From the NCBI RefSeq assembly GCF_039555335.1, contig NC_092639.1, positions 33,078,353 through 33,142,352 on the forward strand: a DNA stretch of 64,000 nucleotides, written 5' to 3'. Positions within the stretch are counted from its first letter, which is position 1. Each line of letters starts with the position of its first letter. Under the pieces are notes generated by a model. That model saw nothing but the letters and a program-made list of their open reading frames with translations. It had not been told where the DNA came from and ran no database searches. The position numbers and the translations under genes were made by a program. Shown here piece by piece: positions 1 to 64,000 of the stretch. Source of the DNA: Amphiura filiformis (taxonomy: Eukaryota; Echinodermata; Ophiuroidea; Amphilepidida; Amphiuridae).

Positions 1-90
1 TCAATGCAATTTTTGCCAAAGCTCACTACCATTCGCAAGATGCTGTGAACTACCAAATCGCAACAATTTAAAATAGTTGCTAACCTTAAA
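1..90 (+). repeat. Dispersed repeat, also at 47.6 kb (direct) and 32.6 kb (inverted)
   Basis: The first about 90 bases recur almost exactly at 47,590-47,680 and in reverse complement at about 32,604-32,683 (GCTCACTACCATTCGCAAGA core). The window start cuts this copy. Positions 91-930 after it show no recognisable feature beyond short frames. Confidence 0.8.
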
Positions 91-936
91 AACCCATGAT
101 AAGCAACATCAAAATTATCGAGATCGTCTCGAACACTTATAAAGAGAGTCGGTGACGTATTATATCAATAGTAGCAAGGAGTAGGCTATACGCCTCATTT
201 TGCAGTCGTTCCAAAAATGACCATCATGGCATGGCCATTGAAAGCACATAGATATTGAGTTACGATATTCAAGTACGAATCCGTCACAGATGATCTGGTC
301 TAAAGTACAGTCGGAATTAGAAATCAATAAGTCAAACCACCGTTTCAATTTAATGGGTTGCGTCTAGAGTGGTCATCCCAAGTGCTGTGTAGGTGTACTT
401 GCCTAAAGGTCTGATGTCTACTGCGAGGGTGTGTCTTTTGCGTGCCAATATTATTTGATAGTCCAGGGATGTCAATGTCCCGATTGATGTATGGTGTAAG
501 AATGCGTGAATATCAATACTGACTGTGTAATTACGCCAGGAGAGATGTATAGCAGATCAAGAAGCTTAAAAGATATATGATTGGCAGTATTTATAGAAAT
601 CAAAAGATAACTTATATCATCATTATAAAAAACCTTTTTAATTTTAATGTCTGTGAATATCCCGTGAGTCTTAAATAATTTCATTTCGCGTATACACATT
701 AATATACGTTTCCAGAGATACACCCACCAGACCGGTGACTGACTTTGGTTCCAGGAAATAGTTTACCCCTCGTATGAATGATTGTCCGTCTTATATCTCA
801 CAAAACTTAGTTCTTAGTGTTTGGAGATCCCTTAACAGGAAAGTCAACATTGATAGCAAGTTTGTCAATATCACTGTCACAACATTTGCTACCGTCGGTC
901 ATTACTTATGTATTTATTTATTTTATTATCATTATT

Positions 937-1090
<154 letters not shown>

Positions 1091-1577
1091 GAATGATTAA
1101 ATTACTTTTTATCTATGTGATGTCACCCAGATATGGCAAACTATTCTTTGTTTAAAATATTGATTGCAAACGTAAATTAACTGGTCAATTGGTCCGTTAG
1201 TCGATCACACTCGGTCGAATGGTTAATCGAACAGTCAGTTGACGGTCCATTCGTCAATCACCCGGTAGGTTTGCACACATTTAAACAACTGTTTATAAAA
1301 ATAGCGTAAAGTAATAAATTTGAGTCAAGTAGGAATTGTCTAGAAGCGTGGTCGGGAAGGTTCACCTGCAGTCAATGGTTTCTGTTCAGTCTAGTAAAAT
1401 ATCAATCAAGCCACTTTTCTAATGTTTGCTTCTTTGACCAGTGGCTGGTATGGTATTTGTTTGTATCGTACGTCATCAAGTGTCTTCACTTGTTCGTAGT
1501 GTTTACCTTTTAAACCATGTTTTCCACTTGAATTCAAGTTGCGATGAGACATAATTAAAGCCGTTTTTTCTAACATT

Positions 1578-1830
1578 TGTGATGCGATCAAGCAAAATCA
1601 GTCGGAACTCGGAAATATAATATTTTCAGTTTCTTATAGGATAATAACAAGCATTTACAAAGCTGCATTTTGCAGAAAACCCCATTGAAATTAAACAACC
1701 AGTTCCAAAGATATGAGCAATTATAGAGTTTTCAAAACAGCAGGAAACAAAATGAAATAGAGCCTTTGTTTGGCTATATCTCAGAATCAATATTTCCGAG
1801 TTCCGACTGATTTTGCTTGATCGCATCACA
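1578..1830. mobile_element. Foldback/MITE-like element with about 39-bp perfect TIRs
   Basis: The left end (TGTGATGCGATCAAGCAAAA onward) is repeated as its reverse complement at the right end (to TTTTGCTTGATCGCATCACA). There is no coding capacity. A related half-element occurs at about 49,150-49,260, which supports a mobile family. Superfamily unknown. Confidence 0.8.
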
Positions 1831-2227
1831 TTTGTGTTATTTTGATCATTTGATCACCAAATGATTCAAAACACTAGAAACAACAGTAAATAGTTGAAAG
1901 ACACAATTTGGTCAACGTTGGGAGACTTCGTCCGTACGGACGGACTCTGTAGCTGCATGTATTTTAATGGAGCTTTATAATTATCAACACTGTGTTTTGT
2001 TGTTGTTTTTCTCGTTTTTGCTAATTGTTTTTATACCTAAAAATTGCAAATTTGTTGACTTTTCAGCAATCTATGATTAATGATAGTGCTTATAACTAGC
2101 CACCTAAAATGTCGGTGTAGGGTTTACGCATTCTAGGACAATTTGAAATTAATAGGGCAAATAATATCTTATTAAAGAGGCAATCAGTAATTTGCTGAAC
2201 GCCTTAAGATTCCTTAATATTACGTGT

Positions 2228-2385
2228 ACAGTGTCTTAAAAATCGAAGCAGAAAAAACCAAAATCATAGGTCATTATATTTTTGTCATCCTACCCTGTCA
2301 CCTGTTTTAACCAGCCAATTACAAATACATATGACCTGTGATTTTTTTTTCACAGGTCTTTCTGCTTCGATTTTTAAGGCACTGT
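2228..2385. mobile_element. Short hairpin MITE
   Basis: About 27-bp terminal inverted repeats (AAAAATCGAAGCAGAAA at left, TTTCTGCTTCGATTTTT at right) enclose 100 bp that itself contains a complementary pair near CATAGGTCAT/ATGACCTGTG. No ORF. Confidence 0.75.
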
Positions 2386-2730
2386 TCACATAATGAAATT
2401 CCATATTTTGTCAATTTGAAACAAACATAAAATATAGGAAATGAAGCATACAAATATCAAACGCGAAAGTAATCCAATAAAATTGACAATTATCATGTAG
2501 ATACAATATATTCTGCTTCAACCTAGAAGTACAAACCAAATCTGTGGCACCGGGGGTCTTTAAATCGCGACGCATAAAGAGCGTGATGCTCCCGGCAAGT
2601 ACAAATCGCGCAGCAGTTGGCGCGCCAAAGAAGCATTTACACACGCATTGCACTGAAATAATTATTATCATACCTCCAGTTTCCCAGTTTTCTATTTACT
2701 TTGTACTTCTGAGTTGACGGACTATAATGA

Positions 2731-2876
2731 AAGACAGAGATTTAAAAAAAAAGACTAGTTCGCGTCTGAAATCCTGACAACTAGACAGTAAATGCCGTAC
2801 TGCGCAGGTCGGCAACCAATCACTGCGCGCCTTTGCCCCGATGTCAGACGCGATTTAGCCTTTTTATCTCTGTCTT
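2731..2876. mobile_element. Short MITE with AAGACAGAGAT termini
   Basis: AAGACAGAGATTTA at left and TTTTTATCTCTGTCTT at right are inverted repeats, and TCGCGTCTGA is repeated inverted internally. It is related to the element in the neurotrophin-like intron at 3,782-4,136. Confidence 0.7.
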
Positions 2877-2904
2877 GCGTTATATACGTAATTTACTTTT
2901 GTTC

Positions 2905-3380
2905 CCATGCATGCGGGGTTGCCAAATTCAGAAACCATACTTAAATGATATCTCCGGCAATCACAAAATTATGCCTAAAATGCCTTAAATATTTATCAAG
3001 CATGAACCACGTGGTTTTATTTAAAACAAACTCATATTGACCATATAAACGAATAAAACTAGCCGGCTCTCAACACGCGATATTCAAAATTCCCGCGCCG
3101 AAATTGTCTAGTGCAATGACGTCATGGTTATTTGTGCTCAATTGTTGCCAGCCTTCATTGTATTACCGGGACGTCCATTGCACTGGACAATAACGTCGCC
3201 CGGGACTTTGAATTCGCGTGCTGAGAGACGACTGTATTAATTCGCTTTTATGGTCAATATTAATTTGTTTCAAATAACACCACGTGATTCGTGATTGATA
3301 ATTAATTTTCTAACATATAAGGCATAATGTTGTGATCGGAGACATCCTTTTTACCATGATTACCCCTACGGTGTTCTCAT
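2905..3380. repeat. Imperfect inverted repeat (foldback) next to the neurotrophin-like terminal exon
   Basis: Two arms of roughly 150-200 bp are imperfect reverse complements: left about 2,940-3,100 (includes CACGTGGTTTTATTTAAAAC and AACTCATATTGACCATA), right about 3,195-3,350 (includes TATGGTCAATATTAATTTG). The central loop contains CpG-rich DNA with TGACGTCA. It lies directly downstream of the stop codon, in the presumed 3' UTR. Outer limits are approximate. Confidence 0.7.
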
Positions 3381-3384
3381 TTTA

Positions 3385-3729
3385 TCATTTAATACCTTGC
3401 ACACCACCTGTGGGTCGTGTATCAAAAGTCACTGCACAAGAGCAACACGTGGGTACAGCTATATGAAGCCATCTATACCTGGTTTGACCTTCCGGTTTAC
3501 CCCAAGCCAATTGCCACTTGTATTCCGGTCTACATTCGCTAGACTTTGTAGCTGTTTTTGTAAAGCCGTGACATTGACTGCCTTCAGCGATACATCGGGT
3601 TATCCAGAAATATTGATTACGACCGACGGCCACCCCATTACTATTAACATCTACGGCTGTGTTTAAAGTCTCCCAGTTACTTCTACTGCTGCATGCGCTT
3701 ATTGGGACGTTGAGCCCAGGTACTTGACG
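3385..3729 (-). CDS. Neurotrophin-like cystine-knot growth factor, terminal exon (mature domain)
   Basis: This 345-bp exon encodes 114 residues and a TGA stop. It begins right after a good minus-strand 3' splice site (TTTATTCACACAG). Residues 13-100 match the layout of the NGF/neurotrophin family: Cys13, a Trp-Glu-Thr-Leu then TAVDV stretch, YFWITRC (residues 40-46, compare YFxETRC in neurotrophins), Cys53 followed by His-Gly, Cys66, then RYRWLHI (84-90) and a terminal Cys-Cys-Ser-Cys (95-98). The six knot cysteines would be 13, 46, 53, 66, 96 and 98. Neurotrophins are secreted dimeric ligands of Trk and p75 receptors; Spaetzle is the related arthropod Toll ligand. Cys95 is extra, and the loop between Cys46 and Cys53 is shorter than in vertebrate NGF. 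It joins in phase 0 to the exon at 4,689-4,934. A minus-strand AATAAA lies at 3,017-3,022, inside an inverted repeat. The family call is strong. Neurotrophin is preferred over Spaetzle because of the YFxxTRC and RWxxI matches. Confidence 0.85.
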   Translation of the reverse strand, partial: RQVPGLNVPISACSSRSNWETLNTAVDVNSNGVAVGRNQYFWITRCIAEGSQCHGFTKTATKSSECRPEYKWQLAWGKPEGQTRYRWLHIAVPTCCSCAVTFDTRPTGGVQGIK

Positions 3730-3781
3730 CTGTGTGAATAAAACATAAATAATTAATGATGCTATAGTTCTATCAGTATTA

Positions 3782-4136
3782 TCGGAGCATGAGATAAAAT
3801 ACTAGTTTGCGTCTGACGTCACTTGTCAATCAAGCTCAGAAACTGTTTGTTGTGATAATTGAAATTTCTGACGGCACTTAGTAAACAGCGTGCCCTGTGG
3901 TTAGGTTTGCCTACATACAAATCATCTTAAAAGTTATATCTTAGTATAAATTGGAAACACTCTTTTCTGAAGTCAAGAGTGCAAAGAAACCTTGCTTTTT
4001 GCCTTGTCCAAGTTTTTCGCCATTTTCTGCGATTCCTTTTTTCTTACGCGCATTTAACCCATCATCGGCTGTGGGGAGTTGATCGTCAGACAGAAACTAT
4101 ACTATAAAAATATAGTGTTTTTATCTCTGGCTCCGA
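3782..4136. mobile_element. MITE-like element in the neurotrophin-like intron
   Basis: About 20-bp imperfect TIRs: TCGGAGCATGAGATAAAA at left and TTTTATCTCTGGCTCCGA at right. It shares TAGTTTGCGTCTGA with the element at 2,731-2,876. No ORF. Confidence 0.6.
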
Positions 4137-4688
4137 CTATCAGAGATTTATTTTTATATTGCTGCAAATGAAGATTACGATAAACGTTACAATTAAATTG
4201 AGATGTCGTTATATTATATGTCCTTGGTTTGCTGTAAGTGCAAGACAGTAATAGGTGGCAATATATGAATTACGACCGATGGTCTTGCGCTCAAAGAAAG
4301 ATACAGATTAGGTTAGATAATCTGTTATGATAGTGAACAGTATTACTCCGTAATATTATGACGTCACGGGTGGTATAAAATGAAATTGCCAAAGATGAGT
4401 CCCCGAAGAGTTCGGATATCTCATTGGTTAAAATTAAACATCAAACAGTTGTGATGGACCTCAATAAGCGATTGACAACTTCATATCCTACAATCCTTGG
4501 GTAGAGTTAGTGACATTTTCGGCGATTTTTGAAATTGATTAATTTTAAATAACATATTTTAAATTTAAAGTTTATTATTGCTGTTGGTCGTAAAACAGAA
4601 AAAATGGTCCTCAAAACCATGCAATATGAATGGTCTTATAAGATACTCTTGAATTAGACCACCCACCTTTAAAATCTATGAAACCTAC

Positions 4689-4934
4689 CTTAAATATATC
4701 TATTTCTTCTCGTTCTTCTTTTGTTATTCTTAATTTATGAAAAGTAGGTATATATGTGGGTTTGGTAGACGTAAAGGCAACTCTCTCTAGACTAGTTCTT
4801 GTGCTAACTGGAAGTTCAAAAAAATCATAAATGCTTGGTGCACCAGTGTCCACTTCTTCATTTAGAGAAGTATGTATACCAATCCATGATTCTGTTGCTG
4901 ACTTAAGTCGACTGTGCGGTCGGTCTCTGAACAT
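4689..4934 (-). CDS. Neurotrophin-like precursor, upstream exon (pro-region)
   Basis: This 246-bp open exon is exactly 82 codons. It is flanked on the minus strand by a 3' splice site (CTTTATTCCATAACAG, ending at 4,935) and a 5' splice site (TTTAAG then GTAGGT, 4,688-4,683). Both ends are phase 0, as is the start of the exon at 3,729, so the two read through a 959-bp intron (3,730-4,688). The sequence is hydrophilic and charged, with an Asp-Phe-Phe-Glu patch near residues 37-40 and a Lys/Glu-rich end (ITKEEREEIDIFK). It has no signal peptide, transmembrane segment or cysteines, which fits a growth-factor propeptide. Splicing places its last Lys next to the first Arg of the next exon, forming a Lys-Arg dibasic site just before the cystine-knot domain. 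The ATG at its first codon is probably not the true start, because a signal-peptide exon should lie further upstream on this strand; none was found. The splice-site logic is strong, and its role as a prodomain is inferred. Confidence 0.68.
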
Positions 4935-5118
4935 CTGTTATGGAATAAAGAAGATTAAGGGATTACAACAGATTAACAGATTACATAAAATAAAGACCAA
5001 CAGATTACATAAAATTTGTTTGTCTGTGAGTTGCAAATTGAAGATCAAAGACTTGAATTGAAAACAGATGTTCTTGAACATCATGCACCAGGGAAAAAAC
5101 GTCAGTAAAAGTGATACA

Positions 5119-6321
5119 GTTAGCAGCCTGGACAACCGATTCTTTAGAAATACTTAGTCGCGCTGAAAGTCGATCGATACATGTTAAAATCAGCACAATT
5201 CAGAGATACACCTTTTTGCTATGAAATTAATTTTCTCGGTCAAATATAAAGCAATATTTGTTTTTTCTTCAGTAAGGTCAGTTAAAAACTTGGTGCTTGG
5301 ATATACATTTTTTTTTACTTTTCCTGGTGTTAAAATTAAGCATCAAATTGTGTCTTTTAGTGTGATATTTTTGATTTTTATAGGCCTTCAGTTCGCACGC
5401 GAGCTTTTTACGGAATTCATTTTTAGCGTCTCAAACTAATATAGTTTGCTAAAGAAAGATATTTCCCACCTCTGTAAAGCACATCGTGTGGGTCTATATA
5501 TTATAGTTTTGTTAGAATTTCCGTTTTTATTTTACCCTTTTTCCTTCATACTCCGAAAATGTCTAACTCAGTGCTTTTATCTCGAGAGCAACCAACAGAA
5601 ATAGTCGATATTTCCTTTGTTGTTTATCCAGGTCAATTTTCCATTGAAAGCAAATTGCCCGACCAGCGATTTGGTAGCCCAAATCCCCAATTGAGTGTTC
5701 TGGTTAAACATGATCAGTAGGAGCGCTATAGGCCTGGGAATTTCTTTGCTATATTGAAGTTCTAGCAACACTGTAGCCATGCCGGTATTCCTATTAAACC
5801 CAGGGATATCGATCCACAATGCTAGTATTAGCCTTAGATTTCACTCGTTGATTTTGAAAAATGGTCAGCCGGCAGTTAAAATAGTGAAATGAAAACGCAA
5901 ATTCTGACAAAACTATGATATATCGCTCACGGTGATGTGCGTTAGAAAGTTGGGGAAAATCCTTCATTAGCGAACTATCTTACTTTGAAAAGCTAAAAGG
6001 TTGATCCAAAAAAAGGCTCGCGGACAGAGTTTAAGCCTATCAAAATCGAAAATTTTACACTAAATGACTAAATTTCACGCCTAAGTTTAACACTAGAATT
6101 TGAAAAAAAATACAGTATCAAGCACTGCAATTTTTCCTGACATTTACTGAAAAAATGAAAATGATTGCTTTTCATTTGGCCGAGAAAATTAATTTTACAT
6201 CGAAAAGGTGTAACTAAAAATTTAGCTCATTTCAACACCAAATTCGATCGTTTGTATTGCCTCATTAAATGACTGAGTGAGCCTTGCCAAACAAAAGAAT
6301 CGGTTGTGCAGGCTGCTAACT
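5119..6321. repeat. Large imperfect foldback element, arms about 430 bp
   Basis: The left arm (about 5,119-5,545, starting AGTTAGCAGCC) and right arm (about 5,870-6,321, ending GGCTGCTAACT) are diverged reverse complements. Shared blocks include AATTAATTTTCTCGG, the GTTAGCAGCC end and CGAAAGTC-like segments. The loop of about 325 bp has no recognisable gene. Frames here are shadows. Confidence 0.75.
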
Positions 6322-7771
6322 GGATATGGTGTCAACAACCGGAACTTTAATTATTTGACATGCTGGATCCACGATTATCTGATAGCATGTAAAACTACGT
6401 TATTTTAAAGAAAAGGTGAACACTGATGGCACTATTTATCTCAAATATGTTTTTCATCTTTACAAGGGGTAGACACTGGTATAATGTCATTAAAACATCA
6501 GACAAAGAGTAACAAATAACAACGACATTTTCAAAAAACTTTTTATCATGAAATGTTAGGAATAATTTATATTATTTGCCTAAATTAAATTTAAAATATA
6601 TGTAAATAGCTCCCGCAATTTGCACACAAATGCGTAGGCCACACACCCGCCCCAGCTCCACCAGGCCGCCCACACGCCCGCAAGCAGGATATGGGGTTGA
6701 CGGTGGCCCGGGCGATTGTGTGACAGTTGTATTTTAAGGAGTGACGTATCTAAACCCAGAACACCTGAACATAATTATTTTGAGTTTTAGCTTTTTCTGT
6801 CTTGTTTCAAGTTAGATTAAGTCGATACTCATTGAGTTGATTAAGTCTGAAACATATGCCGGGAAAATGTCTGGTTATCGTATTTAAGTTGGGTACAAAG
6901 GGTGCATGGTGAGTTTTTTCGAGGGAGTGTCTATTTTCTCCAACTCTCTAAAGCCACGACCTAAAACGTATTGTGTCATTTGTGTGGGTATATACTTTGA
7001 TCAGCTCGTAATCGGCGGGCCTTATAACATCGCGGATTAATATCAATATATTTAATTTCGAAAATTTGCTTGTGACATCTCGCCTGAAGTATCACAAAAT
7101 TATTCATTCAAGTCCTATAATCTGTCTACTTTGTTTATCATGCACAATATAGACCAGACAGGTTAACTGTATCACTCTAAATGTGGGTCTACTTTTCGGC
7201 GTAGTGGTAAGAGCCTAACAATTCTCGCTCCAAATTCCCAAAGTACCGATCTATTCTGTCAACATCTGGTGTGGGTGCCCGTTTTTTGTTTCCAAAGTTT
7301 ATCACCAGATTCAATAACGTAATACCACCTCTTTCACTATCTATGGTAATACCAAGTTTGTCACTTCCAACTTTGCAGATTAATATCGCTCTATTTTTGC
7401 AGCACCGTTATAAGCAAAATATACTGAGAGATTTCTACCCACATGATTTATCTCAGGTTTCTTAAAATAGAACGAAGAGACAATGTTATGTAGACAGATG
7501 GGGCAGATTGTGTATTGGTAATCCTCTAAACTGGTACATACACACCTATTTTATGTAGGTAAGCTTATGCAATGGGAGGAAAATCGGTACAATGTTCCAT
7601 GCCTAGTGCGCCCTTGATTGATAGTGCATACGCGTGTAGCAGGTGCCCCTATTTCATTTTCGCTTTTGCTCGGGCCCCTGAACCCTAAAGGCCCTTGGAC
7701 TTTGTCCACCCTGGTCACCCACTTGCTATGCTTCTGTGCATGGGGTGTGTGGGTGTTGTGTGAAAAGTACG
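6322..7771. other. No gene recognised; one small GC-rich island
   Basis: Mostly AT-rich unique sequence. A GC-rich patch of about 90 bp at 6,630-6,720 reads open in one frame (includes PAPAPPGRPHARKQ) but has no start and no convincing exon boundaries. 7,610-7,760 is also GC-richer and may be flanking repeat. Confidence 0.5.
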
Positions 7772-8095
7772 TTGGTAAATGCCGGCAAATGAGGACCCGT
7801 ACCAGAACACACCCTACACAAACGAGGACGCAGACCTAACCGAGGACGTCCTCAGTTGAACTTACCATACCAGGAGATCGCAAATAGCATAAAAACATGT
7901 TTAAAACGGGTTCTCTGTTGGGGGATATGGACAAGTCCACGGACGGTTGTAAGTATCCAATCCCCCGCACCGTGTGTAAATGAGGTCCACGGTATGTCGA
8001 TTAATTGCTGATGTGTACGTCCTCGGGTAGATAGGATTTAGCAAAAGAGAGGAAAGTTAAAAGTCAAGGTCCTCGTTTGACGGCATTTACAAACA
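7772..8095. mobile_element. MITE-like element with AAATGCCGnCAAA termini
   Basis: GTAAATGCCGGCAAATGAGGACC at left is matched by the reverse complement of GGTCCTCGTTTGACGGCATTTAC at right. Internal GAGGACGTCCTC and ACGTCCTCGGG add self-complementarity. No ORF. Confidence 0.65.
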
Positions 8096-8204
8096 GGGGT
8101 GCGTGGGTGTGGTTTCGTAGATGTGGGGTGGATAATTGTATGGTGTGTGACAAGACTTTACTGCAATGGTATTAACTTTTATTAAACAAAAAAAGGTAAA
8201 CATA

Positions 8205-8666
8205 CAGGTTATAACAAAACAATTATACAATTTAGAAAATAGTATTGGGCAAATGTGTCACTTTTTGATTGTATTGAGTTTTACTTGGTCTTCAAGGTAA
8301 TTTCTCAACTTACTACATAAGCTTTGTTTCAATAAAATCGGTGATATACAAGCAAATATTTGGCCAATTATATGGCCAAAACAGTAGTCCTACACCAGCT
8401 TGGGCCACTTTCGTGTCTCTGTGTAGTAAAAGTGACTGAATTGAGTTGAATCATGAACCAGCTGGTCGGTGCTCTTAAGAAGGGAAAATTTTAACAATGG
8501 TATAGCGTTTGAGTCCTAACTAGTAAAGAAACCAAGAAAAGTAATTCTCTTTACAGGTATTACTGATTCCATTGCATATAACATTGTTGCTGATGTGAGT
8601 ATGATCTCTTATATTTTCTTCTAAAAAGCGAAATTGCAATTGTATAATTTTTTTTGTTACAGTCTG
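8205..8666. mobile_element. Non-autonomous Tc1/mariner-type element, TA-flanked
   Basis: Ends CAGGTTATAACAAAACAATTATACAAT (left) and the reverse complement AATTGTATAATTTTTTTTGTTACAGTCTG (right) lie between TA dinucleotides. The interior is colinear with the longer element at 53,724-54,829, which contains a transposase fragment; here that insert is missing. It is therefore a deletion derivative or a parental MITE. Confidence 0.75.
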
Positions 8667-9260
8667 TATTTTGCAATGGGATGACGACATAGCTAATCTG
8701 TAAAACGTTTTTGTGCTTTCCTAAAATAGAGTGAAAAGCAGGGAGATCGGAGTAAGATTGTGTATGCTCGTTGGTAATCCTCTCAATCGTAAACTATCAA
8801 GTTCATTTGAAATTGTTTGTGATATTCTATTATGAAAGATCCGCGGTTGTCTGCGTTAAGATATAGTGGGTATAGAGTAATCGGTTGAAATTTGTTTGTT
8901 TTTTCATCGTCCTCAATGCCAAACAAATTACACAAACTTGTAAACATATTGACTACCTGTTGTATTCGGCCTTCAAGATAGATTTCTGTACTTATTTGTT
9001 TTGCTATTCTGTTATTTCTAGTTGATATCTATTTGTGATTGACAGAAATAAAATATTGTGCTATTCCATTTAAAATCCGCAAACCCCCTGAAGAAGATTT
9101 CCCTGCCATTTCAATTCCATTCGCACCTTGTGCTCAATCTTACTGTAAATATTTGCTAGTTTTATTTTAAATTCCAGTCGATAATTATTGAAACAATGAT
9201 TCAGTTGAATTGCGCACAATAAGACAATTTTGTTTGGAATTCTAAAATCATCCACACCTT

Positions 9261-9572
9261 GAAGAGCTTGGTTCCAAACCATGTTAAGTCCACAAACACA
9301 TGTTTCTGATAGTAGTTTCAGTTGGATGCACCATTACAAAGCAAACGGTGGATGGATGCACAGTAAGAATACTATGTGAGGTCTTTTGTTCCCAAATGAG
9401 AACAATAGTCTGCATATTGTTAAGCAGTATAGTTGTGGTAAATAATGGCTTGCTGATGGTACAACTCATTGTTGCTTATGTCAAACTTGTCAAAAGTAAT
9501 TGTGATTATATCACACAAGTAAATGAGAAACATGTGGTTGTGGACTAAACATGGTTTGGAAACAAGCTCTTC
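9261..9572. mobile_element. Foldback MITE with about 45-bp TIRs
   Basis: GAAGAGCTTGGTTCCAAACC at left mirrors GGTTTGGAAACAAGCTCTTC at right, and similarity extends to AAACATGT. Internal sequence (GTTCCCAAATGAGAACAATA region) is related to the repeat pair at 22.8-23.0 and 49.6-49.8 kb. The open frame inside is a shadow. Confidence 0.75.
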
Positions 9573-9599
9573 ATTTATGGATGAAACTGATGAAATCTG

Positions 9600-11500
9600 A
9601 AATAATTTAAACTGTCGAATGTAGTTGGAATTTACAAATCTTCCCCAAGGGATCGAAAGTGGATTTCAATTAGAATCGAATCTAAATGTAAAGGACTGGG
9701 TGTTTTATATTTTCTCTGTTTATATGTTCAAAACCAAACAGGTGATATGAAGAAATGATAAAAAGGCGATTTTAACCTACGAATAATTAATGCACTGTAA
9801 ATACAAAATCCTTCGATTATGATGACTGGGATAATGCATGGAACCCAGGAAGGGACTAATACTGGGATCAATAAATCAACTGTACCTCGGGCACCGCTTT
9901 ATTCCCTCTCTTGATGGAGAGTCGTTCTATTTGACCTTTTTGCAATTTTAATTTCATATTAATAAAATGGTAAAATTAAATATCATCAGGTTACCCTCAC
10001 ACATTACGAGGTGGTGTCTTTTGAAGTCATGTAAAATTCTCAATATATTGCATAAAGTGACACGGATGATAGTGTAGTACACCTGGGTAGTATCCTTAAG
10101 GCGAGTATGAGGCGAGGTTGACCTATCGGTGTTCGCATTCAAATATTGAGACAAATAAAGCTTACACACAATAGCAATGGTGTGGGTTCTATAAACGCGA
10201 TCCCAATTAAAGCCCAATCCCAATTGTTATTACTCAAAATTTGTAAATATAAAAGCATTTTGAACACATCTTTTGACCAAAACTCATAATCGACATTCAG
10301 CGGCCACAAATTATTAATTTTCCTAAATTTCGTTACACCTATTTGATTCGAGTAATCTTACTTAATGTTTATAATACCAAGCCAAACTGTTGATGTACTG
10401 CAAGTATTTTGATCCTATAAAGACAAGCTTAATAGGCAGATTAGTTTTCATTTTGACCAGCGATTTTGTTTTTATATGAAATAAGATTTGCTATGTCGAA
10501 TAAGAAATAAGGTTCGCTATGTCGAATCTGACCCTTTACTCTAAAAATTGGGTAAGTTGTTTTTGGGTCAGTCTGTATTGCCGGTTGACGCCGAATGCAG
10601 CAGTTATATTCGAGCGCTATTAAAAGCAGTTCTCATGGAGTGTATTCCACTTTTATTGTTATACCACCACATAGGCTACACCCCCAAGCATAATTATTAT
10701 TTTCTTACCTGTGATTGCCGTGTTGATTCGTTGTTTGAGTAACTACTATACACATATCTTGCCGTAACTATATGGAACAATAAACAAAAGAAAACATCAA
10801 GCAAATTGATTGTACGAAGAAATGCCATTTAAAGAAAGATCATCTATGCTGCGATATACGAGTGGTATTGAGAGTGATGGCAATTGCTGGTAGTATTTCA
10901 ACTCTAGTCAACAAAACTATCAAAGTCATAGGTTAGATGCTTGTCATATTAAGCAGCTTCTCATTATATACGGCTTAGGAATCGAAGATGTGGTGCTTCA
11001 AGTAAATACCAAATCGATATGACTTTCCGATTTTATTTCGGGTTTTTTTTTGGAAAACTTTTAGTATACCATTTGTATACTGTAAACATTTAAAGGTCAT
11101 TGAAAGGTCAACTTCTGTTTAAACTAAGAAATGTTATTAAAATGCAATCGTTATTCTTTGACATTTCAGCGTCTAATAATTAATGACCTTTACTTGTTGT
11201 GATTAATGATCAATAATTTTAACGTAGGAGTTAATCAATAATTATAAAATTTTCATTTACATAGCCTATTTGGAATCAATGGATATTAATTTGTACTAAA
11301 GCAACGTAGATGTACAAACGCGCAAGGTTAAGATAAGAGAAACACACTGTTGCCTGCACTGCATAAACAGTGTTTAGATTTTTTGAAAGAAAAATGTTTA
11401 AAAACGTTTTTCTCAACACTTTTGCAATCGATTGATAAACAAATTACAATGGTAAACATGTTGATAGGAATTGGATGGCTTTGCTTCCAGGAATTAAACA
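9600..11500. other. No gene recognised
   Basis: AT-rich sequence. The only structure noted is a 28-bp direct duplication at about 10,478-10,533 (around GCTATGTCGAAT). Short frames have no family match. Confidence 0.5.
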
Positions 11501-11539
11501 CATACTGTCTTGTAATGTGACATTGGTGTTTGCAAATCG

Positions 11540-11893
11540 ATTTTTGCAGTGTAAAGGTAAAGATGAAGTAAAAGCAAGAGAAGGTAAAGGTTGCGTCGGA
11601 GCAACGCACATATGCTGATGTGCCCATCTTTTACATTCCTTGGCGTTTAGACCTGACTTCCCTGAATTATAACTTATATTGTCTATTAGTCCTGGTCTAT
11701 TATCTTCCAAAGTTACTAGTACTATATTTAACGGTACCCATTTATACACAAGAGTGGAGGGAGACAATAGAGTAAAAGTGCCTTTGTCTACGTGCACAAT
11801 ACGATACCACCGCTGGGGTTTGAACTCGTAACCTTCTGATCATGAGTCAGAGTCTTGAGTCAGAGAGCCGTACCACTGCGTCATCGTGCTAAC
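11540..11893 (-). mobile_element. tRNA-derived SINE with Met-like head
   Basis: On the minus strand the head at about 11,814-11,891 has A-box-like GACGCAGTGGTA, a loop with CAT, and B-box GAGTTCAAACCCC, resembling a tRNA-Met(e). The arm before the anticodon contains a tandem duplication (GACTC repeated), so it is not a functional tRNA. The body downstream has TCTATTGTCTCCCTCCACTC then GTGTATAAATGGGTACC, a common SINE body type. A 117-aa antisense frame here is an artefact of the SINE. Confidence 0.7.
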
Positions 11894-11954
11894 AAACATT
11901 ATATATACAGTAAAATAGCTTGAATTGCTTATGCCTCAAAGTGAACATAATAAC

Positions 11955-12153
11955 CATTATTATTATTATAAGAAAGAATGAACAGTTTACCAACCCAAAG
12001 TGTTACAATTAAACATGACAACAAATAAACACAAATCCCGACCGGCACAACACCCAACTTGAAAAAGGAAGGGAATGTGCCGGCATGGGAATCGAACCCA
12101 CGACCTTCCGATCTCTAGACGGACGCCTTATCCATTAGGCTACCAGCTCCCCC
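11955..12153 (-). mobile_element. tRNA-derived SINE with Arg-like head and (TAA)n tail
   Basis: The minus-strand head at 12,078-12,150 shows CCTAATGGATAAGGC (D-arm), a CTAGAGA anticodon loop and GGGTTCGATTCCC (T-arm). The D and T arms resemble tRNA-Arg, but the loop would give AGA, and acceptor and anticodon stems carry mismatches. About 110 bp of body follows and ends in ATAATAATAATAAT. The layout of head, short body and microsatellite tail is typical of a SINE. Confidence 0.72.
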
Positions 12154-12898
12154 TGATACACGGTGGTTAAAGCTGGGTCTAATGTTATAAGAGTCGTGGT
12201 ATACAATACACACAAACAAATGAAGGGGATAATTACTGATGCTTAATCGTTTCCCCATTATTATAAGTAAAGTAGGTAATGGGGATACGCATCCTGCACA
12301 AGAACAAATAAATACAATGGGGAACGATTGCTCGCTACAAGAGGAAACTGAATATATTTAATAAGAAAGAATTATTATTATAGTTTTTAAAGCCTTTTCT
12401 TTTCGTTAGCTCCACGCGTAATTTAAAAAGCTTACGAGTCCCCGGTCCCGAGACCATATTTTATTTTATTCAAATCAAAGACATATTCTTCTTTTTTTTT
12501 ATAAATTAGACAGGAATGAAATCTATAATTAATAGTATGTCATTGTAAACATGGTAAAATGTATATCACTGAAAACATGCATCTGAATTCAATTACAATA
12601 AGATTTTGTACATCGTCAAGTTGCTTTCTACTCATTCATCACTATAATTATATCGAGGGTTCAGAACCAGAAATCCGTAACTCACTATTACCAGCTCTCA
12701 CAAAATGAGCATCAAGTTGGCTCCTTTGGTCTTCAAAAATCAATTTTCGTCCATAATGTTTTCTATTGAATTTTGTCATGATTAATGGACTGTATCTTCT
12801 ATAGTGCCCTGGCGACTTTATGCTCATTTGTTGGGAGCAGTGATTGTGGGTTGAGGCTTTCTAGCTTTTTCTGGCTCTCAACCCTCGTTATTTTCTTT

Positions 12899-13502
12899 TA
12901 CTATTGTCATAATCTATCAACATCATCAGTCGGGAATCTTCATCCAAGAAAACAATGAATATTTTATGAACAATGCATTTTCAAAATAACATTCAAGGTC
13001 ATTGTATCACAATTAAACGATTAAAATAAACCCGCAGATCATCGATTTAGTCCTCTACCCTTTAAATGTTATAACAATGAATGTCACTTAAGGAAATAAA
13101 CTCCATATGAAACACGTTTGATTTTCTGCCGCAACAACGTATCCAACCTGTTACGTTATTACGTAGTATTAAGCTGATGACGACATATTCGTATGGATTC
13201 TGGATTAACACACAGGTGAAAAGCATCCATATATGCAATATTCATGGCATTTAAACGTCACAGCGAAATTATCCCAATCACATTACTATAGTTATTCTCT
13301 CCAGTATTATTGACCTTTCAAATATCATTATTGGTTAAAAAGTAATCGCATGCAATTTTGACAACATCACGTTGTCGCGTTAAATCATTTTTATTTTATT
13401 AAGTCATTTCATTACTGTATTGGTATAGCAAATTGGTGTTAAAATGATTTCACGAATTTCCTTAATTGGATTTTATTAATTGAAATTCAAACTGGTTTCA
13501 AA
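12899..13502 (+). repeat. Segmental duplication block A1 (partner 16,019-16,620)
   Basis: About 600 bp nearly identical to 16,019-16,620, starting around TATCAACATCATCAGTCG and ending at TTCAAACTGGTTTCAAA. Scattered substitutions and single-base indels. No gene inside. Confidence 0.93.
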
Positions 13503-13503
13503 A

Positions 13504-14094
13504 GCACAGAGCTGCTTTAACTGCTGGCTAGTTTAAACACACTTGTACAGCTGCAAAGAAGAGCTTTTATTCTGAAACACTGAATGATTGTTACCTGGAC
13601 TCTCTCTGTGACAGAAGGGTGGATCATTGTCTGAGGTTTGCCGAGGGTATCTCCAATAATTCCAGAACAAATGATTTACTACCCCCTATCAGGGGCAGGG
13701 TTCATGGTCGCAACACACGCAATGCTGACAAATTATCCCAGCTTTTTGCCAGAACTTCGCGCTTCCATGGTAGCCCCACCCCTTTTTATTAGTTATTAAA
13801 TGGCTAGTTTTTTCATATTTACTGCCCAGTGCTGTTCTACTAACTTAATTCACTCAGCGCCTTTCATTTTTTTTATATGCCATTGTGTTGATTTATATGA
13901 AATTTTATCCCTTTTACATTTATATCGCCCTTACTTATTTACTCCTGTGTGATAAATTGTGTTTTAAATGTATCAAGTGAAATATTGTAATTTTGATATG
14001 AGCTATATCATATATTTTGGCGATGTGTTTCTAAATTGTAATTTTTCATGTAATTCAGCCTCGGGGCTACAATATGAAATAAATAAACATTAGG
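13504..14094 (+). pseudogene. CR1-like LINE 3' end: degenerate ORF2 C-terminus and 3' UTR
   Basis: The sequence parallels 17,940-18,530 and encodes, with frameshifts, the C-terminal tail after the reverse transcriptase of a non-LTR retrotransposon (GGTTTGCCGAGGGTATCTCC corresponds to RFAEGIS). It ends in AATAAATAAACATTAGGC and an A-run. 5' truncation is typical of LINE insertion. Confidence 0.75.
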
Positions 14095-14590
14095 CAAAAA
14101 AAAAAAGGTTTGTATTTTTATGGTATTTTGCAGGAAAAAAATTTGATTTTCGCCGAATTTTTCCGGAATTTTTTTTTTTTAATAAAACAAATTTCCGCAT
14201 TTCTATTTTTTTTAAATCGCGCGATTTTACAAATGCGCGCGCAAGCTTTGAGACAAACCTTTTTTTTTTTAATTGACCTTTTGCTAATTGGTTATGAAAA
14301 AGATTGGAAAATGTGTTTTCCAAAAATTAGAATCCATAACTTGATATTAGCCTTTGGTCAAGTCTTTGGGCTGATCATTGTCATAGAATACGAAAAAGGT
14401 CGAAAAACGCCCTAAAAATGCATGTTTTGGCCATTATTTCTAAAAATTGAGCAAATATTAAAATCTTACTTTTATTGCCAGTTAGGACTAACTAAAGGAT
14501 TAGGATTTAGCTATGTTTCATTTGACAAAACAGGATAATATTTTTTAATCCAAAAAGATTAGTTCTGTATTTTTTCTGGAATGGGGAGTA
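14095..14590. other. AT-rich stretch, no feature recognised
   Basis: T-rich and A-rich runs with complementary homopolymer patches near 14,150-14,270 (CGCGCG short core). Open frames on both strands over the same bases are low-complexity shadows. Confidence 0.5.
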
Positions 14591-15175
14591 AACATCATCA
14601 TCATCATTATTGGATGTTTCAATTGCAGTAGGTGTATTGAAATCCAAAAATGCATGTTTTGGGCTCTTTTTTCAAGAAATTAGTAAAATAGTGAACTTTT
14701 TATTTATCTCCAGTTAATACTAAATGAATCAACATGGACTTGCGACACAATGATGATGACAGATGTTTAGTTTCACTTACTGCAAGTATGTGCAACGTGG
14801 TTTTTGGTTGTCGTTTTCAAATGATGTTGTTTTGCAAACTAAAAACGGTGCGTTTCAAAGCTTTCACATAAAATAAGCAACTTGCCAGTATAAGTCTAGC
14901 GTACCCTGCAATCGCATTGATTTAGGTAATTAATTAGAAGATGTTTTGCAAAGGTAGGTACAGCAAAGTTGGGAATTCACCCATTTCCATTACATTTCAA
15001 GCAATAGGTCAATAACCCACCAGATGGTTGAACCCTTAATATATTATATACATCTTGAGTATGTTTTTCTATTATATTAATAACAAGTAAAATGTCACTA
15101 ACCCTCTAAAAGGTTGAACCCTTTAAATTTTAACTTCAGCAATTCGAATCACGCGGTAGCTGCGACTAAAATAAA
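14590..15175 (+). repeat. Segmental duplication block A2 (partner about 18,710-19,300)
   Basis: Shares AAAAATGCATGTTTTGGGCTC, TTTTTCAAATGATGTTGTTTTGC, GCAACTTGCCAGTATAAGTC and GGTTGAACCC blocks in the same order with 18.7-19.3 kb. More diverged than block A1. Confidence 0.75.
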
Positions 15176-15458
15176 AAGTTTGTTCGGCTTATAACAGGCG
15201 AAAATTATTAGGTTTTTGTTACTGTGCGAGTCAGTAAAGTGCCAACTCACGCTCGCGTAAATTCACATAAGCGTAAGCCAGTCACGTATTACGCAACGCA
15301 CAACTGAGTCATTCTACCTCCATCATTACATCTGTGTTATATATTACGTGCCAGGATATTTATATTGGGGGGGCGTGGGTTGGGGTGTGGGGTTTTTTTT
15401 TCAGATATGTTTGTAAAAGCGATTACAGATTTGGTACATTGAAACGGTTGAAAAATCA

Positions 15459-15600
15459 GTTTCAGTTTCAGTTTTATTTTACAATGCAGAAACATGATAC
15501 ATAATATAATTAAATGATTTTAATACATTATAAGCATAGTGGGCGAACCATACAGAGCAGTGCTCGACTTAAATGGTCACCCAAATAAAATATAAATGAT
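15459..15600 (-). mobile_element. LINE-like 3' end with TTTCAG-type tail
   Basis: CAGTTTCAGTTTCAGTTTTATTTT followed by GCAGAAACATG reads as the reverse complement of a non-LTR 3' terminus with short tandem tail. A similar arrangement occurs at 50,293. No coding part recognised. Confidence 0.4.
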
Positions 15601-16018
15601 TTTATTACTTAATATTAAAGTAGTAAATAAGAGTGCAAATACAAGGACACGGATAGGGACAAGACTTCGATGTGCAGACAAGACAAAACGAGACAAGTGA
15701 ATGGCATACATGTTGGCAACATAGGCAAAATTCAAGATACAAGATATATTTTGTAAGGCACAACATCTTTTTTAGTCCTATAGCGCTATCGGTGCCCAAA
15801 GAGGTACCGATGGCACTTTTTATCGTACCCTGAGTATTTGTACAGTGCATTTGTTTTTTATTTAAATGAAAAATAATAACATCATGCAACTCTTAATTAG
15901 TATGCTTGATACAATTTATTATATCTCCAGGGAGCGATGTTAAGAGTCATCGGTAACTAACCCGGCACCGATAATTCTATATGACCGAATTGATTGTGGT
16001 GCCTAATTAAGACAATTT

Positions 16019-16620
16019 TACCATTGTCTTAATCTATCAACATCATCAGTCGAGAATCTTCATCCAAGAAAACAATGAATATTTTATGAACAATGCATTT
16101 TCAAAATAACATTCAAGGTCATTGTATCACAATTAAACGATTAAAATAATCCCGCAGATCATCGATTTAGTCCTCTACCCTTTAAATGTTATAACAATGA
16201 ACGTCACTTAAGGAAATAAACTCCATATGAAACACGTTTGATTTTCTGCCGCAACAACATATCCAACCTGTTACGTTATTACGTAGTATTAAGCTGATGA
16301 CGACATATTCGTATGGACTTTGGATTAACACACAGGTGAAAAGCACCCATATATGCAATATTCATGGCATTTAAACGTCACAGCGAAATTATCTCAATCA
16401 CATTACTATAGTTATTCTCTCCAGTATTATTGACCTTTCAAATATCATTATTGGTTAAAAGTAATCGCAAGCAATTTGACAACATCACGTTGTCGCGTTA
16501 AATCATTTTTATTTTATTAAGTCATTTCATTACTGTATTGGTACAGCTAATTGGTGTTTTAATGATTTGACGAATTTCCTTAATTGGATTTTATTAATTG
16601 AAGTTCAAACTGGTTTCAAA
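16019..16620 (+). repeat. Segmental duplication block B1 (partner 12,899-13,502)
   Basis: Second copy of the 600-bp block. Downstream it is separated from its LINE tail by about 1.3 kb (16,621-17,880) of unrelated sequence that is absent from the first copy. That spacer holds no recognisable gene. Confidence 0.93.
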
Positions 16621-17881
16621 TTTCTTGCTTCAGAGACACAGGCAGGCGAGTTAGAAAGATTAATACCCAAACTTGCACAATAAACTACAATGATATATTG
16701 TTTCTTCGAATAACAATATAGTTTGATATATACCAATTTAACCATTCATATCAGATTGTTCTGAGGTTGTTCTGGTACCAGTTTTGTAGTTCTAGACTAT
16801 AACAGTTATGACAGGTATGTCGAGACGCTAAGCATTATACAATATACAACTTATTTTAAAATTACCATATCTGTTGACTGAAACAAATAGTTTGTAAAAT
16901 TGTTCCCCGGCCAATACCCTGAAATGACCCTGTAGTTCTTACTAAATTATATTACTTAACATGTTAAAAATTACTCAGTTACGTGAACACTGATAAATTG
17001 AACATTTTGGTAAATAACATTTTCAAACAAAAAAATACATATTATACTAAAACAAAATAAGCCTCGGCTGCCAAAGAACCCCCTATTAGTGTTTCTACCT
17101 GCACGCTAAAACGCTACCGGCAAAAGACTTGTATGGCTAATTGTATGGCCATCCGTTCTACTAATTTTGGCGAGAAAACATTGACCAACCAGCTAATCCG
17201 AAGTAAGGGTAACCAAAGGAAGATCATGAAGATAGAGGGAGGGGTGGGTGCAACCTCGTCATAATTTATGTTGGTAAACAATAATATTGGTAAAACAATT
17301 TGGTAAAAATTACATTTGAATTTTTAGCCAAAAAAATCCCAATGACATAATATGGAGACTGTTGGTGCTTATTTTACTATCAATGGATAGAGGGGGAGAC
17401 TCATCTTTCGTTTTAAAATCTGTATCAAATTTTGTATTTTCTTCGGACCTTAGACACACTGCCTAAAAATAAACACAATCCAATGTCATGGTGATGTTAG
17501 AGTGTCGTTTTATCCTTCATATATAATTTTGAAAATTGTTTATTTCAATTAAACGGGATGGTAAGTTTGAGACAACTATCCCTATCCATGTCAAAATACG
17601 GAGCTGCTGCAGAGGATGATTTAAGGAAGCCCCATCATGCACTGTAAAATTGTTATCACCAGAGTTTCAACTGCTACTTAACTTTTCAAATCCCATTGAA
17701 CTCTTTGTTGTTTTAGAATTGTGTGTGTGTCATTATTACTTGGTCGATTTCAGAACAAAAGTGATGCATGTATACAGGATAATTCACACCTTCTGTAGAT
17801 AACATAAAATGTGAAATCGACCAGCAAATTAACAGTGTTTTTATTGTAAATATAGCAGTACAAATTCAAATTATACCATGC

Positions 17882-18532
17882 ATGTCTATGCAGTATAGCA
17901 GAGCAGTGGTGTCATGTTACTCATACAGCTCTGCTCACTGCACAGTTAACCCAGTTGGGTGTTGGGTAGTGCTTAAATCATCCTCTGGAGCTGCTGTAAC
18001 TGCTGGCCAGTCTAAAACACTTGTACAGCTGCAACAAAGAGCTTGCAGGATAGTCCTGGGCAGGAATTTTACATCTGAAGCACTGCATGATTGTGACCTG
18101 GAATCTCTCTGTGACAGGAGGGTGGATCATTGTCTGAGGTTTGCCGAGGGAATCTCCAATAATTCTAGAACAAATGATTTACTACCCACCATCAGGGGCA
18201 GGGTTCATGGTCGCAACCCACGCAATGCTCACAAATTCTCCCAGCTTTTTGCCAGAACTTCGCGCTTCCAAGGTAGCCCACCCCCTTTTTTTATTAGTTT
18301 ATTATTAAATGGTTTTCATATTTCCTGCCCAGAGCTGTCCTACTAACTTAATTCACTCAGCCCCTCTCGTTGTTTTTATATTCCATTGTGTTGATTTATA
18401 TGATATTCTATCCTTTTTATATTTTGATATGAAGTATATCATGTATTTTAGTGATGTATTTTTAAACTTTTCATGTAATTCAGCCTCAGGACTGCAATAT
18501 GAATTTAATAAACATTACTACTACTACTATCA
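17882..18532 (+). pseudogene. CR1-like LINE 3' end: ORF2 C-terminal region and tail
   Basis: An open frame of about 150 codons contains the post-RT C-terminal region of CR1/Jockey-type LINE ORF2: SKTLVQLQQRACRIVLG, then a Cys/Asp-rich segment with DRRVDHCLRFAEGIS, then NDLLPTIRGRVHGRNPRN and FARTSRFQGSPPPFF. The catalytic reverse-transcriptase and endonuclease domains are absent, so it is a 5'-truncated dead copy. A 3' UTR of about 200 bp ends AATAAACATT followed by (ACT)n, a typical LINE microsatellite tail. The track-length ORF includes unrelated N-terminal residues. Confidence 0.85.
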
Positions 18533-18709
18533 GAACAACTTCATTCGCAATACGTAGATACAAATAGTTAATTGTCTATGGTGTTTAATCAACATATTTC
18601 ATTTCAAAAGAATACTAAAATCAATATTATGACTGATTTTGTACATAAATATGCCAGGGTCACATGCAAAGAGAGTCACGAGTCTATTGAACATTCCTGT
18701 GCAACGTGG

Positions 18710-19300
18710 TTCCACAGTAACTGAAACTAAACATCATTATGTTTCAGTTCCAGTGCCGAGTATTGATATCCGAAAATGCATGTTTTATGCTCTTTTACTT
18801 TTATCTACAGCTGGTACTAAATGAATCATAAGGATTGATGCTCTTCACTCTTGTTGCTCTATATAAGTTCAAGACTTGTGTCACTCCTCATGGGCTATTG
18901 TTCACTCTAGCATTTTACAAAAAAAAATGTGCAACTTTGTTTTCGGCTGTCTTTTTCAAATGATCTTGTTTTGCAAACTAAAAATGGTGCGTAAATAAAA
19001 CTAAGCAACTTGCCAGCATAAGTCTAGCCTACCATGCAATCGCATAGATTTAGGTAAGTATTTAGAAGATGCTTTGCCAAGTTAGGTACAGATCATTCAT
19101 TTTACTCTGTATTCCGGCCCTGGGAATTCACCCATTACCATTACATTTCAAGCAAAATGTCAATAACCCTGCAGATGGTTGAACCCCTTACATCTTGCGT
19201 ATGTTTCATAATTAATAACAAGTAAAATGTCACCAACCCTCTAATAGGTTAACCCCTTACATTCTAACTTGAGCAATTCGAATCACGCAGTAGCTAAAAT
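18710..19300 (+). repeat. Segmental duplication block B2 (partner 14,590-15,175)
   Basis: Diverged second copy that follows its LINE tail as in block A. Together A and B form one duplicated module of several kilobases. Confidence 0.75.
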
Positions 19301-19354
19301 CTTAAAGACTCGTTTATTAATAAAGTGACACCTTTACACAATAAGGTTCAAGTG

Positions 19355-19880
19355 ACACAATAAACCCAGCAATCACAAAAACGTTTTAAAAACGTTTTAG
19401 ATAAGTTATATTTTGGCTTTTGGTTTAGGTAAAAACGTTTTTATAACATTAAAATGTCGGGTTATATAAAGGTCATGAAAACGTTTTAAAACGTTTTGTA
19501 TAAAAACACACTATAACAATATTTTAACAATGTTTTCAAAATGCTATTGTAAACTATTATTGCAAACATTTTTTGCAAAATATTTTGTCAACACTTAAAT
19601 AACATTATGCTAAAATATTTGCACCCAGCAAACACAGAAATGTTCTTAAAATGTTTTTTTCAAAACTTTTTAATAACATTTAAATGTCGGGTTATATAAA
19701 GGTCATGAAAACATTTTTAAAACGTTTTTGCAAATATTTTGGGCAAACATTTTTCGCAAAATATTTTTCAAGCCCCAAAATAGCATTCTGTTTAGAATGT
19801 TTTGTATCAAGTTTTCAAAATGTTTTTGGAATGTTATTAAAACGTTTTTATACCCTTTATATAACCCGATATTTAAAGTT
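19355..19880. mobile_element. MITE-like array with AAAACGTTTT motifs
   Basis: Two starts with CCCAGCAAnCACA (19,365 and 19,625), many AAAACGTTTT-like palindromes, and CGGGTTATATAAAGGTCATG at 19,457 and 19,688 matched inverted by CCCTTTATATAACCCG at about 19,853. Appears to be two overlapping or tandem copies of a non-autonomous repeat. Confidence 0.6.
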
Positions 19881-19892
19881 CATTATTTAGAC

Positions 19893-19986
19893 AATAATAG
19901 ATCCGCACCATCTATTTTGAGGTCATTGTGTGAAATCGGAGGGTTTCACACAATGAACTCAAAATAGATGGTGTAAAGTTATTATT
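19893..19986. repeat. 94-nt near-perfect hairpin
   Basis: ACCATCTATTTTGAGGTCATTGTGTGAAA is mirrored by TTTCACACAATGAACTCAAAATAGATGGT around a loop of about 8 nt, with AATAATA/TATTATT at the base. Could be a tiny MITE. A folded transcript would resemble a small-RNA precursor, but this is untested. Confidence 0.8.
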
Positions 19987-20238
19987 ATCATTCATTACCG
20001 TCGTATTTCTTTTTCAATTGTTTTGTTCTTGAGGATGTTCTTCAGGTTGATTCATACTATAAATTTTGCTTAAATTACGCTTTGATGTATCGTAATTTCT
20101 TGCTTGTGATGTAATGTTAAGGTATTGGACTATTAATCTGGGAAGTGAGTTTTAGTTCGACCCAAATTTGCAATTCGAATCCGGGGATCACCCAATGTTT
20201 TACTAAGTAACTGCGACACATCAAAGATAACAATGAAA

Positions 20239-20451
20239 AGTGGCGTAACTAGGGTTGGTAACGCCCGGGGCAAGAAACAAAATTGGCGCCCTACCCTCCC
20301 CCCACCCGAGAATATCTTAAACGCGCGAAAATTGTGACTTTCATCGCTTGGAGGGGCGCAGAATCGATGCTGAATTGGTCAATTTGGCGCCCCCTAAGGG
20401 TGACGTCCGAGGCACGTTGTCCCCTGCCCCCCCCCCCTAGTTACGCCACTG
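20239..20451. mobile_element. MITE with CAGTGGCGTAACTAG-type termini
   Basis: AGTGGCGTAACTAGGG at left and CCCCTAGTTACGCCACT at right are inverted repeats. The interior (GCCCGGGGCAAGAAAC, ATCGATGCTGAATTGGTCAA) recurs at 60,593-60,740. The superfamily cannot be fixed from termini alone. Confidence 0.75.
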
Positions 20452-21089
20452 AACATTAAGCAATATAAATATAGGCGTTGCCAGTGCTGTTATTGTATTA
20501 TCAACACAATTATGTTTTACCTTTTCCCGACTATGTGACGTTTCTTTATCAATTCCCATTTTTTGAGTTGCCTTGAGTACGAATTTAACCCAAAAAGAAT
20601 AATTTTGCACCCTCTCCACCTCAAAAATCATGTGTTGGTGGTAAGATGGCAGAAACTCAAATATTGATTTGTATTGCTTTGTTTAGTTATATTTACTCAT
20701 TTTGACTATACACTATTTCATTATAACCTGATGAATTATTTCTCAACTTGGATGTATACATTCACAAAGAGAAAGGAAATCCGCCAAATAAGTAAGTAAA
20801 CGGGAAAAAGCTGCCAGTTGGAAAAAAACCCTACTTTTTCTCCCTTTTTAAAACTTTTAAGTTTAAAAGTCCACAAAGTACAAGTTTTTCTGATATGGCC
20901 ATTTTAGTTTGGTTGATTTTGTTCATATTGTTTTGGGATTAAGGTATCGTCATAGTGAACCAAAATTATGGGTTTGTTTGAAAATTTTAAACTTCGTATA
21001 TTTTTTATTACATAACTACTATATTTCTTATATGACTAATATTATGTATATAGTAAGGGGGAGTTTGTGGATGATATTGGTTAACACTT

Positions 21090-22080
21090 CTGCATTATTC
21101 ATTACACTGACATTTGACACTTTTCAGTTTCTCCAAAACAGTTGTTATTTGATTTGATTTAGTTTCATTAATATGCATTGCTCTTAACCTATAAAATTGG
21201 TTATTACTTTATATAAGATACAAGTGTCAGTAACAAACGTTAATTGCATAACAAAAACAATATGTGCATGGATATTTGATCGCCTGTAAGTGCAACCTAC
21301 AATCTGATTAAAGTGACAGTGAGTGGGATATTAATAAAATAAGTATGTCATTGTACACACAAAATAACATACACTTTGGGATATTAAAAATAAGATACAA
21401 ATCTCTACAACTATCAAGCTATTTTTATAAAGGCAATATACGTTTCTTTTAAGCGTACAAAAACATCCGCTTGAATTAAATTCCATAATTTTATTTTATT
21501 TTTTGAAAACTTGCCAATAATGTAATTTAAAGTCTGTTGATCCGATCATAGGTGTCAAATTTCTCAATTTAAGATCTTGTAGGGTGAGTAATGGTTTTTA
21601 TTTCAATTTCCTTACAAACATGACTAATTGCACAATAGATCAAGGAAATGTATCAAGGTAAAATGACCCAGATATAGAGAATATTATATTATGGGAGCAA
21701 AAAAAGATGTACACGTTTCAATTTCAGAAGGTTCAAAATCAAAACAAACATTAAGGTTTATAATTATAGTGTAGGTTTTTAGACAGCTGTAAATAAATGC
21801 TATTGAGTATAGCTGTTAAAGTCGGTGGCACTTTAAAGTATCGAGTGTCAAGTCTTCAATCCCAACATCATAGATTTGCCTCGATAGATCTTTGCAAACC
21901 TCATGCGGAAATCATCGGAAATTGCTCGGAAATGAAAACACGTGGACTTTGAGCAACCAATCCGATGTCGCGATCAGCTCAAAATAAACAAACCACTTCA
22001 ATTTAAAGACTAGCCCAAGCGCGGTTGTTTGATGTGATTATTTATTAGTTTTTCAAACAAAACATCGTGTACAACACAAT
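21090..22080 (+). repeat. Diverged copy 3 of the 24-30 kb repeat family
   Basis: Sequence from about 21,250 (GGATATTTGATCGCCTGTAA) to 22,080 (TTTTTCAAACAAAACATCGT) parallels 24,380-25,205 and 27,540-28,365 with substitutions and small indels. The earlier part (21,090-21,240) matches about 33,060-33,210. No gene. Confidence 0.85.
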
Positions 22081-22110
22081 TTTAGGCTTAGATAGCTAAA
22101 AGCGGTAAAT

Positions 22111-22388
22111 GTATACACTAATCCGACGAGCCAAGGGATGGTCAGAATTCATTCCGCCATTACTGGAGGAATGCGCACCAAACTGCTCAATGAGGTGGAA
22201 AAGCGCTGCTTCAAAATCAATCTTATATTGTATTGCATTGAAAACGTGTAGCATCCTTTTATCACACGGGTGACAGAACACAGTTTAAAATTCCCGCAAA
22301 GCCTGCATCATTTCACATTTCAGGTGGGATGGCCCACTTCAATGACTGCCATTGAGGTGTAAGAATGCGTGGAATCGGATTTGTCTGT
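22111..22388. mobile_element. TIR element of the AATCCGACGAGCC/GAATGCGTG family
   Basis: Left end ACTAATCCGACGAGCCAAG, right end AAGAATGCGTGGAATCGGATTTGTC. The same termini bound the elements at 57,236-58,410 and 58,407-58,865. No transposase seen. Confidence 0.6.
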
Positions 22389-22389
22389 A

Positions 22390-23215
22390 CACATACTGCA
22401 GTTACTGTCCGTTTTCCTATACACAATACACAGTGCTCTTTCCCATTGACGCGTGACCTCTACAAATAGCCCTACGTTATAAGTATGGGGATATGACTAG
22501 TTAACGTCGTTGTGTGAAAAATAACCGGCCAATATTAAAAGTACTCTTCTAAAGTTCTAGAAAATATAGTTTTTAACATGTCCTAAATTTTTAGCTAATT
22601 TAGATGTTTGGAAATATTCGTACTTTGGTGTTTTAGTTAATGTTATAGGTAATAGTACATTGCCTAGTTAACGTCGCTGTGTGAAAAATAACCGGCCAAT
22701 ATTAAAAGTACTCTTCTAAAATTCTAGACAATATAGTTTTGTAACATGTCCTAAATTTTTAGCTAATTTAGGTGTTTGGAGAGGGTCGTACTTTTGTGTT
22801 TTAGGAAGGATATGTAAACGACAGATAACACCAAAAATATGAAGAAATTATTTCCAAACCGTGTTAAGTCAACAATCATTATGTTGCTCATTTTCAAGAA
22901 TGCTGGTTTACAAAAGCACGCCATTGTCTCATTTCGTGAACAAAAGTACACATACCATTGTTTCCTTTCGTTTCCTTTATAATCGGTTACCCAACTGAAG
23001 CTATAATACACACTTTATTGCGATATCGCATATGAAAACAGTCACATATGCACAGCCAGAGAAGATCCGATTTGATCAGTTGAGCTGTTTCAATGAGTGT
23101 TATCTTGGTTTAATAGCTTTTAATGGGGTTAAGTCCTGCAAAGGTCGAGATGAATTCTACTGTAGACATGACTGCATCATGAAATGCTTTGTGAGTCATT
23201 TTCAACTTTTAATTT
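22390..23215 (+). repeat. Repeat block, inverted partner at 49,475-50,268
   Basis: Contains two tandem copies (about 22,500-22,640 and 22,668-22,805) of a roughly 150-bp unit with GTGAAAAATAACCGGCCAATA and ACATGTCCTAAATTTTTAGC, then a segment ending near GCATTTCATGATGCAGTC in reverse. The whole block occurs in opposite orientation at 49.5-50.3 kb. Single copies of the unit sit at 23,918 and 27,077. Confidence 0.88.
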
Positions 23216-23802
23216 CCGCTTATTTACACAATCATTCACAGCATTTTTGAGGCTTTTTCGGATATAAAATGTAGTCTATTTATGACAAGATTGGTGGCGC
23301 TTTGTTGCTTGTTTCGCCTATTCCATCTGTTTCAATGGCAGTATTGATTACATATCCCTTGACAATTAGGAAATATGATTTAGGATAAATAGCGCCGCCT
23401 ATAGTTTGTATTTAGTTAATAATGAAGCCAATTCTACATAATATCGAACAAAGATCATGCTGTTGCTTGAGAAATGAGTGAACAATATTTTGACCCAAAG
23501 AGAAAGGTGTGAAAAAATTCTTTATTTCACTTCAATGTGTTTCATCTACCATTCCCTCGTCTCAAGTTCTCAATTTTAGTTGCTATTTTGTTCAGAAACC
23601 AAACATCAAAGGATTAAAAATAGGAGCAGATCTTGTCTGTGATCAATACAACGAAAGCTGAATTTATACCCCTGGATTTATACTTCATCACTGAGCGATA
23701 GCGATTAGCCGATGAGGTAGAGCGCTTTTTGGCATTTTGTTGCGTTGGGAAAAGCGCCGCGCCGCTACTTCATTGGTCAAATACCAAACGCTTTTCGCTC
23801 AG

Positions 23803-26800
23803 CAATGGACATACTGCAGTTACTGTTCATTTTCCTATACACAATACACAGTACTCTCACCATTGAGATGTGACCTCTACAAACAGTGTATGTTAGAGGT
23901 ATAGGGCATTTCCTAGTTAACGTCACTGTGTGAAAAATAACCGGCCAATATTTATCGTACTCTCTGAAATTCTAGGAAATACAGTTTTGTAACATGTCCT
24001 AAATTTTTAGCTAATTTAGATATTTGGAAATATTCGCACTTTGGTTTTTTAGCAAGTAGGGCACGGCATGGCCTGCAAAATTCCCTGTGTAAATCGAATG
24101 CAACTTTTAGTGACTATCACTCACTTGTAGACCGCTCTCTTCCGAAGGGCATAAACCACTGGACGGATATTTTTTGTACTAGCTTGATGTCAATCAAAAA
24201 TAATGTAAACATTACATGTAGGCTAAAAACTGAGTATGTGGGGCATCTGCAAATGTTCGTACCTCCCTGATATGTAAATGACAGATAACAGCAAAAACAG
24301 CTCCCATATATGTCCATTACTTTGGTCAGTGCAGCGAGCCAGGGGATTTTCTTTATATTGCGTAACAAAAAACAATAAGTACATGGATATTTGATCGCCT
24401 GTAAGTGCAACCTACAATCTGATTAAAGTGACAGTGAGTGGGATATTAATAAAATAAGTATGTCATTGTACACACAAAATAACATACACTTTGGGATATT
24501 AAAAATAAGATACAAATCTCTACAACTATCAAGCTATTTTTATAAAGGCAATATAGAGGCCTACGTTTCTTTTAAGCGTACAAAAACATCCGCTTCAAAT
24601 AAATTCCATAATTTTAAATAATTTTTGAAAACTTGCCAATAATGTAATTTAAAGTCTGTTGATTCGATCAAATTTCTCAACTTAAGATCTTGTAGGATGA
24701 GTAATAGCTTTTATTTCAATTTCTTGACGAATTTGACCTATTTACTTTAGTAAGGTATGACTAATTGCACAATAGATCAAGGAAATGTATCAAGGTAAAA
24801 TAACCCAGATATAGAGGATATAGATTATGAGAGCAAAAATAGATGTACACGTTTCCATTTCAGAAGGCTCAAAATCAAATCAAATTAAGGTTTATAATTA
24901 TAGTGTAGGTTTTTAGACAGCTGTAAATAAATGCTATTGAGTATAGGTGTTAAAGTCGGTGGCACTTTAAAGCATCGAGTGTCAAGTCTTCAATCCCAAA
25001 ATCATAGATTTACCTGTAGATCTTTGAAAACCTCACGCGGAAATCATCGGAAATTGCTCGGAAATGAGAGCACGTGGACTTTGAGCAACCAATCCGATGT
25101 CGTGGTCACCTCAAAATATGTAAACAAACCACTTCAATTTAAAGACCAGCCCTAGCGCGGTTGTTTTATGTGATTATTTATTAGTTTTTCAAACAAAACA
25201 TCGTGAACAACACAAATTTAGACCAATTAGGAAATATGATTTAGGATAAATATTAAATAGCGCCACCAATAGTTTGCATTTAGTTCATAAAAACCCAATT
25301 CTACGTACATACATCAAACAACGGCCATGCTGTTGCTTGAGAAATGTGAACAATATTTTTGACCCAAATTGAAAGATGTGAAAAACATTCTTTGTGGAAA
25401 TTTATTTATTTTTAAACTTCAACGTGTTCATCTACCATTTCCTCGTTTCAAGTTCTCAGATTTAGTTTCTCTTTTGTACAGAAACCAAACATGTCAAAAA
25501 CAGGAGCAGATCTTGTCTGGAAAACACCGAAAGCTGAATTTATACTTCATCACTGAGCGGTAGCGATGAGCCAATAGAGCGCTTTTTGTTGCGTTGGGAA
25601 AAGCGCCTCTACTTGATTGGTCAAATACCCAACGCTTTTCGCTCAGTAATAAATTCAACATTAGTGTGGGAAGGACACACACTAGTGAATAGTACCATAG
25701 AAGTATATAATAGCCTAATGTCATGATTTTGCTAAAGCACATTATCGGCTACATATTCGCCTTTGTGTTATGTTATATGTATGGATTAGATATCAATCAC
25801 ACGCGTACGTACACGTACATGGTGACTGCTGCATTCATAAGCGACATATAAAATTATGAATTAGTTTTTTGTCCTCGGAAAGCAAAACACATACATCTCA
25901 CCTAGGCTCCCCTATCCCCTTACCCATATTACCTCCTCTTCGCCTACACTCCCCAGTGTCTCCTTCTTCTCTCCCTCACCTCTCCCCTAGACTGTACGCT
26001 TCCCTCCCTTACACCCTACTCCAATCCCCATCCTAGCTCTCCTATCCCTTCCTTCCCTCCCTCTTCTAATCCACTCTCTCCCTCTGTTTCTCTTTGTCTC
26101 TCACCTAGCCCCCACGCCCCCCCACACACCCCCCCTGCTCCCCCTCTCGCCCTCTCTCCCCTTTCTCATTTTTTTCGTGCAATAAATAACTTGAATAAAA
26201 GTCAACTAGCCTTCGAGTGTCTATTCTTTTGTAATCTAGGAGGAAATATTTTGATGGCCTTTATTTTTTCACAGGAGCATAATTCAAGGATTATTGGAAC
26301 ATCTACACCACACTTTCAAACGTAGATTGATTTGTTCGATTTCTCTGCTCGTGAATAATGCACTGCGAAATTTAAACACTTCTTTGATCAAGGTAACATC
26401 AAACAATTGATTCTGCAGTCACACGATTATGTAACAAACTGAAATGAAACCAAAACTGCTTTCTACAAGTTTTTAGCTTCTAACAAAGAGTCCAGACAAA
26501 TATATCGGTAATGACGTCAGTCAAGAGCTTAGGCAGGATAATAGGAAACAACGTGACCAAAACCAAAAACTAATCCTAATACTCATAACTTGATACGACC
26601 GAATATATGAAAGTGCCTCTCTCATCCAAAAATGACGTGACAAAGTTGATCGTGATTTAATGATTCCTGTTACACATTTGAACTTCGCACTGAACATTGC
26701 ATGCTTCGGGTTTAATCGGAATGAATCGTTAAAAGGCGAGTTGAAAAGCTCTATAGAGCTTATCCAATCAGGTGGTGTTTACCTTCCAGCCTATTCACCC

Positions 26801-26961
26801 ACCCACCCCACCACCTCCTCTTGGGCTAATTGTAGGACCATGATACGTAATACAAGACATTTAAGCATTCCTTCATGGTCACCTAACCCTCGTATTGTTT
26901 TTGTATGCCATTGATCAACTTTTCAAAAGTGCCGATATTGTCATCAAACTTAGACTTAGTA
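23803..26961 (+). repeat. 3.16-kb tandem duplication, copy 1
   Basis: Every block recurs 3,159 bp downstream. The unit begins CAATGGACATACTGCAG and ends at CAAACTTAGACTTAGTA. It carries a 100-bp hairpin (ACTGAGCG to CGCTCAGT, about 25,551-25,648), a C/T-rich stretch (25,905-26,165) and no supported gene. The 97-, 82- and 74-aa frames shared by both copies are in repeat sequence, show no protein family and have nonsynonymous-type changes equal to noise. Confidence 0.97.
25905..26165 (+). repeat. Polypyrimidine (C/T-rich) tract; twin at 29,064-29,330
   Basis: About 260 bp almost free of G on the plus strand, with CTCCCT/CCCCTTCC runs. The second copy differs in a few lengths, as expected for unstable simple DNA. 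Confidence 0.85.
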
Positions 26962-29900
26962 CAATGGACATACTGCAGTTACTGTTCATTTTCCTATACA
27001 CAATACACAGTACTCTCACCATTGAGATGTGACCTCTACAAACAGTGTATGTTAGAGGTATAGGGCATTTCCTAGTTAACGTCACTGTGTGAAAAATAAC
27101 CGGCCAATATTTATCGTACTCTCTGAAATTCTAGGAAATACAGTTTTGTAACATGTCCTAAATTTTTAGCTAATTTAGATATTTGGAAATATTCGCACTT
27201 TGGTGTTTTGGCAAGTAGGGCACGGCATGGCCTGCAAAATTCCCTGTGTAAATCGAATGCAACTTTTAGTGACTATCACTCACTTGTAGACCGCTCTCTT
27301 CCGAAGGGCATAAACCACTGGACGGATATTTTTTGTACTAGCTTGATGTCAATCAAAAATAATGTAAACATTACATGTAGGCTAAAAACTGAGTATGTGG
27401 GGCATCTGCAAATGTTCGTACCTCCCTGATATGTAAATGACAGATAACAGCAAAAACAGCTCCCATATATGTCCATTACTTTGGTCAGTGCAGCGAGCCA
27501 GGGGATTTTCTTTATATTGCGTAACAAAAAACAATAAGTACATGGATATTTGATCGCCTGTAAGTGCAACCTACAATCTGATTAAAGTGACAGTGAGTGG
27601 GATATTAATAAAATAAGTATGTCATTGTACACACAAAATAACATACACTTTGGGATATTAAAAAGAAGATACAGATCTCTACAACTATCAAGCTATTTTT
27701 ATAAAGGCAATATAGAGGCCTACGTTTCTTTTAAGCGTACAAAAACATCCGCTTCAAATAAATTCCATAATTTTAAATAATTTTTGAAAACTTGCCAATA
27801 ATGTAATTTAAAGTCTGTTGATTCGATCAAATTTCTCAACTTAAGATCTTGTAGGATGAGTAATAGCTTTTATTTCAATTTCTTGACGAATTTGACCTAT
27901 TTACTTTAGTAAGGTATGACTAATTGCACAATAGATCAAGGAAATGTATCAAGGTAAAATAACCCAGATATAGAGGATATAGATTATGAGAGCAAAAATA
28001 GATGTACACGTTTCCATTTCAGAAGGTTCAAAATCAAATCAAATTAAGGTTTATAATTATAGTGTAGGTTTTTAGACAGCTGTAAATAAATGCTATTGAG
28101 TATAGGTGTTAAAGTCGGTGGCACTTTAAAGCATCGAGTGTCAAGTCTTCAATCCCAAAATCATAGATTTACCTGTAGATCTTTGAAAACCTCATGCGGA
28201 AATCATCGGAAATTGCTCGGAAATGAGAGCACGTGGACTTTGAGCAACCAATCCGATGTCGTGGTCACCTCAAAATATGTAAACAAACCACTTCAATTTA
28301 AAGACCAGCCCTAGCGCGGTTGTTTTATGTGATTATTTATTAGTTTTTCAAACAAAACATCGTGAACAACACAAATTTAGACCAATTAGGAAATATGATT
28401 TAGGATAAATATTAAATAGCGCCACCAATAGTTTGCATTTAGTTCATAAAAACCCAATTCTACGTACATACATCAAACAACGGCCATGCTGTTGCTTGAG
28501 AAATGTGTGAACAATATTTTTGACCCAAATTGAAAGATGTGAAAAACATTCTTTGTGGAAATTAATTTATTTTTAAACTTCAACGTGTTCATCTACCATT
28601 TCCTCGTTTCAAGTTCTCAGATTTAGTTTCTCTTTTGTACAGAAACCAAACATGTCAAAAACAGGAGCAGATCTTGTCTGGAAAACACCGAAAGCTGAAT
28701 TTATACTTCATCACTGAGCGGTAGCGATGAGCCAATAGAGCGCTTTTTGTTGCGTTGGGAAAAGCGCCTCTACTTGATTGGTCAAATACCCAACGCTTTT
28801 CGCTCAGTAATAAATTCAACATTAGTGTGGGAAGGACACACACTAGTGAATAGTACCATAGAAGTATATAATAGCCTAATGTCATGATTTTGCTAAAGCA
28901 CATTATCGGCTACATATTCGCCTTTGTGTTATGTTATATGTATGGATTAGATATCAATCACACGCGTACGTACACGTACATGGTGACTGCTGCATTCATA
29001 AGCGACATAAAAAATTATGAATTAGTTTTTTGTCCTCGGAAAGCAAAACACATACATCTCACCTAGGCTCCCCTATCCCCTTACCCATATTACCTCCTCT
29101 TCGCCTACACTCCCCAGTGTCTCCTTCTTCTCTCCCTCACCTCTCCCCTAGACTGTACGCTTCCCTCCCTTACACCCTACTCCAATCCCCATCCTAGCTC
29201 TCCTATCCCCTTCCTTCCCTCCCCTTCTAATCCACTCTCTCCCTCTGTTTCTCTTTGTCTCTCACCTAGCCCCCACGCCCCCCCACACACACACCCGCTC
29301 CCCCTCTCCTCCCTCTCTCTCCCCTTTCTCATTTTTTTTTCGTGCAATAAATAACTTGAATAAAAGTCAACTAGCCTTCGAGTGTCTATTCTTTTGTAAT
29401 CTAGGGAGGAAATATTTTGATGGCCTTTATTTTTTTCACAGGAGCATAATTCAAGGATTATTGGAACATCTACACCACACTTTCAAACGTAGATTGATTT
29501 GTTCGATTTCTCTGCTCGTGAATAATGCACTGCGAAATTTAAACACTTCTTTGATCAAGGTAACATCAAACAATTGATTCTGCAGTCACACGATTATGTA
29601 ACAAACTGAAATGAAACCAAAACTGCTTTCTACAAGTTTTTAGCTTCTAACAAAGAGTCCAGACAAATATATCGGTAATGACGTCAGTCAAGAGCTTAGG
29701 CAGGATAATAGGAAACAACGTGACCAAAACCAAAAACTAATCCTAATACTCATAACTTGATACGACCGAATATATGAAAGTGCCTCTCTCATCCAAAAAT
29801 GACGTGACAAAGTTGATCGTGATTTAATGATTCCTGTTACACATTTGAACTTCGCACTGAACATTGCATGCTTCGGGTTTAATCGGAATGAATCGTTAAA

Positions 29901-30128
29901 GGCGAGTTGAAAAGCTCTATAGAGCTTATCCAATCAGGTGGTGTTTACCTTCCAGCCTATTCACCCACCCACCCCACCACCTCCTCTTGGGCTAATTGTA
30001 GGACCATGATACGTAATACAAGACATTTAAGCATTCCTTCATGGTCACCTAACCCTCGTATTGTTTTTGTATGCCATTGATCAACTTTTCAAAAGTGCCG
30101 ATATTGTCATCAAACTTAGACTTAGTAC
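26962..30128 (+). repeat. 3.16-kb tandem duplication, copy 2
   Basis: Near-identical to copy 1. Visible differences are single substitutions (for example AAATAAG versus AAAGAAG near 27,664), a GTGT insertion at about 28,505 and small length changes in the C/T-rich part. The duplication must be recent or maintained by gene conversion. Ends at CTTAGTACA. Confidence 0.97.
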
Positions 30129-30767
30129 AGTGTTGGAAATGTTTCCCCTCTTTGATTCCTCTTTTCCAAATTAATAAAAATATTACAACACAAGTATTAT
30201 CAACGTACTCCTGACTTTCGAATTTTGTTCCAAATCGTATAAAACCGAAGCATTATGATTTGTCATAAAATTGAGGAATTAATCTAATTACGTGTTGTGG
30301 CCAAAGATAAACCTCAGAACGTTGACAATTGACAAATCTAGAGACGGTGTATTGCGTTCCCTGTGGAAACTGTGACAAGGTAAGTTGGAGAAACGATGCG
30401 AGTTAACGACTTAAAGAACATACTGGCGATATACAAACGACTTGAAGAACACTGCCTTTAACACGTTGTAATAGCATAACACCACAGACACATATGACAT
30501 GATGCTGTCGAAGTGCTCTGCAGAGAAGAAAAACTGTTGCCAAGAGAAGTGAGGGAGGCAGTTTTCATCCAGAAAGAAACCAACCCTACCCTTAACAGGG
30601 ACGGGTCGAGAGCTTTCCAAAATCTATGATACTTTGCTTCTTGAAACACTTGGGGAAACACCGTCCAAAAGGACAAATTGCACTGCCAACTACACCACCC
30701 TACGCCATACATAAATTCCCCTAGCCCCATTTCTATAAAATGAAATGTTCAAAAAAGGAAACTAGTT

Positions 30768-30876
30768 TGGCAGAGGAGGGCCTCGAACCCATGCCGCACC
30801 TTGCCGCACCTATCAAGGCTATTGAACTTATGATATTGTAGTACCAAAGCCCTAGACCAGTCGCCCACCTGAAGTA
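30768..30876 (-). mobile_element. tRNA-like SINE head remnant
   Basis: On the minus strand GGGCGACTGGTCTAGGGC and GGGTTCGAGGCCC resemble the A and B boxes of a class II (Leu/Ser-like) tRNA, separated by about 65 nt with a duplicated TGCCGCACC. Structure is poor, so it is not a working tRNA gene. Confidence 0.45.
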
Positions 30877-30981
30877 GCTATCTTGACATTTGAAGCTATA
30901 CACAACTCCAACATACCGGGTATAGAATTAACAATATTCATCATCATCATCATCATCATCATCAGTCGGCTGCGGAGCAGG

Positions 30982-31430
30982 CTACAAGCTTTCTCCAACT
31001 ATTGCGATCTTTGCAAGCGAAACCATTTTGTTTGGCTGCAGCATCCCTTCAGTATCTCCTAGGAGGTGCTGGACATACTGTACGTACAGTGTTCGCAGCC
31101 GTCCCGGTTTCCTCTTCCCATATGGTGGAATATAAAGGGCATATTCTTTCACAGGCTCGTTGTCTTCAAGACGCAGTATATGGCCGAGAAATTTGAGTTG
31201 ATGAATCTTGACTCTGGCAACCAGTGGAGTGGTGTTGGTCAGATTGTAGATGGTTTCATTTGGAATCCTATCAACACGCTTGATGTTTAACATGACTTTG
31301 TAGGAAGATGTTACAAAGGCATTGATCTTGTTTTCCGTGGTGATTACCCATAACTCACACCCGTACAGAAAGAAAGTAACACAAGTTGTCTCAAACAGCT
31401 TAATTTTACAACAATATTATGACAAGCAAA
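30982..31430 (-). pseudogene. LINE reverse-transcriptase C-terminal fragment with (ATG)n tail
   Basis: About 145 codons stay open on the minus strand and encode the typical end of a non-LTR retrotransposon ORF2. LYGCELW corresponds to the LYGSETW motif, followed by KINAFVTSSYKVMLNIKRVD, then HQLKFLGHILR (WxGHVxRM motif) and GKRKPGRLRT. The catalytic RT core is missing. A stop is followed by a short 3' end and (ATG)n (30,940-30,965), the usual LINE tail. It differs from the CR1-like tails at 13.5 and 17.9 kb, so a second LINE clade is present. The open frame suggests a fairly young insertion. Confidence 0.82.
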
Positions 31431-31719
31431 GACAGAAAATTTACCATATTTGGGGGGTTTACCCGCTTAAATCATTATGTGTATTATAGCGCTAGCTATA
31501 TTGTTGATAATATGTGTTTCTACATACAGAAAATACAACAATAGGGGCCCTATACATACACAATACATATATCGATTTTGACTTCGGGCGGCAAGGGGTC
31601 ACCGGCTTCAAAGGTATAATTTTTCTTATGAAGACGTTCTGGGTTTATAATATTCCACATAGAGCCCCAAAGTTAATTTCAGAACATAAAAGATAAGATT
31701 ACCTTACAAACGAAAGGCA

Positions 31720-31810
31720 GTGCTCCCCCCCATAATTTGGATGCCTATGGAAAAGTACCATTGCCCCCCCAATAATTTTGGCCAGGCACCATTGCCCCCC
31801 CCAATATTTA
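31720..31810. repeat. C-run repeats (GTACCATTGCCCCCCC)
   Basis: Three spaced C-runs each follow AGTGCT or ACCATTG and precede AATAATTT/AATATTT-like sequence, an imperfect tandem array of roughly 40 bp per unit. Confidence 0.5.
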
Positions 31811-32603
31811 ACATCTTCCGGAACCCCTGAAATAGTAATCTTTAGCGGGTTCGATGTAATTTTTATATATATTATCACCAACAATTCCCAAAAATATTGG
31901 CGTAAATAAAATTTAAATTCAAAATAAATTACTCTGCAGTCTAAACCAGATCAATTTCACCGCGATTGGGTATCACGAATCGTTATATGATGTACAGTTA
32001 ATATTCATATATTCTTTTATACATAGGATGCTTCAGTTTTACACAATATTTCGTCGAAAACCCTCCCACTCGGCTATTTCTTTCAAAGCTAGTCAGGCTA
32101 ATAGCCTGTGCAATAAATTAGCATTAAATCAATTTTATTGTAAAAACACGTTTAGAAACTATTTCATTTTGGTGTATACTGCTGTGACTCTCAACATCCG
32201 AAATAAGTAAAAAGGTCATACGTCAGCTATTCGCCAGTATCACGCCGTTGGTGACGAAGTATGGTTAGCCTACTCTGAAATTATTGGGACAAAAATCGTG
32301 AGTGTTTTTGAATACATAGGAGGCCGGTCGAGTGCAGATCCGTCGGAACACGCTTTTCAATACGGAATAAATGCTAACCTCATCGTGACATCATCCATGC
32401 AGCAAAGTTCATTTCCCATTGAAAAAGCGTTATCCGACCAATTCTGATAGACTGCATTTTTACTTTTTGGAGCAGAATGATTGAAGAACGTCTGGAAAGT
32501 AAGAAGGCAGTATGTCATTTGTTTACAGATACTACTGTTTTACCTGGGAGGACAGCCATGAAAACAAACACTCTGAAGTGTCAAAACCCTATGCCACTAT
32601 TTA

Positions 32604-32995
32604 AGGTTAGAAACTATTTTAAACTGTTACGAGTTGGTAGTTCACAGCGTCTTGCGAATGGTAGTGAGCTTTGGCAAAAATAGCATTGATCATTTCATAG
32701 CAAGTGTGTGGAAAAATTCAAAATCACAGATATACTTTTGTAAATCCTGTGGTTCTTGGGTTACGTTGTAAAAAGGCCCGAAACAACAACACTTTTGTAA
32801 AACGTGCATACCCCATTAACAACAAGTTTACAAAATATATCATTTATAGAATGAACTTTTGCAACACATCAAAGTGTTATTTACGATAATATATTGATTT
32901 AGATAATGAAAATCGATTTTTTTTTTTTTTTTTTTTTTTTGGCTGCTTCGACCATCAATACCTCGTCTACCCTTAATACATAGCATTGCGCTAAT
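32604..32995 (+). repeat. Inverted partner of 47,283-47,680
   Basis: AACAACACTTTTGTAAAACGT, ATAGAATGAACTTTTGCAA and ACCTCGTCTACCCTTAA recur as reverse complements at 47.3-47.7 kb. This copy has a 24-nt T run (32,917-32,940). A possible short frame just upstream (32,476-32,605) is unsupported. Confidence 0.85.
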
Positions 32996-33339
32996 GATGA
33001 CATAATCTGAGGGTGCTTCTAACCTAATCTCAAGGGGGTTGAATACAATAACACTATGTTTTATTCATTAGACTGACATTTTAGCTTTTGAGTTTCTCCA
33101 AAAACAGTTGATGCTTGACGTATATAGTTCATTAATATGCTCTTAACCTTTCAGATTTCAAATAGCAGTGGTTATTAATTTATAGAATATGATTAATTCA
33201 AAGAAGATGCAACTATCAATAACACTCAAAGTTTTAAACTTTTATAGCAGAAAGAGTGTAATAATTATTTGGATATTATCTAGTTTAAGTGGCAAAGTGC
33301 AACCTACAATCTGATTGTGGGATATTAAGAATGGATATG

Positions 33340-33707
33340 TTAAGGGGGTACTACACCCCTCGATAAATTTGTGTCTATTTTTGCATTTTTCTCAAAAACT
33401 AAAAACACACCGGTAACAAAAGTTATGTATATTATAGGGGCAAGGAATCCAATTACTACACTGGAATTTCAGTGTCCCATGACAAGCGGTTTGTTATTTA
33501 TGATAAGAAATAAGGTACCGCTAGGATGTACCTCATTTCCTGTCATATATACTGAACCGCTTGTCTTGAGTCACTGAAATTTCAGTGAAGTAATTGGATT
33601 CCTTGCCCCAATAATATACATAACTTTTGTTACCAGCATATTATTATTATTTGAGAAAAATGCAAAAATAGTCACAAATTTACCACAGGGGTATAGTACC
33701 CCCTTAA
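33340..33707. mobile_element. TTAA-flanked foldback MITE with extensive inverted arms
   Basis: TTAA (33,340-33,343) plus GGGGGTACTACACCCC at left and GGGGTATAGTACCCCC plus TTAA (33,704-33,707) at right. The arms pair over most of the 360-bp element (CAAGGAATCCAATTACT at left, AGTAATTGGATTCCTTG at right). The empty site in the duplicated copy near 34,010 has a single TTAA. TTAA target duplication is typical of piggyBac-type elements. Confidence 0.87.
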
Positions 33708-34201
33708 CAAAAAAGAATCAAGGCATTTTCAATCGAAAATGGGGGGTAAAGGCACACACCTTTAAGCTTACTTTCAGCACTATAAACAAACAAATTCTGA
33801 TTTTATACATAGGATGCTTCAGTTTTTACACACAAATATTTCGTCGAAAACCCTCCCACTTGGCTATTTCTTTCAAAGCTAGTCAGTAATCAATAACACT
33901 CAAAGTTTTAAACTTTTATAGCAGAAAGAGTATAATAATTATTTGGATATTATCTAGTTTAAGTGGCTAAGTGCAACCTAAAATTTGATTGTGGGATATT
34001 AAGAATGAGTATGTTAACAATAAATAACCAGGGCATTGTACAAAATAATGTAACACATCCTTTGCTACCTGAAAATGGAAAATGGAGATGAAGGCACCCA
34101 CCTTTAAGCTTACTTTTAGCACTATAAACAAACACCTCTGATACTAGTGCTGAAAGTCAGCTTATTTGTTGAAATTTCAACCTACGAACATCTTCATAAT
34201 T

Positions 34202-34391
34202 GTTCTTAAATCAATAATCTGTGGCGTAGCGTCATATTGGCACGTGGGCATGTGCCCCCCCATCGATTGCAAAATTTGGAAATTCCCACAGGAAAATTGT
34301 CGAAAAACGGCCTGTGCCCCCCCCTCATCAGACGCAGTGCCCCATCATGGTTGGTGCCCCCCCAATATGATGACCCACGCTACGCCACTGG
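34202..34391. mobile_element. MITE with TGGCGTAGCGT termini
   Basis: TGTGGCGTAGCGTCATATT at left mirrors AATATGATGACCCACGCTACGCCACTG at right. GTGCCCCCCC runs lie inside. Confidence 0.7.
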
Positions 34392-35047
34392 TTGAAACTT
34401 TAGGAAATAAATTTTAAACTTTTTATCTACTATTGGGATAAATCCGACCGACCGACCCATCACTCAAAATGGGTCAAACGACAACTTTTTTACTTATATC
34501 TCTCACCACGTGTGAATGTTCAGTCGTGATATTTAAAGAATATTTGTTTTTGATAGACTTTCGGTTCCTTGAAAAAAACATCTTTCATACGAATGAAGCA
34601 AAATTGGTTTCCGTCACCGCTTCACAGATTATGGGTATCAAATCTAATCATACGGTAAGATCTTGTAAGGCAAGTAGTATAGATTTTAATTCAATTTCTT
34701 TAATGATAGATTTACTTTTTTTTTAACTTTAATATCGTACGATCAATTCCACAATAAATAAAGGAAATATATCAAAGTAAAATGAGCCAGATAGAGGATG
34801 TAGATTATGAGAGCAAAAATAAATCTGCATGTTTCTATTTCAGAGGGTTTAAAATCAAGACAAACATAAAGGTTTAAAAACACACAGTAGGCTTCAGACA
34901 GCTGTAAATAAATGCTATTGAGTATTACTATTAAAGTCGTACTTCAGTCTCTAAATGGTACTTCAAAGTATTCCCGATTAAATTGATTTGAGGCTAAAAG
35001 AGTAAAAAAAGGCTACCCAGTATATCACCCAACTTGTGCAGACGATG

Positions 35048-35187
<140 letters not shown>

Positions 35188-36088
35188 ATAATGATAAACA
35201 TCCATAAAGATCCAACACGTTTACAGTCAGAACGAGAGCAGAATAAATGTAAAAAGGACTGAAAATCAAACGTGATAATTTTACAAAGCAGGCAAGCAAT
35301 ATAATAGTAAAAGTACAATGCAAAATTAAAAGTATATACAAGCAATATAATGTATAATACCAATACAATATCAAATTTAGAGTATGAAATAGAGTTCATT
35401 TACAAGCGGTTGGATTTAATAATAATAAAGGATTTAATAATAATAAAAAAAGTATATGGATAAAAAAGAGTATGGATGACTAGCGTCCACGCCGTTAGCA
35501 ACAGATTAACAAAGAGAAAAACTAACATTTTATTGCAAGCAAAACCTTGCCCTAAAGAACATCACAATAAATACATTATAATCAGAGAAACAAACATTTC
35601 AAGCCAAATATTCACACCATTATTGAACATAATTTAAATATAAGCAATATAATGAGGTAAACAAAAGTATAATATCATATGATTAAAACAATTCAATCTT
35701 AAATACAATAATTATGCTACATATAGCAAGATGGAACAAAGTAGAGCCAGTATGAGGAACACATAGAAGGCTAAAAATAGAACCCTGGTGGAACAGAGGT
35801 CGCCAGAAACCACCAAATGGCTTGAATGAATTGTGAGACAATGCATGCGCAATGCACGCACGAGTTGTTGGACGTGGCAAATCATGAAAATGATGACACT
35901 AAAACTTTGATACATAGCAATTACATATAGAGGTGGCATAAACCTTTTATCACCAACCCATATCAGTTCGATTAGCTAAATTAGATTTCGGGTGTCGTTT
36001 CAAATGATTGCAAACTAAACAAGTTTGTTATATCCCGAAACTTTTAATGATTTGAATACTGCTAATTATTTTGATGATTTTTCCTTAG

Positions 36089-36268
36089 ACGAACAAGAAT
36101 AATGTTGTTATAGACGAGGCCGAGTGTAAAGCAATAAAAGAAACATACAACATATGTGGAAGGCTTTTTGATTATCTAAAAAATAAGTTTAATTTGTTTG
36201 CACCCTTCGTTACTCGTTTTGTATGTTGTCCGTGTCTGCCACCTACCTGCTCTGACATCACTGATTAG
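36089..36268 (+). CDS. Possible short terminal exon, unrecognised
   Basis: A polypyrimidine tract and AG (GATTTTTCCTTAG, ending 36,088) are followed by 59 open codons and a TAG. The translation contains IDEAECKAIKETYNICGR and a Cys-rich end (FVCCPCLPPTCSD). It has six cysteines and mixed charge, unlike neighbouring shadow frames. No start codon or upstream partner exon was identified and no family is recognised. An ORF of this length is not rare in AT-rich DNA, so the call rests mainly on the acceptor and composition. Confidence 0.18.
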   Translation, partial: TNKNNVVIDEAECKAIKETYNICGRLFDYLKNKFNLFAPFVTRFVCCPCLPPTCSDITD

Positions 36269-36269
36269 C

Positions 36270-38740
36270 TACAAGTTACGAGATACTTTCATTTTGCATG
36301 AGGTTGAGGATAGCATTTTCTGGAATATCGTAAAATGCATCCATTAACAATAATTCCTCATAAAAATATCATTAAACCAGTTAAAGTTGAATTTCATAAT
36401 TAATAAGTAAAGATACGCCACTCATTCGGCACAATTTAGGAGTTTTTCAAGGCCTCTTGACATTTAAGAAACAATCGTATATAAGTGTCGAGAGTCTTTC
36501 TAGTATTAATAATGGGTTTTATGTCCAATTGAACTAGTTTATTTGAAAGAAGATAATTAACTTTTATACACTTGATGTTTTGGACGCTTTGGACATATTA
36601 AATACTGTTTATATCAAAATGAATTGTACCCGGTCATTTCTATTTTTGGTAATTCTTACATTGTTTCTGATAAGATTTATTTTAAAGGTGGGTAACCTGA
36701 TTGACAACCTCATCCCCTCACTTTACCCCATCAAAAATGCTTTCGAAATTGGTATATTTCCTGAGAAATCATCAAAAAACTGTAGAATTAGTCTCAAATG
36801 TGGTATACCATGTTTTAGACTAATTCAACAATATCTTCGGAAATACGCCGATTTGGAACTCCTAATTTCAATATGTTAATGAGAAACATGGGATCTCTTA
36901 TTTGATATCAATTTATTACATGATCATGATGATTATCATTAATAAAAACAATGTCGACTACCAAAATCACGCTGTATAAAATGTCAGTAATTCCATAAGG
37001 AATTAGTCACATTTACAAGGAACATTTACGTGTTCTTTATGCATAATGTTTGAAAGGGACAACATTTTATGTTATAGGTAAGTTTTAAAGAATTCGATTT
37101 TCCAAAAATATCAGGTCACCTTCCTTTAATTAAGTATTTTGTCTATGGAAGTGTTTGAAGGGTGGTGGTCCTCCACATTCGATGAATGGCTTTAACACTT
37201 ACTCCACCTCCCACTTCAACCCATTTTGAAAAGAAAGCCGAAAATGTACAAAATGTACATTTAAATGCCCCATACTGTGTGAATATTGCTTGTTTTCCCG
37301 CTGATACCAAAATCGCCATGTTAGTCAGGGAGCAGCTAAAGTGCTAAACATTGTGGTTAAAAGCTGGGAGATATATTGAGATATATTTTATAGGTGTGTA
37401 AGAGCCGTGTCCAAAATCTCATGTCATTTAGGTCAAAGGTCATTATGATGTCAAATGTTCAAGTGGCTTCAATCGTAAATTGTTCCTCTATCATAAGTCA
37501 AATTTTATATCTCTGTATGACGCATAGTTCAGAATTATCCTTCATGTGAACATACACAAAATTAGCGTATTCGTCGAGGGATTAGACAGCTTTATTCCGC
37601 AAGCTGTCTTGACTCTTAAAACTAGGCCAACTTCGCGAGTATGCTTAATTGCTCATACGTGAAAGTGATACCTAACTTGGTATCTATAAATAATGCATTA
37701 TGTGATTGGCGTGCCAGATTACTCTTTATGGTGTGTCATTTTCAGGGTCCATGGCATATGCCTATATAGATGCCTAGACTATGGACTTTCAATTTAAAAC
37801 GGGATTTTGAGCGGGCAAAGTCCCTAACACTCACACTGTCAATCATACTTGTTTATCAATCAAATTTAACCGCAAGCAAATACAATACGCGCTCATGCAC
37901 TTATTGACGCGTTCATGCAATTACACAACACAATGGGATGTAGTTGATAATGGTAATGATAGGTACCCGGAGGATTTAAACCATAACGAGATCTGGGCGA
38001 CCAATCACAAACAGATCCATTTAAAGATGCATTACATCATGGCCAATTTTAGTAGGCCAGATTTCCGACAATCTCATCCATAGAAGCTCATAGACAGCCG
38101 TGTTAAGCATCTCTGACCGCAATCCAATGTCAGTAGTCCACTTGGGGAGCTAACAAACAGAGGGTGTAGGGTGACTGAAAAGATCAGATGTGAAAATCTA
38201 TCAATTGTGCACACATTAATTAAATCAGAGTTTTAAGCTTAAATACAATATCCAGAGTATGTGCAGAATGGGCAAGTGGACTACGGGGTAGTCTAATAGC
38301 CTTGCATGTGACGTATCATCCCGTAAATATGGCGGACTACTCAAATGCATTCAACAAAAGCATGATTGCAATCTACCGTGACAGTTCGTCTCACACACAT
38401 AACCCTGCACTACGATCAAATAGGTTGATGACAACATTTGATTGAATGGACTGCACTCCGCCATAACTACGGTGAAGGACATCGGTTCAAATCCTTTGTT
38501 TGGAGCAAATCGATAAAATGATGCAGGGCCTCTATTGTTGTCATATCAAAACCTCAATTTCTTTTCTTTTTTTTCTCATTTACTCACGTTGGGTCACATA
38601 TCTTAGCCAAAGGTGACAGAATGGTCGCGAAAGATTGGTCAAGATAAAAAAATCTCAAAAATATCCAATAACAACAGCCTCTAATCAGAAAATAATAAAG
38701 AGTTTAAACTAAGCTTTAGTCACAATGATGACAAACAGCA
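36270..38740. other. No supported gene
   Basis: AT-rich DNA. Noted only: a small hairpin (GACAGCTTTATTCCGCAAGCTGTC, about 37,587-37,610), and an ATG in good context at about 38,330 (ATATGGCGGACTAC) that runs 38 codons to a stop without a convincing donor. Confidence 0.45.
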
Positions 38741-38742
38741 GT

Positions 38743-39377
38743 GGTGTGGGTACGATTTCATGAGGGGGGCAGATGCCGCGTTCCCTCGACTGACCTGAAA
38801 AATAGGTGTACATGGCGAATGCCTTTGGCGCGAAGCCCATGAGTTAAAATTGTGGCGTCGGGGAGGGGGTATATTGCAAGGAGGAAACAGCCGACCTGCT
38901 CCCATAATTGCTCTGTCTGAAACAGATTGCGCACGGAGCGCACAAAAATTTGCCAAATGATGACTAACTTGGTTTTAATCAAAGTGAATTTTGGCTTCAA
39001 CTGTTTCATAATGACTATTTGTTTTAAAATGCTTCAAACAATTTTGACTTTCGTCGTCTGGAGCTCTAAATCGATCGATTTATATATAATATATTAGCCA
39101 TAATTATACATTTGGCAATTCGGTGCTTGGTGCAGGGCCCCTGTCGGGGTCCAAGGGCTGCGCCCCGAAAATTGATAGATTTGAGGGTTTTTTAAACTTA
39201 AAAGTTGGTAGTATTTAGGGGTAAAGATATTTAAGTAATGTTTGATTCAGTCTTTATAATTCGTACATTAAATAGACTTCAAACAAAAGCCCCGTTTCTT
39301 ACAAATGTTTGCCCAAACGATCATTTTCCTCGACTCTCTGTGGGGGCACCCCCCCCCCCCCTTTGCACACGCCACTG
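38743..39377. mobile_element. Possible element with CAGTGGnGTG termini and flanking G/C runs
   Basis: CAGTGGTGTGGGTACGATTTC then GAGGGGGG at left, and CACCCCCCC then TTTGCACACGCCACTG at right. Terminal similarity is short and imperfect. Confidence 0.4.
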
Positions 39378-40121
39378 AGAAACAATTAGCAGTTGAACCA
39401 CAACCTCGTATTCGTTTGGTTATAATTTAAGAAGAAATAAAACAAAAATAAATCTTTCAAATACTTACGTATTATAAAGAGAAATGAAGATGAGAAAATT
39501 CGTGAAATTATTTGAGATACTTCGCAAGAAAACATTGCAACAATTGTACTCCTCCCTCTGATGACATCCAAAAAGCGCGCGAAAACTTTACGTTGTCAGT
39601 ATGAAATCGTCTGCTCAAAGTTCAAATATTTGAACAATTAAAAAGAACAAAACCGGAAACGGACGTTTGAAGCTGCATGTACTTAATCATTCACTTGAGC
39701 GTTTTCCTGATCGTGTATGTTTATGGTCAAAAACGTAAATTTTCACGTTAATATTTGAAAGTAGAAAACAATGTCATCCACAAGCTATAATGGTAACGTC
39801 CTTGTGCAACCGAACTGAATATGCTTCTCTGATTTATATGAAAACTAATATAACGCCATGCGACTGACTAAGTCCAAAAATCCGTGGGTGTACGTCTACT
39901 TGGATATCGTTTGGATTTGGATAAAATAGATATAAAAACGAGATCGTATCGCATAACTAGACCATTTACACGCAGCTATTTTAAGGATTTAAGCTTAAAG
40001 TAGCTGACGTACGCTATGGTCATTCTTAATCTGTTTTCGATTTTCATAATCGTTTTGGTCACAACTTTTTCATGGTCATTTATAGTCATGTAGCTCAGAG
40101 ACCTTAATGGTTTGAAAAAGA

Positions 40122-40202
40122 TGACGTCACATTCCGCTGCTTCACATGAATAAGAATCGATGGCCTGAAATATTATGACGTCACATTATGCTTTTGACGT
40201 CA
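40122..40202. promoter_or_regulatory. Cluster of three TGACGTCA (CRE) palindromes
   Basis: Perfect 8-bp CREB/ATF consensus sites at 40,122-40,129, 40,176-40,183 and 40,195-40,202. The first two share flanks ATGACGTCACATT, suggesting a local duplication. No promoter or gene is identified nearby, so a regulatory role is speculative. Confidence 0.35.
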
Positions 40203-40689
40203 TAATTTATCTTTCAAAGTCGTCTAATTGTATTTATGGCACTTTTCATGATTGCAACACACTGAAAACGACAAAGCACAGGCGAATAGGCACGTACAAC
40301 ATAAACCTCAAACACCCTGATCACACACACAAATATCCTCTCCTCCTCCGCCATCAACAACTCCTATCCCTCCCCTACCCCATGTACAGATGCACAGACA
40401 TTATAGTGGTTTAATCCGGTGGTACAATATCACGTCACAATATTCCTTAATCGCATGAGACGAGTCACAAGTGTTCACGGTAATCCGTAACCCGGAAAGT
40501 CTACTTTAAAATGTACATAATATAAACGGCAGCTGGGAAGTGTGTATCTTTGAGATTTGTAATTCGTACAACAGACACACAGCGACAATAATTAATTGTT
40601 GCAAATACTTAACACGTATTGTTACACTGTAAATAAAATGTATTTAAAATTGTTTTAAAATGTTACGTCTCCATTTGACTTGCTCAAAT

Positions 40690-40905
40690 GCAGACGTAAC
40701 ATTAACTGCGCGTGACTTCGCAGTTTCAAACAATATTCTAAAGTAACATTTAACCTTACATTATAAGTGTGTTTAGCTATGATGCTCTTTCCATAGTTAG
40801 AGGACCCTGTGTGGGTGGGGTTCATTCCGGATTCCTTTTGAAAGTGCAGGATTGCGAAAGCGAAATTGGGAGAACTTTACATTAATTATGTTATGGTCTT
40901 AGGTT
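40690..40905 (+). repeat. Dispersed repeat, second copy at 46,995-47,195
   Basis: CATTAACTGCGCGTGAC, CCTTACATTATAAG, GTTAGAGGACCCT and GTGGGTGGGG blocks occur in the same order at both sites. Confidence 0.8.
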
Positions 40906-41223
40906 TTTGTTTGTTGTTGTTTTTTCAATGAGTACACAATAAAACGATCAGGTGCTTAAAATTGGGTAGCCAAATAAACGAACGTGCATTTGTATTTATT
41001 GCATCAGCTGTATTTATCATGATTTTGATGCATTTGGAACAGAGTTTTGTTTTCTTTAGAATATAGGATAGTACAAATTGTATTGTTTTTCGGTGATTTT
41101 TGTTTGCTTTGTGCTTGTTTGTTTTTAGTTTGTTTGGTTTGTTTGGGGTTTTTTTCTTCTTTTTTTATGTTGATTTTATGTTGAGGAACTAAAATAGAAT
41201 CAACCTTCTTGTCCGGAATTCTG

Positions 41224-44018
41224 GCAGACCAATAGGCTGATTAGCAGATATCGGCAGACAAAAACAAATGAAGCACATCGTATCTTAGCAGACCAATAGG
41301 CTGATTAACAGATATCGGCAGATAAAAACAAATGAAGCACATCGTATCTTAGCAGACCAATAGGCTGATTAACAGATATCGGCAGATAAAAACAAATGAA
41401 GCACATCGTATCTTAGCAGACCAATAGGCTGATTAACAGATATCGGCAGACAAAAACAAATGAAGCACATCGTATCTTAGCAGACCAATAGGCTGATTAA
41501 CAGATATCGGCAGACAAATACAAATGAAGCACATCGTATCTTAGCAGACCAATAGGCTGATTAACAGATATCGGCAGACAAAAACAAATGAAGCACATCG
41601 TATCTTAGCAGACCAATAGGCTGATTAACAGATATCGGCAGACAAAAACAAATGAAGCACATCGTATCTTAGCAGACCAATAGGCTGATTAACAGATATC
41701 GGCAGACAAAAACAAATGAAGCACATCGTATCTTAGCAGACCAATAGGCTGATTAACAGATATCGGCAGATAAAAACAAATGAAGCACATCGTATCTTAG
41801 CAGACCAATAGGCTGATTAACAGATATCGGCAGACAAAAACAAATGAAGCACATCGTATCTTAGCAGACCAATAGGCTGATTAACAGATATCGGCAGACA
41901 AAAACAAATGAAGAACATCGTATCTTAGCAGACCAATAGGCTGATTAACAGATATCGGCAGATAAAAACAAATGAAGCACATCGTATCTTAGCAGACCAA
42001 TAGGCTGATTAACAGATATCGGCAGACAAAAACCAATGAAGCACATCGTATCTTAGCAGACCAATAGGCTGATTAACAGATATCGGCAGACAAAAACAAA
42101 TGAAGCACATCGTATCTTAGCAGACCAATAGGCTGATTAACAGATATCGGCAGATAAAAACAAATGAAGCACATCGTATCTTAGCAGACCAATAGGCTGA
42201 TTAACAGATATCGGCAGATAAAAACAAATGAAGCACATCGTATCTTAGCAGACCAATAGGCTGATTAACAGATATCGGCAGATAAAAATCAAATAGAAGC
42301 ACATCGTATCTTAGCAGACCAATAGGCTGATTAACAGATATCGGCAGACAAAAACCAATGAAGCACATCGTATCTTAGCAGACCAATAGGCTGATTAACA
42401 GATATCGGCAGACAAAAACAAATGAAGCACATCGTATCTTAGCAGACCAATAGGCTGATTAACAGATATCGGCAGACAAAAACCAATGAAGCACATCGTA
42501 TCTTAGCAGACCAATAGGCTGATTAACAGATATCGGCAGACAAAAACCAATGAAGCACATCGTATCTTAGCAGACCAATAGGCTGAACAGAAATCGGCAG
42601 ACAAAAACAAATGAAGCACATCGTATCTTAACAGACCAATAGGCTGATTAACAGATATCTGCAGACAAATCAAATGAAGCACATCGTATCTTAGCAGACC
42701 AATAGACTGAACAGATATCGGCAGACAAAAACAAATGAAGCACATCGTATCTTAGCAGACCAATAGACTGACCAACAGATATCGGCAGACAAAAACAAAT
42801 GAAGCACATCGTATCTTAGCAGACCAATAGACTGACCAACAGATATCGGCAGACAAAAACAAATGAAGCACATCGTATCTTAGCAGACCAATAGGCTGAT
42901 TAACAGATATCGGCAGACAAAAACAAATGAAGAACATCGTATCTTAGCAGACCAATAGGCTGATTAACAGATATCGGCAGATAAAAACAAATGAAGCACA
43001 TCGTATCTTAGCAGACCAATAGCCTATACAGATATCGATAGACAAAAACAAATGAAGCACATCGTATCTTAGCAGACCAATAGGCTGAACAGAAATCGGC
43101 AGACAAAAACAAATGAAGCACATAGTATCTTAGCAGACCAATAGGCTGATTAACAGATATCGGCAGACAAAAACAAATGAAGCACATCGTATCTTAACAG
43201 ACCAATAGGCTGATTAACAGATATCTGCAGACAAATCAAATGAAGCACATCGTATCTTAGCAGACCAATAGACTGAACAGATATCGGCAGACAAAAACAA
43301 ATGAAGCACATCGTATCTTAGCAGACCAATAGACTGACCAACAGATATCGGCAGACAAAAACAAATGAAGCACATCGTATCTTAGCAGACCAATAGACTG
43401 ACCAACAGATATCGGCAGACAAAAACAAATGAAGCACATCGTATCTTAGCAGACCAATAGGCTGATTAACAGATATCGGCAGACAAAAACAAATGAAGAA
43501 CATCGTATCTTAGCAGACCAATAGGCTGATTAACAGATATCGGCAGATAAAAACAAATGAAGCACATCGTATCTTAGCAGACCAATAGCCTATACAGATA
43601 TCGATAGACAAAAACAAATGAAGCACATCGTATCTTAGCAGACCAATAGGCTGAACAGAAATCGGCAGACAAAAACAAATGAAGCACATAGTATCTTAGC
43701 AGACCAATAGCTGAACAGAAATCGGCACTGTGAGACAAAAACAAATGAAGCACATCGTATCTTAGCAGACCAATAGCCTATACAGATATCGATAGACAAA
43801 AACAAATGAAGAACATCGTATCTTAGCAGACCAATAGGCTGAACAGAAATCGGCAGACAAAAACAAATGAAGCACATAGTATCTTAGCAGACCAATAGCT
43901 GAACAGAAATCGGCACTGTGAGACAAAAACAAATGAAGCACATCGTATCTTAGCAGACCAATAGCTGAACAGAAATCGGCACTGTGAGACAAAAACAAAT
44001 GAAGCACATCGTATCTTA
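41224..44018. repeat. 64-bp minisatellite, about 44 units, with 566-bp higher-order repeat
   Basis: The unit contains GCAGACCAATAGGCTGATTA, ACAGATATCGGCAGA and AATGAAGCACATCGTATCTT. The first part (41,224-42,560) is homogeneous at 64 bp. From 42,560 units shorten (loss of ATTA, variants GACTGACCA, GCCTATACAGATATCGATAG). The block 42,629-43,134 is repeated at +566 bp. The last units gain CACTGTGA. Minus-strand frames of 60-97 aa are by-products, since 64 is not a multiple of three. Confidence 0.98.
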
Positions 44019-44164
44019 TACAATTTTATTGATATCCTTTGAATGAAAAGCTCTGCTGTATGTACCAAAATCATGATAAAGACACCTAATGTAATATTAC
44101 AAAATATAGAATACAAATGACAAGGGTCTCTATTTGAAATGCGATTTCTTTCTTACTTTATTAC

Positions 44165-44488
44165 AAAGAATATCCTCCTCTTCTTTGTCCGTTTCTTCTC
44201 CACCTCTTCTTCCTCGTCTTCTCTTTCCTCCTCCTCCTTCTCCTTCGTCTTGTTCTTCATCTTTATCATCATCTCCTTCCCCTTCTTAAGGATCATGTTA
44301 CCCAGTCGTTCCTCCTCCTCTTCTTCCTCCTCTTCTTCCTCCTCTACTTCCCCCTTCTTCGTCCGCCTCCTTCCTTTCCTTATGTCGACTTCCTTCTTCC
44401 TGTTACTGCTGCGCCCGTCTCTTCTCGCCTTCCTTCTCCTTTTCCTTCATCTTCTGCTGCTGTATAATAAAATATATATATATATATT
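44165..44488 (+). repeat. (TCC/TTC)n polypyrimidine tract followed by (TA)n
   Basis: About 295 bp of TTC/TCC triplets with sparse interruptions, then ATATATATATATATAT at 44,471-44,488. Its serine/leucine-rich 123-aa plus frame is low complexity, not a gene. Confidence 0.9.
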
Positions 44489-44506
44489 ATTTTTGTTTTC
44501 ATATTG

Positions 44507-46163
44507 TTAAATTTCAGCTACACCACTTGATAAATTTGTTACTATTTTTGCATTTTTCTCATATAATAACACACTGGTAACAACAGTTCTGTATATTATA
44601 GCGGCCATGGAATCCAGTTACTGCACTGGAATTTCGGTAACTCAAGACAAGCGGTACGTTATTATGATAAGAAAAGAGGTACCGCTAGAAAGTACCTTAT
44701 TTCTTAACATAAATGAACCACTTGTTTTGAATCACTGAGATTTCAGTGAAGTAATTGGATTCCTTGCCCTACAGTGTGGGCCAAAAACAACTTTACCCAA
44801 TTTCAGAGGGTGGTTGCTCGAATTGTAGAAGAATTATTCATAATATTGTTACATATTCTAAATGTATATATTTCTAAAAGTATGTGATGAAAAAATGAAA
44901 GCAAAAGAAGCTAAATTAACAAAATGGTGCTAGTTTTACGTCCGATGGTCAAAAATCACTTTGTCCACACGTAATTCAATGGTATGTGTCCGATTGCTAA
45001 GAGTACGGCATACATATGCGTTAGGCATACATGTAATTGGTAAACAAGTTTGGCTTGTCTTTGAAAGGTAATGATTGTTTTACATGCATGAAAGAAATAC
45101 AATCGATTTTAACCCCCATTTACTTGTCATGTACTCGAACTTCACTCCTGTTATTGACCAACAATTAGCATAAAAATTACACAATTACAAAGGTTTTATC
45201 TGGCGCAATTTGTGAATTTTAAATAGGCCTTCGTGCATTTTGTGACTGCGTGGCTTATTTCTAAATAGGTTGCAAGGTGTCAAGATAGGGCAATTCACAA
45301 CACAAGATATGACTTTTATGGCAGAGGTATAGCCTACTTAATTAAGAACAGAAAGCTTTTTGGTAGTGCAGCGTCAATTTCGGATTCGTTTCCCGAACGT
45401 AAGATCCCACCGAAACCTACCATAATTCTACATAGGAACAACTTTCACAACCTCGGAAATGTGATGAATAGAATAATGCAAAGCACGGAGCGGACGACCA
45501 AGAACTGGTCGTTCAGCTTCAAATATTGCAGCGGTTCAAAGGGTCGGTTGTCGACGCAACAATTTGCCGAACATACCACGAACGCAATAAGTTCAATAAC
45601 TTCAAACTTTCTTGTAGATAACATTTCGTAATGGCAAAAAAATCAGGTCTGAGGTTACAATTGCTTTGTGCATATTTGAAGAGAATTGTGTTTATCTTTG
45701 CAGCGTGAAAGCTGCATATCATGACGAAATATCATAGCTTGACATTTATTGTTCATGTTTGATTTATTTGATTGTGTTATATAAAACTGCTGAACAAATT
45801 TGTGCGTATACTGAGTGGTTCTCATTCTTTATCGAACTCGCCATTGCAAGTGATGCGACGCGACAGCTAGTAGGCCTTCGCGTGGACAAAGTTAATTTTG
45901 ACTCTTTGATTTAAAACTAGCCTGACGTTTTTAATTTAATACATTTTTGGATAGTTTTTTCACCAAATACTCTAAAGAAGATGTTCTATACGAATATGTG
46001 AAAACAATTTGCAGCAGACTTTTCAATTTTGAGATATGAACCTTTTAAATTGGGTAAAGTTGTTTTTGGCCCACACTGTACTTTTGTTACCAGTGTGAAG
46101 TTATTTTTTGAGAAAAATGCAAAATTAGTCACAAAATTTATCAGGGGTGTAGTACCACCTTCA
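44507..46163. mobile_element. Second copy of the TTAA MITE, split by a mariner insertion
   Basis: Left part 44,507-44,771 and right part 46,079-46,163 together match the MITE at 33,340-33,707 (TTTTTGCATTTTTCTCA, AATTGGATTCCTTGCC, AGTCACAAA). The left TTAA is kept and the right one is mutated. Confidence 0.82.
44772..46078 (+). mobile_element. Tc1/mariner-type transposon, 1,307 bp, degenerate transposase
   Basis: 32-bp perfect TIRs (CAGTGTGGGCCAAAAACAAC onward) are flanked by TA on both sides. The interior keeps traces of a transposase of the type with an N-terminal DUF4817 helix-turn-helix: about 45,385-45,470 reads FPERKIPPKPTI then NNFHNLGNV, and about 45,486-45,545 reads RSGRPRTGRSASNIAAVQR, matching the conserved GRPR-linker region. 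Stops and frameshifts inactivate it and no catalytic DDE triad was recognised. The perfect TIRs suggest recent movement in trans. It sits inside a MITE. Confidence 0.85.
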
Positions 46164-46164
46164 A

Positions 46165-46990
46165 AGTGCGCTATCATACATGCTGTTGAACACATACTGT
46201 TGAAAATCGATACATTTAAAGTTCAATTTTTGTTCAAATCATTCGAGCTGTAAAAATTTGAATTTGGATGACAGATCTTCTTTCAATGAAACATCATCAT
46301 CGTTTACATATCAGGCTATATATTAACATGATATGGGCTCATAATATATGCCTCTTCAAACGTTTCTCATTAGTCAAATGTCAGACCAATTATCACCATT
46401 GACTAAGATATTGTCAGAAAAAATAAATCCGGATGTTTTCCATCTCAACTTGATTCAACGTATCAATTCTAAAATTCATTTCTATGTGCAGCTGTGCCTC
46501 AAGGTTGTTTTTATTCCCAGAAATAACATATTGTTAGCCAAAGAGAGCACAATATAATATACTTAATAGTGTAAAATAATGAGTATGCCTTTCAAATAAA
46601 TTATTGGATATGTAGAATGAATATGTTAACATTATCCTCTCCCTACCTAAAATACTCGCCCATTACTGTGCCAGCTACTACCATTATAGAGTATAGCTAT
46701 GGGCATAGAGAAGGAATGCTGACGCTATCTATGGATTTTGCCTCAGACCACTGTAGGAAATGAACTAAAATTAAGCATTAAAAGGCAAATTGACTGGATT
46801 CGTTACATAATAAGAGACGCTCAAGTAGCAGTCTTGAAAATATGTTGTTGACAAGAACATTTGACCTTATACCAATGGCAGATCTTAAGGTTTTTCATGA
46901 CATTTAACTTCCCGAATCTCGGGGCACTTTAAATTCAAAATAACGCAATTTTACTTGTTCTTATACAAAAATACAGGAAGGAACCTTTAC
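46165..46990. other. No gene recognised; shared repeat at 46,780-46,940
   Basis: 46,780-46,940 (TTTTTCATGACATTTAACTT, CCCGAATCTCGGGGCAC) recurs at 53,420-53,560. The remainder is unassigned. Confidence 0.6.
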
Positions 46991-47282
46991 GTTCATTCAA
47001 CATTAACTGCGCGTGACATCACAGTTTCAAACATTTTCAACATCTAACCTTACATTATAAGCGTGTTTAGCTATGGTGCTATTTTAATGGTTAGAGGACC
47101 CTTTGTGGGTGGGGTCCATTCCGGATTCTTTATGAAAGTGAAGTGTTGTGTTGCGGAGGCTAAATTAGGAGAACTTTACAATGTGTTATGGTCATGTTCA
47201 TGTTGACGGAGTGAACTATAATGTCATTTAAACCTATATCTCATATGCACAGTTTAACCCCTTACATACCTTGTGCCTTAAA

Positions 47283-47680
47283 CATATTCCAACCCTGTGG
47301 TTAAGGGTAGACGCGGTATTGTTGGTCGGAGCACCAAAATATCGCCTTTCATTATCTTAATCAATATCTCGTATTATTGAAAAATAACACTTTGATGTTT
47401 TGCAAAAGTTCATTCTACAAATCATATACTTTGAAAACTTGCTTGATTTATTGTTGTTAATGAGTTATGTACGTTTTACAAAAGTGCTGTTGTTTCAGCC
47501 CTCTTTACAACATAACTCAAGAACCACAGGACCTATAAAAGTGTATCTGTAGTATTTGAATTCTTCTAGACATTCGCTATGAAATGATTAATGCAATTTT
47601 TGCCAAAGCTCACTACCATTCGCAAGATGCTGTGAACTACCAAATCGCAACAGTTTAAAATAAATTTTAGTTGCTAACCT
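47283..47680 (-). repeat. Inverted partner of 32,604-32,995, ending in the window-start repeat
   Basis: See 32,604-32,995. The last 90 bp also match positions 1-90 directly. Confidence 0.85.
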
Positions 47681-48807
47681 TAAGGGCTGGGGTAGCGACG
47701 TTCTTTAGGGTAGCCCCTGTTGAAAAGTAAACATGACCTACACCTACTATTTAGTGTGAGAAGTGCCATGGGTCAGTAGATAACATGTATACTCTTTTTT
47801 TTTACTAACTTTTGTATCTGGTAAGATTTTTGGGGCAAATTAGTGAAAAATACGATTTTTGCACATTTTTCAAACAAGAGAAATGTCAGAAACAGTCGCT
47901 TTTGGACATTTGTTATACATACACAAAATGTCAGTATGGTTTTAGCAGCTGTGAGTTTCCCAATTTACTGTTACACTTTGATTTGTCTTCCCATTTCACT
48001 GTTTTCTGACGGTTTTACACATGTACTTGAATTAAGAATCATTTTCCACAATGGCATGCTCAAAATTTTGGTTTGACCGTCGGAAATTCTTGAAAACATT
48101 ATGCAGACTACATCCGCATTTATTTTAAATCACTCTCCGAGTGCACTTTGGTCGTTATCAAAGTTTGCAAGTGATAAAAACAACGAGTACAAGCTATAAC
48201 ATCATATTTCGAAAAGCCCGAGCTTGTACTTATTGGGTTCAAACATCGATTTCTGGGGCCAATTTGTTTATTCGCGTTTTCTTACTTACCCTGCTGTTAC
48301 TGCATGAAACGAGGAATCTTGTGATTATTTCATTTTATGATCTGACTTTGCCTTTTGCCTTATTTGGAGGCTAATCCTTGTCGGAAAACTGACTTCACAT
48401 GATTTGAACAGCACGCCATTTTTCATTTTTCATGCAAGGTCAGATTCGATGAGACTTGCTTCTCTATTGGTCAATTTGGTTAATTCAACAAATATTCCAC
48501 CAATCATATTTCTTCTTCTATCTTCTTCTATATCGATATACCGCCCCCAATTTGGTTATAAAAATTAGTCTCGTGTACGCTAGTTTATAGCCGTCATGTG
48601 ATTGACGACTATCTATAGCTTACGTCCATTCGAGTAGACCTGTAAAATTGAAATACTGGAATGAGGAGGGCGGAGCTGACTAATTTATGCATTTTATGCT
48701 GATTGGCCCGGAAGTGGGAAACAGCTGTTGGATTGTGTTTACAACTTGAAATTCATGATCAATGTGCCGATCAGATGGTGAGATGTCACACGCTCCTACA
48801 TTGCACA

Positions 48808-49056
48808 ATGGAAAACCGTCCATTATTTATGAAGAAAGCTTTAAAAGCAGCCGGGAAAAGCAGTAAAGTCATGTGCGCATAGTCTTTTAAATTAGACTTT
48901 GCTGTTAATGAAGCTAAATATTTAAATATTATGCTGTCAATCAAAAATTCACAAACTTTCAAGTATGGCAAGCCATTCGATCCAAAAAGCGTTAGTGCAA
49001 TTGAAAGAGATGAAATTAGCATTTTTGGGAGGAAATTTCTAATGTTATCTGGTTGA
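48808..49056 (+). pseudogene. Unrecognised ORF interrupted by one in-frame stop
   Basis: An ATG at 48,808 opens 24 codons (beginning MENRPLFMKKALKAAGKSS) to a TAG at 48,880. The same frame then stays open for 57 more codons and closes with TGA. The second part looks protein-like, for example KYGKPFDPKSVSAIERD, with balanced charged residues unlike the low-complexity shadow frames elsewhere. About 50-150 bp upstream lie an inverted CCAAT-type motif (ATTGG) and an E-box (CAGCTG). No family was recognised. It may be a recently broken gene copy, an exon pair misread as one frame, or chance. Confidence 0.25.
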
Positions 49057-49149
49057 CCCGATAGCTTAAAATTTCTTTCATTAATATATGATTGTTTGTA
49101 TGCCTTTTTCTAATCCTGTCCCACACGATAAGGACTATTTAGCCCATTT

Positions 49150-49260
49150 GTGATGTGATCAAGCAAAATCAGTCGGAAGTCGGAAATATTGATTTTGAGA
49201 TATAGCCAATCAAAGGAAATATTTCCTTTTGTTTCCTGTTGTTTTTGGAAACTCTCTATT
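49150..49260. repeat. Half-element of the 1,578-1,830 MITE family
   Basis: GTGATCAAGCAAAATCAGTCGGAA plus TTGAGATATAGCCAA match one arm. The other terminus is missing. Confidence 0.65.
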
Positions 49261-49474
49261 TATTTAGTCCGTTGTCTGAGGCCGATCCCGTGTGCGTGAG
49301 AGGTCCCCTAAGTTACTCTTGAGTCTTGACAGTTGTGTAGTAGACCATGAGACTTGATAAAATAGTGAGGGTAGACTTTGTGTAACCTGGCAATAACTTA
49401 CGGCTTGAAAATGTGCACTACTGAATGCAAACTGAGTCTGTTTTCAACTATTTATTAATGGCTTAGGTACAACA

Positions 49475-50268
49475 TGATGCAGTCATGTCTACAGTAGAAT
49501 TCACCACGAACTTTGCAGGACTTAAACCCCATTAAAAGCTATTAAACCAAGATAACACTCATTGAAAACAGCTCAACTGATTTAATCAGATCTTCTCTGG
49601 TTGTGCACATGTGTCTGTTTTATATGTGCGGTATCGCAATGAGCTGGTATTATAGCTTCAGTTGGGTAACCGATTATAAAGGAAACGCAAGGAAACAATG
49701 GTATGTGGACCTTTGTTCACGAAATGAGACAATGGTCTGCTTTTTGTTAACCAGCATTCTGGAAAATGAGCAACATAATGATTGTTGACTTAACACGGTT
49801 TGGAAATAATTTCTTCATATTTTTTGGTGTTATCTGTCGTTTACATATCCTTCCTAAAACACCAAAGTACGCATATTTCCAAACATCTAAATTAGCTAAC
49901 AATTTAGGACATGTTACAAAACTATATTTTCTAGAATTTTAGAAGAGTACTTTTAATATTGGCCGGTTATTTTTCACACATCGACGTTAACTAGGCAATG
50001 TACTATTACCTATAACATACACTAAAACACCAAAGTACGAATATTCCCAAACATCTAAATTAGCTAAAAATTTAGGACATGTTACAAAACTATATTTTCT
50101 AGAATTTTAGAAGAGTACTTTTAATATTGGCCGGGTATTTTTCACACAGCGACGTTAACTAGGCAAATCCCCATACTTCTAACGTACGCTATTTGTAGAG
50201 GTCACGCGTCAATGGTAAGAGCACTGTGTATTGTGTATAGGAAAACGGACAGTAACTGCAGTATGAGA
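49475..50268 (-). repeat. Inverted copy of 22,390-23,215
   Basis: Runs in opposite orientation to its partner 26-27 kb away and contains two inverted copies of the 150-bp unit (about 49,850-49,990 and 50,025-50,165). Confidence 0.88.
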
Positions 50269-50292
50269 AGGTAATATGACTCAATGATAATA

Positions 50293-50450
50293 AGTTCAGT
50301 TCAGTTCAGTTCAGTTTTATTTCATCAAATTCCATCCATTCAATAATTACAATATAAAAAAGCTTTTACAAACATCGTATAATATGGTGAAAATGATGAG
50401 GATGCCACTGAACGCAGAGCGTGTTGTTGTGGCACCCTTAAAGACTATAA
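50293..50450 (-). mobile_element. LINE-like 3' end with (TTCAG)n tail
   Basis: TTCAGTTCAGTTCAGTTCAG then TTTTATTTCATC, followed by GATGCCACTGAACGCAGAGC, reads as a reversed non-LTR 3' UTR with pentanucleotide tail. The sequence to about 51,000 is unassigned. Confidence 0.5.
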
Positions 50451-51099
50451 AGACTATAATGGTGGTGTATATATAGAGGGCGCTTTTCAAAATCCTATAA
50501 AATTACGTGTTAAGGCTTAAAACAAGTACACATTTTTGCAAACTGATTCTGTTTTCTATTTATGGTATATGTACAAGAAGGCACTATGACGCAATAAAAG
50601 CTATGATTATAGGAAGTATGTCGAAGGCGCTGTTAAAATGGTGGCTAAATTCCACTGAATAATGTGTTACGGATTAACACAAACACTAGTCTACTTAATG
50701 CAGACTGATTGTTTTGTGGGTGAAAATATTTGATGGCAGTATGGGTACTTTAGGGCAATATGAATTAATAAAACCATACGAAGAGGTCAAGAGAGCTGTA
50801 AGAGTGTTTAAGGTATATGCTAAATTCCACGAGTTTATGAAACAACCTTAACAAAGCTGTGGCATAGAGCAAACCATCAATAAATTTTTAAAAAAACGAA
50901 TCAATGATTATTGCCAGCTCCCGTAGGAAGGAATTTGTAGTCAAGTGGGAATTGATCTATCAAATATTACTTGCCATCAGAGATCTTCGCAGGGAAATAG
51001 CCATTGCCATCTGACCTCACAGGGAACCATGAATTGAGCAAGTCAGCAACTGTGTTGGGGAGAACAATGTTCAGCTTCTTTAGGTAAGAACACATAGTA

Positions 51100-51780
51100 A
51101 CATACATGTAAGTACATCAGTGAGAGATATCCCGATTGTAGACAAGATATCATCACATCATCGCCATCTGCTGAAGACGCTAGTCGAACTAGTGAAAACG
51201 TTCCAGGTGAGTGTAGTGTTGAAGTTAAACTCTTTAATCAACATACATGTAGTAAGTGCAGCTTATGAGAAGCTCCAGCAAGATCGTTTTGTGAGTGAAA
51301 TTCTATGAAACAATCCATAGAACTTTCTTGAGCATACACAGATCAGAGAAAGAAGGAATAGCCACAAGAAAGTTACACAAACAGAAAGAGCGTGACCATT
51401 AACGCGCGGTAGAAGTTGCCAGAGCTAGAGGATCATCGGTGGAAGAATTACACCAGTTCATGTCTCTTTGACAACGCAGAAGCACTGTTACATTATGATT
51501 ACCAATAGAAATGGCATGGGTCTGGCCTTAAACAAGAACAATCAGGAGTTTCAAATTAATGATGCTGCACCAACATGCCATCAGTGTAGCCAACGCCACT
51601 TGTCCAACATTACAGATACTTGCAAGTCACATGTCAGGAGATGGAATGACATCATGCCAATGTGCCTTTGATGGCTACTGCGCAAAACTTTCCCTGCTCA
51701 ATGTTGATCTCTAAGAAGCCGACGCCCACATTGTACCCCATACAATGCATGTAGGAACATACAGGATAACAGGATCAGAG
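51100..51780 (+). pseudogene. Degenerate coding remnant, possibly of a CDCA7-type zinc-finger (R1 domain) gene
   Basis: Protein-like stretches occur in several frames, broken by stops and frameshifts. They include a Lys/Arg-rich piece (51,340-51,400) and a segment reading APTCHQCSQR then DTCKSH (about 51,570-51,630). The CHQC-x-Q motif followed by a cysteine is characteristic of the 4CXXC R1 zinc finger of CDCA7/CDCA7L, DNA-binding partners of the HELLS chromatin remodeler. Downstream, in other frames, CAFDGYC and PHCTPYNAC loosely resemble later cysteine clusters of that domain. No introns are evident between the pieces, which would fit a processed pseudogene. The match rests on a few residues and could be coincidental. 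Nothing here could encode an intact protein. Confidence 0.25.
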
Positions 51781-51998
51781 TGCTGTCCAAAGATACGGAT
51801 CCATTTACACCTATGATAGAGCTTCATTTTTAAGGACTATAAATCGAGCTATGGGAGAAAAGTGGGGTAGGCGATTCAACCCACTACATTCGCATACACA
51901 CTTTGTTGTCTAGTGTTGGAGCAATCCTTTGTAGAATATTCCGACCCATTCCATGTCAACTCCAGGGATGTGCACCGCAGCACCTCTTCATTTTTTTT

Positions 51999-53291
51999 CT
52001 TTTTCTGTGTGGTGGTAGATATTGATGAGAAAGTAAAATCCTGAAAATTTAAGCTTCATACTCTATTTCGTTTTCCTGTGGCATCAATTTGAAATTTAGG
52101 GGGTTCAGCGTAAAAAATGTGTTGCAACGCGAAAGACGACGTTTGGAGGTCCATAAATGTATAAAGGGAACCCTTTACAACTTTGAAAAGTATGTATCTT
52201 GAGGTACTTTTTGGTGTAGAATTCAAATCTGGTATCAGAAAACCTGTTACTCCTTTACTTTAAAAGATATAGGGCCCTCAAAATGCAACTTCGTCCAACC
52301 AAGACCAAATTCGGGGGGTCAGAACTCCAAAAGTAAAAATAATTTTATTGTCCATTTTTTTGCCAGTCAGAGCCCTTTGGTAGGAGATTACTCTTATCCA
52401 ATATTGAACATAATTATTAGAATACATTTAGCTGAGATATTACCCATGCAAAACCATTATTTTTACATTTTGACCCCCCCTGAAAACCAATGTCAGGCAT
52501 TTTGCCCCACCACCAACTTCAGGTATGTTGAAGATATGTTCTTGGACAACATTTCTGAGAGATATCGGCTTGGGGTCTTGATGGCTTCAACACATCAGCT
52601 AGGTTTGCCTACTCCATAGAGTTGTACACATTTTTGATTTTGCATGTATCATGATTTAATGTACAACTCTATGGAGAAGGCAAACCTAACTAATGTGTTG
52701 AAGCCATCAAGATCCCAAGCCAATATCTCTCAGAAATGTTGTCCAAGGACATATTTTCAATATACCTGAAGTTGATGGTGGGTCAAAATGTCTGACATTG
52801 GTTTTCAGGGGGGTCAAAATGTACAAAAAATGTACAATTGGGATTTTGCATGGGTAATATCTCAGCTAAAAGTATTCTAATAGGCTCAATCTTGGATAAG
52901 AGTAATGTCCTACCAAATGGCTCTGACTGGCAAAAAAATGGACAAAAAATTATTTTTACTTTTGGAGTTCTGACCCCAAAGTTGGTCCTGGATGGACGAA
53001 GTTGCATTTTGAGGGCCCTATATCGTTTAAAGTAAAGGAGTTACAAGTTTTCTGATGCCAGATTTGAATTCTACACAAAAAAGTACCCCAGGATACATAC
53101 TTTGCAAAGTTGTAAAGGGTTCCCTTTATACATTTATGGACCTCCAAACGTCGTATTTCACGTTGCGACACATATTTTACGCTGACCCCCCTAAATTTCT
53201 AATTGATGCCACGGGAAAACTTAATGGAGTATGAAGCTCAAATTTTCAGGATTTTACTTTCTCGTCAATATCTACCACCACACAGAAAAAG
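51999..53291. mobile_element. Long inverted repeat, 629/631-bp arms with 33-nt loop
   Basis: Left arm 51,999-52,627 and right arm 52,661-53,291 are near-complete reverse complements: ends CTTTTTCTGTGTGGTGGTAG and CTACCACCACACAGAAAAAG, loop base CTCCATAGAGTTGTAC and GTACAACTCTATGGAG. Differences are scattered substitutions and small indels. No gene; frames inside are mirror shadows. Origin could be a foldback transposon or an inverted duplication. Confidence 0.95.
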
Positions 53292-53723
53292 AACAAAATT
53301 GGGGTCTTGATGCCAATGGGGTTTCGAAGTGGTAGAAATGACTACATAATCTCAGCCCCTAAAAATAGTACTTTATTAAATGAACTAATATAAAAAAGTA
53401 CATGTATATTAAGAAATCAGATTGACTGAATTCGTTACATAATAACAAAAGTTCAAGTAGAAAATATGTTGTTGACAAGAACAGTAATGACCTTGACAGA
53501 TCTTAGATTTTTCATGACATTTAACTTCCCGAATCTCGGGGCACTTTAAATTTCAAAATAAAGCACCTATATTAATTATAGGCATACGCCAAATTGAATC
53601 AAAATCACTTACTGATTTTCAATATAATCAATCGTACGTAGATTAAATTTTAATTGATTCAACAATCGTTTCTGTTGAAGTTAGTGTTGGCGTAAAGTCT
53701 CACACTCTCAGAAAAAAAATATA

Positions 53724-54829
53724 CAATGTAACAATAAAATTTGTACAATTTTGAAAATAGAATGACACAAGTAGTATACCGCTTATTTTTTGGTTTGATA
53801 GTTATATGTCTATCAAGATCATTTCTTTAGCCACCAGATAAGCTTTGGTCCAATAAAATCGACGGTATACAAATGAAGATATGGCCAATTATGTAACCTA
53901 GTCTTAAAACCGCTTGGGCCACTTTTGTCTAAGTGTTACAAAAGTGACTGAATAGAGTTGAACTATTATAGACCAGCCAGTTGGACGGTGCTCTTATGAT
54001 AGGTAGTTTTAAACAATGGGGTTTCGAAGTGGTAGAAATGACTACATAATAGAATATCTCCTTGAGTTTTTGAAAGTCACAACTAAGCACTGACATAACA
54101 ACCTCATTTACTAGAAATCGTGGCTGCAGCTCAACAACGTCAACCCCAATTCACGTTGGAAGAGCGTATTTTTATGGTTGTGACATTCGGTAGCACATGG
54201 AGTCAAGCAGAAACCATCAGATTGTTTATAGCTCATTTTCCAAACTCACGTCTTCCATCAAGGCATACAATTACATATAACTATGAGAAGTGTGTAGAAT
54301 TTGTTAACAGAAATGCTGGCAATAGTGATCGCCCCAGAACAGCTAGAAGCCCAGCTGAGCTTAATTTCAAAATCTAATTGTTTTGTACTTATGGATACAA
54401 AAACTGTTCTCAGTTTTATCAATGATATCTCAGGGATATGAGAAATTACTTTATTTATAAGATAATTTGAAAGAAATTTCATGACTTCATTGATAGATTT
54501 TAAAGAAATATCATATTATTATTAAGTTCATGTTAATTACATGAAGAAACACCACTTACAATTCTTTTGTGTCAGTTCTTTGATGTTTAATGCACAACGC
54601 GGTTCAAACTGATATGCGCAAACATGGCAAAAGTGGCCCAACACGTTTTCTGGACGTTTTAATTAATCGGACATAACTTTTGAACCCAAGCTAGTAAAGA
54701 AACCAACTAAACATCTTCTTTTAGCCAAGATATTACTAATTGTATTGCATATAACATTTGTGCCATAACTCTTTTGGGTTTTTTCCTGAGAAGTCAAAAT
54801 GCAATTGTATAAATTTTATTGTTACACCC
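53724..54829 (+). mobile_element. Tc1/mariner-type element with DUF4817 transposase fragment
   Basis: TIRs of about 28 bp (TGTAACAATAAAATTTGTAC at left, its counterpart TATAAATTTTATTGTTACA at right), TA-flanked. The element is colinear at both ends with the short element at 8,205-8,666. Confidence 0.8.
54120..54377 (+). pseudogene. Truncated Tc1/mariner transposase, N-terminal DUF4817 HTH domain
   Basis: An 85-residue frame (first codon GTG; the true start is uncertain) reads FTLEERIFMVVTFG, then AETIRLFIAHFPN and LPSRHTI, then NSDRPRTARSPAE. This order is the DUF4817 helix-turn-helix with its GRPR-type linker, found at the N-terminus of many insect and marine-invertebrate mariner-like transposases. 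The frame stops shortly after the linker. About 450 bp remain before the right TIR, too little for a complete DDE/D catalytic domain. It is therefore an inactive fragment, internally deleted. Confidence 0.8.
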
Positions 54830-54920
54830 TATGTCCTCTATATGCCCGTACCTAGTATTTAAGAACGTAATCTTCAGTTTAAAGGTTCCTTTTTTTTTTC
54901 TTATGGGTTCCATAATGATA

Positions 54921-56526
54921 CGAGGGTTGGTCAATAATATCCCGCAACCATTATTTATCTCCGCTCATGCATGACTTAGATGACTGTTACTTACGATCAA
55001 TAAAGTTTGTACCTTTGTCTTTCAAAACGCACAACAATTAGTATCAGAGTACCTTTAATTACGTAATCTCATTTGCATAAAGTCATTGCTGTATGTACAC
55101 TGACAATTGTCAACATTGGCGGGAAATTTGAATTGACTTTGAGGAACGTGTAATAAAAAGACTGAAGCAGAAGTAAGGACCAAAGCATTTTACAAGCCTT
55201 ATTTTTGGTATGAGGTAATCTGAGTATATTCAATTGATAATTGTGAAAGAAGAAATGTATCCGTCAACAGATGAGGAAAGGGACCGTCTTTGAACTTGAC
55301 CAAAAATAGGCCTATAACAACAAGCACAAATGGTGTGAAAATCGCGAGAAAGAGCCCACACGGCAGAAGAAAGAATCCAAATTATCTCCAAAATAAAACA
55401 AAACCAAATATGGTTATTGGTAAGGTATTAGAGATCATAGTCAGGACAATAGAACTTGATGCAACAAAAATTGAAATATGCGCATGCGTTGATGGTATGC
55501 ATGATTGAATGTACCAAAAATGTATGAAAAACGGAAAATTTCATCAAAAAAGCGCTAAAAATATGACTAATACAAGGTTTGCGGAACAGTAGCTGTGTGA
55601 GTGAATCGGTATACCAAGTCTTATGCTAAAATTAGACACACCTTTCGAAATTCAAACTTCTTATTCAATCCAGAGCCTCTCTATGGTGTGTTACTTTAAT
55701 TACAAAAACAAGACCTTTTGAAAACAAGGGTTCATTAAGAAAGAAATGTTTATGATTTCACCACTGGGACCTCCCTTTTAATAATCAGTAGATCCCCAAT
55801 CAAACCAGGTACCATTTGTTAAATTTTGTCATCGATCAATCTTTTTTTATTGCTTATTATGTAAAGAACAATGGGTGATAAAGCCTACTCAAAATTGGAG
55901 ATATTCAACACGATTTCATTTCTTTAATAAAAATGGTATACACCAATCCGAGAAGCGTTTACTGTATTTGGCCCTCTATTGACGGCAACACAGATGTACC
56001 AGAGCGGGAGATTTAATTCGTAATTCAATACTCATGATTGTGTATTGAATATCACTGTTGTGTACAATTCCCGGGTACAATTCTGTATAGCACACAATAA
56101 ATAATGGTTGGAACCCCCGACCTCGGGACACCGCAGTTTTACATTGGGGACACCGCAGTAATGGCGAAGTCGGATAGGTGTATATGTCTAAAAAGAGTCC
56201 ACCATCATGCCTATGTTATCGGTCTATAAAGCTGCAAAAACAGGGCCAGATTCCATACTTCTATGCTCGAGATATTTGGAATTATGTAACAATACCTCAA
56301 TTTGGCGCGAGATTTTCTTGACTACTTTTCACCATAAATCAGGCAGTGCCCATACGCTATTGTGTTTATGCTAATGTCATTACGTAATCAAGCATTCAGC
56401 ATCGCTGATACATATTCGTTTTGAAAGACAAAAGTGCAAACTTGAATTTATCGTAAGTAACAGTCATCCAAGTCATGCATGAGCGGAGATACACCTTAGT
56501 TGCGGGAACTTATTGACCAGCCCTCG
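54921..56526. mobile_element. Mariner-like element, 1,606 bp, TA-flanked
   Basis: Termini CGAGGGTTGGTCAATAA and TTATTGACCAGCCCTCG lie between TA dinucleotides (54,919-20 and 56,527-28). TIR similarity extends more than 90 bp inward (CGGAGATA, GCATGA, GACTGTTACTTACGAT). The CGAGGGnTGnTCAA end resembles known mariner termini. No transposase could be recognised in any frame; a 72-aa frame at 55,290 has no match. Confidence 0.75.
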
Positions 56527-57235
56527 TATAGAGGGCAAAGAAATGGCCTTATAGAACCTTTATGTTTTAGAGTGCAGCCATTCAAATACATGTATTGCAG
56601 CTTATTGCAAGTCAACCTGCGAGTGAGTGTTTAAATAATTTTTAAAAAAATAATCCGGATTCGCAAACAATCAATCATTGCATGATCTAAGCCCAGGACT
56701 AAGTCATATGACAAATGTCTTTAAGGCAGGATTAATTGTTAGTTAAATCTTGTACAGATTATATATCTTGCCTTCGGGTCGTTATTTAATTGTCTGACTC
56801 GGACATTAATTAAAAATAGACTTTTTCAGTCAGACGCTCTACCGGTCGGTTCTTCCTAGTTGAAGGTATATATAGCACAGCCAATTATCCTGATTGTACC
56901 AATATGTTCCTTTTTCGATCATGGGGCATGCATTCTCTTCGTGGATTACCTACCACTGCCTAATACCAATGAATACAGCATCAGGAACAACAAGGACAAA
57001 AATCATGACAAACAAGGAAATCTGTTTTAGAACCAAACTGTGTAGACTCTCATTCACCCGGGTATCTTGAAATTAAGATTTAACTGGTCAACCAGACATA
57101 CCTTAATATTTTAAATCAGACATAGTTTTTCCTTGTCGTTCGTGGTTGAGGATTTGTGATTTAATGCCAATTATTTCAGGTAGCTGAAATGCAAATACCA
57201 ATAATTGGCTAAGAAGAGGAAGAATCAATTATGCG

Positions 57236-58410
57236 CTATCGACGAATCCAACGAGCCAAGTCATGGTGAGGATTTGGTCGGCCATTTTCGGGTCCCCGCT
57301 AGCACCAACCTGGTGTTTTGAGCGCCCCATTGTGCAAATAAAAGCCGTCTAACACCTAGAGAAGATGCAAGGACGAGGAGGGTTAATAGAATAATATATA
57401 CAATAGAGATAATTCCGCAGGTAATCCCGTCGCATCTATTCATACATAGTCCTTTTGTTCGCAAGTACATCCATTTGTAGCGTTTGATATGGTGTATGAG
57501 ACCGCCATGCATGGTTAATCAATTTGCACGCTGGAATTGGAAATATTTCCAATATTTCTATAGATAATTTGTTGGAAAGTATTAAAGACCCCCCCCCCCA
57601 ATTATAGGCCTATATAAGTTTATGATTGTTAGCATTTTTTCAGAGAAGTGATGATTATTGATCATTTTTATTTAGTTTTTTCTGTATTTTCGGTGGTTTC
57701 TGAAGCCTGATATAAATCAAGATATTCTGGTACAAGCACTACAAGCAGGTTAACATCACTCATCACCTGTTTATGTCTGCAATCATAGATTGAATACAAT
57801 ACCGCTTTTTTCAAAGATACTTATCGTACAGGTGCGAGTGATCAGAATGATATGTGACCCCTCAGCACAACTGAGGCCTGAAGTCGCCAATCATCATTTT
57901 TGAGATATTCAACCAAAATATTCTGCTTGAAATTAGCTTTACAATGATGTATATCATGTCTATAATACTTGACATTTAAGTAGTGAAAAATCAATAAAAC
58001 AGTCAATAAATCCTTTGTTTCCTATTGTTTATTGTTAAGTTCGATGGAGCATATCTCAATAGTGGCACTGGCGACATCCGGGCTCAGTTGTGGAGGATGG
58101 TCACATATGGTTCAATGCATAGATACCGCGTGTAGTTAATCCGATTATTATGTCACTTCAATAGCGAATAGACCATGTAGAAGCTGTGTGTTTTGCCGAA
58201 GGGAACTGTATTATTTTGTGTTGTAAACTTTAATCATTCTTTTGTCTACCTGTGTTTTCGCGGAAGGTGTAAAACGGGTGATGGAATGCAGTTTAAAATT
58301 TCCGCCAAGGCCGAATCATTTCACATTTTGGATGCAGTGTATAGCCGACGGGGACCCAACTAAAGGCTGCTAGTCAGGTGTAGGAATGCGTGAATTTGGA
58401 TTCGTCTATA
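57236..58410. mobile_element. TIR element (GACGAATCCAACGAGCC), long copy
   Basis: Left GACGAATCCAACGAGCCAAG, right GAATGCGTGAATTTGGATTCGTC. A minus-strand frame of about 80 aa near the left end is shared with the next copy but matches nothing known. Related to 22,111-22,388. Confidence 0.7.
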
Positions 58411-58865
58411 GACGAATCCAACGAGCCAAGTCATGGTCAGGATTTGGTCGGACATCTTTGGGTAGCCGCTAGCACCAAGCTGGTGTTTTGAGCGTCCAAT
58501 TGTGCAAATAAAAGCCGCCTAACACCTAGAGAAGATGCAAGGACGAGGAGGGTTAATAGAATAATATATATAATGGAGATAATTCCGCAGGTAATCCCGT
58601 CGCATCTATTCATACATAGTCCTTTTGTTCGCAAGTCAATGCATAGATACCGCGTGTAGTTAATCCGATGTAGAAGCTTGTAAACTTTAATCATTCTTTT
58701 GTCTACCTGTGTTTTCGCGGAAGATGTAAAACGGGTGATGGAATGCAGTTTAAAATTTCCGCCAAGGCCGAATCATTTCACATTTTGAGTGCATTGTAGC
58801 CGACGGCTACCCAACTAAAGGCTTCTAGTCAGGTGTAGGAATGCGTGGATTTGGATTCCTCTATA
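58407..58865. mobile_element. TIR element, internally deleted copy in tandem
   Basis: Begins where the previous element ends (TTCGTCTATAGACGAATCC junction), repeats its left about 230 bp and right about 190 bp, and lacks the middle about 720 bp. Confidence 0.75.
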
Positions 58866-59516
58866 TGAAAAGGCTATTTATTATTTGATCGGTCTTTAAA
58901 CTAACACAAAGGAGCCATTTATGATTGTGACCATTCATGCTTAAACTTAAGTAATCCCAATTACCATTAATCCCATATAACAATAGAACATTTTCACAAC
59001 TCCATGTAACCCTCTTTAATAGCCACTCATCTTGTAATCCTTTATGAGGAAATTTCAGGAATTATCAGTAGTCTTGAATGTGTGTTCAGCATTAATGTTT
59101 AAATACTGAAGCAGGAACCATCCGGAATAACAATGAACATAGGGGAACTACCATGTCGGGCTATCATGACCAAATTGGTACAATAAGGAATCTGGCTGTG
59201 CTAGTGGGCTCCGGTTTTGGTGCTTTTTGTGTGTTTTGTGAAAATTGGCATAGGGCCTACTGATGGGTGGCAAAACAGCAAAAAGTAGGTATAGAGAAAT
59301 TGTGGCAAAACAGCCAAAAGTACTACTAGGTATAGAAAAAAAAAAAGTCAGCGTCCGAAAGTCTGTGTGGCACATCCCCGTACAACTCCCCCCCCGCCCA
59401 GTAATCTGCGATAAAAACCTATTATCGATATTTCAAATGTAGGTCTAAAATATTAAACAAACTTTTTTCACCAGGTTCGCCGTCGCAAATAATAAAGGAG
59501 ACAAGTAGAAAAAGTG

Positions 59517-59573
59517 ATCCCGCCTGGGAATCGAACCCAGTACCTCAGATTTACGAGACCTGTGTGGTTAAGA
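59517..59573 (-). mobile_element. tRNA-Thr-like SINE remnant
   Basis: Minus strand: AGGTCTCGTAAATCTGAGGTA then CTGGGTTCGATTCCCAGGCGGGATC matches the anticodon (CGT) and T arms of tRNA-Thr. The D arm is degenerate, so it is not a functional tRNA. Confidence 0.55.
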
Positions 59574-59689
59574 ATATGAATTATAGGCCTACTAGGCATA
59601 ATACGAATATGATAGTCCGGTTGCAACTTGCTGATTATTATTCTACTAGGCGGTTACCCATATTTGGCGGTTCTTGGCTGGGCGCGATT

Positions 59690-60088
59690 AAAAAAAAAAA
59701 AAAAAAAAAAAAGCGCAGTGATTTATAGTGCGCTACGCACAGGCACAACGCCTAGACGTTGATCCACAAGCCTCAGCACACTTTACAGGTTGTCGCTGAC
59801 CACTACGGCCCCGCATCATTCCACAAACCATTAAACAACAAATCAGGGACTTTGCTGCTTCAAGAGCGCACACCCTAGACATTCCACAAATAACCATCGC
59901 AACCAGGATCAGCTCCCCGAGTTTCGTACGGGTTACAACGAGACAAATTAGCAGTGAGTTCCTTGTCCAGGGAATTTCAAGCCAACTCAATTTTTCCACG
60001 TGAGCGTATAGGCACCGCTAGGGTTCGAACCTGCTACCTCTCGTACCACAGTCGAACGCCTTATCGATTGAGCTAACTTGACTGCTAT
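59690..60088 (-). mobile_element. Full-length tRNA-derived SINE with homopolymer end
   Basis: Minus-strand head 60,010-60,080 (TTAGCTCAATCGATAAGGC, loop CTGTGGT, AGGTTCGAACCCT). The body has TCCCTGGACAAGGAACTCAC and, near its end, CAACGTCTAGGCGTTGTGCC and GCGCACTATAAATCACTGCGC, then a 23-nt T run (A run at 59,690-59,712 on the plus strand). The 88-aa antisense frame inside is not a gene. Confidence 0.75.
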
Positions 60089-60104
60089 AACCTGGCTGAT
60101 GGTG

Positions 60105-60590
60105 GCTGCACCAACAAGTTTCATGCCCATCTGACAGTTTATACTAATTTGACATCAGATGACCCCTGGTGACCCCAAAATGACCTTCCAAAATTTGGCT
60201 CTAAATGGTGACTGTGCCTACCAAGTTTCATGCCCATACGACAGTTTTTAGTAATTTGACCTCAGATGACCTCGGATGACCCCGAAATGGCCTTCAGAAT
60301 ATTCACAAATATATTCAAAAATTTGACTCTAAATGTTGAATGTAGGCCTACCCCCTAAGTTTCATGCCCATACAACAGTTTTTAGTCATTTGATCTCAGA
60401 TGACCTCTGGGTGACCTCGGATGACCCCAAAATGACCTTCCAAAATTTGGCTCTAAATGTTGACTACTTCCCACCAAGTTTCATGCCCATACGACAGTTT
60501 GTGCTCATTTGACCTCAGATGACCCCTGGGTGACCTTGGATGACCCCAAAATGACCTTCCAAAAATTTGGTCCTGAATGTTGACTGTACC
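60105..60590 (+). repeat. Tandem array, about four imperfect units of 110-130 bp
   Basis: Each unit has AAGTTTCATGCCCATACGACAG, TTTGACCTCAGATGACC, GACCCCAAAATGACCTTCCAA and TTGGCTCTAAATGTTGACT with small duplications of GATGACCC/GGTGACC. Confidence 0.88.
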
Positions 60591-60592
60591 TC

Positions 60593-60750
60593 AGTGGCGT
60601 AACTAGGGTTGGTAGCGCCCGGGGCAAGAAACAAAATTGGCGCCCCTACCCCCCCCCCCCCCCAATTGTGACTTTCATCGCTTGGAAGGGTACCGGTACA
60701 GAATCGATGCTGAATTGGTCAATTTGGTGCCCCCTGCCTCCCCGATCAAA
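60593..60750 (+). mobile_element. Partial MITE of the 20,239-20,451 family
   Basis: CAGTGGCGTAACTAGGGTTG, GCCCGGGGCAAGAAAC and ATCGATGCTGAATTGGTCAA are shared. The right terminus is lost. Confidence 0.75.
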
Positions 60751-60879
60751 ATATCTAAGAGCCGTTTTTTTTATTATTATTATTTTGACCAACTTCATCC
60801 AAAATATTTGAAATTTAGGCGAAAATCGGGCTTTTTTATGATTTTTGTTGAAAATTAAGCATTTTTGACCATTGGTGCA

Positions 60880-61400
60880 AATAAAAGGTGGGTTAATGTG
60901 GTTGAGGTAGTGTAGTGGGGGTGGGGTCATTCACTGACTTTAAATAAATCTAACAAAATCATGTTTGTAGTGGTGTGGTAGGGGTGGTGAGGTGGGATGG
61001 TGGACTGACAGAGTTGTGGTTGGGTGATGGGAAAATAGTCAAGAGACTTCAAGGTGGTAGGGTATGGTGATGGGAGTAGGCCCCCCCTAGTGGGCATGTG
61101 GTGTGGTGTGGTGGAGGAGGTCGGGATAGTTTGATTGTGGTGTGTTAGCGGGGTGGGGGTAGGGTGGAGGAGTTGGGTGCATGTGGTTTGATAATTATGG
61201 TAGGATGGTGAGGGTAGTGGTGTTAGGGTGTTGTGGGGAAGTGGGTGAGCTAGGATTGTGGGGTATAAGGTGAGATAATGTGGTGGTAGGGGTAATCGTG
61301 TGTATACCGGGGGTAGTTATGGAGGTAGGGTAGTGGGGTGGTTGGTGGGTTGGCGTATGGTGCTGGGGTGGTTGGCTGCTGGGGGGTAGCCTGGTTTCAG
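60880..61400 (+). repeat. G/T-rich simple DNA with many GGTG/GGGT runs
   Basis: About 500 bp with strong G-over-C skew, irregular GGTGGG, GTGGTG and TAGGGTGG runs and no fixed period. Likely an old, diverged minisatellite. Confidence 0.75.
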
Positions 61401-61782
61401 GTTGGCTTCATAACTGCTAATGCCTGATAGTTGGTGTAACGGGTATAAAATTATACATTTAGAATGGCAAAGACTTGATGAATCCATCTGTCAGGAGAAA
61501 GTGAAACCAAAACGGGTTTTTTGACCCAAATGTTTTTCAATCAACTTTTTTTGTATCAATCTTTACAAACTAGATATAGGCCTAAATATTTAGGCTAAGA
61601 CGCGCTTTTTTTTCCTTTTTTTAGTTTTTTATTTTGACCAACTTTGAAAAAATATGATTGAAAATTTGCACAAAAAAATTATAGAAAATCTGATTTTCAC
61701 CCAAATTTCAACCATTCTTGTTGAAGTTAATCGAAATTCAATTGAAAAAAACGGGTCCTAGAAATAATCTCCGCTGCTTTTA

Positions 61783-62785
61783 CAGGGTGTCCCAGAATGA
61801 TTTATACCGGAAAAGATGGATTTTGTTAGGTATGAACGGCATTTCTATTGGTCATATTGTTTTGCATTTTAAGTTTTACATTATATTTAGCTTTCTCAGA
61901 TTTTTTTAGATTTTAAAGATTGGACGTTTCTAGTAGAAGTTAGAGAAGATTGCGTAAAATGGTGAATTCCAAGTTTTGACAAAGCAACCTATTTTGAAAA
62001 TCTGTAAAATTACTAACCGTTCAGCACAAAGTTATTTGGAAAATTGTCCTGTTCTTACTTCTACTAAATAGTCAATATCTATCGTTTATTTATGATGTTA
62101 AGAAGCAATCCTTGTATGAAATAAAGGATTTGCTACGCTTGAGTGACCTTAAACTATTCTTTCTTTGGCGGCAGTTTTGAAGCCAATTATTGCGGTGTGT
62201 GAGTTTCATCATTTGAAATGCCGGCAGAGATGGATTTTTCATAAAGGTATAGAGAAGGTTCGTCCTTAGTGTCACAGCATCATTTATGTCCACAGCATAT
62301 TGGCAAACCCACAGCTACATGACGAAGAAGATTAAAATTTACTGCGGAGTTATATCCTCTGTAATAATGACATTTTTTGGTTAACATTGGGGGTAAAAAT
62401 CACATAAAAAGTATGTTTTTCAACCTAAATAATCTGATGTCATATTGAAATGTTTCACTTAATCCCATATCAAGAATTATTTTGCATTGTACGCTCTACA
62501 TCTATGCCAACTTTTGTGTATTTCCTATAAAAGAATGTAGGATTTCTCCAATATATTGCACAGTGCGGCTGGGCGATATGCACTGATTACACACATGCCA
62601 TTTTCGTCCATTTTCAGTAATAGCATTGTCACGCAAAAACGAATCAAGCTAATTCCATGAAAGTTCCAGAATAAGTAGGAGACATGTGTGGCATTGTATT
62701 GCACTTATTAAGATTAGATACACTGTTGACTATATATTTTTGATATTTTGTTCAAACACGGTATAAATCATTCTGGGACACCTTG
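61783..62785. mobile_element. Tc1/mariner-type element, about 1.0 kb, TA-flanked
   Basis: CAGGGTGTCCCAGAATGATT at left and AATCATTCTGGGACACCTTG at right (one mismatch in about 27 bp), between TA dinucleotides. CAGGGTGTCCC ends are common in Tc1/mariner-type elements. No transposase domain was recognised, so it is non-autonomous or decayed. Confidence 0.78.
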
Positions 62786-62861
62786 TATGTTGTGTTGTAT
62801 TTTGTTGTCTTTTGTTTTGTTCTGTTTTGTTTCTTTGTTTTTTATAGTTTATTTTGATTTT

Positions 62862-63122
62862 GTTTTTTATTTTTATTTTTATTTTGATTTTGATTTTGAT
62901 TTTGATTTTTGATTTTGATTTTTGTTTTTGTTTTTGTTTTTGTTTATTTGTTTATTTTTATTTTTATTTTTATTTTTATTTTTATTTTTATTTTTATTTT
63001 TATTTTTATTTTTATTTTTATTTTTATTTTTATTTTTATTTTTATTTTTATTTTTATTTTTATTTTTATTTTTATTTTTATTTTGCTGTTGATTTTGATT
63101 TCGATTTCGATTTTGATTTTGA
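62862..63122 (+). repeat. Compound hexanucleotide microsatellite (TTTTGA / TTTTTG / TTTTTA)
   Basis: (GATTTT)n to about 62,925, (GTTTTT)n to about 62,945, (TTTTTA)n to 63,084, then (GATTTT)n again. Nearly all T on the plus strand. Ends about 130 bp before the ATG at 63,251. Confidence 0.95.
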
Positions 63123-63250
63123 ATTTAATAATTGATTATTTTTACTATAATCGTACAATTTCAAGTCCAAAACGACTGATTTAGAAGTCTACAAATTTAA
63201 TATTTATGATGTGCCTTGTGTTTTGGGGCTCATTGCTCATGTCGTTCAAA

Positions 63251-63347
63251 ATGGCGTCCATGTGCAGATTCGCGAGGCGACTCGCTGCTGTACAAAAATC
63301 AACTTTATCAGGTGTTCCTGCACCCCTATGTGCAAGATTTGCTTCTT
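63251..63347 (+). CDS. First coding exon of a probable mitochondrially targeted protein
   Basis: An ATG with A at -3 and G at +4 (TCAAAATGG) opens 32 codons plus one base, ending at a strong 5' splice site (TCTT then GTAAGT, 63,348-63,353). The peptide starts MASMCRFARRLAAVQKS and ends LCARFAS. It is rich in Arg, Ala, Ser and Leu with no acidic residues, the composition of an amphipathic mitochondrial matrix-targeting presequence; RFAS is a common ending near processing sites. Exon phase is 1. The segment is more GC-rich and CpG-rich than its surroundings, as expected at a promoter-proximal first exon. No next exon could be assigned in the remaining 650 bp: an acceptor-like site near 63,700 leads to an early stop. 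The mature protein is therefore unknown. An overlapping longer frame on the same strand and an antisense frame are judged shadows. A compound microsatellite ends about 130 bp upstream. Confidence 0.6.
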
Positions 63348-64000
63348 GTAAGTCCGCCTTTAAATGCAAATAGTATAGTGTGTCGTAATGCAAATTTTTA
63401 AGCAACCGAACATTAAAACCGGTACCGAACATGATCATGATGATTGATGAAAGTGTGTAAGCTTACTCGACTTTTTGTTGGAGCCCCTGTATACTACTAG
63501 TCTCAGGGAGACCCAATGCTAAATACAGGTTTACATTTTACTATCTGATTATCTTGCTGTATTTTAGCTAGAACGCCATAGGTAGAAACCTCAGGGTTTT
63601 TTCTGAGAACAATACAATTATACCTTTTAGTCATTTAAAAATCTAATCTATTCATGACTTCGCCGGTACCGGTACAGAGTATTCTGTCGGTCGAACATCC
63701 GGGCTATCTCTAGTCTCGGGCCCAAACTGCATGTGGCGCACGGTTTGTTGTGAACAACAGAAACCGGCTGTGAAGGAGGCTACATAGCGATGTTGCTGGA
63801 GTGGCATTCAATTTCGGAAAAAAACGACACTCGACCATGGAATTTAATTTTAAGTTTGTCAGTATATAAACGGTAAATCAAGTAAGTTTCTTTCACTCTT
63901 AAGACTTAGAAACGGTTGTTTGATTCCACTGACTATTTGCGATCGAAATTTACATAACACCAATGACAGAAATCGTCAACAAAAATCGAATCAGGGACTT

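Follow-up and report, generated by a model that had tools for sequence, protein, structure and literature searches.

A putative secreted neurotrophin of a non-canonical, multi-exon type in a repeat-rich stretch of DNA

The minus strand of the window, by which we mean the whole analysed stretch of 64,000 nucleotides, most probably carries a gene encoding a secreted, non-canonical neurotrophin, the precursor of which would be encoded by several exons; the host animal is probably an invertebrate. As judged from its sequence, the gene is genuine and somewhat divergent. Its parts are the following, where a slash marks a boundary:

10828..10709, minus strand: probable exon 1, MAFLRTINLLDVFFCLLFHIVTA/RYVYSSYSNNESTRQSQ, signal peptide and start of the prodomain; donor CAG/GTAAGA, phase 0
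4935..10708, minus strand: intron 1, 5774 bases; putative link between exons 1 and A, based on phase and position
4934..4689, minus strand: exon A, 82 codons, phase 0, open; prodomain
3730..4688, minus strand: intron 2, 959 bases, between exons A and B
3729..3385, minus strand: exon B, 114 codons plus TGA, phase 0, open; Arg of a Lys-Arg pair, followed by the mature cystine-knot domain, which contains 7 Cys

Two open phase-0 exons with good splice sites had been proposed in an earlier note on this DNA, which was silent on the strand; both are borne out as exons A and B and lie on the minus strand. Exon A is bordered at its 5′-end by the acceptor TTCCATAACAG/ATG (...CATAACAG/ATG) and at its 3′-end by the donor AAG/GTAGGT, corresponding to GT/AG borders, and exon B is preceded by the acceptor TTATTCACACAG/CGT. 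The GC content of exon A by codon position is 0.44/0.44/0.21, and a Pfam search with this exon yielded no match. Translation of exon B gives 114 residues, RQVPGLNVPISACSSRSNWETLNTAVDVNSNGVAVGRNQYFWITRCIAEGSQCHGFTKTATKSSECRPEYKWQLAWGKPEGQTRYRWLHIAVPTCCSCAVTFDTRPTGGVQGIK, in which the neurotrophin cystine-knot motifs described in the same note are found as QYFWITRC, YRWLHI and CSC. Moreover, a Lys-Arg pair is created across the border between exons A and B, and 11 residues separate its Arg from the first Cys. The putative processing site consists of Lys-Arg only, as P4 is not occupied by Arg.

Considering the Pfam scores, the control sequences, the shuffles with fixed cysteines and a phmmer search of the PDB, the likeness of exon B to the neurotrophin/Spaetzle knot is, at the level of sequence comparison, real but remote. 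Exon B matched the Pfam Spaetzle model PF16077 with 24.3 bits (E 4.9e-5, profile positions 16-96 of 96) and the Pfam NGF model PF00243 with 23.8 bits (E 5e-5, profile positions 6-108 of 112), both scores missing the gathering score of 27. When exons A and B were joined, the scores were 22.1 for Spaetzle and 21.8 for NGF (E about 2e-4), and the 138-residue stop-to-stop frame gave 23.7 and 23.1, respectively. Hence, the HMM comparison of the 114-residue exon supports the earlier proposal of a neurotrophin in part: both families are matched at E about 5e-5, but both scores stay below 27 and are tied. A two-sequence HMM of NGF and BDNF gave 15.5 bits on exon B, which was reached by none of 5000 shuffles with fixed cysteines (best 9.3; hmmsearch gave scores for 4904 of the 5000). 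In addition, phmmer with the stop-to-stop frame against the PDB returned three distinct sequences up to E 10, namely two BDNF chains (E 0.001, 1b8m, and E 0.0011) as well as a nerve growth factor from venom (E 0.02), and no Spaetzle chain.

That exon B is a chance open frame merely resembling a cystine knot is extremely improbable in the light of these results. The Pfam scores under the curated cut-off are in keeping with such a frame, as is the behaviour of the reversed exon B, which drew an unrelated DUF4189 match of 18.4 bits (E 0.0034), so that noise at such composition is not far under the real 24 bits. However, Pfam matches to NGF or Spaetzle were obtained with none of nine controls (one reversed sequence, four free shuffles and four Cys-fixed shuffles), and both the neurotrophin score left unreached by the 5000 shuffles and the phase-matched neighbouring exon, with Lys-Arg exactly at the junction, argue against a chance frame. 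A further PDB search with a profile of exon B and BDNF returned 18 sequences, all neurotrophin-named except one ovulation-inducing factor, with Spaetzle absent; we discounted it as evidence, because BDNF is part of the profile and the search is thus circular. AlphaFold2, run on the single sequence of exon B without an alignment, gave a pLDDT of 34.8, with values below 50 at 114 of 114 residues. Scans of viral and prokaryote DNA collections with exon B revealed no confirmed relatives among 15 and 175 pattern matches, respectively, as expected for an animal gene. Likewise, tblastn detected no further neurotrophin-like exon within the window, the next best match having an E value of 0.79 or worse.

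Exon A directly abuts a splice acceptor and shows no signal peptide, and we therefore searched upstream for the 5′-end of the gene. A looser scan for signal-peptide exons gave two matches on the minus strand and six on the plus strand, numbers that do not stand out clearly from chance (1.4 expected per 59 kb, 30 simulations). The strict rules demanded an uncharged hydrophobic core, a small residue at -1, a permitted residue at -3 and a near-consensus phase-0 donor; under these rules, 10828..10709 was the sole match on both strands of the window and exceeds chance clearly, simulated DNA having yielded 0.12 such matches per 59 kb on average (60 simulations). Since the strict rules were written after this candidate had appeared in the looser scan, we grade exon 1 as probable. 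The second minus-strand candidate of the looser scan, 33810..33760 (MYKIRICLFIVLKVSLK), failed the strict rules. The signal-peptide exon thus probably lies at 10828..10709, and the product of exons 1, A and B would comprise 236 residues with one N-x-S sequon (NES), located in exon 1. The earlier description as a two-exon gene is consequently probably wrong or at least incomplete, given that exon A starts at an acceptor, has no signal peptide and is preceded by a good candidate exon.

We next consider to which family the mature domain belongs. The comparisons support an assignment of exon B, from its sequence, as a cystine-knot ligand of the neurotrophin superfamily that is closer to neurotrophins than to Spaetzle. 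In one alignment with PDB chains, which provided all comparison sequences including Drosophila Spaetzle C-106 (4bv4) and Aedes Spz1C (7b1b), exon B is identical to BDNF at 32/92 positions and to NGF at 28/93, compared with 17/87 for Drosophila Spaetzle and 15/85 for Aedes Spz1C. The knot cysteines are found in order as Cys 13, 46, 53, 66, 96 and 98, ending in C-x-C, and Cys95 is an extra one. Residues conserved between NGF and exon B include W99 (W87), I102 (I90), Q51 (Q39) and D30 (D27), whereas D105 and A107 are changed to P93 and C95. Exon B thus resembles canonical NGF and BDNF in the six knot cysteines, in W19, W87, I90, Q39 and D27 and in the motif QYF--T-C, and differs from them in the seventh Cys, in Pro93 and in the loop from Cys 1 to Cys 2, which is 10-12 residues shorter. 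The signature [GSRE]-C-[KRL]-G-[LIVT]-[DE]-x3-[YW]-x-S-x-C matches NGF and fails on exon B; according to Wilson 2009 (PMC2772990), the neurotrophin signature is a vertebrate consensus, most residues of which are retained in Daphnia.

Three sites are described in PMC2772990 as separating the families: Pro13 occurs in Spz only, Trp130 marks neurotrophins, and position 133 is Ile or Val in neurotrophins versus Phe or Tyr in Spz. The Wilson numbering was placed by our own alignment, anchored at position 18 (NGF Asp30) and at Pro136 with the extra Cys by knot Cys V. With this placement, exon B has Leu22, Trp87 and Ile90 at sites 13, 130 and 133, which are the neurotrophin states, and both Spaetzles have Pro opposite Leu22. 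Drosophila Spaetzle has Phe at site 133 and Aedes Spz1C has Val; site 133 therefore does not separate the families cleanly, while the other two sites separate the five aligned sequences.

These data bear on the alternative that the gene encodes a Spaetzle-type Toll ligand, that is, a disulfide-linked dimer of the CCxC kind which activates Toll after proteolytic removal of its prodomain. We regard this as unlikely, although several features agree with it. The Pfam Spaetzle score is level with that for NGF (24.3 versus 23.8), the loop from Cys 1 to Cys 2 is shorter than in NGF, and several basic NGF positions are gone. The cysteine spacing of exon B, 32-6-12-28-0-1, is nearer to that of Drosophila Spaetzle (36-6-13-29-0-1) than to that of NGF (42-9-11-27-1), and the six-residue distance from Cys 2 to Cys 3 as well as the P-x-C-C-x-C ending match Drosophila Spaetzle; Aedes Spz1C, which has an additional Cys, shares this ending but differs in spacing (36-8-2-5-28-0-1). 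Moreover, PTCCSC agrees with Spaetzle (PF16077) in Pro136 and in an extra Cys by knot Cys V, the latter being a feature of some paralogues. In contrast, the identities given above fall well to the side of BDNF, a mini-model built from the two Spaetzles scored 5.7 bits on exon B and was equalled or exceeded by 39 of 5000 shuffles, and no Spaetzle chain was retrieved from the PDB up to E 10. Furthermore, exon B lacks Pro13, has Trp87 at site 130 and carries at 133 the non-aromatic Ile90, the latter argument being qualified by the Val of Aedes Spz1C. According to PMC2772990, deuterostomes had by then yielded no Spz genes. The earlier designation as a bona fide neurotrophin accordingly holds with regard to the superfamily knot and to the greater proximity to neurotrophins in identity and sites; it does not extend to the Pfam scores, which are tied below 27, or to the strict signature.

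Canonical neurotrophin precursors, those of vertebrates and Sp-NT, are encoded in one exon according to PMC2772990, whereas the precursor of the sea urchin Sp-NT2 is multi-exon; Sp-NT2 forms the ambulacrarian NT2 group together with Sk-NTa and Sk-NTb of the acorn worm. The sequence of the present gene shows a minimum of two coding exons, their number probably being three, and in this respect the gene resembles Sp-NT2. The same paper reports for Sp-NT2 Pro136 and an extra Cys beside knot Cys V, the extra Cys being shared by Sk-NTb of the acorn worm. Correspondingly, exon B ends in P-T-C-C-S-C, where P93, C95 and C96 agree with Pro136 and the extra Cys by knot Cys V, and the sites that separate the families are in the neurotrophin state, as in the NT2 group. 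At position 18 (NGF Asp30), for which Asn is reported in that group, exon B has Asp27. This comparison was made with feature descriptions published in PMC2772990. From its sequence, the gene looks like a member of the published NT2-type branch in most of the tested features. SkNTa, SkNTb and SpNT2 were grouped again in a later study, with basal nodes lacking strong support (Lauri 2016, PMC4812194). Pro136 is also present in some protostome neurotrophins, as stated in PMC2772990, and the NT2-like features are therefore no proof of an ambulacrarian host. With respect to ancestry, passages of PMC7535936 refer to one neurotrophin gene in the bilaterian ancestor, without additional unidentified genes, and PMC4812194 treats the number of ancestral neurotrophin paralogues as unsettled; these statements neither help nor exclude the present gene.

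The gene sits among repeats, and three elements lie within it or in its vicinity:

5182..6237, within the proposed intron 1: inverted-repeat element, arms of about 360 bases, 75% alike
3016..3021, minus strand: AATAAA, poly(A)-signal-like hexamer, the sole one between 2000 and 3385 on the minus strand; putative use as poly(A) signal
2943..3350, no strand assigned: palindromic fold-back repeat (self-BLAST, 73% inverted self-match), which sets in 34 bases past the stop codon and includes the AATAAA

As the fold-back element holds the sole AATAAA in the interval 2000-3385, the 3′-end of the transcript, including its UTR and poly(A) signal, may be transposon-derived. The repeat surroundings and the palindromic element only 34 bases past the stop codon would also suit a decayed or unexpressed neurotrophin copy, a pseudogene embedded in repeat DNA. 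Given that neither exon contains a stop, that the phases match, that the splice sites are GT/AG and that all six of the six knot cysteines are retained, we consider such decay highly improbable; moreover, the presence of introns shows that the gene is not a processed copy.

The remainder of the window is likewise repeat-rich. Pfam searches on 14 other stretches (13 among 178 frames of at least 62 residues with low-complexity frames excluded, plus 25906..26325 outside them) recognised no other host gene. The sole match above cut-off among these stretches was a DUF4817 helix-turn-helix domain at 54099-54374 on the plus strand (32.7 bits versus a cut-off of 22.6), which we take to be typical of the N-terminus of transposases. 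The open frames 17783-18343 (plus strand) and 30985-31416 (minus strand) had no Pfam match and resemble by eye what are presumably C-terminal remnants of non-LTR reverse transcriptases. We further observed a head-to-tail duplication of about 3.17 kb with 99.2% identity (23803-26966 and 26962-30132), which is either recent or an assembly artefact, and a satellite-like array at 41224-44018 with 44 copies of a 64-base unit and 94% matches. A tandem repeat with a 119-base unit, rich in TGACC/GATGACCCC, is located at 60357-60585; tandem repeats of this TGACC-rich kind are common in marine invertebrates, which gives a weak clue to the host. ARAGORN identified a tRNA-Ser (AGA) at 12076-12149 on the minus strand, which Rfam also scored as tRNA, its one match in the window.

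Provided that the gene encodes a secreted neurotrophin as proposed, the 236-residue precursor would enter the secretory pathway, its prodomain would be N-glycosylated, and it would be cleaved after the Lys-Arg pair where exon A meets exon B. The mature domain would then dimerise, and the dimer would probably be locked by a disulfide bond involving the seventh Cys, which is Cys95 or Cys96 in PTCCSC; a disulfide-linked dimer formed through the extra Cys has been proposed for such proteins (PMC2772990). The dimer would serve as a ligand outside the cell, its most likely receptor being of the Trk or p75 type on neurons. NGF Arg103, Lys32, Lys34 and Lys95, which we take to be Trk and p75 contacts, correspond to Ala, Asn, Asn and Gln in exon B. 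As these putative contact residues are replaced, the choice of receptor cannot be assumed; a Trk or p75 receptor is the default that follows from family membership, and Toll is the alternative. A related and rather improbable view is that of an ancestral-like or hybrid ligand in a non-arthropod animal, which would be of neurotrophin descent, form a Spaetzle-like covalent dimer, have lost several basic contact positions and most of the NGF loop between Cys 1 and 2, and therefore signal via Toll or via Toll and Trk. If this were true, the gene would preserve the connection of neurotrophins with Spaetzles.

Neurotrophins and Spaetzles are regarded as close families with different receptors. The NT2-type branch is already published, and the present gene would be one more copy of it. 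In PMC2772990 and PMC4812194, the NT2-type genes, which mix features of both families, stem from a sea urchin and an acorn worm, and with only these two species represented, a further intact copy is a data point on the split between neurotrophins and Spaetzles and on receptor use. Moreover, the gene illustrates how such neurotrophins slip under routine family cut-offs.
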